Shown here in pieces: positions 1-64,000 of a DNA stretch of 64,000 bases. The position numbers and the translations under genes were made by a program. The stretch's first letter is position 1; every line of letters begins with the position of its first letter. The notes under the pieces are model-generated. The model made no database searches, had not been told where the DNA came from, and saw only the letters and a list, made by a program, of their open reading frames with translations. This stretch comes from Bryoerythrophyllum caledonicum (taxonomy: Eukaryota > Streptophyta > Bryopsida > Pottiales > Pottiaceae). Location: assembly GCA_963971425.1 (NCBI GenBank), contig OZ020520.1:23950754-24014753 (forward strand), read 5' to 3'.

Positions 1-500
1 ACAACAATATGTGGTGAGAACCTTCTTATTGACCATTTAGATTATCATTCTCAAACATATTAAATTCTAAAAAAAAACAAATCGTGAATTGACAATTTTT
101 GAACCTCCACTCCTTGCACACTTGTATTGAATATGCTACACCCCTTATCTACCCCTAAAATTTGGAGTATACGGAACTAACATCATGCTTAACACAATGG
201 TAAAAGAGTTAGACCTTGTGTAGTGCAAAAATTTGAAACCACGTGATATCAAAGTCTGCTGATCCACTCGATGCAGGGAAGAAAATGAACCATTTTTTGA
301 CTTCAAACGCTATAATCTTTCTATCCGTGCGGTCAAATTGTTTGAGATTTTGTGAGTATGTTATTTAGTAAGTCTTACTAGAGATCCTACGGTCAAAAGG
401 ATAAATATAAGGTTCTATTTCCATCCTCACTCTTTTGCACTAGAATCAATAATTTTGAAGTGTTTTTGGTGCGAAATTGTCACTGGCCTTTACGGGTTAA
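1..500 (+). repeat. TTAA-bounded non-autonomous element, truncated by the window edge
   Basis: This is the right-hand half of the family seen complete at 4792-5746. The shared internal landmarks occur in the same order: a block reading 'cctccactccttgcaca', then 'catgcttaaca', then 'gcagggaagaaaatgaacca', then 'gaagtgtttttggtg'. It ends in a degenerate terminus (tttacgggttaa) closing on TTAA at 497-500. It has no open reading frame. The left end lies outside the window. Confidence 0.75.
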
Positions 501-3500
501 GTTCCTTCACACACATGAAATATTGTACAACAATTTTGCATACTTAGACGAATAGTTTCCACCAAGATTGATGCATTTATTATTCTATTCGCAATAGATA
601 TGGAATAACACACATCTTGGTTGCCAAGGTTAATTATCAAAGGTCATGTGAATTGTGTGACAATAACGATTGACAAATAAAGCGTGATACTGTAGAATGA
701 ACATGAGCATTCGGTTGAAAGTTATTATAGCAACTTCAATTACCGGTGCAAGTTTTGCAAAATTGGAATAAGCTTCCTCTTGCTTCAAATTTTGTAATTT
801 TATTAAAATAAAATAAAATAAAATATAGCAATATCTTTCCCTTCATGCATTCTCTCTCTGACTCATTTTGAACAAACTCTTGTGTACTCTACTGGCCCAG
901 GCCTGACATATTTTACTTCTACATTTGAGATCATAGAAAGTAAATGACATCTGATTTTACTGAGATTTTACCGTTTCAGGGTAAAAAAACGATTCTTGGA
1001 GAGGGAATGAAAATTAGAACACTATATTAGCAAATGAATTAAAACATGGTACACATTTCTGGTGATATTTTACAAATTCTAAGCCATTTTCTTTATCCGA
1101 GGCTTTGGGCATACTTTGGCGTTTATTTGGTAATATTAAACATATTTTTGTACTAGTTCTATATATCATTTTGAAGGATTTTGAATATTTCTTTTATGAC
1201 TTTACGTTGAGTTTATTTATTTTTTAATTAACCGATACAATGCGCACGGAATCATAGCTATTTCTTAGTACCTTATGTCAATTTATTGCAATTCACACAA
1301 AACTCAAAGAAAAAGGTATATGATTGGGATATTATTCTCCTTGAAAAGAAATTGACCCGTACTTTAATTTGGGACTAAAGTTCAAAGATATGGTTAGCAA
1401 GAAGTGTTCTAATTTTGATGTTGAAAGAGACAAATTAACCTTTAAAGGTCAGTGGGGACCATATATACGGTCACATATTTTACTCTTAACGTACCAGTAA
1501 GAAGTGTACTCTTAACATACCAGTAAGAAGTGTACTCTTAACGTACCAGTAAGAAGTGACCGTAATATTGTAGCTTTGAAATGGAAACATGTAATGCTAG
1601 AAACATAACTCTCCAATCTTGCTTCCATTCCCATTTTAATTTCCAATTTTGAATCATTTTTCATATAGTATAATATGATAAATTTTCAATGCACTTCAAT
1701 TCATAGCAACGGCTAGAGATGTGTTGATGACAAATGCCAAATCTAGAGTTTTACCCATAAACCTCTAAAAACCCTTGACCACTTTTCACTATAAATACTT
1801 CAAAATTGTTCATTTTAGTGCAGAAATGAGGAAAACAATGTTCCCAATTTCATCTCAAACCGTAACATCTTAACCCTTTAACGCCCGCATGGACCATGAG
1901 AGCCTGAGAGAATCTACAAGTGTAGTAGATTAGGCAAAACATCATCTACACAATGGATATATTTTGGCACGACCCTACTTCTCGGAAATCACTGTAGTTT
2001 GCTATTGCTTGCATGGATTGGACATTGAAGAGATCCATTGGAAAGCTAGCAAGGAGCTCGAGATGCATTCACAAGACGTGAGAGACAATGGCCGACCGTG
2101 AAAAGAGTTAGAAGAGCCAAAACACCAAAATCAATCCTATCACAGCCTCGTAGGCGTTGAAGGGTAAATCAATACTATTTAAAACATATGCTCACAAATT
2201 TTCATTAAATTAAATTGCACATATTAAAATATAACAGTATTTGAAGTGATATAAAAAGTTTTCTTCTTCCAAAGGACCAAGTGTACCTCTGAAGTACCAA
2301 ACAATTCTTTCAATCTGTACAGCCAAAAATCACTAAACAATTACCACATCATCTCATATATGTTTAGAAGAAGATCTTGAGGTTTTATTCTCAAAAAGAA
2401 CATGTGAGATGTTTTTAATCAATAGAATAGAGATTCCTTTAAAATGCCTTGGTCTTTTTAAGCTCAAAGGATCAATAGACCTTGACTTTACTTGGTGTCA
2501 AATATATGCATCATGAAAGTTTTGAATTTTATACCATTATGATGTGTTTGATATTAATTTCTTGTACAATAATTTCTAGAAGTAGAGGGGAATTTAAGCA
2601 TTCAAAATAAAATAAAATAAAACAATGAAGAAAGATTCTAAAATTTTAGATTTTAAAACCAATGGTAAAATCAATTCTACCTATTTGATTTTAATAAATC
2701 CGTTTTTGTATGAATTGGTAAATCAAACAATCGTAATCAAGGTTCATGCTTCTTCTTGGAGTAGAAAAAGGAAAGAAGGAAAGCATAATCTATAATTTTT
2801 ATGAAGTAAAAACTTTAATATTTTAGCACCTTGCTCTAAATGATGAGAAAACTAAACTTGTCTTATAATGGAAGTCTTCCAATATAGAATGTTATTTTTT
2901 GACAATCTCAAACACAATGATTTTAGATACTTGTCTTGAAAACCTCACATTTCACAACAGATTATAGCAAGAATTTTTAAGTTGCTTAGCATGTCCACTT
3001 GCAACGATCTTCATTTCAAATAACATTTTGTTTTCTATAGGTCCAATGAAAGAAAAACTTATATTCTCACATAGCTTTTATCTTCATAGAAATTCCAAGA
3101 ATTGGAAATGTAAATTTCAATGAAGGGAAGGCGCTTGATATTTGCAAAAGCCTATCTTGGGACTCTTGGTCCTCAAGTGGTTAATCCCTAAAGGACTATG
3201 ACTATGTTTCACCAAAACCATTCCAAACAAGCTTCTTTAAGTTGAGATATTATGAGACTAATTGAAACAAATTTGTATAATTTTCAACAAAAGGGTCTCA
3301 AAGTTCAATATACAAAAAGACACTCTATTTTTTTTGGTAAACTTTGACCATACTAATTGTAAGGTATATGCATCTAAAGGATGAATTATGTTTTTTAAAT
3401 ACACTACCTGATCATGGTCAACGTACTTGTAATTCAAAACATCATCAAAAAAACTCCAACTATGCATAGTCTAAATTTTGTGTATCTATGTTCTATCTCA

Positions 3501-4791
3501 TGTTTGGTGAGTGTCAAGTATTGGAGGGATTTGGCTTTTGAAAAAATAAATAACAATGTCTAGGGATGTTAAACACAACCATTGTATAAGCATGTGAGTT
3601 TTTGTTTTTAATAGTATTGATATACAATTTATAAAAATTCCAATAACACAAATATTCATATTAATGATAACATCATCTTTTAGTTAAGTAGGCTACAATA
3701 TGACCTACAGTCACTTTAAACAATATTATTAGAAGTTACAACTAAATTAGCAATTTAAAAGAACCTACATAATGTTGTAGTGATTACAATCACTACAAAA
3801 TATTGTAGTAATTGTAAAGTCATCTAAAATATCAATAAGATACATCTTTTTTTTAAATTTAAATGTTACTCATTCCTCACTCTTAAGAGCCACTAGATCA
3901 ATGAAAGAACTTGGTGGTCTGTCCAAAATTAAGTAGGGAAGAACTCGGTGCACTCCAAACTCAAGGGAAAATCAATTTCAACCGCCCTTGAGAAGAAAGA
4001 AGGAAAGGTGAAGAATCTCAGCCAACTTTTTCCTCTTACATTTGAAATTAGACATTAAGTGCTATGTAGGGTGGATTTTAGTTATCAACCCCAAGATTTC
4101 CAAGACTTTGTTACACCAAAACCGCCTCTCTAAGATGAGACATTGCAAGACCAAATGAGACAACTTTTCACTATTTACAACCATAGGAACTTCAAATTAA
4201 CCACCATAAGACACTCAATTCTTTTTGTAAACTTTGACTGCACGGATTGTAAATAAAATGCATTTGAAGAATGAAGAATGGTTTTTTTCTTCCTTGCGTG
4301 GATAGGGTCAACTTATTTTGACCAAATATAATGGCATATTTTTCCACTATACATTGCATATATTTTATAAATTTATCTTCAATCTAATGTTTGGCATTGC
4401 ACACCAAAAATCACGAGTAACAAAGGTGTTTAGGATAAGAAAAATGGATTTGCAATGGATTAGGGATATGAAAGTAGCCATTTATTTAGGAAAGCAATCA
4501 TATTTTTAATATAAAATATTTGTTTGATATAAAATCTGAATGGTGGATTGAATCACTATGCCTTCTTCTATTGGGATTTTTTTTATAAATATAAGCAAAA
4601 CCTTTAATTCCTACATGTACTGAATTGAAAAGAATGAGGGTTGTCGAGAAGTTTCTTTCACTCCTACCCACTGCAAAAGATTGCACTATTCAGTTCTACA
4701 ATAGTACTATTCAAGTTTTACAATATTATTATTAGGCTTTGCAGTACCCTACCCCCTCCCAAAAAAACTCTTTCAAATAGCAAAACTTTCA
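501..4791. other. AT-rich spacer, no gene recognised
   Basis: I see no convincing coding region on either strand; the open frames are short and of biased composition. Positions 3183-3460 and 4085-4320 resemble each other and look like diverged relatives of the TTAA-element family: both share a 'taaactttgac...' block and a 'gcatctaaaggatgaa' or 'gcatttgaagaatgaa' block. A short 26-bp tandem repeat lies at 1481-1558. Confidence 0.55.
1481..1558 (+). repeat. 26-bp tandem repeat, three copies
   Basis: Units start at 1481, 1507 and 1533, each beginning tactcttaac and containing accagtaagaagtg. The second unit differs by one base. It lies in non-coding DNA. Confidence 0.9.
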
Positions 4792-5746
4792 TTAACCCCT
4801 AAGGTACCAAGTGTCAAAAATGGGCTTTTTGAAAGTTTGGTCAGGTTCCTATGGTGTCAATTTCCAACATTCTTCTTTGAAATTTTTACTATAGAAAGAC
4901 ATTACCAAGATATTAGTGGGAAAACAATTTTTTTTCCTAAATTGGACATTTAATGAGAAGTTATAGGGTTTTGAATTTTAAATGGGGAGGGCGGGCACCT
5001 CGGGCACCTCCAAAAACTTTTGATAGGACACTCTATTGAAAGTGAGATTTTCATTACTTGCAAGTAATATTATTTCCCTTCATATTGTCAAAAAAAGTTC
5101 TTGTCTTTAGTGAAAAATAGCATACCAACCCAAGTCAAACATTTTCACACATTGTCACTCATTGTCGGGCAAGGTACCAAAAAAACTTCTTCTTTTCCAC
5201 ATAAAACCTAGGTATCTTTATATTTTTCACTTTTTATTTTTTCCACAACAATATGTAATGTAAACCTTCTTATTAACCATTTGGATTATCAATCGAAAAC
5301 ATATTAAGTTCAAAAAAAATTAAAGTATGAATTAACAAATTTTGAGCCTCCACTCCTTGCACACTTGTTTTGAATATGCTACACCCCGTCTCTACCTCTA
5401 AAAATTGGTGTGTAAGGAGCTAACATCATGCTTAACAAGATGGTAATAGATTTAGACCTTGTGTAGTGAAATTTTTTGACACCAACTGAAGTCAAAGTCT
5501 GCTGATCCACTAAACGCGCAGGGAAGAAAATGAACCATGTGCTTGACTTCAAACACTATAATCTTTTAATCCGTGCGGTCAAAGTTTATGAAATTTTGAA
5601 CATGTATTACTTAATAAACCTTTATTGAGATCCTACGGTCAGAACTAAAAATCAAAGTTTTTGTTACCTTCTTTATTCATTGGACTAGAATCCATTAATT
5701 TTGAAGTGTTTTTGGTGTAAAACTGTCAGGGTACCTTAGGGGTTAA
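4792..5746 (+). mobile_element. TTAA-bounded MITE-like element, complete copy (piggyBac-like or Sola3-like)
   Basis: The element starts TTAACCCCTAAGGTACC and ends GGTACCTTAGGGGTTAA, a perfect 17-bp inverted repeat including the TTAA on each side. If TTAA is the target duplication, the terminal inverted repeats are CCCCTAAGGTACC. The 955-bp body has no open frame of note, so it must be mobilised in trans. Duplication of TTAA is typical of piggyBac and of Sola3 elements; which transposase moved it cannot be told from this copy. Similar copies lie at 9041-9971, 22032-22953, 42004-42949 and 43240-44191, and fragments elsewhere. Confidence 0.85.
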
Positions 5747-6039
5747 ATGTTAGATTTAGGAAAAGAAAAATGTACTTCTACATAGCTATGAGTAATGTTA
5801 ATGTAATGTAAAAATTTCAAATATGAATGTTACAAATTGATGTCGCTGAAAACCTGCCCAATCCTTCAAAAGTCCTCCAATGGGACTCTTGGAATTTAGG
5901 GTTGAAAATTTATTAAGAGAGGGTCATAGTCACAAGTGACTCTACTATGTGTGTCCTCTAATTAAGCATGACGTTACTTGAAACCAATACCAACTAGAAC
6001 TACGACAATCCCTCTAGTAACCAACCAAAACACACAACC

Positions 6040-6340
6040 AAGAGTTATGAAATTGGGGTATATCCAACTCACTTCCATCCAATCACCACCCATTCTACTC
6101 CAAATGGAGGTTTGCTTGTATGAACCCCTTACTTTGATGGGTACTTACAGAGAGTACCTATTAGCAGCCACCAACTAAACCTAAAAACACACTATGAAAA
6201 TTCATAACTAATTCACATTTCATCAAAAAAGTATGAAATCACTTGGGCTGAAATTGTTATTCTATTGGTTATCACTCCAAAATAATTGTATTATTATTTG
6301 TTGTCTCCATATTTGCACTTTGCTTAGCTTGTGTCGTTTA
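6040..6340 (+). repeat. Dispersed repeat family 2, copy 1
   Basis: It shares blocks with 21411-21970 and 61580-61873: 'ggtatatccaactcacttcc', 'tggaggtttgct', 'aaattcataactaattcaca', 'atgaaatcacttgggct' and 'tccatatttgcac'. No coding capacity or clear termini are visible. The surroundings from 5747 to 6909 hold nothing else I recognise. Confidence 0.7.
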
Positions 6341-6909
6341 TAAGAGGGTATACTTTAAAAAGTGCAGTAGATTTAAAGTGAACTGATAAAGCTCCTCCTT
6401 TTATAAATCATCATATCTCCCAAACATGTGGTTAAATTTTTTGGTGGCAAATGTGGCTCCCACTTCTCTTGCCACGTGGCACATGTCAGAACCGTGCTCG
6501 TCATTTCAGTTAATGTTTTTCCTACATAAAATAATAATAACAACGCTTGCAATTACAGGGGTGTCCCTGATTTTCACATGCTGCATTTACTGTGGATTCC
6601 CATGAAGCTCATCCAGTGATTTTATTCCTAAATGTCCGTACTAGACATGGAAAGTTTTGTTTGAATGTCTAATTAGATCTAATTGAAAATTAGGTGAATT
6701 ACTAAAAGTATTTGAAAACGTCTTTCAACCAAATAAATACCCTAGAAAAAAATATTTGGATGAAAATGATGTCCATTGATAAGAAAGATATTATTTGTAG
6801 TTCAATATATGGATGCTTGAGTGTTTAGGGATTAAGGGCAATTTTTGAAAGTAGAATTCAAGCTCAGGAGAGATGGTCCTTTTCCTCAAAAAAGGGAAAA
6901 GAAGATGGT

Positions 6910-7671
6910 CAAATTTTTGGGCAACTCCAGAAACTTTTGTTAGGACACTCTGTTGGATGTGAGATTTTCGAAACTAGCAAATTATATTATTTCCTTTCAT
7001 ATTTTCAACAAATACCTCTTGTCTTTAGTTTAAAATAGCATATTAATCCAAGTCAAACATATTCACATATTGTCAGTCAAGGTACCAAAAAAACTTCTTC
7101 TTTTCTACATAAAACTTTGAGATCCTCATAGTTTTTACTTTTCATGTTCTCCACGGCAATATGTGGTGTAAAACTTCTCACAAACCATTTGGATTCTCAT
7201 TCTAAAACATATCAAGTTCACAAACATATATATAACACTCTTGTTCTACCTCTACAAATAGATGTACACACGGAACTAATGTCATGTTTAACATGGTGGT
7301 AATGAATTAAGATCTTGTGCAGTGCAAAAATTGTACAGCAAGTGGGTCAAAGTCTGCTCATCTACAAAACGCACGGAAGAAAATTAATCTTTTTTTCTAC
7401 TTCAAACATTATAATCTTTCTATCAGTGTAGTCAAAGTTTATGAAATTTTGTGAGTATGTTACTTAACAAGTTTTTATTGAGATCCTTTGGTTAGAACAA
7501 GAAATAAAAGTGTTTGGTTTTTTCTGTACTCATTGCATTGAAACAAGCAGTTTTGAAGTGTTTGTGGTGTGAAATGTCAAAGTAATTTAGGGATTAAATG
7601 TCAAAGTAATTTAGGGGTTAAAGGTCAAAGTAATCTAGGGATTAAAGGTCAAAGTAATTTAGGGGTTAAAG
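6910..7671 (+). mobile_element. TTAA-element fragment with an expanded right end
   Basis: The body matches the second three-quarters of 4792-5746 ('gggcaactccagaaacttt', 'tcaaggtaccaaaaaaactt', 'gtgcagtgcaaaaatt' regions), but the left terminus is missing. The right terminus is repeated four times with a 24-bp period (7576, 7600, 7624, 7648), each unit reading gtcaaagtaatttaggg followed by (a/g)ttaa. Confidence 0.75.
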
Positions 7672-9040
7672 GAAATGCAACCCAAGTTTCCCAATACTGT
7701 TTTTTTAAATAAATAATTGAAGCCTCCATGGTTGTATCATGTGTATACTATAAATAACTAATATTGGTAAACTAATTCTTACATTTTAAAAGTTATTTGG
7801 AGAAGGTTAAAGCTTTTGAATTTGATTTCAAACATTTATATTTAAGCCATTCATCCAAGTAATTATAATAGTTCATAGATGATTATTGTTTTATAAATCA
7901 AAATGCAGTTTTATTTACTTAAAAATATTTCATTAGTGCCAATATTTAGCACACTAGAGTTTGTCCTTCATGTGTGTTAAGGTTTGTCTTGCCATCAAAA
8001 TTTAAATTATGTGGAAATTGTGTTTAACTCATGAGTAAATGAAGATTATAAGAGTGAAAATGGCACACGGTATGGCATTATGCTAATCTTGATCTTTTTT
8101 TAGTCCATTGGTTGTCTTGCTTTTTTTAACATTGATAGTAGGGATGATGATGGCAATGAAGAAAAAAGGAGAGGGAGAGAGGGGGGTAAGGAGAAGCATT
8201 GTAAGGAAATAATCAAAGTTTGGAGGATTTGTGCTAGGAAACATCATGAATTTGATTGGAGGAGGATAATACTTTCATGAAGTATAATTGTTAGCAAATG
8301 GTTGTGCTCTACATACCAGTATCCGGCAAAGTGAAATTATTGGATTCCAATACATGAAGCATTGATATAATGATTATATATATAAGCAATTTTGGCCCAT
8401 GATGTTTTGAAATATTAGTTGTTTTTTTGATATTTTTACATTTGGATTTAAAATTCTATGAAACATGGATAAATTTTATTTTCAAACAAAATCTATTGTT
8501 AAAAATACTACTTATATTTAAATAAACAAAGAAAATAATTGATATTTAAATATTGTACACTCATACTCTATAGATTTAAAATAAACAAAACCAAAAAAGT
8601 TGCCAAAAAGAACAATCCCTCGATAAATACTCCAATTCTAAGTATTTAAAGAATTCCACAATAGTTTTAATTTTTTCACATGAAGTGTATATTATAAATT
8701 ACATGAAATATGCTAGAAATATTGATTATAATTTTATTATTAGATTAAACTCACATGCAATGGTGATCATCATAAAAATATTTATAAAGACTACTATAAA
8801 TTTTTCGTAGCTACTTGTATTGTGTTAAAGCTTAAGTATCAAATATGAGTAAAATGAGGTATGTATCAAGTGTAATAAAACAATTGTAGAAATCTCAAAT
8901 GCTTGTTCACTTTAGTAAAATTTGATTTTACGAACCAACTCAAGTGTTAAAGCCGTGAAGGTCCCTTGAAAAAACAAATCCATATAAAAAATATGGAAGT
9001 TGATTGGAAGTAAGGATTTTCAAGCCACAAAAAGAAATAA
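7672..9040. other. AT-rich spacer, no gene recognised
   Basis: Very AT-rich with no open frame of coding character on either strand. No tRNA or other structured RNA was recognised. Confidence 0.5.
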
Positions 9041-9971
9041 TTAATCCCTAAGAGCCCATTTAACCTTGGTGGGACTTTATAATTTTGGGCAAGGTACTTA
9101 AAATCTGAAAACAATATTGTTTATTTTTGAAATTTTTATACTAGATTGTTCGTGAGAAGATCTTTGAGAAAATATATTTAATTTTTTTTGGATTAATAGT
9201 ATGAAAGTTATTAGCCTTCAAAGTAATATTGGGGACCCCAAGTAGCTCCAATTTTTTGGCTATTAGTTTCTATTGACATTGAGATTTTTCATACATATAG
9301 AGAGTATTACCGTCTTTGAAAATTTCAAAGAAAATCTTTTTTTTAGTGTAAAAAAACTCTTTAACCCAAGTCAAATATTTTCACACGTTGTTGGGCAAGG
9401 TACCAAAAAACCTTCTTCATTTCTACATAAAACCTAGAGATCTTCATATTTTTCACTTTTTGTTTTTTTGACAACAACATGGAATACAAAACTTCTTAAT
9501 GAACCGTTTGGAATATCATTTTTAATTATATTAATTTCACAATAAAACAAAATGTGAATTGATAATTTTTGAACCTCCATCTCTTGCTCACTTGTTTTGA
9601 TTATGCTACACACTTTCTTTACCTCTAAAAAGTCGTGTGTAAGGAACTAACATCATGCCTAAGACAATGGTAAAAAATTTAGACCTTGTGTAGTGCAAAA
9701 AATTGACACCAAGTGAAGTCAAAATTTGCTGATTCACTCAAAGTATGCATGAAAATGAATCATTTCAATGACTTTGAATTCTATAATCTTCATATGTGTG
9801 CGGTGGATTGTAGTAAAAAAAATGTGAGAAGTTCATACAGAAGTTTTTTTTAAGATCTAATGGTTAAAAGAGCAAAGTTGTACTTCAAAATTAGGTTTTC
9901 TTGCCACTTGTTGATAGTGGCAGTTTTAGAGTGTTTCTTGAAAGAAAATGCCTTGGGCTCTTAGGGGTTAA
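9041..9971 (+). mobile_element. TTAA-bounded MITE-like element, variant termini
   Basis: It begins TTAATCCCTAAGAGCCC and ends GGGCTCTTAGGGGTTAA, inverted repeats with one mismatch, bounded by TTAA. The terminal bases after CCCTAAG differ from the 4792 copy (AGCCC in place of GTACC), and each variant is compensated at the other end. The interior carries the same landmarks as the 4792 copy in the same order. It is non-coding. Confidence 0.8.
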
Positions 9972-11230
9972 TATATATTTTTTGATTGCATCAAGACAAA
10001 CATTAGGCTTTGATAAAAACAAAACAAAAACAACGTGCTGTCAATGACACATGAAATAAGATCAATAATGGATGTTGGCCCGAAGTTGAAAGAGTCTTGG
10101 GGACATTGATGTAAGTTTTTTTGTAAGGTAGAGTCACCCAATTCTGATCGGCCACCCAATTCCAATCAGTAGAGTATGCATGGAATGGTGCACGAAGCGA
10201 CTCAAGATCGATAATTGAAAATCTGAAAACTCCACTCATTATCGGCATTGGGTCATGAAGTGTGCAATTTTGGTTTGCTCCACTTCAATTGAACTCTCAT
10301 TGGTGGCCTTGCCTTGAAAGTTGAACAAGGCCGATTGGCATTAGGTACCCTCCATGAGTTGGTTATCCATGGCATGTCTTCTCTCCTTTACTCACTCTCA
10401 CTTGTTGGCATTGGGCAAAGGAGGGCACCAAATCTCACCTACTCTAGAGTTTGATTATGGGCTTCGGTGGTTTTTGGGCTTTTAAATCCTATATCAATTG
10501 CAAATCTTTGAGATTAAATTTGAAAAGATATTTGTTGAGTTTCATTCCTAATTTCATTTCTACATAAATGTTTTTGACATACAATGTCATTTGAGTCCCC
10601 AACTGGCTTAAGTGATCGGAATTGGGTGCCTTAGTTGTTGCTTGAAAGAATGATGAGTGTCTTGCTGGCAGTGATGTGAAACCTCCACTATTGGTGCATT
10701 ATTCAATAGTGGGGCATGGATCTTAAGATCGTACAACCACCATTTATAGTACATAAAAACATACACTTATCCCTTCCATAGATGATATCCAAATCTGGTA
10801 TCGGTGGATGGCAGCAGCACCCGGGCCCCAATCATGCCTAGTCCACCACGTCAGCAGTGGTTATAAGTTAGTTGAGGTTATAAATTAGCGGCATTATGAC
10901 TTATCAGAGGTATAACTCATGGGCTGTATGAGTATACATACATAAATAATGGGTTGTAGCTAATCTCACAAAAGCCTCCTCCTTTAGAACCTCCCACACA
11001 ATATCTAATACACTCTATTATTCCTACAATACCAAAAAAATATCCATTCGTGAAAGGAAAATCTTTCCATCTTATCATATAAATAATAATAATTATTAAA
11101 AAAAATCACATAACATAAAATTACAAATAAAGTTCATTCTAACAAGATAATCAATACTCATTATCAGAACCTTAGGTCCAACAAAAGAGACCTGTAATAA
11201 AAAACGCAGAATTTTTTTCAAATAATGCCT
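9972..11230. other. Spacer without recognised gene
   Basis: Short open frames on the minus strand around 9968-10248 overlap each other and lack coding character. Nothing else is recognised. Base composition turns GC-rich abruptly at about 11260. Confidence 0.45.
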
Positions 11231-11259
11231 CATGGAATGGATTGTTTATCTACAAAACT

Positions 11260-13303
11260 ATGATGATTGGCCCCTCAGCTGCCCAACTTGCCCAGCCCCG
11301 GAACCTCCACGTCTAAGGCGACAGTTACGGAAAGAACGGTCACCCCAAACCACGGTAAATCAAGCAGTGTGGCATGTCAGAGGCGCGTTCCGCCCAGAAC
11401 AGCCCCTCTCTCCACCAACAAAGTCACCCCAACGACACATTCCCCTCCGGAACGGGCCTCCAACCCCAGAGGGCGACTGTTCCGACCAGAACCCAGTCCC
11501 CACTCACGACCATTATCTCGCCACCGAGGACGCATTCCAGCCGGGAACGCGATCATTATCTACTCCGTGCGCATACCCGCACCTACCCGGGTACCCTCCG
11601 GGCATCTCCGGGCCTCAACGCGCGAACTCAGTCCTTTGGTGCCCCTTCTGAGGCGAGGCCAGCATTGTGTAGTGTGCGAGAGAGGGGGAGCAGAAGCGCT
11701 CACTCCTGCGCCGATTGCTGCAAGCACGAGCTTGCGCGGACAATCGCATCGCGTAGCCCGCCTCCGGAGCTCTCTTAAGAGATTTTTTTGACCGCGTGAA
11801 GTGAGAATCCCAGCCCGGGAGGCTCCCTTGAGTGGCCGCCTTGAGTCTGTTGCGTCGTGAAGAAGATTTTCCTCCAAGAGAAGATCCTGGAGCGCGTGTT
11901 GCGTAGATTATTTTATCGGAGGCGCAGCGAGTGTTGGTTAGTTGTGGTGTTTTTGGTTTTGTTTTGTTTGATTTTTCTGTTGTTTCTGGTGGTGGTTGTG
12001 GGTTGTGGTTGTTGTTGTTGTCGTTGTTTTCATTAGGAAGAGTGTTGTGTTGTTTTGAGTCGATTGAGAGTGGACATCTTATCTGGTGGACGGATCCGTA
12101 TTTTATTTTTTTTGGTTTGGGTTGCGTTTTTTTCTGGGTTGTTGAGGTGTTTGACTTGAAGAAATTCCTCATTCAAGGATCGTCATTTGTGTTTTAGAGG
12201 TTAAGAAATCCGAGTCGCATCGTTGGTTTTTGGAGCTCAGTCGGTTCTTCTTGAATATAGTTAGGCACAACTTCGCGAGTTGACTTGAGCCTTATCTTAA
12301 GTGCGTCGCAAGTTTGTCTCATTGCTGTGTAGATTTTTCCTTCTTCTTCTTCTTCAATCCCCGGATTACCATTATTTTGTCCACGATCCTTGTTTAAGTC
12401 TTTTTTATCCTCAGGCTTTCTCCTCGGCTCCGACATTACTCTCCCTGCATTGGCGCACCTTAGCTTGGAACGATTCAAGAGCCGTTAGTGATCCCTCGAA
12501 TGGTGACGGGCGACCGGACCACGCTGCAAATACTGGTTTTCTTCCAGAGTTATCTACTTCGGACCCACAATTTCTGGGTTCACGACACCGGCCGGGAGTG
12601 CATTTTCTGTGTCTTAACAAGAAGAGTCTCAGCGGAGCAATTTTTGTAGACGTTTCCCCGATAGCTTCAGTCGAGGAACCTTTAGACTTCTATCGACAGC
12701 CTTTTTCTGGTTTACATTCCAGCTCAGTAGAACAGAGCATTTTTTTTGCCCTTGGTCAATCACCGGAACTAGCTGCGATTAGGGCGATGGCGTATGCGAC
12801 TTCCCTGCGGCGCGTCAAACCACTCGTCTTCAGTCGGACCTGCTAATCCACCACCCACAGCAACAACCGCGTTCTCCTGAAGCATCTCGGCAAATTACTC
12901 CTTCCAGCATCTGTGCCATAGTCAATCCAGGTACGAATATTCCCGCAGTCACTTTTCACTCTTAGGTCTCTCATTTCATGTCATGGTAACGTGATGAATT
13001 AGGCAGTGTAGCGTCAAATGAAGTTGTCATTGATAAGCAGTGTAATCCATGTCACTGATATGCAGATCGAGTTATCACTGATATGCACTCCAATTCACAT
13101 TCACTTCTCACTCATAGGAATCGTGACCCACATTCAGTTCTCACTGACACATAGACAGTGTCATTCACATCAAGTTCTCGCCGCGAATCAGTGCAATTTC
13201 ATGATGATTCACATCCACTTGCAGTTGTGATTGAGCTCAAGGTTTCTCGCCGATTAATGCACTGTAATCCGTATTCATTTGTCACTGACAAGCAGCGTGA
13301 TTC
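11260..13303 (+). promoter_or_regulatory. GC-rich promoter and leader region upstream of the AT-hook gene
   Basis: Composition is GC-rich from about 11260 to 11900. Open frames there appear in several frames at once on both strands, as expected of GC-rich non-coding DNA. A 12301-12846 frame (181 codons) has no ATG near its beginning, so I do not call it a gene. A splice-donor-like AG|GTACGA lies near 12929, and an acceptor-like cag sits directly before the second ATG of the AT-hook gene at 13313, so a spliced 5' leader is plausible. Positions 13010-13300 hold a degenerate repeat of tcactga / cagtgnaat words. Confidence 0.35.
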
Positions 13304-13738
13304 ATGACGCAGATGGGACGAGCAAAGGTGGTGTGCAAGAAGGTGACGAATGGGCGACCCGCGGAGTCCAAGGAAGCCGCCGTCGCAGCCAGCAGCGCGT
13401 CGAGCCCCGCGCCCGCGCTGCCGAAGAAGCGGGGCCGCCCCCGGAAAGTCCCAAAGGAAGAGGTCCTGCCCGCGCCCGTGGTGGAGCCGCCCGAGAACAA
13501 GAAGCCGGACGCGCTCAGCAACGACATCTCGCAGCTGTCGGTGTCGGACTCCGGGAAGAAGCGCAGCCGCACCAGCAACGGTCACGGCGACGACTCGTCC
13601 GCCGAGGTGGTCAAGACCGATGACAGCAACCTCCACGACGAGCCCGCCATGAAGCCCACCGTCATCACGCGGCGCCAGGGCAGCCGCCGCAAGAGCGAGC
13701 CCCGCCGTGCCGCCGGCGCCTTCATGGACAGCAACTAA
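13304..13738 (+). CDS. Small AT-hook DNA-binding protein
   Basis: The 144-residue product is basic, disordered and Ala/Pro/Ser-rich. One clear AT-hook lies at residues 41-50 (KKRGRPRKVP), with the GRP core that binds the minor groove of AT-rich DNA. A second basic patch (TRRQGSRRKSEPRRA) is near the C-terminus, so a nuclear, chromatin-associated role is likely. Two in-frame ATGs exist, at 13304 and 13313. An intron acceptor-like cag directly precedes the second, so translation may start there (MGRAKVV...). Codon use is strongly GC-biased, unlike the surrounding DNA, which supports real coding. I do not recognise a named family beyond the AT-hook. Transcription from the GC-rich leader upstream is inferred. 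Confidence 0.75.
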   Translation: MTQMGRAKVVCKKVTNGRPAESKEAAVAASSASSPAPALPKKRGRPRKVPKEEVLPAPVVEPPENKKPDALSNDISQLSVSDSGKKRSRTSNGHGDDSSAEVVKTDDSNLHDEPAMKPTVITRRQGSRRKSEPRRAAGAFMDSN

Positions 13739-16700
13739 ACCCCATCCTCCCATCTCCATCTCTATGTTTTTTGCAGTTTTGTTGTCATTCTTCCCATGGT
13801 TTTACTAGGGTTTAAGGGTTTCATACTATCAACTTGCCAACCCTAAATCAAGAGGATTTACATTTTACAACAGTGTGTGTTGAGGATTTCATTCTAGCTT
13901 AGAGTTCAGTTCTGAGACCGTCACTCACGAGGACATGTTCACAACGGTTTTTTTTTCCCATGAGCACCTCAGTAGCCACCGGGTATCACGGCGGTATCCA
14001 CCGGGTATTCCAGGGTATCAGAATAGTGTCACCTAGATATCAGTCCACATTCCTTGTGTTGATACTGCATCTTCTAGATGCTGTGGGTACAATCAACAGA
14101 GTTTTGGGAGTTTTTTTTGGAGAGATCATCAAAAAGTAATAAATTTATTGTTTATATCTACTGGTTGTTTTTTTTAATGGTTATTGTTGATTGTATGCTT
14201 GAGATGCGACTTGTTTAGTGATTTCACAATCGTTTGTCTGATTTTCTGGTGGTCTATTGTGTGTGCACGGAGTTTTTTTTTTTCTCTCTCGCGCAGGTGA
14301 TACCTTTTGGGATGTGATGGTGACAATCAGTCTCATGGTATTTTGTAGTTATTTTACTGTTGGTTGTGGTGCCGTCAGACGAGGATGAATGGTCATGGGC
14401 AGGGCAGCCTTTAATACTTAACTCACTGGGAGGCATCTAAGCTTGTAGCCGACCAAACAGTCGCTGGAGTTTAATAGTGGGTAACTTCCGAGCCAGGTCC
14501 ACTGAGTTTCATGTACTTCGGCATTGAAGCAGCATGGGTGTTTGTGCTGTACCAAAATCTAGTGAACGAGAACAAGTTACAACCAATTTGCATCTATGGA
14601 TGCTATGCTTGAGTCCGGAATTCAATTGCACTTGTCGTATATCAGATCCTTTTACTTCAAGTGTGTTTTTGGGGCCAAATTTCAACAGTGGCATGGGAAC
14701 CGCACTGGATGGTGCACTAGATTCCGACCAACAAGAATGGCGGAGGGCCTAGATGATGTGGGCCTCCATACGAACTCGAGGAAGTAGTTTGGCAAACACT
14801 AATAGACATGAGTAACATGGGTCTTCTTTTCCAGGAGCATTATGCAGTACAGTGATCAAGTTCAATTGCACATTCTTGTTGGTCGGAATCTAGATGGTAC
14901 TTGGGCTCGGTATTAGTAAGCCCACTATTCATTCTATGCATGTCCTGCATTTCATGGATGTACGTACTGTACATTATAGTATGGCTGATGGAACTGTAGC
15001 ATTCTCCGTCAAAAGGGGGCATATTGCTTGTAGGATAAGCCCTCTTTTTGTGCACGTTTATTCTATAAAGAGAAACAGATTGGTACAGTGAAAATGATAT
15101 TACTGTCACCCATAGGGTGAGTATTCACTAAAGGCTATACATTTTGTACTTTGACCAACTAATAAATAGTCATACAGGATAATATCTGAAAATAAATTTT
15201 GTAAAGAACATCCATCCAGAGTAAAGAGTTGGAAAAATTAGTTCAGGTGACAGTAATTATCGTTTTTGGAGTAGTAATTTTTATTTTATTTTTCATGAAA
15301 TGGTGTTGTGGATGAAATTTTTACCCCCTCCCTATCACATGTGGGTTTATTGATGAGCCACTTTTTTTTTAAATTTTTTTTTTGCACACACAAGTCACTA
15401 TATTGGCTACTTGTGGCAGTTCCATGAAGTAGAAAACCGGTATTGAACTTGCATCCACTTCATTCTTTGGGTATCTCCCACTATTATTTGGGTAGTTTAG
15501 GGTCATCTCGGACGGATCAATCATCCCACTCTCAACATTTGAATTAAACGTGTCCAAGGATTGGTTCTACACCACTTGAAGTAGACACATATGCATGAAT
15601 TTTGATGAATTTTCATCTACTGTCTACTGGATTGAATATGAAAATGTTTCAAAACTTCTACGAGTAACTATATATGTTATACACATAACCAAGGAGATCA
15701 ACATTCTCAAAAACACAAAACATTCTCTTAAAGACACATAATTTAGACCATAATGATTTTCCATGTGTAAGAAATACTACATCGTATTGGTCACATTACA
15801 TTTGTAGGTATCATTGTATTTGAGTGTATTTGGTGTATTTTGAAATGTATGAGGAGGTATCCCAAGAGTTTCACAACTCCAATCATGATCCAATTTTGGA
15901 AAAATGTACGTACAATGTGAGTACAAATCTAGTTCCTCGCGGATTTCATGCGAATTGAAAAGAAAAAACACATTGAACATGCACCAAAAAGTGGTGGCAG
16001 GGTCACTGAAGGGTTAAGATGCTAGCACACATTCTGTCCATTATTTCAACTTTAACACTGTCTAGCCTCCACGTCCCCACACATGCTTTGTGCTTGTAAC
16101 TGTGGACTTCTTTTGCATGGTCTTACTTCATCATGTGTCCAAAGTTTTGAGGGTTTCCTGGCCTACCCTAACTTTGATTATCTGAAATTCAAATTAAATC
16201 ATTAGCATTTGTTTATTTATTTGAAAACGACATGAGTTGGAATTTGTGCCCTCAAAAATATGACATGCACAGTAACCCGTAAAGGACCACGACTTTGTTC
16301 ATGAAAGAAGAACTTCAAGACTATTGTTAAAATTTCCAATACAACATAACATGTTCAAAATGATCGCATCTCACCTCTTGATTGAGGATCTTGTCAAGTA
16401 CTATTGCTTGGGGTAGGAAAAAGGGGGGAATGTACAACTTCAAATAATCGTGTCTATTTGTGTGGAAAAACCGAAGTTCTTTTTTGCACAGTGCCCAGAA
16501 ACTTTGACTCTACTTAGCGTGAAATTCGTGAAATTCTTGCCACATAGAAAGTGTTCTTTTTGGGATAAAAGTTAATTTGATAAGTGGTATAAAAACAAAT
16601 CTCAAAATTTTCGGATTATCTTGATATACAACCCATCCTCCACAAAAATACCTACTACGAGTCGAATAAAGCTTTCATCAAATGTCAAAGTTAAAAAACA

Positions 16701-17220
16701 ATTACATTAACATGAGCTTTTAATAGTGCCCATCTATAGTAAATTGTTGGAAGAGCCCCCAACTTATCTACAAAAAGAGGCCAACCCCCAAAAGTGCAAC
16801 CGGCTGACGTGTCGGATTCAGGATCAACTAGAATAACCAAAAGGTCACCCACTACAGACAAAAGTTTAACCTCCTCCTCCCATTGGCCGAGAGGGTGTCA
16901 GTTTCGGACCATCATTTAAATGTTTTCAGGCGGGACACGGGCACCGGTGTCACCGAGCGTATGGATAGGGTACCTAATCCCGCGGTTAAGAAGAACATCA
17001 CACCGAAAGCCGTCAAAGATCTCTAAATCCCGTACACTCCGTGGTTCAAAAAATGTACCCATGGTGTAGATAATCTTCTCCGTGAGTTATGGATTCCGTG
17101 TCAGGGAATACGACGATAGTGGCTTTGGGGCGTGTAACGGGTTCAGGGGTTCGTAACGGGTTTAGGTGTTGTTCTTTGTACGGTTTGGATTTTTCTAGCA
17201 GAAATGTTCTTGTGCGCTAG
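13739..17220. other. Spacer; 3' region of the AT-hook gene then no recognised gene
   Basis: Positions 13739-14300 are probably 3' untranslated and downstream sequence. After that no coding region is convincing. A perfect 22-bp inverted repeat (14717-14738 and 14872-14893) is the only structured feature I found. Telobox-like words lie at about 13806-13820. Confidence 0.45.
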
Positions 17221-17356
17221 ATCGTGACGGCTTTAGGGTTTATGACAGTTCTGGGTTCTCGTCTCCAAATCACGGACTTGTTTTTGGAAGTGAACTTCCG
17301 TGTCGAGGTTTTGTTGTTGTTGTTGTTGTTGTTGTTGTTGCGAGGGTTCTGTGGCG

Positions 17357-18654
17357 ATGGCGGCGGCGGCGGCGGTGGCGTGCGCGGGGCCCGTAGGGGT
17401 TGGTTTTCCGTCTGGGAGTAGCTGCAGTGTGAGTGCTTCGCGGAGCGTGGCGTTCCGGGGCGCGGCAGTGCCCGTGAAGTCCCTTAGGTTCTGCAGGAGG
17501 AAGGGGGTTGAGGATTTGCAGAGGGGGATGGGGAGGTTGAGTGTGAAGGCGTCGGCGGAGGACGACGGCACGGATGATGTGGTCTTGAACAAGCCCGAGG
17601 GATCCGGCAAGAAGGTAATGGCGATCGCGGGGGTTTGGAAGAGTTTTGTTTCCAAGTGCGTCGCAGCAGCGTCGTCAGTATTATTTGGTCTGTAATATCT
17701 TTCGTGATTGACAGGAGAGGTCAGGGGTTTTAGCATGGTTTTAGCGTCGGCGGAAGAAATTTGTGTTTGTGTTATTCCAGGCCTTCAGAATTCTTTTATG
17801 CGGAACACGTGTTTTATGAGCATTTAGGCCACTTTTTCCATTCATTTCTGAGAGGTGGCTTTTGTGCTACGAAGCAAACCGTTTGGGCAGAAGTTGCAGA
17901 GGAATGGCAAGAAGCTCTTTGGCTCCTGAAACTGTGTAGCTTTGTCAGGGACCGTTGAGGACTTCGATATGAACTAATTCTTCAGGTTGTATATGCTAGG
18001 GTTTAGGGTTTAGGTTGCAATTAGGCTACTTTTATGAGCAATTAGGCCACTTTTCCCATTCATTTCTGAGAGGTGACTTTTCTACTACGAAGCATACCGT
18101 TTAGGCAAATGCTGCAGAGGAATGGCAAGAAGCTTTTTGGCTCTTGAAACTGTGTAGGTTTGTCAGAGAGCGTTGAGGACCTTGATATGAGCTAAATCTT
18201 CAGATTGTATATGCTAGGGTTTAGGGTTTAGGTTGCATTTGGCCAGGTGAATTATCTACATGAGAAGCCTAGTTCCAGCTATCCGGCCATTTTTTAAAGA
18301 CTTTATGTCATGGTTATTATCTGCTGAAAATGCCTGTTCATACTCACATTAGAATACTGACATTGCCTGAATTTGCAGAAGAAACTTGTAATAGCGCCTC
18401 CGAAGAAGCAGAGGGTGTTGCTGAGATTCCTGTGGTTGGAGAAGAACATCGGCATTGCTCTTGACCAGGTTGTGCCAGGCCACGGAACCATTCCCCTCAG
18501 CCCCTACTTCTTCTGGCCACGCAAGGACGCATGGGAGCAACTCAAGGCGCAGCTGGACAGCAAGGGCTGGATCTCCAGGAAGAGGACCATCATCCTGCTC
18601 AACCAAGCCACCGATATCATCAACTTGTGGCAGCAAAACGCTGCCAATCTTTAG
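17357..18654 (+). CDS. PSRP3: Plastid-specific 30S ribosomal protein 3 (PSRP-3, Ycf65 family), two exons
   Basis: Exon 1 (17357-17614) and exon 2 (18379-18654) join in frame across a GT-AG intron (donor gtaatg at 17615, acceptor ttgcag ending 18378) to give 177 residues. Residues 1 to about 65 are Ala/Ser/Arg-rich with few acids, like a chloroplast transit peptide. Exon 2 carries the Ycf65 domain: [20 protein letters not shown], then [18 protein letters not shown], then a C-terminal helix ending in [16 protein letters not shown]-3 is a component of the small subunit of the chloroplast ribosome, descended from the cyanobacterial Ycf65 protein and encoded in plastid DNA in some algae. Upstream in-frame codons lie in a TTG/TGT microsatellite and lack ATG, so I start at 17357. 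A telobox-like ttagggttt lies at 17233-17241. Confidence 0.93.
17817..18241 (+). repeat. Tandem duplication of about 218 bp inside the PSRP-3 intron
   Basis: Two diverged copies (about 17817-18023 and 18035-18241) share blocks such as 'ttcatttctgagaggtg', 'gcagaggaatggcaagaagc' and 'tatatgctagggtttaggg'. The offset is 218 bp. Each copy ends in a telobox-like tagggtttagggtttagg. The lengthened intron does not affect the reading frame. Confidence 0.9.
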
Positions 18655-20253
18655 TAAGAGGTGTTGTATCATTTAAACTAGTTTGCACCGTCATCTACTG
18701 TGAATTTACTCATTCAGATTCTGCTCCTACTTTTCTCTCCTATGTCACTCTGATTGCTTCTTCGTCTCTTTAACCCTGAAACGTCATAACGGGCCCACTG
18801 GTGGCCACAGTATTCTACATCTATGGTGTTGTATCTGAACATGATAAGGTTCAGATATTGAAATGACCTCTGAATGAAAGATGTTAGTTGAAGAATCTTC
18901 AATCCAAAGGTGTAAGTCTTGCTAAACTTTGATACGTTCTTTGTAGTTCATAGAGTAAAATACGGTACCTGACTGACGTTTAAGGGTTTGAATTTTCCCA
19001 ACAGTTGTATTCTGGAAGGAATGGGAGATTCAAAATGCATGCCTATTAGATTTCAAGTTGAGTAAGCAATCTATGGGTTTAAATGATGGAATTCCACCGG
19101 AGCTGTCTACTCATGATGCATTAGTGTGCACTGAACTTTGAAGAATTGGTTTATTTACTGCTCTAAAGTTTGGAGTCAAGGTTTCCAGCACCGATCTGAA
19201 GATGCCGTCCTTAATGATATGTCGATTGCTGCGGTCTGGGTACTTGTTGTTCTTAATGATATGTTGATTGCCGTTCTTAATGATATGTGATTGCTGCGGT
19301 CTGTTTGGCAGAAATGGATACTTGTCGTCCACTCTTTGGCAGCTCTCCTTTGCCGTGGATGGGACAGATTTTATGTGGGATATTTTGTCATGGGTACCAC
19401 ACTCTTCACTGTCATTTTGTTTTGTACCTAATGCTTTTTCAAAAAGAAGCCAGAACTCGCACAAACGTCACCAGCCTAAATGCCCAAAATTGGTTGACCA
19501 GCTCAAACCTCATAGCCAGCGTCACCCAAAATTAGGTTAATAAAACAGACCAATCCAGACAAAACAGAAATTTCCAAGGATAACCCTAAAGAATACCAGT
19601 CAGAACCCAATATCTTCCTCCTTTACACCACACACGTACAGCGCAACAAATACCAATTAAAAACGACTATAGTTTATAACTTAGTGAGGAAGAAAAGTGA
19701 TACTAAATATCCGCCCAGAATAAAGTTAGTGTCATGTGAGACAAGGTTGGAAGGTCAACACTTTAAGTGACACATGTCTGTTCACAACTAAATTTAGTAA
19801 GACTTGGTCAGATTTTTGCCGAATAGAGAGTAGTTTGGGAATTTGTGTCACACGCACTGTTAGGGGTTAGGGTTTAGGGTTTCGAAATTTAGTTGGTTCC
19901 GGAGGTTTGCGTCTTTCAATTTTACAAAAAACAAAAGCCATGTCTGAGTCCCACTAAAATTCGCGAAAACTGTGGACGTGCAGTGCTTCATAGTGTGTGC
20001 GTCCAGATCAAAGTTAAGGATTCCCACATCAAACATAGAACCAAAACATCTCCAGAGAGATTCAAGGACCCAAATTTTGTCGGCAACATATGGTAACCCT
20101 CTGCTTGAGTGGAATTTGTTTCTAATATACAGTGAGATCGCTCTCTACTTTGATTCTATACACTTAGACAACCAGATTTGACAGAGAATGAGCCACCAAA
20201 AACAGTGGTTCATTTCAAAGATGGAGTCTAGGAATTTCAGCGGCGAAATTAGG
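18655..20253. other. Spacer between the PSRP-3 and calmodulin-like genes
   Basis: This holds the 3' ends of two convergent genes and no recognised gene. Short repeats of 'cttaatgatatgt(c/t)gattg' occur at about 19210-19300, and a telomere-like ttagggtttagggtttcg at about 19866-19883. Confidence 0.5.
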
Positions 20254-20811
20254 TCAGTATACGCAACTAGTGCCGCTCATGAGCATCTCGAATTCTCTGA
20301 AGTTAACCATCTGATCGCCGTCGTTGTCCACGAACTGAATCATGCAGCGGCAATCCTCCAGCGACACCTTCTCGTCGCCGAACCCGACCAGCACGCGGTA
20401 CAGCTCCTCCGCGGAGATGAGCCCGTCGCGGTCGACGTCGAACACGTTGAACGCCGACACCATGGCGTCGCGCATGCCCGACTGCACGTTGTCCGCGAGG
20501 TCCAGGTCCTGCATCGGGGTGCCGGCGCACTCCGTGATCGCGCGCGCGTTCAAGTCGATGAACTCCTGCAGGTCGATGTACCCGTCCCCGTTCGCGTCCA
20601 CGTCCGTCATCAACCGCCCCAAGTCCGCGTCGCTCACCTTCTGCCCCAGCGACCGCACCACCGCGCCCAGCTCCTCCTTCGAAATCCGCCCGTCGCCGTT
20701 CCGGTCGAAGAACTTGAACGAGTCCGTCAGCTCCTGCACCAGCTGCGGCGGCAGGTTCAAATCGATCTGCATCGAAGACGACCTCGTCCCTGCCCTCATC
20801 CGCGACTCCAT
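20254..20811 (-). CDS. Calmodulin-like EF-hand calcium sensor
   Basis: A single-exon gene of 185 residues from the ATG at 20811. Four canonical EF-hand loops are visible: residues 36-47 (DRNGDGRISKEE), 72-83 (DANGDGYIDLQE), 125-136 (DVDRDGLISAEE) and 162-173 (DNDGDQMVNFRE). All keep the acidic positions 1, 3, 5 and the Glu at 12, so all four should bind Ca2+. The Ser/Arg-containing N-terminal extension of about 25 residues and the wide linker between the two EF pairs separate it from true calmodulin. It matches plant CML proteins, which relay cytosolic Ca2+ signals to target proteins. Codon use is strongly G/C-ending. The open frame extends two codons upstream of the ATG but without another ATG. 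Confidence 0.92.
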   Translation of the reverse strand: MESRMRAGTRSSSMQIDLNLPPQLVQELTDSFKFFDRNGDGRISKEELGAVVRSLGQKVSDADLGRLMTDVDANGDGYIDLQEFIDLNARAITECAGTPMQDLDLADNVQSGMRDAMVSAFNVFDVDRDGLISAEELYRVLVGFGDEKVSLEDCRCMIQFVDNDGDQMVNFREFEMLMSGTSCVY

Positions 20812-20944
20812 ATCCAACGCCTATTCAACCGCCAACACAAGTGCACCCAGAACTCCTGATCTAGCACCTGCAACTCCTGACCTGCTCTGCGCTTCTAGTG
20901 CTCACAACCCTGGCGTTTCTTACACAACCATGCAGACAACTCCC

Positions 20945-20954
20945 TTATATATAT
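20945..20954 (-). promoter_or_regulatory. TATA-box candidate for the calmodulin-like gene
   Basis: Read on the minus strand this is atatatataa followed by ggga, in otherwise GC-rich DNA, about 135 bases upstream of the ATG at 20811. The position suits a transcript start near 20915. Confidence 0.5.
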
Positions 20955-21410
20955 CGGACCAGCACGAGTCATGTTCGCTGAAGGTGCGGTTGCCGTCATA
21001 GCATCCCTGGCGTCACGCGCTGGGAAGTGAGTCGCCGTCGTCGAAGCTACCCAGCTGCCAGGCAAGTACTGATCCAACTTGAGGGAAGCTGGGGCGGCTG
21101 ACTTTCCCCGGTCGCCATGTCGGAGGCGACTATTCCCTCGCGCGTCGCTGCAGCGCTGGTGCAGGCACGCTCGCCGCCTCTCAATCAGTGTCGGTTGCGG
21201 GCCGAGGTGGGGCCGCGCACGCTCCCGTCCACCGATTCGCCCGGACGGTGACCTTGTAGATAGGGTGCGAGTACTGTACGCATTCGGTTGAGCGCGTCCA
21301 TGACGAGATCGTGATGCGACCCAAGCGCGTCACGCGCGTTCAACTCGTGCGATTTGACGAGTGATTCAGGGCCGCGGCCGCGCGTCGGCGTTAGTTTTAA
21401 GGTGGCCAAC

Positions 21411-21970
21411 CTATGATAGCTATAAAGCTGGGGTATTTCTGTTCCACTTCGATCTAATTACCACCCATTCACGTCCAAGTGGAGGTTTGCTATTAGTCAG
21501 GACGCCTTGCTTTTGGTTGGCACTTTTGGGGTTCCTAGTGGCCGGCACCAACTGAATATGGTACATTGATTTTGATGTTTAGTGTCATGGGCAGTAAATG
21601 ACTTGTAAATGCTGTAATTTTTCACTCTTGATGAATATTTTTACCGACCATGTTTGCTATGATCCTTCTCTTTGAGTAGTGTAGATTGTTGTGCTCTTAG
21701 TAAAAATTTATATCAAAAGTAAAAACTTACAACATTTATAAGTCATTTACCGCCCATGATACTAAGCATCAAAATCAGTGTAGTATGCTTTGAAATTTTG
21801 TACCTACTTCGTCATCGGAAAAATATTTCATCATCGGAAAAAATATGAAATCACTTGGGTTGAATTCTGTTGGCTATTATTGAAATTCTATTGTATTCTA
21901 TTGGCTATTATTGAGAATTAAATCTATTATTTTTCTGTTCTCCTCCATATATGCACATTGCTTTACATGT
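21411..21970 (+). repeat. Dispersed repeat family 2, copy 2 (interrupted)
   Basis: It matches 6040-6340 and 61580-61873 on both sides of an inserted foldback element at 21564-21781. Matching blocks include 'tggaggtttgct' near 21480 and 'atgaaatcacttgggtt' near 21845, ending with 'ccatatatgcacattgct'. Confidence 0.7.
21564..21781. mobile_element. 218-bp foldback MITE flanked by TA
   Basis: The two arms (about 21564-21622 and 21721-21781) are inverted copies of each other over nearly 60 bp with few mismatches. They begin CATTGATTTTGATG and, on the other strand, CACTGATTTTGATG. TA lies directly outside on both sides (21562-21563 and 21782-21783), fitting a Tc1/mariner-type target duplication. 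It interrupts repeat family 2, so it inserted later. Confidence 0.7.
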
Positions 21971-22031
21971 TGGTTGTGAGAGGGTTATCGTATTGTTTTT
22001 TCCTGTCAACAAGTTGAGTAGCAATCGGCTA

Positions 22032-22953
22032 TTAACCCGTAAATGCCCATAGTAAAAATGGATCTAATTTAAGAATAGTTGTATATGCCCATAGTAAAAA
22101 TGAATCTAATTTAAGAATCTATATCTTATTATTGTGAACTAGTGGATCCCCGTCCTTCCTGATGGGACAAGAGCTATTGATTGACATTTTATGAAAAAGT
22201 TATAGGGTTTTGAATTTCAAATGGAGAGAGGGGGCACGTTAGGCAACTCCAAAAACTTTTGCTAGGACACTCTATTGAATGTGAGATTTTCAATACTAGC
22301 TAATAATAGTGTTTCCTTTCATATTGTAAAAAAATCTCTTGTCTTTAGGAAAAAAACATATAAATCCAAGTCACACATTATTTTTTCACACATTATCGCA
22401 CATTGTTAGGCAAGGTACCAAAAACACTTCTTCTTTTTCACATAAAACTTTGAGATTCATCATATTTTTAAAAAAAAAATTCCACACCATTATGTGGTGC
22501 AAACCTTCTTATTGGCCATTTAGATTCTCATTCTTAAACATACTAAGTTCGCAAAAAAATATAACGCACATCGGTAGTTTTTGAACCTCCACTCCTTGCA
22601 CAATTTTTTGCACAATTGGAGTTCAAGGAACTAATATCATGCTTAACATGATGGAAATGGATTTAGACCATGTGTAGTGCAAAAATTTGACACCAAGTGA
22701 AGTCAAAGTTTGTTGATCCATGAAACGCAGGGAGGAAAGTGGACCCTTTTCTCTACTTCAAAATCTATAATGTTACAATCCGTGCGGTCGAAATTTATGA
22801 AATTTTTAATGTAAGTTTCTTAATAAGTCTTAATTGAGATCTTACGGTAAAAACTAAAAATAAAAGTTTGTTGTTTTGTCCTTACTCATTGTACTAAAAC
22901 AAGCAATTTTGAAGTGTTTTTGGTGTAAAATTGTCAAAGAAATTTAGGGTTAA
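22032..22953 (+). mobile_element. TTAA-bounded element, diverged copy
   Basis: The ends are TTAACCCGTAAA and TTTAGGGTTAA, imperfect inverted repeats bounded by TTAA. The interior from about 22180 onward aligns block by block with 4792-5746. A short duplication of 'atgcccatagtaaaaatg(g/a)atctaa' lies near the left end (22044 and 22087). Confidence 0.8.
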
Positions 22954-23513
22954 GTAACGTATGTAATTCAAAAAATCAAATGTATCCATTACATACCCAT
23001 CTATTCATGTTATCTTTTATATACCCATTATATACCCAGTTACCTTAGGTTTTGGATTCATGGTATATCACATGTTTTCTTTTTATGTAAGAAAAGAAAT
23101 GATAAAAATACTTAAAGTGCCTCTATGTGTAAGATTCAATTTAAGTTTTTTTGGGTCTTTTGGTTGAAGCCAAATTGGCTAAATGTGCTATTAATTGATT
23201 TTGTGCATTTTATAGCCAAAAAACTTAGCTAGTGCAATCGGGCACTAGAAAGCTAGAAGATAGTCTTGGTTACAATAAGATAGATAGTCTTTATAAAATG
23301 GACGGGTGAAGATAGTAATAAGAATTCAGGCTAGAATATTTCATCCACTATTCAATACATGAATGCATGGGGTTCATGAATTTCACCTTTAGGGGTTCTA
23401 AAGGTGAAAAGAAATATCATATACTATTAGAATCTATAACGGTGAAGTATAGTTTCCAAGACTAGGCAATAAATGGGAGTGGATTTAGAGCGACATACTG
23501 TAGTTTTAAGTAT

Positions 23514-24429
23514 CTAACCCCTAGAGTTCCTTAATAATTTCTCTCCAAAAAAACTCCAAAACTGCCATTGTTATAAAGAGGCAAGTAAATTGAAAATTTT
23601 GAGTGTTTTTTTTGAACTTTTGACCATTAGATCTCAAGTTAGAGTTCTAATTTTTTGGTTGCAATTCACCACACATATGTGAAATTTATAGCATTTGAAG
23701 TGAAAGAAGTTTTTTTACTTGACCGGCAAGGTTAATCCACTTTGGAACTTTTCCACTAATTAGTGTTCAAATCCTTTTCCATTATGACCTACATGACGTT
23801 AGCTATGTGTGCAAAATTTAGGTGTAATTGAGGGATGAGATATGTTGAAATAAAAAGGTGTGTGCATGGGTTAAAAAAAGTGGCAATGACCACAAAAATT
23901 GAGTGGTAATTATTGTTCTATATAAGTTTACTTACTTGAGAATCTAAACGGTTCAAATGTGACATTCCTTTTTTCACTAATTAGAAGAAAAAAGAAATAT
24001 GACAGTCATCTGTCTAATTTCTATTCATTTTATTAAATTATTCAATATAATAGTTCTCAGAATAGTGCTTGAAAATGATGTTTCTTCATCAAATGTTGGG
24101 CATCCACCCTCCTTTAAAGTGAAGGTCTTCAAAAATTGGTTGACACTACAAATATATATGTTATTAATTAAATTTGGTTGGCAGCCACCACAGTGTATTG
24201 GATGCGGCTTGACACACTTCAATGATGGTTGTTGCTCGGCTTGATTTGCTTGCGGGCCTCGGTTTCATGAACCCAACAACCCGTTCATAGGCCACATTGA
24301 GCAACCAACTGGAAAATTCCAACGAGACAACGAGCCTTGTCCAATGGCTTCCTTTGGGGCCTTCTCCAATGTTCCCCTAAATAGACTATAAGAGTCCTTT
24401 CAAGGGACTCTTGAAATTTTAGAGGTTAA
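23514..24429 (-). mobile_element. Distant relative of the TTAA-element family
   Basis: The left end is CTAACCCCTAGAGTTCC and the right end closes in gggactcttg...ttagaggttaa, so the termini are diverged. The interior keeps 'aacttttgaccattagatctcaa' and 'gtgaaatttatagcatttgaagtg', which correspond to the reverse orientation of the family. The spacer 22954-23513 before it holds nothing recognised. Confidence 0.5.
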
Positions 24430-25482
24430 AAAAAATTTGGACTATGCATGAGGGAGGTATCTTCCTTGGATCTTTCTCCCACCTATGATTAGATTGTCCC
24501 CTTTCCCCACCCATTCAAGTTTTCCTAAAAGTGCACCCCGAAGAGGAAAGCCACTAGGAATACAACAGTGTTTTTTTAAGGGGCGAAATAATGCCAAAAG
24601 GCGAAATTTTTTTGCCCTCTACCCGTTTCTAGCAGAAAAACCCTGATGTGGCGTCCAGCAGACGGCCAGAACTTCCAGGCCTCCACCTGACGTGGGTGCC
24701 ATCATTTCGTTGATTGGGGTGGCCTGTCGCCTCCTCAGCCGGCGCCCAATCTGCACCGTCGGGGTCGTCATCGCCTGAGCGGCTTCCATGTAGCCGTTCG
24801 ATTGGGATTGTGGCGCCACATGTCGACTCCTGTTTGCACCAGGAGTTCCCTCATTCGCTGCAGGTTGGCGCCACCATTTCATGATTTCATCGGATCTGCA
24901 CTTCCGCGATCGCCAGTTTGTTTTTTGAGTGGGAGCGTTCTTGCAAACAAGTTTTTAATTCTTGCAGCTTCAGAAAATCATGACTTCGTTGCGGTTGGAC
25001 ACAATCATGGGCGATGGTGGAGGCTTGCAGCCAATGGAGCCTTGGAAGAGTTCGGTCAGCAAGGACAATTGGCGTCCAATCTTCAGGTTAGTTTTCATTT
25101 GCTGGTTCTTGCAATTCCAGTTTCCAACGTATTTGTTGTTTCCACTGCAAGTCCTGTGAATGTCCGTTGTTGCTTTCGTGTATGAATCGCTCAGAATTCT
25201 GCGTTTGGCAATCAGGTTCACTTGCGAGGTATCCTGTGCATATTTGCAGCCGGTGTGCATCGTGGCTCGTGAGGTATCGTGTGCATCAATTGGGGTCGGC
25301 TGGTGTTTTTTTCCTACTCGCTTAGGGTTTCGGTTGCTGTCGTTGTATCTTGCACTTGTTTTAGAAACTAAATTTAGGGGAATTGCAGTCTGTGGTTTAG
25401 GGTCAGGTTGTATTTTTTTGCAAGTTCCACGTTCACTGTAGATTGCCTGCATTCTCGATTGTTGTTGCTTGTATTTGGGAAG
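24430..25482 (+). other. Upstream region of the hAT-type transposase
   Basis: GC content rises from about 24640. No coding exon is clear here; short GC-rich frames on both strands overlap. It probably holds the promoter and 5' leader of the transposase and the left end of its element. I could not identify terminal inverted repeats or an 8-bp target duplication with confidence. Confidence 0.4.
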
Positions 25483-28400
25483 ATGTTTCCTGGTATGTCC
25501 TTGCACAGGTTCTTTGCAAGGCTGCCGAACACAGGTTCGTCTTCGTCGTCGGGAGTCTTCGGAGATGGCTCCAGCTCAAATCCCGGGACGTCAACATCGG
25601 ATTCAATGGTGCCTTGTAGCGTTCAGTTGAGTGCCCAAAGTGGAGGAAACTCCGTGTGCAATGTGCCTCGCAAGCGGAAGACCAATGCTCTGCAGAAGCG
25701 AAGGAGGTCGAATCCCGCAGTAGTTCTGGTGGAACCTGGAGACTGCGTCGTTCCCTCGAAGAAGTTCAATTCCGATGAAGTCGTGGAAGTGATCTCCTTA
25801 TCATCAGGAGCATCCACGGGAACTGGAGAGAATGTGACGCCTCATGCGTCGACGGCAGACAAGGGGAAGGGGGTCTTAGTGGAGTGCGAAGATTTTGACG
25901 ACGAAGACGATGAAGATTGCGTTGATGGCGAGCCTGTGAAGAAGAAAGCGAAGAAATCGTATGAGGCCAGTCGAAAATTCTAGGACACTTGGGCAGCTAG
26001 GGTCCCTTGGGCTGAATTGCATCGAGGAGGCGATGGACTCTATGAATCCGTGAAGTGCATAATATGCTCGACTGTGGAGGGCAGACCCAAAATTCTTGGT
26101 CCGAAGTGGGACACGCTGAAGAAACATGGAGGCAAGCGGAAGGCCACCTGTGATATGGCAAACGGGATCAAGAAGGACCAATGGTTCATTGCAAAGAATT
26201 GCAAGCATTTACGCAATGAGCGCATCTACGCAGCTAGAAGTCAAACTACAGTGCTAGAACAAGTCACCGTGCTCAAGGGAGAACGAGCGAGGAAGCAAAT
26301 CCAGTTTGCTACGATACTGCACTTGCTTCAGAATGGTCGCCCCATGCTGGAGTACACCGCCCTGCATCCACTCTTTTGCTTTCTCGGAGTACCGAAACTG
26401 CCCAAAAAACACTGGTCGGATGGCGCTGGTTGGGAATTGGCTGAGTGCTTGTACAAGCAGGTGCAAGCTAAGACTAAAGCAACAATGAAGTCAGCAAGAT
26501 TTTTCTCCATTACCTGTGACGAAGTGTCCACCCTAGACACTCAAAGTTGGATTAGCATACACGGGTATGTGTGCCAAGATTGGCAACGGAAGCCGATGCT
26601 CTTGTCTCTGGAGCGTGTTGTAAGCGGAGGTGGGTCTGACAGCATGACGAAGGTCATCGTGAATGCTGTGAAGGACTACGGTGGCATCAAGGCGGAAGAC
26701 CTCGGAACACGGTTGGTGTCGTTCGGTGCCGGTAAGGACGTCATTCTCTGGGAAGGGCTGTGTAGTCTGTATGTTTTCAGTCTTGTGTTTCGGGAAGGGC
26801 TGTGCAGTCTTGTATTTCGGGAAGGGCTGTGCAGTCTTGTGTTTAGGGTGTTAGTCTCTTCAGGCTGTGTAGGATTAAGGGTCGATTTTAGTTCATGTTT
26901 GCTCTGTTTCTGAACTGTGGTTGTTTTTTGTGTGTATAGATGGAATTAATACATTCCAAGGAAAGAGAACTGGAGTCGTGCAACAACTCAAAACACGTTG
27001 GGCTCCTAGAGTGATAGGCGTACACTGCATGGTAAGTCTTCATCCCACATGTTTAACTTTGAATTTCAGTCATGTTCATTGCATCTGTACAAGTTGGAGT
27101 GCATGTTGAGTCTGCAAATTGTGTGCTACCTGTTGAGTTTATGGCGTAGCAACTGCTCTCAGTGAACCTCTGTCCAAATTTTTCAGTAGGTTCAGTTGAG
27201 GTGTGACATCGTTGTTTTGCAGGCCCATCGGACAAACCTTGCTGTTGAATCGTTGAGCGCTCTTCCTGTAGTGTCACGGATTGAGGGCATGCTGCAATCC
27301 CTACACGCTTTCTTTGCACACTCACCGAAACGACACTTGGAGTTTCAAAAATTGGCGGAGGTCATGCATTCAAAAGGACTAAAGATTCTGAAAAATATTA
27401 AAACCCGTTGGATTAGCATGTTATCACCATCTGTCAGGGTGATGAACGAGTACAGGGTTCTTTTGGTGAAGATGGCGGTGGACTCCGTGCCCCCTGCTCC
27501 TGACGCAAACGGTAAGTCAGGTAAGAAGGACAAGATTTTTATGAAGCTTGCCAGCCACAACCTATCTTTTTTGCAAGATTACGAGATTCTTCTGACATTG
27601 TCGGCACTCCTTCCTCTCCTTCGATCAGTCCACAGCTTGATCAAATTCGCCCAAAGTAGGGAAGTCTTCATCTGCGACTACGTCTCAGCGATTCAAATTT
27701 GCATCTCGGAGCTCCAGGCCTTTTATTGTCATGAATCTTCTGCGTTCACTCACGATGCATTCTGGGACTTCAAGGCTCTGCTGCAAGTGCGGCATGACGG
27801 CATTCCCATGGCGTGGGTCCCTAGTGCCTTCGATTTGAATGAAGACGGCCAAGAATTCCTCGTGTTCACTGTAGGAGGCATGAACATTCCAGCTTTGTAT
27901 TCAGAACCGGGGTCTGACAACTCAACCCCAATCAACCGGGAGGTTCATGAACGCATCTGTACGCAAACTAAGGCAGCGTGTAAAGGTAAGTACTTAATGT
28001 TCAGCTTTGTATTCACGGCCAACATCATACTTGTGTTCAGGGTTTAGGTTTAGGGGTGAGTTTGTCATTTGCCTGCACCGTGGATCTAACTGTGTCGTTT
28101 TGTTGTGGCAGATGCAGCAGAGCGGTTGATCAATCAGCTTATGTCACGATTTCCCTCATCAAGCCTCATGGACGCTTTTGGAATTGTGTACCCTCAATAC
28201 TGGAGGATACCGGAGGCAGATCAAAATTTCCAACGACATATTGCTATAATCAAAGAGCACTACTGTTACCCAAAAGAGTTTCAGAAGAGGAAGCTGAAGA
28301 CGGGTGAGGGACGTACAAGCGGAAGAGGAGGTTGAGGGCGTTAAGACAATTCAGCCTATCTTATGTGCTGCAAAGCTAGAAGAGCAGGCGATGATGTTTC

Positions 28401-28744
28401 AGATTACCATGAAGTCGAATTGTGAAGGCGCCATGACGGGAGATCTGCCCTTGAACCCCTTGACTCGTCTCTGGCGTCGTCTGGAAGCGTCTGGCCTGTT
28501 GCGACATAAACTCTCCGAATACTTGAAGGTCGTCGAACTTGCCGTAGTTGCAGTCTTGGGGAGCGTCGAAGATGAACGGACCTTCAGTACATTGTCCTTC
28601 ATGAAGAACAAGCTCAGGAATCGCTTGAATGTGCACTTACCCTTGGCAGTCGCTATGCACGCGCAAGAGTTCTACACAGTGACGGACTTCCCTTACAATG
28701 CTGCCTATGACAACTGGAAGAAGAGCGTTCGTAAGGAGGACTAA
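25483..28744 (+). pseudogene. hAT-superfamily transposase, ZNF862-like, spliced but disrupted
   Basis: Four exons can be joined by eye: 25483-26731, 26940-27031, 27223-27985 and 28112-28744, all with GT-AG introns (gtaagg, gtaagtc, gtaagt donors). Each junction restores family motifs, including the second catalytic Asp region (FGADGINTFQGKRTGV) and HCMAHRTNLAV. A first Asp region reads FFSITCDEVSTLDTQSW. The C-terminus has the hAT dimerisation signature (SVEDERTFSTLSFMKNKLRN). The N-terminal part is Ser/acid/Lys-rich, then a Cys-containing segment (YESVKCIICSTVEGRP) like a BED-type or KRAB-less zinc region. Two lesions break it: an in-frame TAG at 25981-25983 and a one-base frameshift near 28300. 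It cuts and pastes DNA when intact; this copy is probably dead or needs readthrough. Confidence 0.85.
26748..26845 (+). repeat. Short tandem repeat in the first transposase intron
   Basis: Three units starting gggaagggctgtg and containing cagtcttgt(g/a)ttt, about 27 bp each (the first is longer). They lie wholly within the intron 26732-26939. Confidence 0.75.
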
Positions 28745-30372
28745 CTTATTGTGTGTGCAGTGTGCACTGTGCAGCAAAACGGAGGGAAGGAATAGACTAA
28801 CTCTGACGTAAGTGTGCTTGTAATGTGCAGGACTACGTCGATGATGAAATGAGGCCCGTGGGATTAGCGGCTGCAAACCTCACGGCTTTGAAATCAAATC
28901 CCCTCCCTTCCCAACACGTGGATTGAGTTGTATTGAACTGCAGTCTGCTTGTGTCGAACTAGTGTTTGCATGCGTCATTGCTTCAGTTCTACTTTACTGC
29001 TTCAGTAAACAGTCTTTGCTTCACTCAGTGTGCTTCTCAGTCTTTGCTTTCTCAGTGTGCTTTCTCAGGGTGCTTCAGTAAACAGTCTTTGCTTTCTTTG
29101 ACAGTAAACAGTAATACTTTCTTTGCTTTTTAGGTGTAGTTTATCTTCATAGTTCATACTATAGTGCTTAATAGTTTATACATGTGTGTGTGCTTCCTAA
29201 ATGGTTTGTTGAAATATGTGTCATTTCATTTGTGTCATTGTCAACCAATTGTTGGGAAGGGAGATGGACAAAGGTTCTGAGACAATTCAGCGCGGGTTTA
29301 GCATCTTCTTTTGCACCTAGATAGCCAATAGTTCGTGTAGAATTTACTTACACACTATTTGTATCGCCAGCTTTTGGCAAAAAATAAATAAAGAAAAATG
29401 CCAAAATTCTATGTCTTATATTCCCCTACAGCCACTCTACTTCACTCCCCAAGACCTATAAGAAGCCAAAGTTTACATTATGCATTTTCAATTTTTGCCA
29501 CTCTAGCTGCATTCTTAAAAATGTAGGATTTACACTGGAATACAGTACCAAGTAAGGCGAAACTTTTTTAGGCACAAGAATAGACGTCGAAAAATCTCAT
29601 ACTCCCCTTTTCCACACCAATGAGATGCACAACAATCAATGCTCTTGGATCTTACTGCATACAAGCTAAAGTTCCCCGGTAGTACCCCAAGTTCCCAAAA
29701 GGTTAACCGGTGGTTCCCACAACCTTTCCCAAGCCAAGTCACTACATGCATGTGGTCCCAGTTACTAACAAAGACCCTAAGATTCATGGTGAAAGATCCT
29801 TTACTTTCAGGAAAACTCTATTGTGCCCTTACTTCCTTTCCAAGCTGCCTAAAGTCTCCATTTTGACTTCAATGGGTAATAACTTTCCAACGGTGAATCT
29901 TAACAAAAACAAAAAGTAAATAAAAACTTCACAAATCTTCCAACATGAAAAATTCAACGTAATTTTTTTTTTTAAAAATGATTTTTTGGAATCATAGGAA
30001 TCTACTCAAATGGTGTCCCTTAATGGTAAAGTGGGCCTTTAGGTGTTAATTAGTGTTTGTAGTACGATAAGAAAATTTCCGAATTTTAAATTATTTGGTA
30101 GACTTGCCTCCAATCTCTGGAATGCAAATGCAAGCCTATTTTTTTAATAAAAAAATGGTAGAATTTGGAGACATGAAATGGCTACAAAACACAAAGTGAA
30201 CTAATCTTCCATGGATGATGCGTCAATACCACAGAGAAAAGCACTGGAGAGACCACTTTTGCGAAAGAGAGTCTGTACAATTCCGAGTTTGAAGAGATGG
30301 GAGTCTTTATTCTTAGGTTTAGGATTTAGGGTTTAAGGGTTAGATTCTGTACACGAGAGAATTGGTTGCGGC
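28745..30372. other. Spacer, no recognised gene
   Basis: Positions 28980-29120 carry cryptic repeats of 'cagtctttgctt' and 'cagtaaacagt'. The block 29990-30046 ends in 'cctttaggtgttaatt', which resembles a TTAA-element terminus. No open frame is convincing. A telobox-like array (taggtttaggatttagggtttaagg) lies at about 30315-30339, just beyond the L2HGDH stop codon. Confidence 0.45.
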
Positions 30373-33031
30373 TCAAGTGGCAACTGGGTCGGTTTTGAAG
30401 GGCTTCTTGTTCGCCCAGTCGAAATCCTTGACGGCGCGGTCGACCACCGTGGTTGCGATGGCCAACGACGAAGTGCACGCGGGCGAAGGGGCGTTGCGCA
30501 CGTTGAGCACGATGCCGGAGGACCCATTTTCGAACAGGAAGTTGCCGATGATCTTGCCCGAGTCGTCTATGGCCACCGCGTGCACTCCCGCCCACCCGTG
30601 CGTTGTGTGCTCCACCTCCAGCTTTGGACAGTACCTACAACGTCCATCCGCAGGTTTAGGGTTTAGAGTTATTTGCTAACAGTAGCCTTCCAAATCGTGA
30701 AGACAACTGCGATACAAGCGCATAAACACCCGCACCTTTTGTGCTCTCATGTCTACAAGGAGAGCGATTTGAATTGTGCAAACTCACATATAGGTAACAA
30801 CTGCTGTGACTTAGGGGAACATGAAACATCAAGCTCTTCTAACCTTGGAAGATTATAGGGTTTAGGGTTTAGTATTACACTCACAAACAGTTAGAACTGC
30901 TTGAACTTTGGTTATAAGGAAACATCAAGCTCTTCCGACCTTGAACGACCATAGGCCTTTAGGGTTTAGAGTTTGGGGTTACACTCACAAACAGGATTGC
31001 TTTGACTTTGCTCTTCCAAGCTTCAAAAACATAGGGTTACACTCACAAATATAAGTTTTAGGGTTTAGGGTTACACTCACATACAGGTAGAACTGCTTTG
31101 ACTTGAGTTTTATGGAAACATCAAGCTCTTCCAAACTTGAAAAGACCATAGGGTGTAGGGTTTAAGGGGTGTGATTGAGATTTTGGGAGGGTTTAGAAAG
31201 AAGTCTAATTAAATGAGAACCATCGTCATCATCATCATTTGCACAACAGAGAAGGGATTGGATCCTAGTACCGCTTAGCTTCGCCGACGAAGGCACGAGT
31301 GCTGAGGTCTCGCCAAATCTCTTGAAAGACGATGCCAGGGTTTCCAAGCACCAGCTTCCACAGTCCCTTGTTGATGGCAAACAGGAGGCTGTCCTTGACG
31401 TTGAGCGTCCAGAACTTGTACCCTTCCTTGGACAAGGCTAAAGCCGAATTGGGACCGATGAGAACACGCCCGTCCACTCGCGGCGTCAGGTGCACGCCAA
31501 CCATTGGAAACCTGCACGAAGATAAACAATAGAACAATGCCACTTCAAACCTCTTCCAAAAAGTGTACGAAAAACATACCCCACATTGCCAAGGGAAACG
31601 GTCTGTTGATGCATCCTTGGAGAGGAGGAAGAACAGTCGGTGAGCTCAGCAATGGATAAGTGAAGAGAATACCGAGATGCATCACAATCACAAGTGTTAT
31701 GGAAGACTAGCAATATCTAAGATGTAGCAGAAAGAGCAGAAGGGACGAATTACTTTGGATCAGGGACAGGATATATGTTGCGGGTGATGAGATTGCGATA
31801 CTCAGGTTTGAGCTCGTGATAAGTGCCCCGGAACGGCAGAACCGTGGGGCCCTTGGCACCTCCTGCCATGCGACCCACGTAGTCGGCCTGCAGACCTCCA
31901 CACGTGATCAGCCACTTCGCTTTCACCTCTTCCCCTGACCTACTTTGCACCGTCACTCCTCTGGCACCATCGGCATCGATCCCGGTCACCTCAAACCTGT
32001 CGATGATAAAACAACATGAAATCATCACTTTCAGAAAGCAAACGTCCCTACACTGCACATGAAGTGGTACCATCATAAATCAAGGCACCATGAATGAGAC
32101 AAAGGACTATGAGCGATCTAGAACCTGTAGATTAAAGAGCAACATGGAATTATCATCAGGAAGCATGAAGTGGTACCATCATGAATCACCTCCAAGCTCC
32201 CTCAGTACCATGAGCAAACAACTGACAATCTAGAACGTTGAAAAGTTACACAACCATGGCACTTGTGTTGATGGAGTTTCAGATTCTTCAAGGATGGCTG
32301 AAGCAGGGATATGAACATTGACAGATTTGCAAGCTTACCCGGTGCGGATTTGGCCGCGTCCAGTGGACAGCACATCCTCGGCGTAGGAGCGGCCGACCTT
32401 GGCGTAGTCGACGATGCCGGTGTTGGGGGAATGGAGCGCACGGAGAGCGCGGACGTTGGGTTCGAGGTCCAGGATCTTCTTTGGGGACAGAAGCTCCAGG
32501 CCTTGCACGCCGTTGGCGGAGGCGCGCTTGTAGAGATCCTCGAGAATGGGGATCTCCGAGTCGCGAGTGGCGACGATGAGCTTGCCGACGCGCTTGTGGG
32601 GCAGGTTCTTCTGCTCGCAGTATTCGTACATGCGGCGCGCTCCGTCCACGCAGAGCTTCGCCATGTCGCTCCCGGGCTCGTAGTAGATACCTGCATGGAT
32701 CACTCCACTGTGTGCATTTTCCACGTTAGGAAACCGGAGATGGTGGCGCGACCTAAACAGACCAATTCGAGTCGGAGTCGCACCTGTTGTGTGATGTTTG
32801 GTGCTTCACAATGTCGTGCTCCTTCTCGACGACCACGACCTTCGCGCTCGGGAACCGGTTCACGATCTCGCGAGCTGTGGCCAACCCCACGATCCCGCCT
32901 CCTACGATTGCAACATCGGCCTCTCCAGGTTTCAAGTCCCCTCTCACACTGCTGCTCCACCTCCGATTTGCAACACCCAACTGCCGGACGAGTTGGAGTC
33001 CGGTCGAGGAGAGCTTCCGCACCGGGCCCAT
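30373..33031 (-). CDS. L2HGDH: L-2-hydroxyglutarate dehydrogenase, mitochondrial, five exons
   Basis: Exons, in transcript order, are 33031-32784, 32707-32339, 31996-31754, 31511-31272 and 30634-30373; together they encode 453 residues in one frame, close to the family length. Residues 1-30 are basic and Ser-rich, like a mitochondrial presequence. The FAD-binding dinucleotide motif GGGIVG is at residues 44-49 and the family signature HNSGVIHAG at 81-89. Later motifs include NIYPVPDPKFPMVGVHLTPR and, near the C-terminus, VRNAPSPACTSSLAIA. The FAD enzyme oxidises L-2-hydroxyglutarate to 2-oxoglutarate, a metabolite-repair reaction. Introns are GT-AG; the fourth has an unusual donor (GTACTAG) and a GTACT at the downstream exon start, so that junction is inferred from protein continuity. 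A telobox (AAACCCTAAA, 33307-33316) lies upstream. Confidence 0.93.
30775..31170 (-). repeat. Degenerate tandem repeats with teloboxes in L2HGDH intron 4
   Basis: On the plus strand the units read 'ttacactcacaaacag', 'aactgctttgactt', 'gaaacatcaagctcttcc' and 'gaccatagggtttaggg', repeated three to four times with partial loss. They lie between the fourth and fifth exons (intron 30635-31271). Confidence 0.8.
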
Positions 33032-34371
33032 CGTGAGTCACACAAAGAACAACGATTGTGTTCTCGAGGCGCTCTCATGCAAGAAAAGTACTGCACCGGT
33101 TGGCCGAGCTGTAAACCTCGACGGAGCTCGCAACGTAATCGGCGTCGCTCGTGGATCTGCTGCCAACGAATCCAACAAAAACCGACCATGAGCAACCAAT
33201 ATACTTCCTCCAATAACGCGAACGTCACATAGGTTTCACCAACTTTCACGGATCTCCCCGAGGCAACATCAAGGACACGTACAAACACTCCACTTCACTG
33301 CACCTTAAACCCTAAACACCGAATCAAACGGAACTTCTCCAGAGAAGATCGATCGCTTCACAGAAAAGAGCCCCCGACCATCTACAGACGCGCAGATCGA
33401 AACACACAGACCCACAAAGAACTCAGAAATTCTTAGGAGCAAGAGCGCCCACCTCCCGATGCTCTCAAATGAGCTTCCGATCCAACAGAACCAAACCAAA
33501 CCGCGGATCAAGCTTGCGGCCACTTGTACAGATCATCGGTTCCACCCACACGAGAAACCATTTGGTGGCTGGGTCCCGCGTCCTTGCTGATCATGGACCT
33601 GCAAGCTACATCCCGCAGCCTCGGTGACGGACTCGCGTGCACAGATGTCCTGCCTCATTGGCTGCGCACAGCGCACAAGCTGGTATTTACTGCATCGATA
33701 CAAGTGTCGTGCTCCTGGGGTGAGTCAACCTCGAGACTCGGGAGCTCAAGTACTACATCTCGTCCATAATTCATCCGGCCTGCTCATATTCTGTATGCCA
33801 AGCCCTGGGACTCGTCGACGTTTACGTCTTAATGGATTAGCCTTAATGCATGCTTCAATTAAGTGAAAAAATATGATGGGCGCTTCATTTCTCCTCATCG
33901 TCACCGGTCGGGTTACTGGAGGAAACATCGACTGCGTAGGTGAAATTCGGCATGGTACACGACACCAGCCGGAGTTCCAATCACAGAAGTGCATTCATCT
34001 CAGGCACTTTGAGAACAATGCCAAGATACCAACATCTGCCATCTCCACCAAATGTACACAACAGACTCCACAACGAACGCGGACATCAATTCAGACCCTA
34101 GAAACGTCGTACTCTCGAGCTAGAAAGCTGGATAAATCAACACCAGAACCCAAACCTGACATACTATCAACGCAACCACCTGATTCCAAATGCTAACCCT
34201 AATTATGCACAGAGAAGGCACATTGAGTCCAAGTGACAGTGGAAGACTCATCGCAACTCACTCCGAGAAGGAGGAGAAGAAAAAAGTGTAAGAAATTGGA
34301 TCGGCTTTGGTAAGAAATCTTCGTCACATTTCACTCTCATGTACATGTACAGAAGTCTAAGCAGGCTGCTG
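33032..34371. other. Spacer between L2HGDH and eL30
   Basis: It contains the L2HGDH promoter and 5' leader, with a telobox at 33307-33316. Open frames on both strands at 32798-33523 are shadows of exon 1 and of GC-rich leader DNA. The region 33530-34330 holds no recognised gene. Confidence 0.5.
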
Positions 34372-34707
34372 CTACTCGGTGGGCATGGAGCGGATGATGT
34401 CGGAGTCGCCGGGGTCCGTGATGCTGAGCGTGCAGACGCGGAAGTACTTGCCGCAGGCGGTGCCGAGGTCCACGTTGTTGCCGCTGTAGTGGTGCACGCC
34501 GGTCTTGGACAGCATGGCGTAGTACTCGATCTCGGACTTCCGGAGCGGCGGGCAGTTGTTAGCGATGATGATGAGCTTGCCTTTGCCGCCGCGCAGCGAC
34601 TTGAGCGTGGTGCCGTAGCCCAGCGTGTACTTGCCGGACTTCATCACCAGCGCCAGCCGGTTGTTGATGGACTCCTGCGCCTTCTTCGTCTTCTTCGCCG
34701 CCACCAT
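34372..34707 (-). CDS. RPL30: Cytosolic 60S ribosomal protein eL30 (L30e)
   Basis: The 111-residue intronless frame matches eL30 over its whole length. It starts [20 protein letters not shown], has the Lys/Gly-rich segment [19 protein letters not shown], then [20 protein letters not shown], then [20 protein letters not shown], and ends [11 protein letters not shown] plus three residues. eL30 folds as an L7Ae-type alpha/beta RNA-binding protein in the large ribosomal subunit. The length is normal for plants (about 112). Codon use is strongly G/C-ending. A telobox pair lies about 110 bases upstream, the usual promoter motif of plant ribosomal protein genes. The lack of introns is unusual for a plant ribosomal protein gene and could mean a retrocopy, but the frame is intact and has a matching promoter motif. 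Confidence 0.97.
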
Positions 34708-34813
34708 CTTGCCTGCGGATGCTGCTGCTGCTGCTTGCTAGTGCGGCGAACGATCCGTCACGCGGTGCGCTTGCGAAAGAGGGAGCTCCTGTCAAGCTCC
34801 TCTGCCTTGGACC

Positions 34814-34828
34814 AAACCCTAACCCTAA
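34814..34828 (-). promoter_or_regulatory. Telobox pair upstream of eL30
   Basis: AAACCCTAACCCTAA on the plus strand, that is TTAGGGTTAGGGTTT in the gene's direction, 107-121 bases before the ATG. Teloboxes are a known promoter element of plant ribosomal-protein and other growth-related genes. Confidence 0.75.
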
Positions 34829-35284
34829 TTCAAGGGTTGGGATGCATTGAAGAAGAGAACCTGAAACCGCAGGACCTATAACCGAGGCTACATTATGATA
34901 TCTACGATTCTAGCATGATTTTCAGGGTTTAAAAAAATAAAATTTTCGATTGTTTGTGAAGATAGTACAATAACCCCATGATAACCAACCAAAGCCCATA
35001 ACCAAAGAAGAAGAACATCAGACCTCTATGGGTTGGCGTGAATATAGTGTCCGTTCGACCTACCCTTGATGATATGCCCACAGGACACAACAACAGTGGT
35101 ACATGACTACTAACCCCTCTTAGGGTGGACACTGTATACCAGAAACCAAGAACCAGTACACTGTAAAGTGATTGTTTGGGGTGTATTCTATTGTATAGAA
35201 GTAGAAGGTTGGTTTTGTTGGTCGTCACATTGTTGACATTGCCAGGTTGTTTGGAAAATACATGGTTGTGTTGTAGCGGTGGTC

Positions 35285-35299
35285 CGGGTTCGATTCCCG
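35285..35299 (+). other. tRNA-like T-arm remnant
   Basis: CGGGTTCGATTCCCG forms a four-pair stem with a seven-base TTCGATT loop, exactly the T-arm consensus of tRNAs. I could not fold a complete tRNA: no matching 5' acceptor strand for the bases after the T-arm is present within 80 bases upstream. It lies about 160 bases beyond the LINE stop codon, near the LINE 3' end. It may be a tRNA or SINE fragment or coincidence. Confidence 0.35.
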
Positions 35300-35456
35300 T
35301 TGTTCTCGTTTGAGCATCGTTACGTTCATTCGGCGCTATCGAGCTAGAGGGGCAGGAAATTTCAACACCTTGGGCCCCTATATTGTGACAAGGTTACTAT
35401 TATAAATAAAGGTGGTTATATTTTATTACTTTCTTGAATAGTTGGGTTTATGGTGG

Positions 35457-38017
35457 TTATACGCCTGTTGGTAGTGGCTCTCCGCTTTCTATTTTTCTTT
35501 TGTGTAGTATTATGGACATGGCATGGTGTATAGCAATTGTGTTTATTTCTCTAAATGTATTTTTTATAAGTTTCTTTAATATTTTGAGTTTGGTTTTTAG
35601 GATTTTCATAGGGGGGATGTGTGTAGATGCTCTGGCACCTGCTGTAATTACTATTAGTGGTTCAACCATCCAACCTTTGTTGATAATATCGTTGATGAGA
35701 GGTTGGTATTTTTCTATCTTTCTCTCAATGGTATCTGGTGAGAATCTGTCATTACAGTATGTGAATTCTATAAATTGTACCTTTAAATTGATGTTGGGAG
35801 ATGTAGGGGGTTTTGATTGGTAGGGTAGTCCTTTTATGCATAGTAGGTCTGGTTTTAGTCGTGCATTACATTGGCATCTTTGTTGTATGCATGTACATGG
35901 TAGTAGCCATGGAGGGACTGTATTCTCTGGTGGTTTATCATTACATGTGCCCGCATTCATGAGGGTATAAGATCTTGAATTTTTTGATGAGACTAGTAGT
36001 TTTTTAATTTCCCAAACTGCTTTATTGTGTCTTTTTGTTCTAAGCGCATGTATATGGTGTTGTTTGCATTTTAGCAGTACATGTAACCATGTGTCTGGAT
36101 CTTGGGAGTCGCATATTGAGCATGTGATTGATGGATATAATTCTTTACCAAAAAATAGTTGTTTTCTAACATTGCCCATATATTGACCATGTCTTAGTTT
36201 TAGGAGGCATGTCTTTTGGGAGTCTGTTACTTGTTTATTAGTCCAGAATTCATTGGATAGTTTATCGTCAATGTCAGTATTACTTATCCATTTATTTATA
36301 TTGGAGAAATTTGTTGCAATGTCTGTTAAGTTATGTTCTTTGTCATATTTAATAATATGCTTTTCAAGAAATCTTATAGGGCCTTTATCTGGGGTTTCGT
36401 CGATAGAATGCCACCAGTCTCTTTGAAAGTAATATGGTGTAGAATGTGCAAATTCATGTGGTAGGGCTGCATTGTGGTAATCTTTGTCTCTACCTTGTTT
36501 GGCTAGTTCGTCAGCTTTTTCGTTGCCATCTATATTTGCGTGAGCTCTTACTTTGTACAATGATGTAGGTTGTGTTTTTTGTTGCAAAAGTGTTACTATA
36601 TCTTGTAGAATGGTTTTGTCCGGGTGGTTATTATGTTGGGTGGGGTGTTTGAGTTGTGTTTGGATATTGTACAGGCCATTTAAACAGTCTGTGAAAATGT
36701 GTGCAGGTTCATTAGGGTATTTGGAGGTAATAATTTGTAGGGTTGTGTATATTGCCATTATTTCAGCTCTAAATATGTTTTGTGAACCTGGGAGTCTTAT
36801 GGCTAGTTTTATATTTTTGGATTGATTGTATATTCCATATCGTGCAGTTTCACGAGTCCAATGATTGCCTATATCTTGTGGTGGGAGAAATGAGCCATCA
36901 GTATAGTAGCAGTGTTGTGATAAGAATTTGGGTTGTTTATCATTTATGAAGTTAGGAATTGTTGTTGTATTGTAGTTTGTGACTAGGTTCTCTGTTGGGT
37001 ATGTGAGTGTGTTCCATTCTTTGCTTTTGTTAACTTGTGTATTTAGTTGTGTTGGCGGGGCAATTTGTATGTATGGTTGAGGGATTTGGAGTTTGTTAAA
37101 AATTGTGGTTAGGGCGGTGATTTGTTCATTATTTCCAACACTGGTGTTTTTATGGTGTACACATAATATGTGAATAGCAGAAGGTTCTATTCGGGTTTTA
37201 GTAAATTCGGGTGGTTTTGTTGGTTCTTCATATGTTATTGTATCTGTTGGTATGTATGTAACAACATGTGTGTCTGGATAGGGGCCTTTATGCGGTGTTA
37301 GATTATGGTACCAGTTGTTGTCGGGAGTAGTTATTATGGTAATGGTGTTTGGGTTGTTTTTTGCTGCAAGTCTAGCCCAGTGTATAGCTTTCTGGGTATC
37401 TGTTTTGTTATGTGGGTGAGCATAGCCTATTCCTTTCCATTTGTAAGAAAATGCTTGTCCCATAGATCCAAAAACTTTGTCTCTTTTAAATGGTGAGTAA
37501 AACTTATCTATTTGAGTGGAGCAAGTTACTGGTGAGGAAAAATACGTGTGAGTTATATTGAAAGATGTTATGATGTGGTCAAGTAATATTTTTGGCAAAG
37601 AGTAATGTGCAAGTTTAAGTGGGTCGGTTTTTGGAATTCTATATTTGTATCTTTGGTATAGCCATATTATTTCTGTTTCAAATGGTTGTGTAGGAGGTGT
37701 TAGTCCGTGTGGTGAATTTTTTGCTTTGGAGTATTGGTTCCATAGCCATTTTAGTCTGGCTATAGGTATAGTCGTGAGGTGCTTGCCTGTTTCATCGTAA
37801 AGGTGTGCCGTTTCAACTTTTATTTGTATGGTGTTTTGGTTGGTGTTGATATCTTTTGAGGGATTGCATTCATTTACATTGATATGTATAAGGGGGAGGG
37901 GCATGGTTGGAAGTATGTATCTTGTATCTCGGGTTTGTTCTTCTAAAAAATGGGTATTTATTAAATTTCTATAATGTGTATGTTGTTTTGTAATGTAATA
38001 TTGAGCAAGCAAAGAGG
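35457..38017 (-). pseudogene. LINE C-terminal part: RNase H and zinc-binding region
   Basis: This open frame runs from the transposon junction to a stop at 35457 (about 850 residues). It has no start codon of its own: it is the continuation of the frame cut at 51765. The RNase H catalytic pieces are visible in order: YYTDGSFLPPQD, FRAEIMAIYTTLQI, HIFTDCLNGLYNI and KVRAHANIDGNEKADELAKQ. A Cys/His knuckle of the kind found at LINE C-termini follows (CSICDSQDPDTWLHVLLKCK). The last 150 residues include a Cys-rich stretch (PCTCIQQRCQCNA) of unknown role. In an intact element RNase H would remove the RNA template during target-primed reverse transcription. Apart from the split I see no internal stop. 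Confidence 0.88.
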
Positions 38018-38021
38018 TGTT
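38018..38021. repeat. Left target-site duplication (TGTT) of the 13.7-kb transposon
   Basis: TGTT lies directly outside the left inverted repeat and is repeated at 51761-51764 directly outside the right one. Dropping one copy together with the element gives a 13,743-base deletion, a multiple of three, and a continuous LINE frame. Confidence 0.85.
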
Positions 38022-38048
38022 AACACGCAATTAAGCAATTATGCACTT
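38022..38048 (+). repeat. Left terminal inverted repeat of the 13.7-kb transposon
   Basis: Twenty-seven bases beginning AACACGCAATTAAGC, identical to the reverse complement of 51734-51760. A related short word, gtgcacttgg, recurs at 38061-38070, as a possible subterminal transposase-binding repeat. Confidence 0.92.
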
Positions 38049-38593
38049 GGCCATATAAAAGTGCACTTGGGTACAACGGCGGCCATTGCGAACAAAAGTG
38101 GCAAAATTGCAAAAAAAAAAAAAAAAACAATGAAAAAAAATGATTTCCAAAGAAAAAAAATTGAGCTTCTACAACAATATTACGTACAATCATGGTTGTT
38201 AATATTGGAAGCGGTTTTTTGGCATTTTCAACTAATTTTTGGTGGCCCCTCGTTAATACTAGATAAATCTGTATTTAATATAGTTTCACAATATTTCAAA
38301 GATAGATTTGAAGGATTGTAGTATACAAACCGGCGTAATCACATAAAAACATAGTTTATGCAAGGGTTGGCAGTTGATTAAAAGATATTCTACGTAGTAT
38401 ATAATGCATACAATGGTGGAAATTAAATATAGATTCTTCTACATCTGGACTTAGCACCAATAGTAAAATTACCTTCACTCTATAGGATTAATGACATAAC
38501 GTCTTACATCACCCTTAGAATATACTACTCTTACACGTACACTATATATCAATTACCATACACAACTAGTATACTCTCATAAAGGCACACTAT
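38049..38593. other. Left subterminal region of the transposon
   Basis: Non-coding and A-rich, with a run of 18 A at about 38110-38127. It contains the 3' untranslated region of the DUF7869-like gene. No further inverted repetition with the right end was found by eye. Confidence 0.5.
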
Positions 38594-41500
38594 CTACTCC
38601 ACAGAATTTAAGGCTGCTTGCAAACGGTCGTCATCGATAGCTTCGGTTTGCATTGCAATATATTGTAGTATGTGAGCCTTTGCCGATTGAAGAATGCGAA
38701 TCCTGCTTTCAACTTGCACTCCAAATACATTGCGCTTTCTCCACCCGCTCGCCCCAGACATGGTTCTTTCCAGTGTATCTACCCATGAAAAAATGCATGC
38801 ATCTTTCTCTACCCAACTATGGCTCTCCCCAGATGGCTCCCAGAATGAATCCATGCAATTTGCATATCGTTGTGCAGAAGACCCATGTCCATCAGCAACC
38901 CCCCTTTGGATGATGGGCCAATACCAACAAACCTTAATCTTAAGTCTCCATCGGTTTTTTCCTTCCTCAATCACTTTCCCCACATAGAATGGTACACCGC
39001 CTTCTATCTCTGCTTGATCAACACTCAAGGCTACAAACTGTCCACAACGGATATCAGATTGTGGATTAAATGGTGGAAATGGGTCGTGATTACCTTCATA
39101 CATTGCTCCTTCTTCGGCGCGTTCCTCAACATAGTTACGCTCTGTTTGTTGTGCCCTACGCACTGCTTGATTAGAGGGTCTTCCTCTACGATGACCAAAG
39201 TATCCTCGAGCCTCGGCATTTGGAAGCATGGCCACTACCTGCTCTACAACATCTATCTCGCGATTTTCTTCACTTGCACCATCCATTACATCCAAAGATG
39301 TGCTCCCTGTAGGTCCGGTGTTGGAGAACTCTGAAGGCCAAAACAGTGAGGAACGATGCTCATTGCTACGGTCTTTATGTGGAAATTCAGCTAAATAGAG
39401 TTTCAATCTTTCAGCCTCTATTTTTGCCTCACGATTCTTGTCCTCATGCTGCAACCTTTGGATGCACCTTTCTTTATATACAATGAAGTCATCCAACGCC
39501 TTCAACTCCCGTTCATCCGCTCCAAATACTTCCGCAAACGCTGGTCGTTCATCCCTACTTGGCAACGACCTCAAAGTTTTCGTCCCTGCCTCCGGTCCCC
39601 ATGGATCCTTGCAATAATGCTTGTGTTGTACTCGAACCACACGAGTCCCTTCTCGATTGTCCATATAGAATCGCATGTGGTGCGGAAATGTTATGCCCAC
39701 CAATGAATCCTGACCTGTCAGTAAGTGAGGAGTTATAAACAATTTCCAATCCCATACATTCTCTAGCAGCCGGGCGCTAACAAATGCCTCTGTAGGGGAT
39801 GTTCCTCGTTCTATAAGACTCATCATTTCCTTCAACGAATCCACGTCCGACCTCTTCAACGTATTTGATATACAACTGAAGCGTTGATCAATATCTTCGT
39901 GTGTATGGCCCACTATAAGAAAAGATAGTTCCACCTCCTGAAAAAACCCCAATCCCACCAATGTAGCACATAGAGCAAACATATAAATGTTTTTGTTCTC
40001 ACGCGTGCAGTTGTCGGCCTGAATCCGCAATGTTGGTGGCAAAAAGCCCCTCCTCCGCAGCACATCTCCTATCACGTACAACAATGTACTCACGACTTGG
40101 TTGCTATCGTGTTTGTGGTGAGCCCCGAACCACACGTCGCAATATAAACCAATCCCATGTACAAGAGCACCACACAAATGGGTCTTCACAAACCGGTGTT
40201 CAATGTTCTTCACAGTCTGACGCATCCTCGGTACCATAGTCGTGTTTTGATCCATGCCATCCACTATGATGCACATGTACAACTCAGGGCTAATATAACA
40301 CGACCTCTTGAATATCCAATAATGCCTACGTTCTTCCATTTGGTTGCGTAGATGCAACATAAACAACTCCTTTATCTTTATCCTTGCATCCGCATTGGTG
40401 GTTCCCTCCATGGCACATTTATACTCCCAACAATGATAACACTTTGAGAATCTCGAGAATGGAGGTACCTGAACGTGGGGATACTTGATGCGCCACATCC
40501 TCCGAAACGAACTCATAGAAATGGTTTCTCCAATACAAATTCTCTTGACCTCCTCGTTCACGTAATTGAATACATCAAATTTGGCTGTATTCATAGGAAG
40601 GAGAATGAGAGGCACCACTTCGTTGTCACTCTTACGGCGAATACAACGATGAGGTTGAGGACAACCAGCTTCATCGACAAACGATTTAAAGCAAGCCTCT
40701 GCTGCAGACATTCTAGTACTCTCTCTTATCGGATCTGAAAGGGTATTGCCGTGAATTGATGTCACTCTTCCATATATTAGACAGTCCTTCTTCAATTGCT
40801 TAAAGCGCCTCTGTGAATATCCAACCCCAAGAGCGTAGCAAGCATTGCAAACTTCTTTCCCATCTAACTTTGTTACAAACTTGTCTCGACGAGTTCCTTC
40901 CGTCCTTGTGTAAAAAGAAACCAGCATCTGTCTCATCCACGTACTTCGAACTGAAAACTCACTACCCCATGCATTATATCGCATGTCCAATAGATACCTT
41001 GCTGGAACATCCCTCAAACAATTGCGTTTGCATCCTCCTTGTGCCATTGCAATTTGCACGCTTCTAAGCGATACCTTAGATGGTGCAGCTTCTGTCAATG
41101 ATGGCTCCCTTGAATCTCTCCTTCTCCTATTTTGCATAGAATATGGACGTCGTGCTGGTCTAACATAAGCAAATCCATCTACATGGGGCAAATCTTGGAT
41201 ATTTGAGGGAGTAGATTGGGAAAACGGCGAATTTTCATCTATGGCGTTTGAAGCATGACTACTGCGTCGAGACCTCTGGGTGGATCCTGGTGTGTTGATG
41301 AACTCAGGAAAATCAAATTCTGGGGCCATCACTTCTACAGGCGCTATCTGTGATCCAACGTCACCATGGACACTTGTGATATCAGGTTCTACAGCCACTA
41401 CACGTAGCAAAGATCGATGCCAACGAATGATCAAGCCCACACACATGCCAAGGCGTTCTCCTACAATCTCTCCGGTCCAATGCAATGCATCATCTACCCT

Positions 41501-41824
41501 AATGATACGCACCGCCACCTCGAATGGGAACAACTTCGATCCATTCAATTCCATGCCACTTTTGAATGCATGCTCCCTGGTTGCTAAGCCCACCACATCT
41601 CCTCTTTCTGAAAGCAATTCTACTGCCCTTTCCAATTCAGAAGTCATGATCCCAACAGATCTCTGTTGAATTCGCCTTGCACGTGCTGCTCGTACTAATC
41701 GGGCCCCCACAGAGCTATTAGAAGGCATATTGTCCCTTTCGATGTGTGGCCGTATCAAAGGAGTCTGAATCGTGCGGCTCTCCATTATCACTATTGAAAA
41801 AATAGGAACATTATGGCTGCACAT
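38594..41824 (-). CDS. DUF7869-like transposase candidate of the 13.7-kb element
   Basis: An uninterrupted 1,076-residue frame. The core from about residue 430 to 700 matches proteins annotated from memory as DUF7869: a Cys motif (FSKCYHCWEYKC), then IIVDGMDQNTT (near 520), QADNCTRENKN (near 601) and FLIVGHTHEDIDQRF (near 637). The spacing of Asp, Asp and Glu/Asp fits an RNase H-fold DDE-type nuclease, but that is inference. An upstream Cys segment (VCNACYALGVGYSQRRF) is also typical. Around residue 930 lies a segment (VPFYVGKVIEEGKNRW...VCWYWP) like a small chromatin-type beta-barrel. Residues 780-860 are charged and helical. The first ATG is at 41824; a second Met (MESRTIQT) lies 13 codons on. 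It is divergently placed from the other gene and is the best transposase candidate for this element. Confidence 0.75.
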   Translation of the reverse strand: MCSHNVPIFSIVIMESRTIQTPLIRPHIERDNMPSNSSVGARLVRAARARRIQQRSVGIMTSELERAVELLSERGDVVGLATREHAFKSGMELNGSKLFPFEVAVRIIRVDDALHWTGEIVGERLGMCVGLIIRWHRSLLRVVAVEPDITSVHGDVGSQIAPVEVMAPEFDFPEFINTPGSTQRSRRSSHASNAIDENSPFSQSTPSNIQDLPHVDGFAYVRPARRPYSMQNRRRRDSREPSLTEAAPSKVSLRSVQIAMAQGGCKRNCLRDVPARYLLDMRYNAWGSEFSVRSTWMRQMLVSFYTRTEGTRRDKFVTKLDGKEVCNACYALGVGYSQRRFKQLKKDCLIYGRVTSIHGNTLSDPIRESTRMSAAEACFKSFVDEAGCPQPHRCIRRKSDNEVVPLILLPMNTAKFDVFNYVNEEVKRICIGETISMSSFRRMWRIKYPHVQVPPFSRFSKCYHCWEYKCAMEGTTNADARIKIKELFMLHLRNQMEERRHYWIFKRSCYISPELYMCIIVDGMDQNTTMVPRMRQTVKNIEHRFVKTHLCGALVHGIGLYCDVWFGAHHKHDSNQVVSTLLYVIGDVLRRRGFLPPTLRIQADNCTRENKNIYMFALCATLVGLGFFQEVELSFLIVGHTHEDIDQRFSCISNTLKRSDVDSLKEMMSLIERGTSPTEAFVSARLLENVWDWKLFITPHLLTGQDSLVGITFPHHMRFYMDNREGTRVVRVQHKHYCKDPWGPEAGTKTLRSLPSRDERPAFAEVFGADERELKALDDFIVYKERCIQRLQHEDKNREAKIEAERLKLYLAEFPHKDRSNEHRSSLFWPSEFSNTGPTGSTSLDVMDGASEENREIDVVEQVVAMLPNAEARGYFGHRRGRPSNQAVRRAQQTERNYVEERAEEGAMYEGNHDPFPPFNPQSDIRCGQFVALSVDQAEIEGGVPFYVGKVIEEGKNRWRLKIKVCWYWPIIQRGVADGHGSSAQRYANCMDSFWEPSGESHSWVEKDACIFSWVDTLERTMSGASGWRKRNVFGVQVESRIRILQSAKAHILQYIAMQTEAIDDDRLQAALNSVE

Positions 41825-42003
41825 TAGTCAAAATACATGTATTAATTGTTAACCTTCAAATCACCATTCATCTGATAAAAGGTATGTTTCTAAACACATA
41901 TTTACTGTTCAAAATATGATGATGATATTGTATCTTTTGATAAAACTGCTTTGAAATGAGAAAATTAAGAATTTTTAGAACATGAACTCTTTGCACGGAG
42001 TCT

Positions 42004-42949
42004 TTAACCCTGAAGGTACAATGATAGTGTACACCAAAAACACTTCTAAATTGTTGGATTCCAGTGCAACGAACAAAAAATGAAACAAAAACTTTTATTT
42101 CTAGTTTTCACCGTAGTTTCTCAATTACGACTTACTAATTAATAATTAAAAAAACATTCATAAACTTTGACCGCACGGATTGAAAGATTATAGTGTTTGA
42201 AGTGAAGCTTATGGTTCATTTACTTCCCTGCATGTTGTGGATCAGCAGACTTTGACTTCACTTCGTGTCAAATTTATTTTTACAGAAGGTCTAAATCCTT
42301 AACCATCTTGTTAAGCATGATGTTTGTTCCTTGTACACCAATTTTTAGAGGGAGAAAAAAGGTGTAGCATATTCAAAACAACTGTGCAAAGAGTCGAAGT
42401 TCGGAATTTGTTAATTCACACTGTAATTTTTTGTGAACTTAATATGTTTTAGACTGGTAATTGAAATGGTCAATAAGAAGGTTTACATCACATATTGTAG
42501 TGGAAAAAAAAAGTGAAAAATAAAAAGATATCTAGGTTTTATTTGGAAAACAAGAAGTTTTTTGGTACCTTGCCCATCACTGACTGACAATGTGTGAAAA
42601 TGTTTGATTTGGGTTGGTATGCTATTTTTCAATAAAGACAAGAACTTATTTTGACAACATCAAGGGAAATAATTTTACTTTTGAGTACAAAAAATCTCAC
42701 ATTCAACAGAGTGTCCTAGCAAAAGTTTTTGGAGGTGCCCAACTTATTTGCTCTCTCCATTTTAAATTTATAACCCTATAACTTTTTGATCAAATGTCCA
42801 ATTTACGTAAAAATCATTTTCCCACTAAGGTTTTGGTAATGCCTTTCTATAGTAAAATTTACAAAGAGGAATGTTGGACATTGACACCATAGAAACCTGA
42901 CCAAACATTCAACAAGCCAATTTTTGACACTTTATCTATTAGGGGTTAA
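42004..42949 (-). mobile_element. TTAA-bounded MITE-like element, reversed copy inside the transposon
   Basis: Ends TTAACCCTGAAGGTAC and TATTAGGGGTTAA, bounded by TTAA. The interior is the reverse complement of the 4792-5746 copy with the same landmarks (for example 'ttccctgc', 'tggtaccttgcc'). Confidence 0.85.
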
Positions 42950-43239
42950 ATATGCTACACCTCTTTTGCATTCCTAAACATTGGTGAATAATGGAACTAA
43001 TCAATCTTCACATGATGATAATGAACCTAGATCATGTGTGATGCAATCTTTTGAATCCAAGTGAACTGAAACGAAGGGAATTCACTGAACCTAAGGAAGA
43101 AAATGAACCATGTTGTCTACTTGCTATTATTGACACCATTGGAACTTGTTACAATCGCTAATTAAATAATGGATTTGTACGTCCACATAAAGGTTATTCT
43201 ACAAACAACATAGTACAAAAGATCAATCAAGAATCAATC

Positions 43240-44191
43240 TTAACCCCTAAGGTATCGTGACAGTTTTACACCAAAAACACTTCAAACTAAATGGATTCTA
43301 GTGCAACGAATAAATAAGGAAACAAAAACTTTGATTTTTAGTTCTGACTGTAGGATCTCAATAAAAGCTTATTAAGTAATACATATACAAAATTTCAAAA
43401 ACTTTGTCCCCACGGATTAAAAAATTATAGTGTTTGAAGTCAACCAAATGGTTCATTTTCTTCCCTGCGTTTAGTGGATCAATAGACGTTGACTTCAGTT
43501 GGTGTCAAAAAATTTCACTACAAAAGGTCTAAATCTATTACCATCTTGATAAGCATGATGTGAGCTCCTTACACACCATTTTTTAGAGGTAGAAACCGGG
43601 TGTAGCATATTCAAAACAAGTGTGCAAGGAGTGGAGGCTTGAAATTTGTTAATTCACATTTTAATTTTTTTTTAACTTAATATGTTTTTGATTGACAATC
43701 CGAATGGTTAATATGAATGTTTACATTACATATTGATGTGGAAAAAATAAAAAGTGAAAAATATGAAAATATATAGGTTTTATTTGGAAAACAAGAAGTT
43801 TTTTTGGTACCTTGCCCGACAATGAGTGACAATGTGTGAAAATGTTTGACTTGGGTTGGAATGCTATTTTTCACTAAAGACAAGAATTTTTTTTGGACAA
43901 TATGAAGGGAAATAATATTACTTGCAAGTAATGAAAATCTCACTTTCAATAGAGTGTCCTATCAAAAGTTTTTGGAGGTGCCCGAGGTGCCCGCTCTTCC
44001 CATTAACATTCAAAACCCTATAACTTTTTCATCAAATGTCCAATTTAGGTACAAATTGTTTTCCTACTAAGGTCTTGGTAATGTCTTTTTATTGTAAAAA
44101 TTTCAAAGAAGAATGTTGGAAATTGACACCATAGGAACCTGACCGAACTTTCAAAAAGCCCTTTTTGGACACTTGGTACCTTAGGGGTTAA
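43240..44191 (-). mobile_element. TTAA-bounded MITE-like element, second reversed copy inside the transposon
   Basis: It begins TTAACCCCTAAGGTA and ends GGTACCTTAGGGGTTAA. At 952 bp it is nearly the same length as the 955-bp copy at 4792, and appears to be its closest relative in the window, in inverse orientation. Confidence 0.88.
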
Positions 44192-45040
44192 ACTTGTATA
44201 AAAATAAATGTTTACCTCAAGATACGTTGCAGGTGTTAGCGGTACACGCACTGATGCTTGATGGCGTTCAACATTATATCACCATTCTGTCGTTGTTGTT
44301 CGGCATGTTTCTCAACCCTTCCCCCTTTACCTGCAACACATGCATAAAGTTTATATGGTAAACTATGTGATAAAAAATCTTATATGTATCTTCGTATTAC
44401 ATATAGCCCGAAAATTTATTATAATATATTGAAAAAATTAACATATGGAGAAACAAAGCAAAAGGTCCAAAGTTCTTAAAGTCAAACTTTTACTACTAAA
44501 CTTGAGGCACAAGGTTCCAACATGGATAAAAGGTTTCTATGCAAACCTAGAGGTCATTTCTCTTCGCAGTTTCTAAGGTGGGTATTCTTGCAATCAAAAC
44601 CTCAAGGCTATGTGCATTTTTTCTTCATTCACTAATTACTGTTAAATTTGTATACTGTGTAGATTGGAGGAAATTTGCACATCGAGGAGATTTTTGCGAA
44701 CTTGGTAAGCTTCTAACTTTGTTTCAATTCTGAATGTGAGGAACTCAAGGGTTATGTTCATGATGATTGAAGTTCAGACAGAATTATGTTAGTGTTAGGT
44801 GAGTACCAAAGTTTGAATTCACAAATGAGAACACCAACTAAAATATGTACAAGATTGCAATTTCAACAAGAAAATATGATAGCAGTCAACAACTAGAGAG
44901 TGCAAGCATTGTTATACTGAAAAAATGACACCAAAACCTCATAAAGTGGTCAAAAGAGCAGCTCGTAGTATTGCACAAAATCCTCAATATGGCACATCAG
45001 CGCACTACTTGAAACCCTAGCCTCTACACACAAGAACCTA

Positions 45041-45260
45041 AACCCTAGTTCCAAAACCCTAGCCGCCGTCACCAAACCCTAGCCACCACCACCAAATCCT
45101 AGCCACCACCTCCAAACCCTAGCCACCACCACCAAATCCTAGCCACCACCACCAAACCCTAGCCACCACCACCAAACCCTAGCCACCACCATCAAACCCT
45201 AACCATCGCCGCCAAAACCTAACCGCCGCCATCAAACCCTAGCCGCCACAACCACGAATC
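45041..45260 (+). repeat. 20-bp telobox tandem array, about ten units
   Basis: Units of exactly 20 bp with consensus agccaccaccaccaaaccct, in register from 45061 and degenerating at both ends. Each carries AAACCCTAG, the plant telobox core. The period is not a multiple of three, so it is not a coding repeat. Confidence 0.92.
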
Positions 45261-45495
45261 CAAACCCTAGTCAACATATTCGCGTGACGTGGAAATCGCG
45301 TGACGCCTCCCAAAGTAACCTTGAGCTAGAGCTGTGCGCGCGCAACCCCTACTGCTGGTGCTCCTCCACCAAGCTAATCCAAACACATCGAGGCGAAAAT
45401 CAAAACAATAGCTTCCTCCGCGCTCAAACTGTGGCAGTCAACCTCCTCGTTGCGCGGCTTCGCAGGTGCGACCGCCTCCTTCCCATTTCATTGGC

Positions 45496-45695
45496 NNNNN
45501 NNNNNNNNNNNNNNNNNNNNNNNNNNNNNNNNNNNNNNNNNNNNNNNNNNNNNNNNNNNNNNNNNNNNNNNNNNNNNNNNNNNNNNNNNNNNNNNNNNNN
45601 NNNNNNNNNNNNNNNNNNNNNNNNNNNNNNNNNNNNNNNNNNNNNNNNNNNNNNNNNNNNNNNNNNNNNNNNNNNNNNNNNNNNNNNNNNNNNNN
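45496..45695. other. Assembly gap of 200 N
   Basis: Exactly 200 unknown bases, a conventional gap size. The true length is unknown. Sequence right of it is a 21-bp microsatellite, which probably caused the assembly break. Confidence 0.99.
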
Positions 45696-45778
45696 CACAC
45701 ATCTCCCACATATCTCCTCACACCTCCCGCATATCTCCTCACACCTCCCACATATCTCCTCACACCTCCCACACATTG
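45696..45778 (+). repeat. 21-bp microsatellite next to the gap
   Basis: About four units of catatctcctcacacctccc(a/g). The array touches the gap, so its full length is not known. Confidence 0.88.
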
Positions 45779-46099
45779 TCTCTCTCCTCCTAACCCTACC
45801 CTCTCACTCACAGCCTCATCACAACTTCTACCAGGGGTGTGCGCGCGCACACCCCTCCTAGACTACCCACTTGAGCAAAGGATTGATATCCTTATTGATA
45901 CCCGGAAACCAAAACCCTAATCCAAACCCTAATTTGATACACCGGTTGATAACCGCTTGTGGTACCAAGGAGCTCATACCCTGGTCGTCATACCCTAGAT
46001 ATTGATACCCCGAGTACCTTGGTCCATAAATAATGTAGAGAATATCTAACCCAAATATCGTTAAAATTGCTTGTTTTTGTGAAATTAGAAAGCCTCTTC

Positions 46100-47130
46100 A
46101 ATTAATGTTTTTTTCTTAGTTTTAACCGTAGGATCTCAATGATGACTTATTAAGTAATATGCTCACAAAATTTCATAAAGTTTCACCGCACGGATTGAAA
46201 GATTATAATGTTTGAAGTAGTGAAAATGCTCATTTTCTTCCCTGCGTTTTCTGGATCAGCAGTCTTTGATTTCAATTGGTGTCACATTTTTGCACTATAA
46301 AAGGTCTCAATTAATTACCATAATGTTAAGCTTGATGTTAATTTTCTATATACCGATTTTTAGAGTTAGAAAAGGGGTGTAGCATATTCAAAAAAATTGT
46401 GCAATGAGTGGGGGTTCAAAAATTCACAATTCACGTTATGTTTTTTTGTGAACTTAATATCGTTTGAAATGAGAATCCAAATGGTCAATACGAAGGTTTA
46501 CATCACATAATGCCGTAGAAAAAATCAAAAGTGAATCATACAAAGATCTCAAAGTTTTATGTGGAAAGGTAGAAGTTTTTTGGTACTCTCCTTGAAAATG
46601 TGTGACAATGTGTGAAAATAATTGACTTGGATTAATATGCTTTTTCACCAAAGAACTAACAACATGCTTAACACGATGGTATTGGATTTACATCTCGTGT
46701 AGTGCAAAAGTTTTTAGAGGTAGACAAGGGGTGTAGCATATTTTTTTTAAATGTGCAATGAGTGGAGGTCGAAAATTTCTCAATTCACGTTATGTTTTTT
46801 TGTGAACTCGATATTTTTTTAAATGAGAATCCAAATGGTCAATAAGAAGTTTTACATTGCATAATGTTGTAGGCAAAATCAAAAGTGAATCGTACGAAGT
46901 TCTCAAAGTTTTATGTGGAAAGATAGAAGTTTTCTGGTACTCTCCCTGAAAATGTGTAACAATGTGTGAAAATAATTGACTTGGATTAATATGGTATTTC
47001 ACCAAAGAACTAACAACATGCTTAACACGATGGTATTGAATTTAGATCTTGTGTAGTGCAAAAGTTTTTAGAGGTAGACAAAGGGTGTTGCATGTTCAAA
47101 AATATTGTGCAATGAGTGGTGGTTCAAAAA
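46100..47130 (-). repeat. Fragment of the TTAA-element family, partly triplicated
   Basis: From 46100 the sequence follows the reversed family ('ttaaccgtaggatctcaat', 'ccgcacggattgaaagattat'). A block starting tttttagag(g/t)taga then recurs at about 46361, 46709 and 47066, a period of roughly 350 bp. The third copy runs straight into the start of the large plus-strand gene. Confidence 0.8.
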
Positions 47131-47196
47131 TTCTTATTCCATACTAATAGTGACTATCGTTTTGTAATGATATATAGGTTTTTTGAGTGTTGCGTT

Positions 47197-50100
47197 ATGG
47201 CACCACCAAATATTGATAGAATCTGGGAGAGCCACGGTTGGTGGATCGCAGAAGTGGATGAGTCGAGCGCCTTCTTATGGGTGACGGATTATCCCTTTGA
47301 GTTGGGAAAGCGTACATCGGCGTTGGGGAAGAGTTTTGGCAAAATCCAAGCAATCACTCTTCGACGTGATGATATGGTATACGTTACTTGCGCAGTGGGT
47401 CCAGGTCAATCGGAGGTGAAGACTTCTCTTTCGAAGAAGTTACTTTTGGCACCTGTCCCTTTGAATCTTCTTCAAAATCCAGGTCAGGTGAAATTCCTCA
47501 AATCATTGCAGACGTTTTGGTTGAACATATCTCTTGCGGTACGTACTGCTAGACACAACAACGTCTTAGCCTGTTTAGCGTTATCACCGGAGATGGTACT
47601 GAAGGCTAAGAAGATTATGGAGGAACATATTAGATATGAAGCATTTCGGGAGAGGGACCCATCACGTGCGACAACTCAAGCCCCACCAGCGGAACCAGAA
47701 GAAACAGAAGTTTATCGAATTCTTGCTGAGCCGTTGCAACTGGATTGGCGACCACTGGAGGGGGGGGGAGGAAGTGGAGGCCAACATCCCATCACAACTT
47801 CTGAGGTACAGACATTACCGAATCCTCCATTAACGAGTAGACGTCCTACGAAGAGGCCACGGCGTGTTGAGAGTGATGTAGCTTCAGGTTCAAGAGAAGG
47901 CCCATCAAGTTTGGATCCAAGTGGGAGGAGGTTGATTGGAAGAAGTGCAAGATCAGGTGGCAGGATTCCTAGGTCGGGGCTCAGGACGTCTGATGGTCAT
48001 CGTAGGGCCCCTACATCTACACCGGGAGATTTAGCTGATTTGTCAGCCATGGCGCAGGAGGAAGAAGATTTTCACAACCTTCCAGACAGTGTATCAGAGG
48101 ATTTTGAAGACAATGCGGAGATACCACAGGATCTTCCAATTCTAATGAATTTAAAAGCACCAGTGCCTACAACAGAGGAGATTGCGAAAGGATCAGTGTG
48201 GGGGAATTTTGTGTTTAAGGCACACATAGACCGCATTGTCTCTGTGGAAAATCCGGAAACCAACCACCGGGTTTTATCACAGAAGAGGGTCATAGAAGTA
48301 TTCAACCGCTTACGAGACCCAGAATCTGCGAGTCGGGTGAGTAGATTGGTACTTCGACCGATCAGATACATCGTGCATACTACCACCGATGATGGTGTCG
48401 TTGAAAAGGAAGAGCTGCCGTTTCCGTTGGTAGGTACCGCACGAGAGTTTGAACGCATGTTCATTGCACACGGGAGTGCTTCTGCAGAGGGTGCTATGGG
48501 ATCGCAATATTCTTGGCTTCAAGATCATATCATTTGGGAACCGGTGGATGGGCAACACATAGTAGCAGCTTGTAAGTTTGCACAGCAGCAGTGGAGAGAT
48601 GGTACTATGCCATTAAACGAGTATCTGGACACGTTTGAGCGGCGGGAGGCCTCTTTTGTGGTGTATGATGATCGTCGCTTTTACATTGAGAAGTCTGCGC
48701 GGATCAACGTGGCGGAGTTCCAGAGACATTCATATTCTACCATGGAGGAGGATTTGAGGAAGATCCGTCAGATTTGGGATCTATACGGGAGGCCTGATAG
48801 CACACTACGTGCGGACGATGCACGTAGGGCTGTTGCTTTGGTGAGTGCGGCAAGTGCAGTGCATAAGTTGCCCAAGGGGGATGGAGTTGTCACGGTGAAG
48901 AGGTTGGCCAAAAACATGGAGGATCTGACCAATCATGCATGGAATCCGAGCAATGACTGCTTCGAAGCTATCATTCAAGTATGCAAGGACTACGAAGATG
49001 GCATTCTCTTTTACAGCAAGGAGGAAGAGGACAAGTGGAAGGACATGGCGAGGAAGAAAGAGCTGGATCCAAATGTGGACGTACGACCAACAAGAAAGGA
49101 GATGACCCAAAATTGGTTGAGGCCGTTAGGTAGGGTTCCAATTCCATATTATCTTCGGTTGGCAAAGTCTGCTGCAGCGAAGCCGGTGACGGAGGATGGA
49201 GTAAGACCTCGTCAAGCATACTACTTCGACGGTGTAAAAGACAAGAATCCACATCCTCGTACGATTGCCGGTGTTTGTGACCGATATCAGAGACGAGAAG
49301 CTGTGATCAATTCCATCCGTTGGTTGATGGTGGAGAACAAGGAAAGTACACCTGATTCCATGGAGGAGTTCTTCCGTATCCGTGTAGGGAAGTATTTTCC
49401 GAGGAGTAACGCACAACTTGATACCTTTGGGAAGCTTTTGAATGCTGCCACGAAAAAAGCTTGGACTGCTCCTGTGCGGGGGAAGGTGTCTAAACTGGAA
49501 GACATAGGCTACCTTATCCCTCCTTCCATCAGGTTTCATTATGGTGACATTGCAGCAGGAGGGCGTGGATACATTGGACTGTCTGTGGATGTGGGAGGAC
49601 AGGCTACTGCTAATTGGGAATGGCAGATGGAAGTCAAGAGGCCAGGCCAGAGCGACACAGAGAATCTTACTCCGATTCGGTGTAGAAGAGGGTTATTCCG
49701 CACCGACTACATAGAGTTGGGGAAACCATGTTTGTGGGTGATTGATTGTCGACGTGGCGGTGGGAGGCATGGAGATGGTCATTGGGGAGACGCCCAGTTA
49801 TCCGCAGCTTTTGCACAGCTGTCATTATGGATGGCAAATATTGAACGATGGAATGTCATCTTCTTGTTACCAGCGGCCGTGTATGCCAACGAAGAGTTTT
49901 TCACGAAGGTGAAGCTTCCAGAGGGATGTACTATGCGACGTGGATGTTGGGCATTTGATCCGAACTCGGTTAATCCCTATGCTCTCGATTTTACAGAGAA
50001 TGGGCGTCTGGAACAAGTAGTACAACCGATTGGCGATGTTGTGATTTGTATGCAGCATCCTGTGGATACATCTCCTGGCCCGAACTATGTTTCTGGAGAC

Positions 50101-51162
50101 ATTCCACTTCCTCTTGTTTTCTTGGATCACTGGAGTGAAGCACGCCAACCTTCTGAAGTTGATTCACTTGAGAGATCTCCATCAGAGCTGGCAAGACTAG
50201 TGGGCTCATACTTGCCCCGTGGTTGGGGTTTAGTGGCGTGTAACATATCTACGGCCATTCCCACGATCCTTGAAGGAGATTTCCAGGGATCTGAGGTTTT
50301 CATCATTGACGATTGTATAGACAGAGTTTCATTTCTGTACAATGAGTTGTCCGACAATTTCCAAGGACAACTGTTGGTCAGGACTGGTGGAACAAGTACT
50401 GGTTGCAACATCGTACCTGAGACCGAAGAGGCGGTTGGTGGAGTGAGGAATGAAGATGACAATGAGGATGGAGATGGTTTACATGAGAGATTGCCACGTT
50501 CAGGTACCACTGAAGATTTTTCATCTCGCAGTGGTTCAGACGCCGATGAAGATGGAGTGAACCAGTCTCCTCCAAGAGAGACGATTCCATCAACGCAGCG
50601 GGCGGTGGGAGATACTTCACGGGAGACGACTACATCACCTACAGAGAGGATGCAAGATACTGGTGTAGTGGATGTTGGTTTGGCGGCAGGGGCAGGAAGG
50701 GGGCGTACATTTGATGGTCCTAGGCTGGAGATGGAGGAAGAAGAATTGGATTCATTGGAATTTTTTTCGGTGCAGAGGAGGATTCGACAGCCTTTGATGC
50801 CTTCTCAATCAGAGCCTGTATCGGAGACACAAGAGACGTTCGGAGGTATTCAGAGTGATACCGGACTAGGTTTGCCTTCCGTTCCAAGATCTAGCGTATC
50901 CGAGGACATCATTGCATTTCAGGGGGCCTTCTCATTAGAGCGAGAGATGTCCTTCAATCCTGAAGACGGCTTTTTCTACAATGATGATCGCGTAAGGCAT
51001 ACGCGGGAGGGTGTACCTGGCAATTACCGATTTGTTGAGTGTGCGTCCATTGGCATCGAAGATGTGGGAGATCGTCCAGTGCAGGATCATGAACTGTCCG
51101 CTATGGTAGGTAGCGCCATTGGACACGTGGAGGGAGTCGTTCCGCCAGAAGATGAGCTCTGA
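47197..51162 (+). CDS. Large unrecognised protein of the 13.7-kb transposon (ParB-like motif)
   Basis: An uninterrupted frame of 1,321 residues from the ATG at 47197 (residue 28 of a longer frame open from 47116; the first 27 codons lie in repeat DNA, so I prefer the internal start). Numbering from 47116: residues 30-130 form a folded N-terminal domain with many aromatics (WESHGWWIAEVDESS). Residues 190-330 are disordered and Pro/Ser/Arg-rich. Residues 340-680 include IIWEPVDGQHIVAACKFAQ near 475, which resembles the DGQHR/ParB-type motif. Residues 830-1060 are predicted alpha/beta, with LWVIDCRRGGGRHGDGHWG near 871 and WNVIFLLPA further on, resembling the strand 4 to strand 5 part of a Rossmann methyltransferase with an altered catalytic motif. 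The C-terminus is acidic and disordered. I do not recognise the family. Its role may be DNA recognition or regulation with the partner gene. Confidence 0.7.
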   Translation: MAPPNIDRIWESHGWWIAEVDESSAFLWVTDYPFELGKRTSALGKSFGKIQAITLRRDDMVYVTCAVGPGQSEVKTSLSKKLLLAPVPLNLLQNPGQVKFLKSLQTFWLNISLAVRTARHNNVLACLALSPEMVLKAKKIMEEHIRYEAFRERDPSRATTQAPPAEPEETEVYRILAEPLQLDWRPLEGGGGSGGQHPITTSEVQTLPNPPLTSRRPTKRPRRVESDVASGSREGPSSLDPSGRRLIGRSARSGGRIPRSGLRTSDGHRRAPTSTPGDLADLSAMAQEEEDFHNLPDSVSEDFEDNAEIPQDLPILMNLKAPVPTTEEIAKGSVWGNFVFKAHIDRIVSVENPETNHRVLSQKRVIEVFNRLRDPESASRVSRLVLRPIRYIVHTTTDDGVVEKEELPFPLVGTAREFERMFIAHGSASAEGAMGSQYSWLQDHIIWEPVDGQHIVAACKFAQQQWRDGTMPLNEYLDTFERREASFVVYDDRRFYIEKSARINVAEFQRHSYSTMEEDLRKIRQIWDLYGRPDSTLRADDARRAVALVSAASAVHKLPKGDGVVTVKRLAKNMEDLTNHAWNPSNDCFEAIIQVCKDYEDGILFYSKEEEDKWKDMARKKELDPNVDVRPTRKEMTQNWLRPLGRVPIPYYLRLAKSAAAKPVTEDGVRPRQAYYFDGVKDKNPHPRTIAGVCDRYQRREAVINSIRWLMVENKESTPDSMEEFFRIRVGKYFPRSNAQLDTFGKLLNAATKKAWTAPVRGKVSKLEDIGYLIPPSIRFHYGDIAAGGRGYIGLSVDVGGQATANWEWQMEVKRPGQSDTENLTPIRCRRGLFRTDYIELGKPCLWVIDCRRGGGRHGDGHWGDAQLSAAFAQLSLWMANIERWNVIFLLPAAVYANEEFFTKVKLPEGCTMRRGCWAFDPNSVNPYALDFTENGRLEQVVQPIGDVVICMQHPVDTSPGPNYVSGDIPLPLVFLDHWSEARQPSEVDSLERSPSELARLVGSYLPRGWGLVACNISTAIPTILEGDFQGSEVFIIDDCIDRVSFLYNELSDNFQGQLLVRTGGTSTGCNIVPETEEAVGGVRNEDDNEDGDGLHERLPRSGTTEDFSSRSGSDADEDGVNQSPPRETIPSTQRAVGDTSRETTTSPTERMQDTGVVDVGLAAGAGRGRTFDGPRLEMEEEELDSLEFFSVQRRIRQPLMPSQSEPVSETQETFGGIQSDTGLGLPSVPRSSVSEDIIAFQGAFSLEREMSFNPEDGFFYNDDRVRHTREGVPGNYRFVECASIGIEDVGDRPVQDHELSAMVGSAIGHVEGVVPPEDEL

Positions 51163-51733
51163 GCCCTGGAGCTATATACTATAGTAGAGCATGCACGCAG
51201 TTTAGGTGGCAAGTACGTTAGTATAATGTAGTTTGAGATGTGTCTATCGTTTGGTGGGTGGTATATATTTATATATTGGATGGTCCATATGATATGATTG
51301 ATTTTAGAATTCCTCAGTGATAGTGTGGAATTGCTTGATTATGTATGTTTTTGCATTATAAAATACAGTGAGGTACTTTACACTATCTTAGGAAATTGCA
51401 TATATATTTTTGTATCTCTTACACATTGTATTTGTAGTGCAGTACTCTAAAATCCTATAATAACTCATAACACATTTATAATCTCTTTGGGCACATGATC
51501 ATAATTTTGTAGCAGGATTTGGAAACTAGATTAGAAATCATATATTTTCTTAAAAAAGGTAGCGAATGTAAAAAATATATTATTGATATGAACATGAAGA
51601 TGCCAATGTATGACACGAGAAACACCCAAAAAATTTGACAAAAAACATACTTAACTTTTGCCAAATTTTGATTTTTTAAAAAGTTATGAGCAAATAACTT
51701 GCGGCTTTCTACCAACAACCACTGCACTTGGCT
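51163..51733. other. Right subterminal region of the transposon
   Basis: Non-coding and AT-rich, with the 3' end of the large gene. The word actgcacttggct at 51721-51733 adjoins the right inverted repeat and echoes tgcacttgg near the left end. Confidence 0.5.
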
Positions 51734-51760
51734 AAGTGCATAATTGCTTAATTGCGTGTT
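51734..51760 (-). repeat. Right terminal inverted repeat of the 13.7-kb transposon
   Basis: The reverse complement equals 38022-38048 over all 27 bases. TGTT follows at 51761-51764. Confidence 0.92.
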
Positions 51761-52648
51761 TGTTGTGTTGTATAGTTATTGGTATGTTTAGTGGGAAGAG
51801 GCCACTTTGTGGTATCCATTTATTATATGTAATATCGTTTGGTAATTTCCATTGGCATAGGTAGGTGTGGTATGTTTTTGGAATATTGTATTTGTCTTTT
51901 GTTTTGTTTTCTTTGTGGTCTAATATTGAATGTATGGGAAATGTAGTTGGGTTATTGGTGATTTCAATTGGTGGTTTCAAGTAAGGGGGATGTGGTGGTG
52001 GTAGGCGGTGTATAGGATTTGTACCAAGGTTGGGTAAAATATGATGGTCGTGTGTTCTATATTCATGTTTTAGAGTTCGTGGTGTAGGGTGCTCAGTGCA
52101 TGGGTTTTGGCATTGGGGGTTGCATGTAGGATAGCAGAAAAGTTGTTCAGCTATGTTAAGGGCTTGTTTGATTACTTTAGTTGGTGTACTGTAGTATATT
52201 TTGAATTCATTATGTGACATTAGATTTAGACCATTTGGGAGTGTTAAATGTTTAATCTCATGTATGTTTTGAAGTAATAATTTGTTGAGGAGTTTGTGAT
52301 TTTGCTTTGGCGTGAAGTGTGGTAATATTTCTGATGATAGGTTGAGCCACATTTGTTCAAGAGGTGTGGCTTCAAGTGGGAAGTTTCTTGTTGTACTTCT
52401 CAAGTGAGCGCATCCACATCGTTTGATAAGATAGAGTGTTCTTGTTGTAGGTGATCGTAAACAATCGTATTGTTTAATTCTGGGAATCTCTTGTGCTCCG
52501 CCGTATTTAGCAAGTATAAAATGTGTAAGACCTCTATAGATTATTCCCAGTTTTCCTGTGTCATTAAGAGCATTGCGTAGTTGTTCACCTATGCACCTTA
52601 GGTATGTGTTCTTTAATGAGAATGCTTCTATGCCAAACATATCATGTG

Positions 52649-52698
52649 GCAATTGGGTAATTATGTTGGGAGGGCAATTGGGTAATTACGTTGGGAGT
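52649..52698 (-). repeat. 25-bp tandem duplication that breaks the LINE frame
   Basis: Two adjacent copies (52649-52673 and 52674-52698) of ggcaattgggtaattat, then gttgggag, differ at one base. Twenty-five is not a multiple of three, and removing one copy would put the reverse transcriptase frame and the following frame in register. Confidence 0.9.
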
Positions 52699-55600
52699 GC
52701 AATTTGGTAGCCCACAAATTTTCTTTTGTATTGCTATAATTTTTTTGTCTAGTTTTTTAATAGTAGGTAGTGAGTATGGTACCGCGAAAAAACTATATGC
52801 AATGCCTGCTCTTATAACTGTGTCTACCATGCTAACTTTTTGTTTAATAGTAGCTGGACAATTTACTAATTGGTTGCATTGTTTAATTAGTTTGGTGGTT
52901 GTTGTGTGTGTCTGTATTTTCCAATTCAATGATGGGACTAGTTGTATTCCTAGATATACATATGGCTCATTTTGATGTAGTATGGGAATCGGTTGGTTTT
53001 TGTATGATATATTTGCAGCTTGTATTAGTGCTTTGAAGACTATTTGATTTGTTTTGGATTTGTTTGGGCATCCAGTAATTGCACATTTCGGAATTCCTAG
53101 GTCCATTCCAGCCCATTCGCAGAATTTGTCCATTTTATTAAGTTGATTTTTTATTGAGGGAAGTTTGTTTGTTATGATTGCAAGATCATCTGCGTATGCT
53201 GCTGTATTTATTGTTGTTTTTGAAGTTCCCAAGGTATAGCCGTATTTTCCTCTTTGTAACCATCGTAAAAGTGGTTCTAGAAAAATAAGAAAGAAATATG
53301 GGCTAAGTGTATCTCCTTGTATTGTGCCTCTTTGAATGGATATTTTTTGGGTTTGGCCAAAGTATTCACCAGTAAAAATGGTGTTAGACTGTGAATAGAT
53401 ATCTCCTACTAGTATTACCGCGTCCTCAGGGTATCCTAAATCTTTCATAATGGCTAGTAGACGGGCGTGGTCAATCGAGCCAAATGCATTTTTGAAATCT
53501 ATATAGAGTAAATATATATCTTGCGTTGTTAGTTGTGCATCTTCTAAAGCCGATATTAGTAATTGTAATTGTCTAGATGTGCATCTTTCGGCACGGAACC
53601 CTTCTTGGCTGTCATGTAGAATTTGGTGTTTTTCTCCGTATGCTGAGAGTATTGATGTTAGTGTACTTGTAAAAAATTTGTATATAGTGTTGGCTAGCGC
53701 TATAGGTCTGTGATTTGGTAGTTGAGATGGGTCACCCTTTTTGTATAGTAGTATTGTGAGGCTTATTTTCCATGATGCCGGAATTTGTTTTTGTTTATAG
53801 CAATGTTTAAAGAATAGGAATAAGATGCGGTGGAAGTTTGTAGGCATGTTCTTCAGGATAGAGTTGGGTATTCTGTCCGGTCCTGGGGTTTTGTTGTTTG
53901 CAAGGTTTTTTAGGCATAAGTCAAAAGTTTCTTGATCAAAGTATGTATGCAACGGAGTTTGTGGATGACCTCTTTTATCTATTACAAAGCCTTCTAGGTC
54001 ATGCCATGGGTATTGTCTAACTCCGCATGTGCATTCAGGAGGGTGTTTTGGTAAGTAATAACATGTTGGAACAGTGGGTTTATTAATAATTGATTGTTGT
54101 ATGTAAATTTCATTGGCAATGTCTTGTGGACTTGTTAGTATGTTATTATTGTGATCCGTGATGCAGTCTAATGGTGGTGTTTCTTGGTTTTTGAATACTT
54201 TATTGTTTATCTTTTTTGTGGTTATTTCATATAATTGTCTGTATTTGGATATAGCCTTTTTTATACATTCTTTTGTGTAATTTGACGTGATTTTTCTTGC
54301 TTTTTTGTTTGCGGTCTTGGCTAGTGTAGCTAGATCATTTATCCATGGTTCAATAAGTAAGTCGTCATTTGGGGGTGGTGGGATCTTGACATGGGTGTGT
54401 TTGTTTAATTCATTGATAATTGGATGTGATCGCCATTGTGGTGTGTTTTTTGTGATATATATTGCTTTTCTAATTAGGTGGTATGTTGCAACATGTTTTT
54501 TCCATGTTTTTTGGGTTTTGCGTGGTAAGTATCCTCCTTGTTTTGAGATTCTATTATTGAGTGTAGGTATGGGTGGTGCGCTACACGTATTTTCTATAGC
54601 TTCTGATATTTTTTGAGTGATTTCGTTCATATGGGAGCATGCTAGTTTCCAATGATCGGGATTTAGATGTTCGTATGATAATATGGTGTCTAGGTCATTT
54701 AATTGTAAAGCGTTGTTTTCATAAAAGTTTGTGTTGAATTTATCTAAATTCTCTTGCGGTATAGGGTTGAGTATTCTAATTGGTCTCGAGGTCGGTGGGG
54801 TGGGGTGGTGTGCAATAAGTTTGTTTTGGGGTATGTGTAGTGAAATGGGTGCATGGTCAGAGTTAAGATTGGCTTCTGTAATTGTGGTACATGTGTATAG
54901 ATTGTGATTTTGTGTTTTGATATAAAAGCCGTCTATTAGACTTATATGTGTATAGTTGTATCCACCTTGTCTAGAGTAGTTTGTATTTGTTGGGACATAT
55001 GTTAGTGCTAAGCTATCAATATATGTTTTCCATGCAAAATCTTCTTCTTGTGGTGGTGTGGTATTATGTTCATTTTGTCGTCCTATTAAAGCTATGTCTC
55101 TATTAAAGTCTCCACATAGTATGAGAGTGTGGTTAGGATATGTGTTAATTTGTGTTGTAATAGTTTGTTGTATTATTGAGATTAGTTCAATATCTTCATG
55201 ATGTGAGGGCATATATAGGTGTATCAATAGCCATGGTTGTAGAGGATGGTTTTTTATGTGTATAATTTGTAAGTAGGGTGAGATTTTTAGAGGGGTTGCT
55301 ATTTTGGTGATATTTCCTGGGTATGCATATTTGTGATTTATTAGTGTAAGTAGTCCTCCTCTAGCGGGTGTGTAAGTGATCCGTTGTTGAATGCATCTAG
55401 TTAGTGCGTGAGTATTGTTAAATATTAGTTTATAATCTGGGAATAAATTTTGTATGTACTTTATTGGCTTGGTGGCAGTTAGTTTAGTTTCTTGGATGGT
55501 GATAATGGCCGGGTTTGTATGTAAGGCAAGTTCTTCTAAACTAGGTAATGCAGTATTTAGTGTAGCTGCATTCCATGTAACAATGTTAGTTTGATGGCTA

Positions 55601-56223
55601 TTGTTATGTGTATTGGATTGAAGTGGTGATGAGATATGGGTCAATGGAGGGGGGTGTGTGTACTCATCTAGGGGTTCATAAATTCTTAGTGTTTCTTCGA
55701 GAAGATTGTTTGATAGAAAAGGAAATTTGGTTTTTAGCATTTGTATTGATGGTGCATTTTGTGTTTGGTGTATGAAATCATATAATTCTTTGTGTATACT
55801 AGATGAGGGGTTTATTATTTTTTGATTATTTGTTATATATTGTGTATATGGGTGTTCGATGTGAATATGCCTTTCGGGTGGGTTTGGTAGTGTAGACATC
55901 TTGTTTAATAACTTGGCGGTCCAATCTGGTTCGGGAAAATTTATTAGTTGGTGTTCATATGAATTTATGTTAGGGCTGATGGTTGTTATCAGTGCAAATA
56001 ATATTTGTGCTAAAGGGTAATTTCTTATTTGGTTGAGATATGTGTTTAAGTGTGGGAAGTTTCTAATAGTAATTTGGTGGTGTTGGTGATCTTGTTTTAG
56101 TATGGGGGAGAAACTTTTTGCAAGGTGTTGATACTCAGGTTGGAGTTTGATTCTACAAGAAATGAAGTACATTTTGTATCTACGTTTATGAGCTGATGGG
56201 TGGGTTTTAAACACATCTGGCAT

Positions 56224-56247
56224 AGGGCCAGGGTTCGTTTCAATATC
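56224..56247 (-). other. 2A-like ribosome-skipping motif in the LINE
   Basis: Codons for DIETNPGP, an exact match to the D-x-E-x-N-P-G-P consensus, preceded by HHLIKCG. In 2A peptides the ribosome fails to join Gly to the final Pro and restarts, releasing the upstream peptide. Here it would separate the first 227 residues from the endonuclease/RT polyprotein. Such motifs are known in some trypanosome and animal LINEs. Confidence 0.85.
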
Positions 56248-56773
56248 CCCGCATTTGATTAGATGATGCATATCATTATATTTGTAATAATATGTATTGA
56301 TGGTTGTCTTGGATACATATATTGAGGTAGTGTTAAAAATAGATTTTTTATAACAATCTGTTTTGGTCAAAAAGTAAGTAGGTAGAAATAATGAGTTTTC
56401 TAAAAGATTTGTTTCTAAAAATATTTTGTCTAAAAATATGATTTCTAAAAGCAGATTGATATTTATTTCAAAAAGATTCATATATATTCTTATTGTCATT
56501 AGAATTTCTATTTTTAGTAAGTCTATTTTTGGCTCCTTCGGCGAACAGCCGGCCGGCGAGACAATAATTTGCCCTTCCATTTTTATACTAATTTTACATA
56601 GATTCAACAAATTTCTACTCTTTAATCGCAAACTCTTCTCATCATTATATATCTCAAGTTTTATTTTACTATTAACTTTGCTTTTATCCCTATAATTTAT
56701 ATTCCAACTTCTATTTTTAGTATGCCCAATTATATTTTTAGTACTTTCTCTACTTATTTTTACTCTAAAATTT

Positions 56774-57205
56774 GTGTTCCTCAATACTAGTTTGGTTAAT
56801 TTTCCATACCTTATTTTTGATTTTATTAGGAAGCATATTCTATTTTTAGTACTCATGTTTGTTGCTATGTTTTTATTATTTGTATTCTTAGAATTTGAGT
56901 TTCTCATTACTAATTTGGTTAATTTTCCATCCCTTATTTTTTATTTTATTAGGAAGCATATTCCATTTTTAGTACTCCTGTTTGTTGCTATTTTCTTATT
57001 ATTTGTATTCTTAGAATTTGTATTTATCGTTACTAAATCGGTTAATTTTCCATCCCTTATTTTTGTTTTTCTTAGGAAGCATATTCTATTTTTAGTACTT
57101 TTGTTTGTTGCTATCTTCTTATTATTTGTATTCTTATGATAATTATTTCTCATTATTAATTTGGTTAATATCCCATCCCTTATTTTTTTATTTTCTTAGG
57201 AAGCT
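56774..57205 (-). repeat. 123-bp tandem repeats over the LINE 5' end
   Basis: Three and a half to four units with exactly 123-bp spacing: the block (t/c)ggttaattttccat recurs at 56792, 56915, 57038 and 57161. The period is 41 codons, and on the minus strand the units give related peptides (for example NTNNKKIATN). They may be 5' promoter monomers or an extended N-terminus. Confidence 0.92.
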
Positions 57206-58030
57206 TATTCTATTTTTAGTACAATTTTTTTTTCTCCGTTCTTATTTTCAGATTGTATATTTAATCTATTTCTTTGATTAATTTCATCCTTTTCATTTAT
57301 TATTATTTTTTTGGTTTTTATTTTATCACCTTTTCTTATTTTTGTTTTATTTACTTTCTTTCTTTTATTTCCTTTATTTAGTTTTATTTTATTTTCTTTG
57401 TTAGTTATATCTTCTCTTGTAGTTTTTCTTTGTTTTGAATCATTTATAATCTTTGTTTTCCATATGTATTTCATGTAAGTTCTAAATTTTTTATTTCTCT
57501 TTCTATTTTTTACTTCTTTACTAGGTTTAAATTTTTTTTACTTTTTGTGTTTGTCCTTTCTTTTATTTTATGATTTTGGAGTTTGTTGCTTGATTTTGGA
57601 TTTTGAGTATATATGTTTTTGATGATGTACCTTTTGGATGTATTTTGTTTATCAATCGAACTTATTTTCTTCATCTGAGTCAAAATTTTGACTTTTTCTT
57701 TATATTTTTTGTCACTGTTTTTGTCACTTTCTTTGTACTTTTTGGTAATCCTTTGTATAATATCGTTGGTAATTTGTATTACCTTTTTATTACATATCTT
57801 TTTTGTTTTTTGCCTATATATCGTCTTCCTCCTATATACTTTATCCTCTACATCTCCCTTTAGCCATATTCTGCTAACAATGCTTCTGTATTTGTTGGAA
57901 TTCCCCTCTAGTCTATTACTTAGTAATCTGTTTATATTTCGTAACTTAATATCGCCATCTTCCCTGCTCTCGTCTCTTTTCCTGCCTGCTACGATTTGTT
58001 TCCTGCCCAAACTCAGAATTCCCTTATAGC
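57206..58030 (-). other. Purine-rich minus-strand leader of the LINE region
   Basis: The minus strand is rich in A and G and holds frames of Lys/Asn/Ile-rich low-complexity sequence (57510-58010, 166 codons, and 57205-57474). They resemble the basic N-terminus of the LINE protein but show no recognisable domain. They could be part of the LINE leader or a decayed first open frame. Confidence 0.4.
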
Positions 58031-60037
58031 ATGTCTGCAGGTTGTTTTTCCATGTTAGTTTTCCAACCGTGGTTGAGGTACTGCATAGAAAACGTCAACT
58101 GCTAAAATGCAAGCTCTAAGTTGTTTCTTCACTTCCTCCATCTGCATTTGCATCGCGTTCTGCAGTTCGTTTGTCAGTTTCTGCGCGTGGATGTTGGCCT
58201 CCTTACAATCTCCTCCTTGAAGACTCCTAGCTCCCCATATATCTCTTCTTTTAGTTTCTCGTTCCCCTTGTTCACTGCTTTCTCCACCAATTCTGCAATT
58301 TCACCGTGTGTGATGCTGCCCCTCTTCTCCTTCGGTGCGTTCTGTGTAGCCTTCAGCGTACTCACAATAGCTGTTGCAATGTCACAAAAGCCAAAATTTT
58401 CCTGTTCTTCTCTAGTTGGTGGTAGTGTACCTTCCAGGCTACGAGGGTGAGGTGTGAAACTTACGTGTTTCCTTAGAATCTCCTTCGTCTTGCCTACCCA
58501 TTGTCGATAGACAATGAGGTTCAAACATTGGACGTTCGCTGCTCCCTTGTGCAGATCTCCAACCTGTCCTGGAAAGAAGAACGTCAGAATGTTCATCTCT
58601 CCCATTGTTGCCTCAATAGACACCCTTGTCTCTTCCACTTTCTTCATCTTGTGTAAACCGTATAGGCACAACATTGTTGCATTCTTCTTCTTCAGCTCTT
58701 CCTCCGTAAGTCCTTCTCCTCAAGTGCCCTATTCAGCCTTTGCGGTTTTTGGTGTAATCACGTGTAACCACTCGTTTTCGTACAGTACCATATACAGAAC
58801 TATCTTGTCGGCTTGTGACGGAGTTGTAGCAACCAGCCAACCCCAGGTCTCCCCTTCGCTCTTCTGCACGCTAGAGATCTCATAATCGTGTCCTCTTCTG
58901 AAGCTCTCCCTTAGTACATCTCTTTGAAGTTCAGCTGCGGTTACTCCCTCCAGCTTCGAATTCTCTATCTTTGCAGATAGTAGAGAATTCCTTGCGATTG
59001 AGTCCCAACTTTTTCATACTTTCCCCACAATTGCTAGTTCATTATCCAATTCCAAAATAAACGGTCTGATACCTTTCAGGAGGGCAATTCCGTCGACTCC
59101 CGGGTGTTTCAGGTGGAGTTTGATCGTTCATGTCCAAAACTTCTGCTTACTGCCTTTCACCTTCTCTTTGCATGGCATATAGATTGGTTCTACCATGTTC
59201 TCCCCGACTTCTATCTCCATCTTCTTCAATCGTTCCCTGGTCCTGGTGAGTATTTCACCGTGTGTGAAATCGGTGGATGGTTTTACAAAGAAAACAACAA
59301 CTTGATAATCCAGCACCAGCCCACTAGCATTGTCCACCTCTGTCTCGATAGGTAGTTGTGTCAGATTGTAGTGTTGTCCACCTTTGCCGTCCGGTCGCTC
59401 CAACGGGTACAATTTCTGTGGCACATGGGGAAATGTCACTTCCGCAGCATTGTGAACTTCTTCTGCTTCCGCCCTTGAAAATCCCTGTTTCACTTTCTCA
59501 GCCACGCTTTTACTCCTCACTCCTTCTCTTTCAATTCCTCCTTCCTTCATCGCCAACTGCTCCATTGCTACAAATCCTTGCTAGAATGTTTTCGGTGTTT
59601 CCTGGATTGCTGCAATGTTCTTCTTCCTTTTGCTGCCACTACCTCCGCTGCCTTCTTGGGTTCGCTTTGTGTGTTGAGTCTCCATCTGCGTCACCCTGCA
59701 ATCTTCAGCATCAGCATCCACCATGTTCGTATCTATTGTCTTCCCGGGTGTGATTTCGGTCATGATTGCGTTGTGCACTGTTTTCCCCCTCTTCGCCATC
59801 TGCATAACAAATTTCTTGTATACCTTTTCTCTGTTTCTTCTATAATACTTGATGTTAAAACTGTTAACTAACTTTTGCTTCAAATCTGTTCCCTTCTGCG
59901 CGTGCATAAGGACTGTACACAGATTGTTGGCTCTTCTTATCTTACTTAATCTTGATATAGTTAGAAAATTTGACCTAATTTTTGTATCTTCAATCCTTAC
60001 TATGATCTTCTTTTCGAATGTAACTAGCAGTTGGCGC

Positions 60038-60882
60038 TTGCTTTGCAACGCATTAGTTCAACCATTTTAATGTAGTTTTTATATCACAAAATATTAAAAA
60101 AAAAAGGATAACAACAATCTACATAAAATATAAATATGTCTTTGAATTTGGAAACCTATGCATGAATTTTAATAATGTAATAGAATAGAATAGAACAAAA
60201 TTAATTAGGTTTTAGATTTTTTGCATTTTAACATGGAATTTCAAAAATGTTATGAACGTCAAATTTGTAATCAAGAGTTTCAAATTTATTTTGGATAAGC
60301 ACAAATTGCAACACACAAATGCAAGTTTCACACACGCACAAACTCAATTTGCAATTACAATCTCAAATTCACACACCCACAAACTCAACTTGCAATTACA
60401 ATCTCAATTTCACACACCCACAAACTCAACTTGCAATTACAATCTCAATTTCACACACCCACAAACTCAACTTGCAATTACAATCTCAATTTCACACACC
60501 CACAAACTCAACTTGCAATTACAATCTCAATTTTACACACCCACAAACTCAATTTGCAATTACAATCTCACCTCAAAACTTGTAATTTCAATCTCCACAA
60601 CTTGAATATGCAATTTTGCAACTCCAACTTTGTATGCCAACCTCCAAGATCACAACTCCAACTTCACAACTTTTTCACTCCAAGTTTACAACTCATAATT
60701 TACAATTCAATCTTTTAGTGCTTAACTCAAAAAATATTTTGGACGTCAAATTTGTAATCAAGAGCACAAATTGCAACACACAAATGCAAATTTGTCACAC
60801 CCAAGCTAATGCTTTGCAACGCATTAATCCAACCATTTAAATGTAGTTTTTATATTACAAACTATATTAAAAAAAAAGGTAA
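60038..60882 (+). repeat. Pair of 75-bp direct repeats flanking a satellite block
   Basis: The sequences at 60043-60112 and 60814-60884 share 'ctttgcaacgcatta', 'caaccatt', 'aatgtagtttttatat' and an A-run followed by gg(a)taac. Between them 'aaatttgtaatcaagag' also recurs (60258 and 60747). This is a segmental duplication of about 770 bp that contains the satellite. Confidence 0.8.
60335..60580 (+). repeat. 41-bp tandem array, six units
   Basis: The word tgcaattac recurs at 60350, 60391, 60432, 60473, 60514 and 60555, exactly every 41 bases. The unit includes cacacacccacaaactcaac. Translated frames across it are repeats of the array and not a gene. Confidence 0.95.
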
Positions 60883-61218
60883 CATGATTCACTACGCGGT
60901 TGGCTGCGCAATTAACTGCGCAATTGACTGCACCGTTCCTATAGTTCACTGCACGGTTGACCGCGCGATTGATCGCCGCGTGGTTCACTGCGCGGATTAT
61001 GATTTTAGTAGTATGATGAGCAAAAATGAAATTGGGGTTAGATACTTACCTGTGTAGTGTTGTTCGGAAATCTCTTCTCTCAGGTCGCTCGAACTGTTCT
61101 TCGCGATTTTCGGATTTCCACCAGCGCTTGATTCAGTGTCCGTCAATGTACTCGATGTCGCTCTTCTCTCCTGCAAAGCCCATAAACTAATCTCCCAAGT
61201 CGCCGACGGCGACTGCAA

Positions 61219-62959
61219 AATTCCTGGATTCAGATCTACAACTGTTTTGCGTCTAGGGTTTCAGATCTGGACAACAGCGCTTTCAGCAATCAAAATCTTC
61301 AACTACAGGTAGTTTCTAGTCCTTCAATGTTGGATCTGAGCTCTATTACCCAGCTCGCTCTATCAGATTTACAAGATTTAGCTCCAACTACTCAGATCCT
61401 CATTCCACCACCATCAACTATCTTCACTACAATGTGTGCATTCGTGATGCGGTTTGATCACTCCTAACACTATTATACACACATATTACAATCACAGCAT
61501 GGCTACCACACCAGATTTGATCCCTATCCGCGCCTTACTCCTCTCTCTCCATGACCCTACTCTTCTGGTTTATAACGCCCATAACCGATAGCTATATAAT
61601 TGAGGTATATCCAACCCACTTCCATCTGACTACGACAACTCTAAATGTAGGTTTGTTATTAGTTATGACCCCTTATTTTTGGTAGGTGCTTGTGTAGGTG
61701 CGTATTGGTAGCTACTAGCTAAACATGACAACACACTTTGAAAATTCATAACTAATTCACATTTCAAGAGAATAATATGAAACCACTTGGGTTAGAATTG
61801 TAATTCTATTGACTATTACTATTAAAAAATATTATATGTTCTCTCCATATATGCACATTGCTTAACTTATCCGTTTTGGATAGGTTTGTTTTAGTAATCA
61901 TGTTGTAGAATTTGTACACGTGTTTAGAGTAACTAGTTTTCATCTTAATGGAATTATAGAACCTTAAGTTTTCCATAACATTAATCCATGTCTAATGGAC
62001 TTGGACTTTGTAGTGGCACAAACATACACTTTATTCACGCCGGCTTCCTTACGGGGAGTCGGGGACCGGAGTTCTTCTTCTAACCTTGAGTAAATAAAAA
62101 GTAAATGGGCACTAATTGGAATTTTTGGTGTGGTGATTTTTGTCGTTTGTATCAAATTGCAATAATTTAAAGTTAGAAATCACAAGTTTAGATATTAAAA
62201 CAAAGAGAAACTTTATTCATGCCAACTTTCCTTTTGAAACCGGAATTTGGGTGACAATTATTTTTACTTTGACTACAACTATCGTTCAAACCTATATCAA
62301 AAAACATTTATAACAATGTCTATATGAGTTTAGAAGAAGATGTATCGTTTCATTGTTAGGGACATAGCCTCTACAACCTTTCAGTTTACTTTCACTTTAG
62401 ACCTCTTACTTTACTATTACTTTAGAGTTTTTCTCTCTTAGAATTCTTCAATCTCAACAACGCATCTCTTGGAGCTCTAGCTCACATCTCTTGGTGTTGT
62501 TCGTAAATGGTCCTATAAATCCAAGTTCTTGTTGGTTTTCATCTTGAACCTTTCTTTATGGTTTCCGATTTCTTGATGAGTATCCTCGTGTCTCCGACAG
62601 ACATCCTTCAAAAGTTCATCTTGCCAATTTGTAATCAATGGAATAGAAATTCCTCTTAGATTGGGTGTGGTCCTTTAGGGGATAAGTCATCCACTACCTC
62701 GTTCATCCATGCTCATCCAACAGTATGTTCATCCACGCTCATCCACTATTTACTTCTTCTTCGTCTTCTTCTTCTCTAGTTCAGATTTAGGGTTTGGAGC
62801 TCATGCTCGAGGCCTCAGCTTCTGTTCGATAATCTTGTTGTAAGGTCGTTGTCGACAGGTTTGCGAGCACCGCGGAGCTACTTCCTCATACGAGAGAGTG
62901 CGTTTGGTTAGTGGATATAGTTGTGAATGAGGGGCTAGGGTTGGAGCAGTGCGGGAGCC
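61219..62959. other. Spacer with dispersed repeat 2, then the MFAP1 promoter and leader
   Basis: Repeat family 2, copy 3, spans about 61580-61873 ('ggtatatccaacccacttcc', 'aaattcataactaattcaca', 'ccatatatgcacattgct'). Short repeats of catcca / gctcatcca lie at 62690-62750. A telobox-like tagggtttgg at about 62787-62796 and a TTC/CTT-rich stretch at 62755-62775 suggest the MFAP1 leader starts near there. Confidence 0.55.
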
Positions 62960-64000
62960 ATGTCGGTCCAGGCGGGGGTGAGCGATGTGGCGATCTCCGT
63001 GCGGGAGAAGCTGCGGGGGAAGATTGGGCAGACGAAGGTGAAGCGGTACTGGCCAGGGAAGGCGCCGGAATGGGCGGAGGAGGTGGAGGACGACGGCGGG
63101 GACGTTCGGCCGACGCGGCAGGCGAAGCGCGACGAGGCGTTTCAGGTGCGGGAGGACTCGGAGTTGTCGCTCAAGGACGATCCGCGGCTGCGGCGGCTGG
63201 CGGAGAGCCGGCGCGGGAAGGACGAAGCCGTGGCGCGCCACAGGCAGATTCGGCAGGCGGAGATTGTGTCGACGCGGGAGGAGGAGAAAGCGGCGCAGGA
63301 GCTGGCGGACGCCGCCGAGGAGGATGAGGACGACGATGAGGCGATTGAGGAGCGGCGGCAGCGGATTCGCGAGAAGGCGAAGCTGATGCAGCGGCAGCGG
63401 GAGGAGGAGGCCGCGTTCGAGGAGGAGTTGGAGGAGGAAGACGAGGAGGATGAGGAGTCGGAGTATGAGACGGACTCCGAGGAGGAGTTCGGGGGAATCG
63501 CGATGATTAAGCCCGTGTTCGTGCCGAAGTCGGAGCGCGATACCATCGCCGAGCGGGAGAAGCTGGAAGCCGAGGAGGAGGCCATGAAGACCTCGTTGAA
63601 GAAGAAACTGGAGGAGAGGAAAATCGAAACGAAGCAGCTGGTTGTGGAGGAGATTCGGAAGGAGGAGGAGATTGAGAAGAACCGGGAAGCTGAGGGCGAC
63701 GGAGGCGAAGTGGATACTGATGATGAGGTTAATGAGCAAGAGGAATACGACGCTTGGAAAGCTCGAGAGATTGCGCGCATCAAGAGGGACAGGGACGACC
63801 GCGATAAATTGATCAAGGAGAGAGAGGAGATCGAGAAGCTGAGGAACATGACCGAGGAGGAGCGAAGGGAGTGGGAGCGGAAGAATCCCAAGCCATTGCC
63901 GTTGAACAAGAAGAAGTGGAAGTTCATGCAGAAGTATTACCACAAGGGTGCCTTCTTCCAGACAGAGTCTGATGACAGGGATGGAGCTGGTGGAGAAGAG
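62960..64000 (+). CDS. MFAP1: Microfibril-associated protein 1 (MFAP1) homologue, spliceosome component, 5' part
   Basis: An open frame of 347 codons from the ATG at 62960 that is still open at the window edge, so the C-terminus is missing. It starts MSVQAGVSDVAISVREKLRG, followed by KIGQTKVKRYWPGKAPEWAE, the conserved MFAP1 N-terminus. A long charged middle follows, rich in Glu/Arg/Lys with acidic runs (EEEDEEDEESEYETDSEEEF) and predicted long helices. The conserved C-terminal region begins with IKPVFVPKSERDTI, YDAWKAREIARIKRDRDDR and NKKKWKFMQKYYHKGAFFQ. Despite its name, MFAP1 is a nuclear pre-mRNA splicing factor of the B-complex. Codons are strongly G/C-ending. No intron is visible in this part. 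On the opposite strand the low-complexity region gives long false frames. Confidence 0.95.
   Translation, partial: MSVQAGVSDVAISVREKLRGKIGQTKVKRYWPGKAPEWAEEVEDDGGDVRPTRQAKRDEAFQVREDSELSLKDDPRLRRLAESRRGKDEAVARHRQIRQAEIVSTREEEKAAQELADAAEEDEDDDEAIEERRQRIREKAKLMQRQREEEAAFEEELEEEDEEDEESEYETDSEEEFGGIAMIKPVFVPKSERDTIAEREKLEAEEEAMKTSLKKKLEERKIETKQLVVEEIRKEEEIEKNREAEGDGGEVDTDDEVNEQEEYDAWKAREIARIKRDRDDRDKLIKEREEIEKLRNMTEEERREWERKNPKPLPLNKKKWKFMQKYYHKGAFFQTESDDRDGAGGEE

Follow-up and report, generated by a model that had tools for sequence, protein, structure and literature searches.

Published descriptions indicate that transposons of the Sola superfamily generate 4-bp target duplications, encode a DDD transposase and end in inverted repeats of 11-1124 bp; most are 2-9 kb long, some exceed 15 kb, and members occur in Physcomitrella, according to an excerpt of that source (PMC10741241). 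Sola1 has been recorded in Physcomitrella (PMC9033089, excerpt), the curated Sola1 elements of bivalves have a mean length of 5,445 bp (PMC10294476, excerpt), and Sola2 elements can hold a captured second gene, whose protein is Fanzor1 (PMC3627910, excerpt). For other cut-and-paste groups, further excerpts give a 2-bp TA duplication for Tc1/mariner (PMC10741241), a TTAA target duplication for Kolobok and piggyBac (PMC9587614), a 4-bp duplication for Ginger1 (PMC10045372), and additional coding sequences for the plant transposons MuDR, CACTA, and PIF/Harbinger (PMC9033089).

The locus described here lies in a stretch of 64,000 nucleotides of Bryoerythrophyllum caledonicum (the window). With high confidence, we read it as a complete and structurally autonomous cut-and-paste transposon of ~13.7 kb, with 32-bp inverted repeats that start with AACA, a variable 4-bp target duplication, and a gene 1 that likely encodes the transposase; its nearest known superfamily is probably Sola. 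The features are collected in Table 1.

Table 1. Features of the element and of the LINE that it interrupts, in window coordinates
Feature	Position	Strand	Remark
Interrupted LINE, 3' part with RNase H domain	35457..38017	-	
Left copy of the target duplication, TGTT	38018..38021		single copy at empty LINE sites
Left terminal inverted repeat	38022..38053	+	begins AACACG; perfect over 27 bp, 31/32 matching over 32 bp
Gene 1, putative transposase of the DDD type with DUF7869	38594..41824	-	1,076-aa frame
Putative catalytic core of gene 1	39887..40261	-	D522 (VDGMDQ), D604 (QADNC), D644/D646 (GHTHEDID)
Intergenic repeat, two copies ~1.24 kb apart	42030..44192		repeat families D2, D6, D8, D10
20-bp minisatellite AAACCCTAGCCACCACCACC, 10 copies	45054..45254		
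Assembly gap, exactly 200 N	45496..45695		within element
354-bp tandem repeat, 2.2 copies	46357..47133		upstream of gene 2
Gene 2, open frame of 1,348 aa, no known domain	47116..51162	+	
Right terminal inverted repeat	51729..51760	-	ends ...CGTGTT
Right copy of the target duplication, TGTT	51761..51764		single copy at empty LINE sites
Interrupted LINE, 5' part with endonuclease and reverse transcriptase domains	51765..56907	-	

The initial annotation had defined the element by 27-bp perfect inverted repeats with TGTT directly outside both of them, and we found both as described, the perfect repeats at 38022-38048 and 51734-51760. With equal base frequencies, a perfect 27-bp pair is expected ~1e-7 times anywhere in 64 kb. 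The motif TGCACTTGG stands again at element position 41, after the left terminal inverted repeat. The motif TGCACTT occurs at most 50 bp from the left end in two forward copies and one reversed copy, and at most 50 bp from the right end in one copy in each direction, with two further reversed copies inside; it is plausibly a binding site.

The LINE frames 51732-52652 and 35457-38030, both on the reverse strand, fuse in frame once the element and one TGTT are deleted, so the LINE does stop on one side and resume on the other in the same register, as had been claimed. The LINE also has a defect of its own: close to 52645, where a 25-bp tandem duplication lies (52648-52709), its frame changes. 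Its N-terminal part (51765-56907, reverse strand) contains a 2A-like peptide, GDIETNPGP, which seems unusual for a plant LINE, and its 3' part (35457-38030, reverse strand) gives a PCIF1_WW match beside the RNase H domain (E 1.2e-7, 32 bits against a cut-off of 31.1 bits). Both LINE flanks and one TGTT were joined to a 348-bp query for the empty site, with which 41 places were listed, the best 40 of 309 candidates being scored. Among the listed places, 36 of the 41 align with the query over its full length, and in 40 of the 41 the junction is crossed without the element, at 94-99% identity and with no added length at the site. All 12 of the junctions fetched are uninterrupted and contain one target copy each, TGTT in 11 and TGCT in one. 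The scored LINE copies elsewhere are without the element at this site. One clean insertion into an older LINE is well supported; the empty LINE sites and the 4-bp duplications at other copies uphold the initial reading of a giant cut-and-paste element inserted once.

In the host genome, the DUF7869 model, which matches gene 1, picked out 3,613 candidates. Scoring covered 150 of them, every one of which passed the cut-off and many of which have uninterrupted frames of 1,066-1,087 aa; the model gave zero matches in 14 control genomes. Twelve fetched loci and the window form seven groups, A to G, with three fetched loci in A (~95% DNA identity to the window), two each in B, C, and D, and one each in E, F, and G. 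Lineages A and C have a common end, AACACGCAATTAAGCAATTATGCACTTGGCC, the end of lineage B starts with AACATGCAATTAAGC and that of lineage D with AACATGGAATTCGC; the AACA start is common to lineages A-D. The single copy of lineage G has a candidate end, AACACAGTATTCG; ends were not found for lineages E and F.

Further copies were read with the left 201 bp (best 40 of 1,161 candidates scored) and the right 201 bp (best 40 of 834 candidates scored) as queries; with only top-scoring copies read, the sample leans young. There are 21 distinct left ends, including that of the window, in varied flanks, with the start AACACG in 20 and TACACG in one. Following 20 of them (the window aside), we found the right end where expected for 13, and the 4-bp flanks are identical in 13 of 13; for four of the 20 a right end was found neither in the fetched stretch nor among the best 40 scored right ends. 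When the lists of left-end and right-end matches were paired, 14 pairs stood in order and two had their halves on opposite strands. Nine more pairs were read and have matching 4-bp flanks in eight; the pair without a matching duplication is C11, which has a damaged left end. The two opposite-strand pairs also match (AGAG and CTTG). Altogether, both ends were located for 25 pairs of the window's lineage, and 24 of these have matching 4-bp flanks (the window, the 13, eight of the nine, and the two on opposite strands), as do the sister lineages (2/2 in B and 1/1 in C). The duplicated sequence varies between copies (TGTT, CTAC, GTTG, AGAG, ACCA, and others). The host assembly holds further copies with both ends and 4-bp duplications, for which the initial annotation had proposed a search, and such ends thus enclose the two genes in many places.

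In the host genome, exact copies of the 27-mer number 567 on the forward and 563 on the reverse strand, 1,130 in total, against 0 for its reversed control; the count covers lineages A and C because both have the same 27-mer. Among the first 100 termini listed, neighbours less than 30 kb apart face each other in 27 cases, diverge in two, and stand on the same strand in two. Spans of the 27 facing pairs fall at 2.2-7.1 kb (11 pairs), at 11.3-14.4 kb (12 pairs), and at 9.9 kb or >19 kb (four pairs); judged by span, the short pairs of 2.2-7.1 kb are probably internally deleted derivatives. Length is known for 23 of the 25 window-lineage pairs and is 12.1-14.4 kb in 20 of them, the remainder measuring 15.3, 17.6, and 21.1 kb. 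The element family is real and recently mobile, and the element may be mobile now because the family is abundant and some of its copies are nearly identical.

DUF7869 (PF25273, E 1.3e-50) is the sole Pfam match of gene 1 up to E 10. The gene probably starts at the ATG at 41785 (residue 14), because the frames of three copies (L049, L051, and L052) open only past residue 10. Residues D604, D644, and D646 do not vary among the window and the 12 relatives fetched, in stretches that start downstream of D522. An eight-row alignment, with 41-95% identity to the window, has D573 (HDSNQ), D604 (QADNC), H640, D644, and D646 invariant; E643 varies, with S in one of the fetched copies (L082). This pattern of acidic residues suggests a DDD-type catalytic core, and gene 1 most likely encodes the transposase of the element. 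Pfam, NCBIfam, and PHROGs gave no named transposase family for gene 1, and solved structures gave no match for gene 1 alone and chance-level matches for its profile (best E 0.05); the case for catalysis is therefore made by DUF7869, position, and the invariant acids. Relatives of gene 1 are absent from the viral contigs and the bacterial and archaeal genomes searched, neither the gene 1 nor the gene 2 protein matched phage records, and the name DUF7869 is absent from the literature searched, outside which most subscription-journal papers lie. Pfam lists DUF7869 as a domain of unknown function only, whereas here it is linked to defined transposon ends; with the duplications and empty sites added, a transposase role becomes directly testable. 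In the mechanism that we propose, the gene 1 product would bind both ends via their inverted repeats and via TGCACTT motifs that lie within these repeats or just inside them, excise the element, and attach it to target strands cut with a 4-bp stagger; host gap repair would leave the 4-bp duplication.

The initial annotation had found no match to hAT, MULE, CACTA, PIF/Harbinger, or mariner. As far as the tests went, this is right for the five superfamilies named, but its list lacked Sola. hAT elements make 8-bp duplications, in contrast to the 4-bp duplications here, and the Pfam scans gave no hAT domain. MULE/MuDR elements have mostly 9-bp duplications in plants and a MULE transposase domain; here the duplication is 4 bp in 24 of 25 pairs and there is no such domain. 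CACTA (EnSpm) elements have CACTA ends, a 3-bp duplication, and a transposase domain of their own, against ends of AACACG, 4 bp, and no match to that domain. PIF/Harbinger elements are characterized by 3-bp duplications and a DDE_4 domain, and the present element has 4-bp duplications and no DDE_4 match. In inverted repeats, a transposase gene, and a further gene, the element is like MuDR, CACTA, and PIF/Harbinger, but its duplication is 4 bp instead of 9, 3, and 3 bp, respectively, and it gave no Pfam match to their transposases. Tc1/mariner is excluded by 4-bp variable duplications in place of TA. Sola3 also duplicates TTAA; because the duplication sequences vary, the element is not of the TTAA type, which rules out Sola3, piggyBac, and Kolobok. 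Ginger1, whose transposase has an integrase-like (rve) domain, agrees with the element in the 4-bp duplication by its excerpted description, but is rejected by DUF7869 being the sole Pfam match of gene 1 up to E 10.

The likeness to Sola (Sola1/Sola2), drawn from published description in excerpt, lies in the 4-bp duplication (24/25 pairs and 3/3 in sister lineages), in inverted repeats whose length falls within 11-1124 bp, in a known size range that exceeds 15 kb, and in plant members, among them the moss Physcomitrella. Alongside the Sola DDD transposase stand the invariant D604, D644, and D646 of the element, D522 being outside the stretches of the 12 relatives. The pattern DNC...NKN...GHT...D of gene 1 presumably resembles Sola-like proteins of animals. 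The element also has two genes, as Sola2 can by carrying Fanzor1 as a second protein (PMC3627910, excerpt). Two differences are apparent: the element has a conserved head-to-head gene 2 without any Pfam match, and it measures 12.1-14.4 kb in 20 of 23 pairs versus mostly 2-9 kb for Sola as excerpted. By description, the odds of Sola kinship are slightly better than even, and the element is probably a Sola-like variant of giant size whose second gene is conserved.

A less probable but still serious reading, to which we give perhaps a quarter of the weight, is that the element founds a new DDD-type superfamily of giant two-gene elements, separate from Sola at the rank where superfamilies divide and moving by the mechanism proposed above, characterized by a DUF7869 transposase, AACA...TGTT ends, 4-bp duplications, and an undescribed family of fast-evolving gene 2 proteins that moves with the transposase through at least three lineages. 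It draws on the match of gene 1 to DUF7869 and to no named transposase model, on the absence of the name DUF7869 from the literature searched, and on the AACA start in lineages A-D, but the 4-bp duplication, the invariant aspartates, the plant-like host, and the size all fit the description of Sola as excerpted. A comparable plant element was not found in the titles and opening abstract lines of the literature searched, which is a weak result, most subscription-journal papers being outside it. If this reading is true, a domain catalogued without a function would gain one that can be tested.

Gene 2 may start at the ATG at 47197 (residue 28). Searches of Pfam, NCBIfam, and PHROGs found nothing that matches it, and solved structures gave one chance-level match for the protein (E 1.2) and none for its profile. 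From a look at its C-terminal motifs we considered a degenerate DNA methyltransferase, but the lone Pfam hint, N6_N4_Mtase at E 1.8 in a lineage B copy, falls in a different region of the protein and is not counted as evidence. The best 35 of 2,002 candidate copies of gene 2 were scored; they are at least 94% identical, and 17 of the 35 are free of stops and 18 have stops. In each of the lineages A, B, and C, gene 2 lies head-to-head with gene 1. Its location and direction are unchanged in B and C. In lineage B, its N-terminal two thirds are 65-67% and its C-terminal parts 55-57% identical, and one copy (L100) has gene 2 interrupted by a stop as well as a change of frame; in lineage C, its C-terminal part is 53% identical. 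A DUF7869 place lies less than 20 kb from 15 of the 35 listed gene 2 places, head-to-head in all 15; missing gene neighbours mean little, because only the best 150 of 3,613 and the best 35 of 2,002 candidates were scored.

Both genes are under purifying selection, as judged from substitution ratios. Among lineages A, B, and C, the C-terminal half of gene 1 has a dN/dS of 0.12-0.17 and the compared parts of gene 2 have one of 0.33-0.36, values that are rough because dS is high (0.4-0.9) and the lineage D pairs are saturated. Within the lineage, rows were restricted to gap-free open frames, with broken and partial copies dropped; gene 1 rows had at least 1,060 aa with QADNC (n=4 including the window), and gene 2 rows at least 1,240 aa with VIDCRRGG (n=7 including the window). 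Here dN/dS of gene 1 is 0.26-0.31 when the window is compared with the three intact copies and 0.36 over all six pairs, reaching 0.91 in young pairs, and that of gene 2 is 0.27 (seven sequences, 21 pairs). Both genes thus stayed functional during the spread of the element. In the parts compared, gene 2 changes 2-3 times faster than gene 1 relative to silent changes.

With both genes retained and constrained, and gene 2 lacking an assigned domain, the roles might in principle be exchanged, gene 2 being the catalytic transposase and gene 1 the accessory. We consider this improbable, since gene 1 has the invariant acids and the DNC ... GHTHxDID pattern through seven lineages and evolves more slowly. 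Under the preferred reading, with gene 1 as the likely transposase, gene 2 would be a faster-evolving partner retained by the element, and its likeliest role is an accessory one, such as binding the ends, assembling the complex, or relieving silencing by the host. Its fast change would be expected if it were in an arms race with such silencing. The question raised is why so long a DNA transposon keeps a faster-changing second gene.

The interior of the element is repetitive and contains the gap (Table 1), which is a placeholder, judged by its round length. Because of this gap, the length of 13,739 bp (13,743 bp with one TGTT) is only nominal, and the divisibility of 13,743 by three, offered initially as support, carries no weight; the LINE frame across the empty site is in register whatever length the element has. 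In lineage D, one 5-kb stretch of a copy (L098, C9:16376500-16381500) showed neither gene 2 nor gene 1 and instead has a tandem array with a period of ~1,995 bp, some 8-13 kb inside the left end; because of such arrays, the length of the element may vary strongly. In two other copies, the halves lie on different strands yet carry matching 4-bp duplications: C14:19121610 and C14:19277911 (156 kb apart) and C4:32007886 and C4:32030145 (22 kb apart). They are probably flipped scaffold pieces, with 200-N gaps near the break, and matching duplications can expose such assembly errors.

These two copies with their internal N runs, and the 200-N gap in the element itself, could suggest that the LINE halves and the element were misjoined in scaffolding at the gap. 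Such an artefact is very unlikely here: both junctions lie in contiguous sequence, the halves are one LINE in register, and the empty sites have a single target copy. Least probable of all is a non-mobile or long-dead composite, in which passenger genes were caught between unrelated short repeats through nested insertions, since, for all the arrays, gap, and variable length of the interior, both genes and these ends, each time with a 4-bp duplication of their own, recur at many unrelated sites; the matching duplications would then have to be artefacts.

Elsewhere in the window, an EF-hand (calmodulin-like) gene at 20254-20817 on the reverse strand looks plant-like, as we take it, and together with AAACCCTA tracts it suggests a land plant, a moss being a guess on this basis. 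On the 65-Mb contig C1, 38 exact termini of the element lie in the first 12.8 Mb versus two in the following ~41 Mb (12.8-53.6 Mb), a stretch that is either avoided by the element or otherwise composed.
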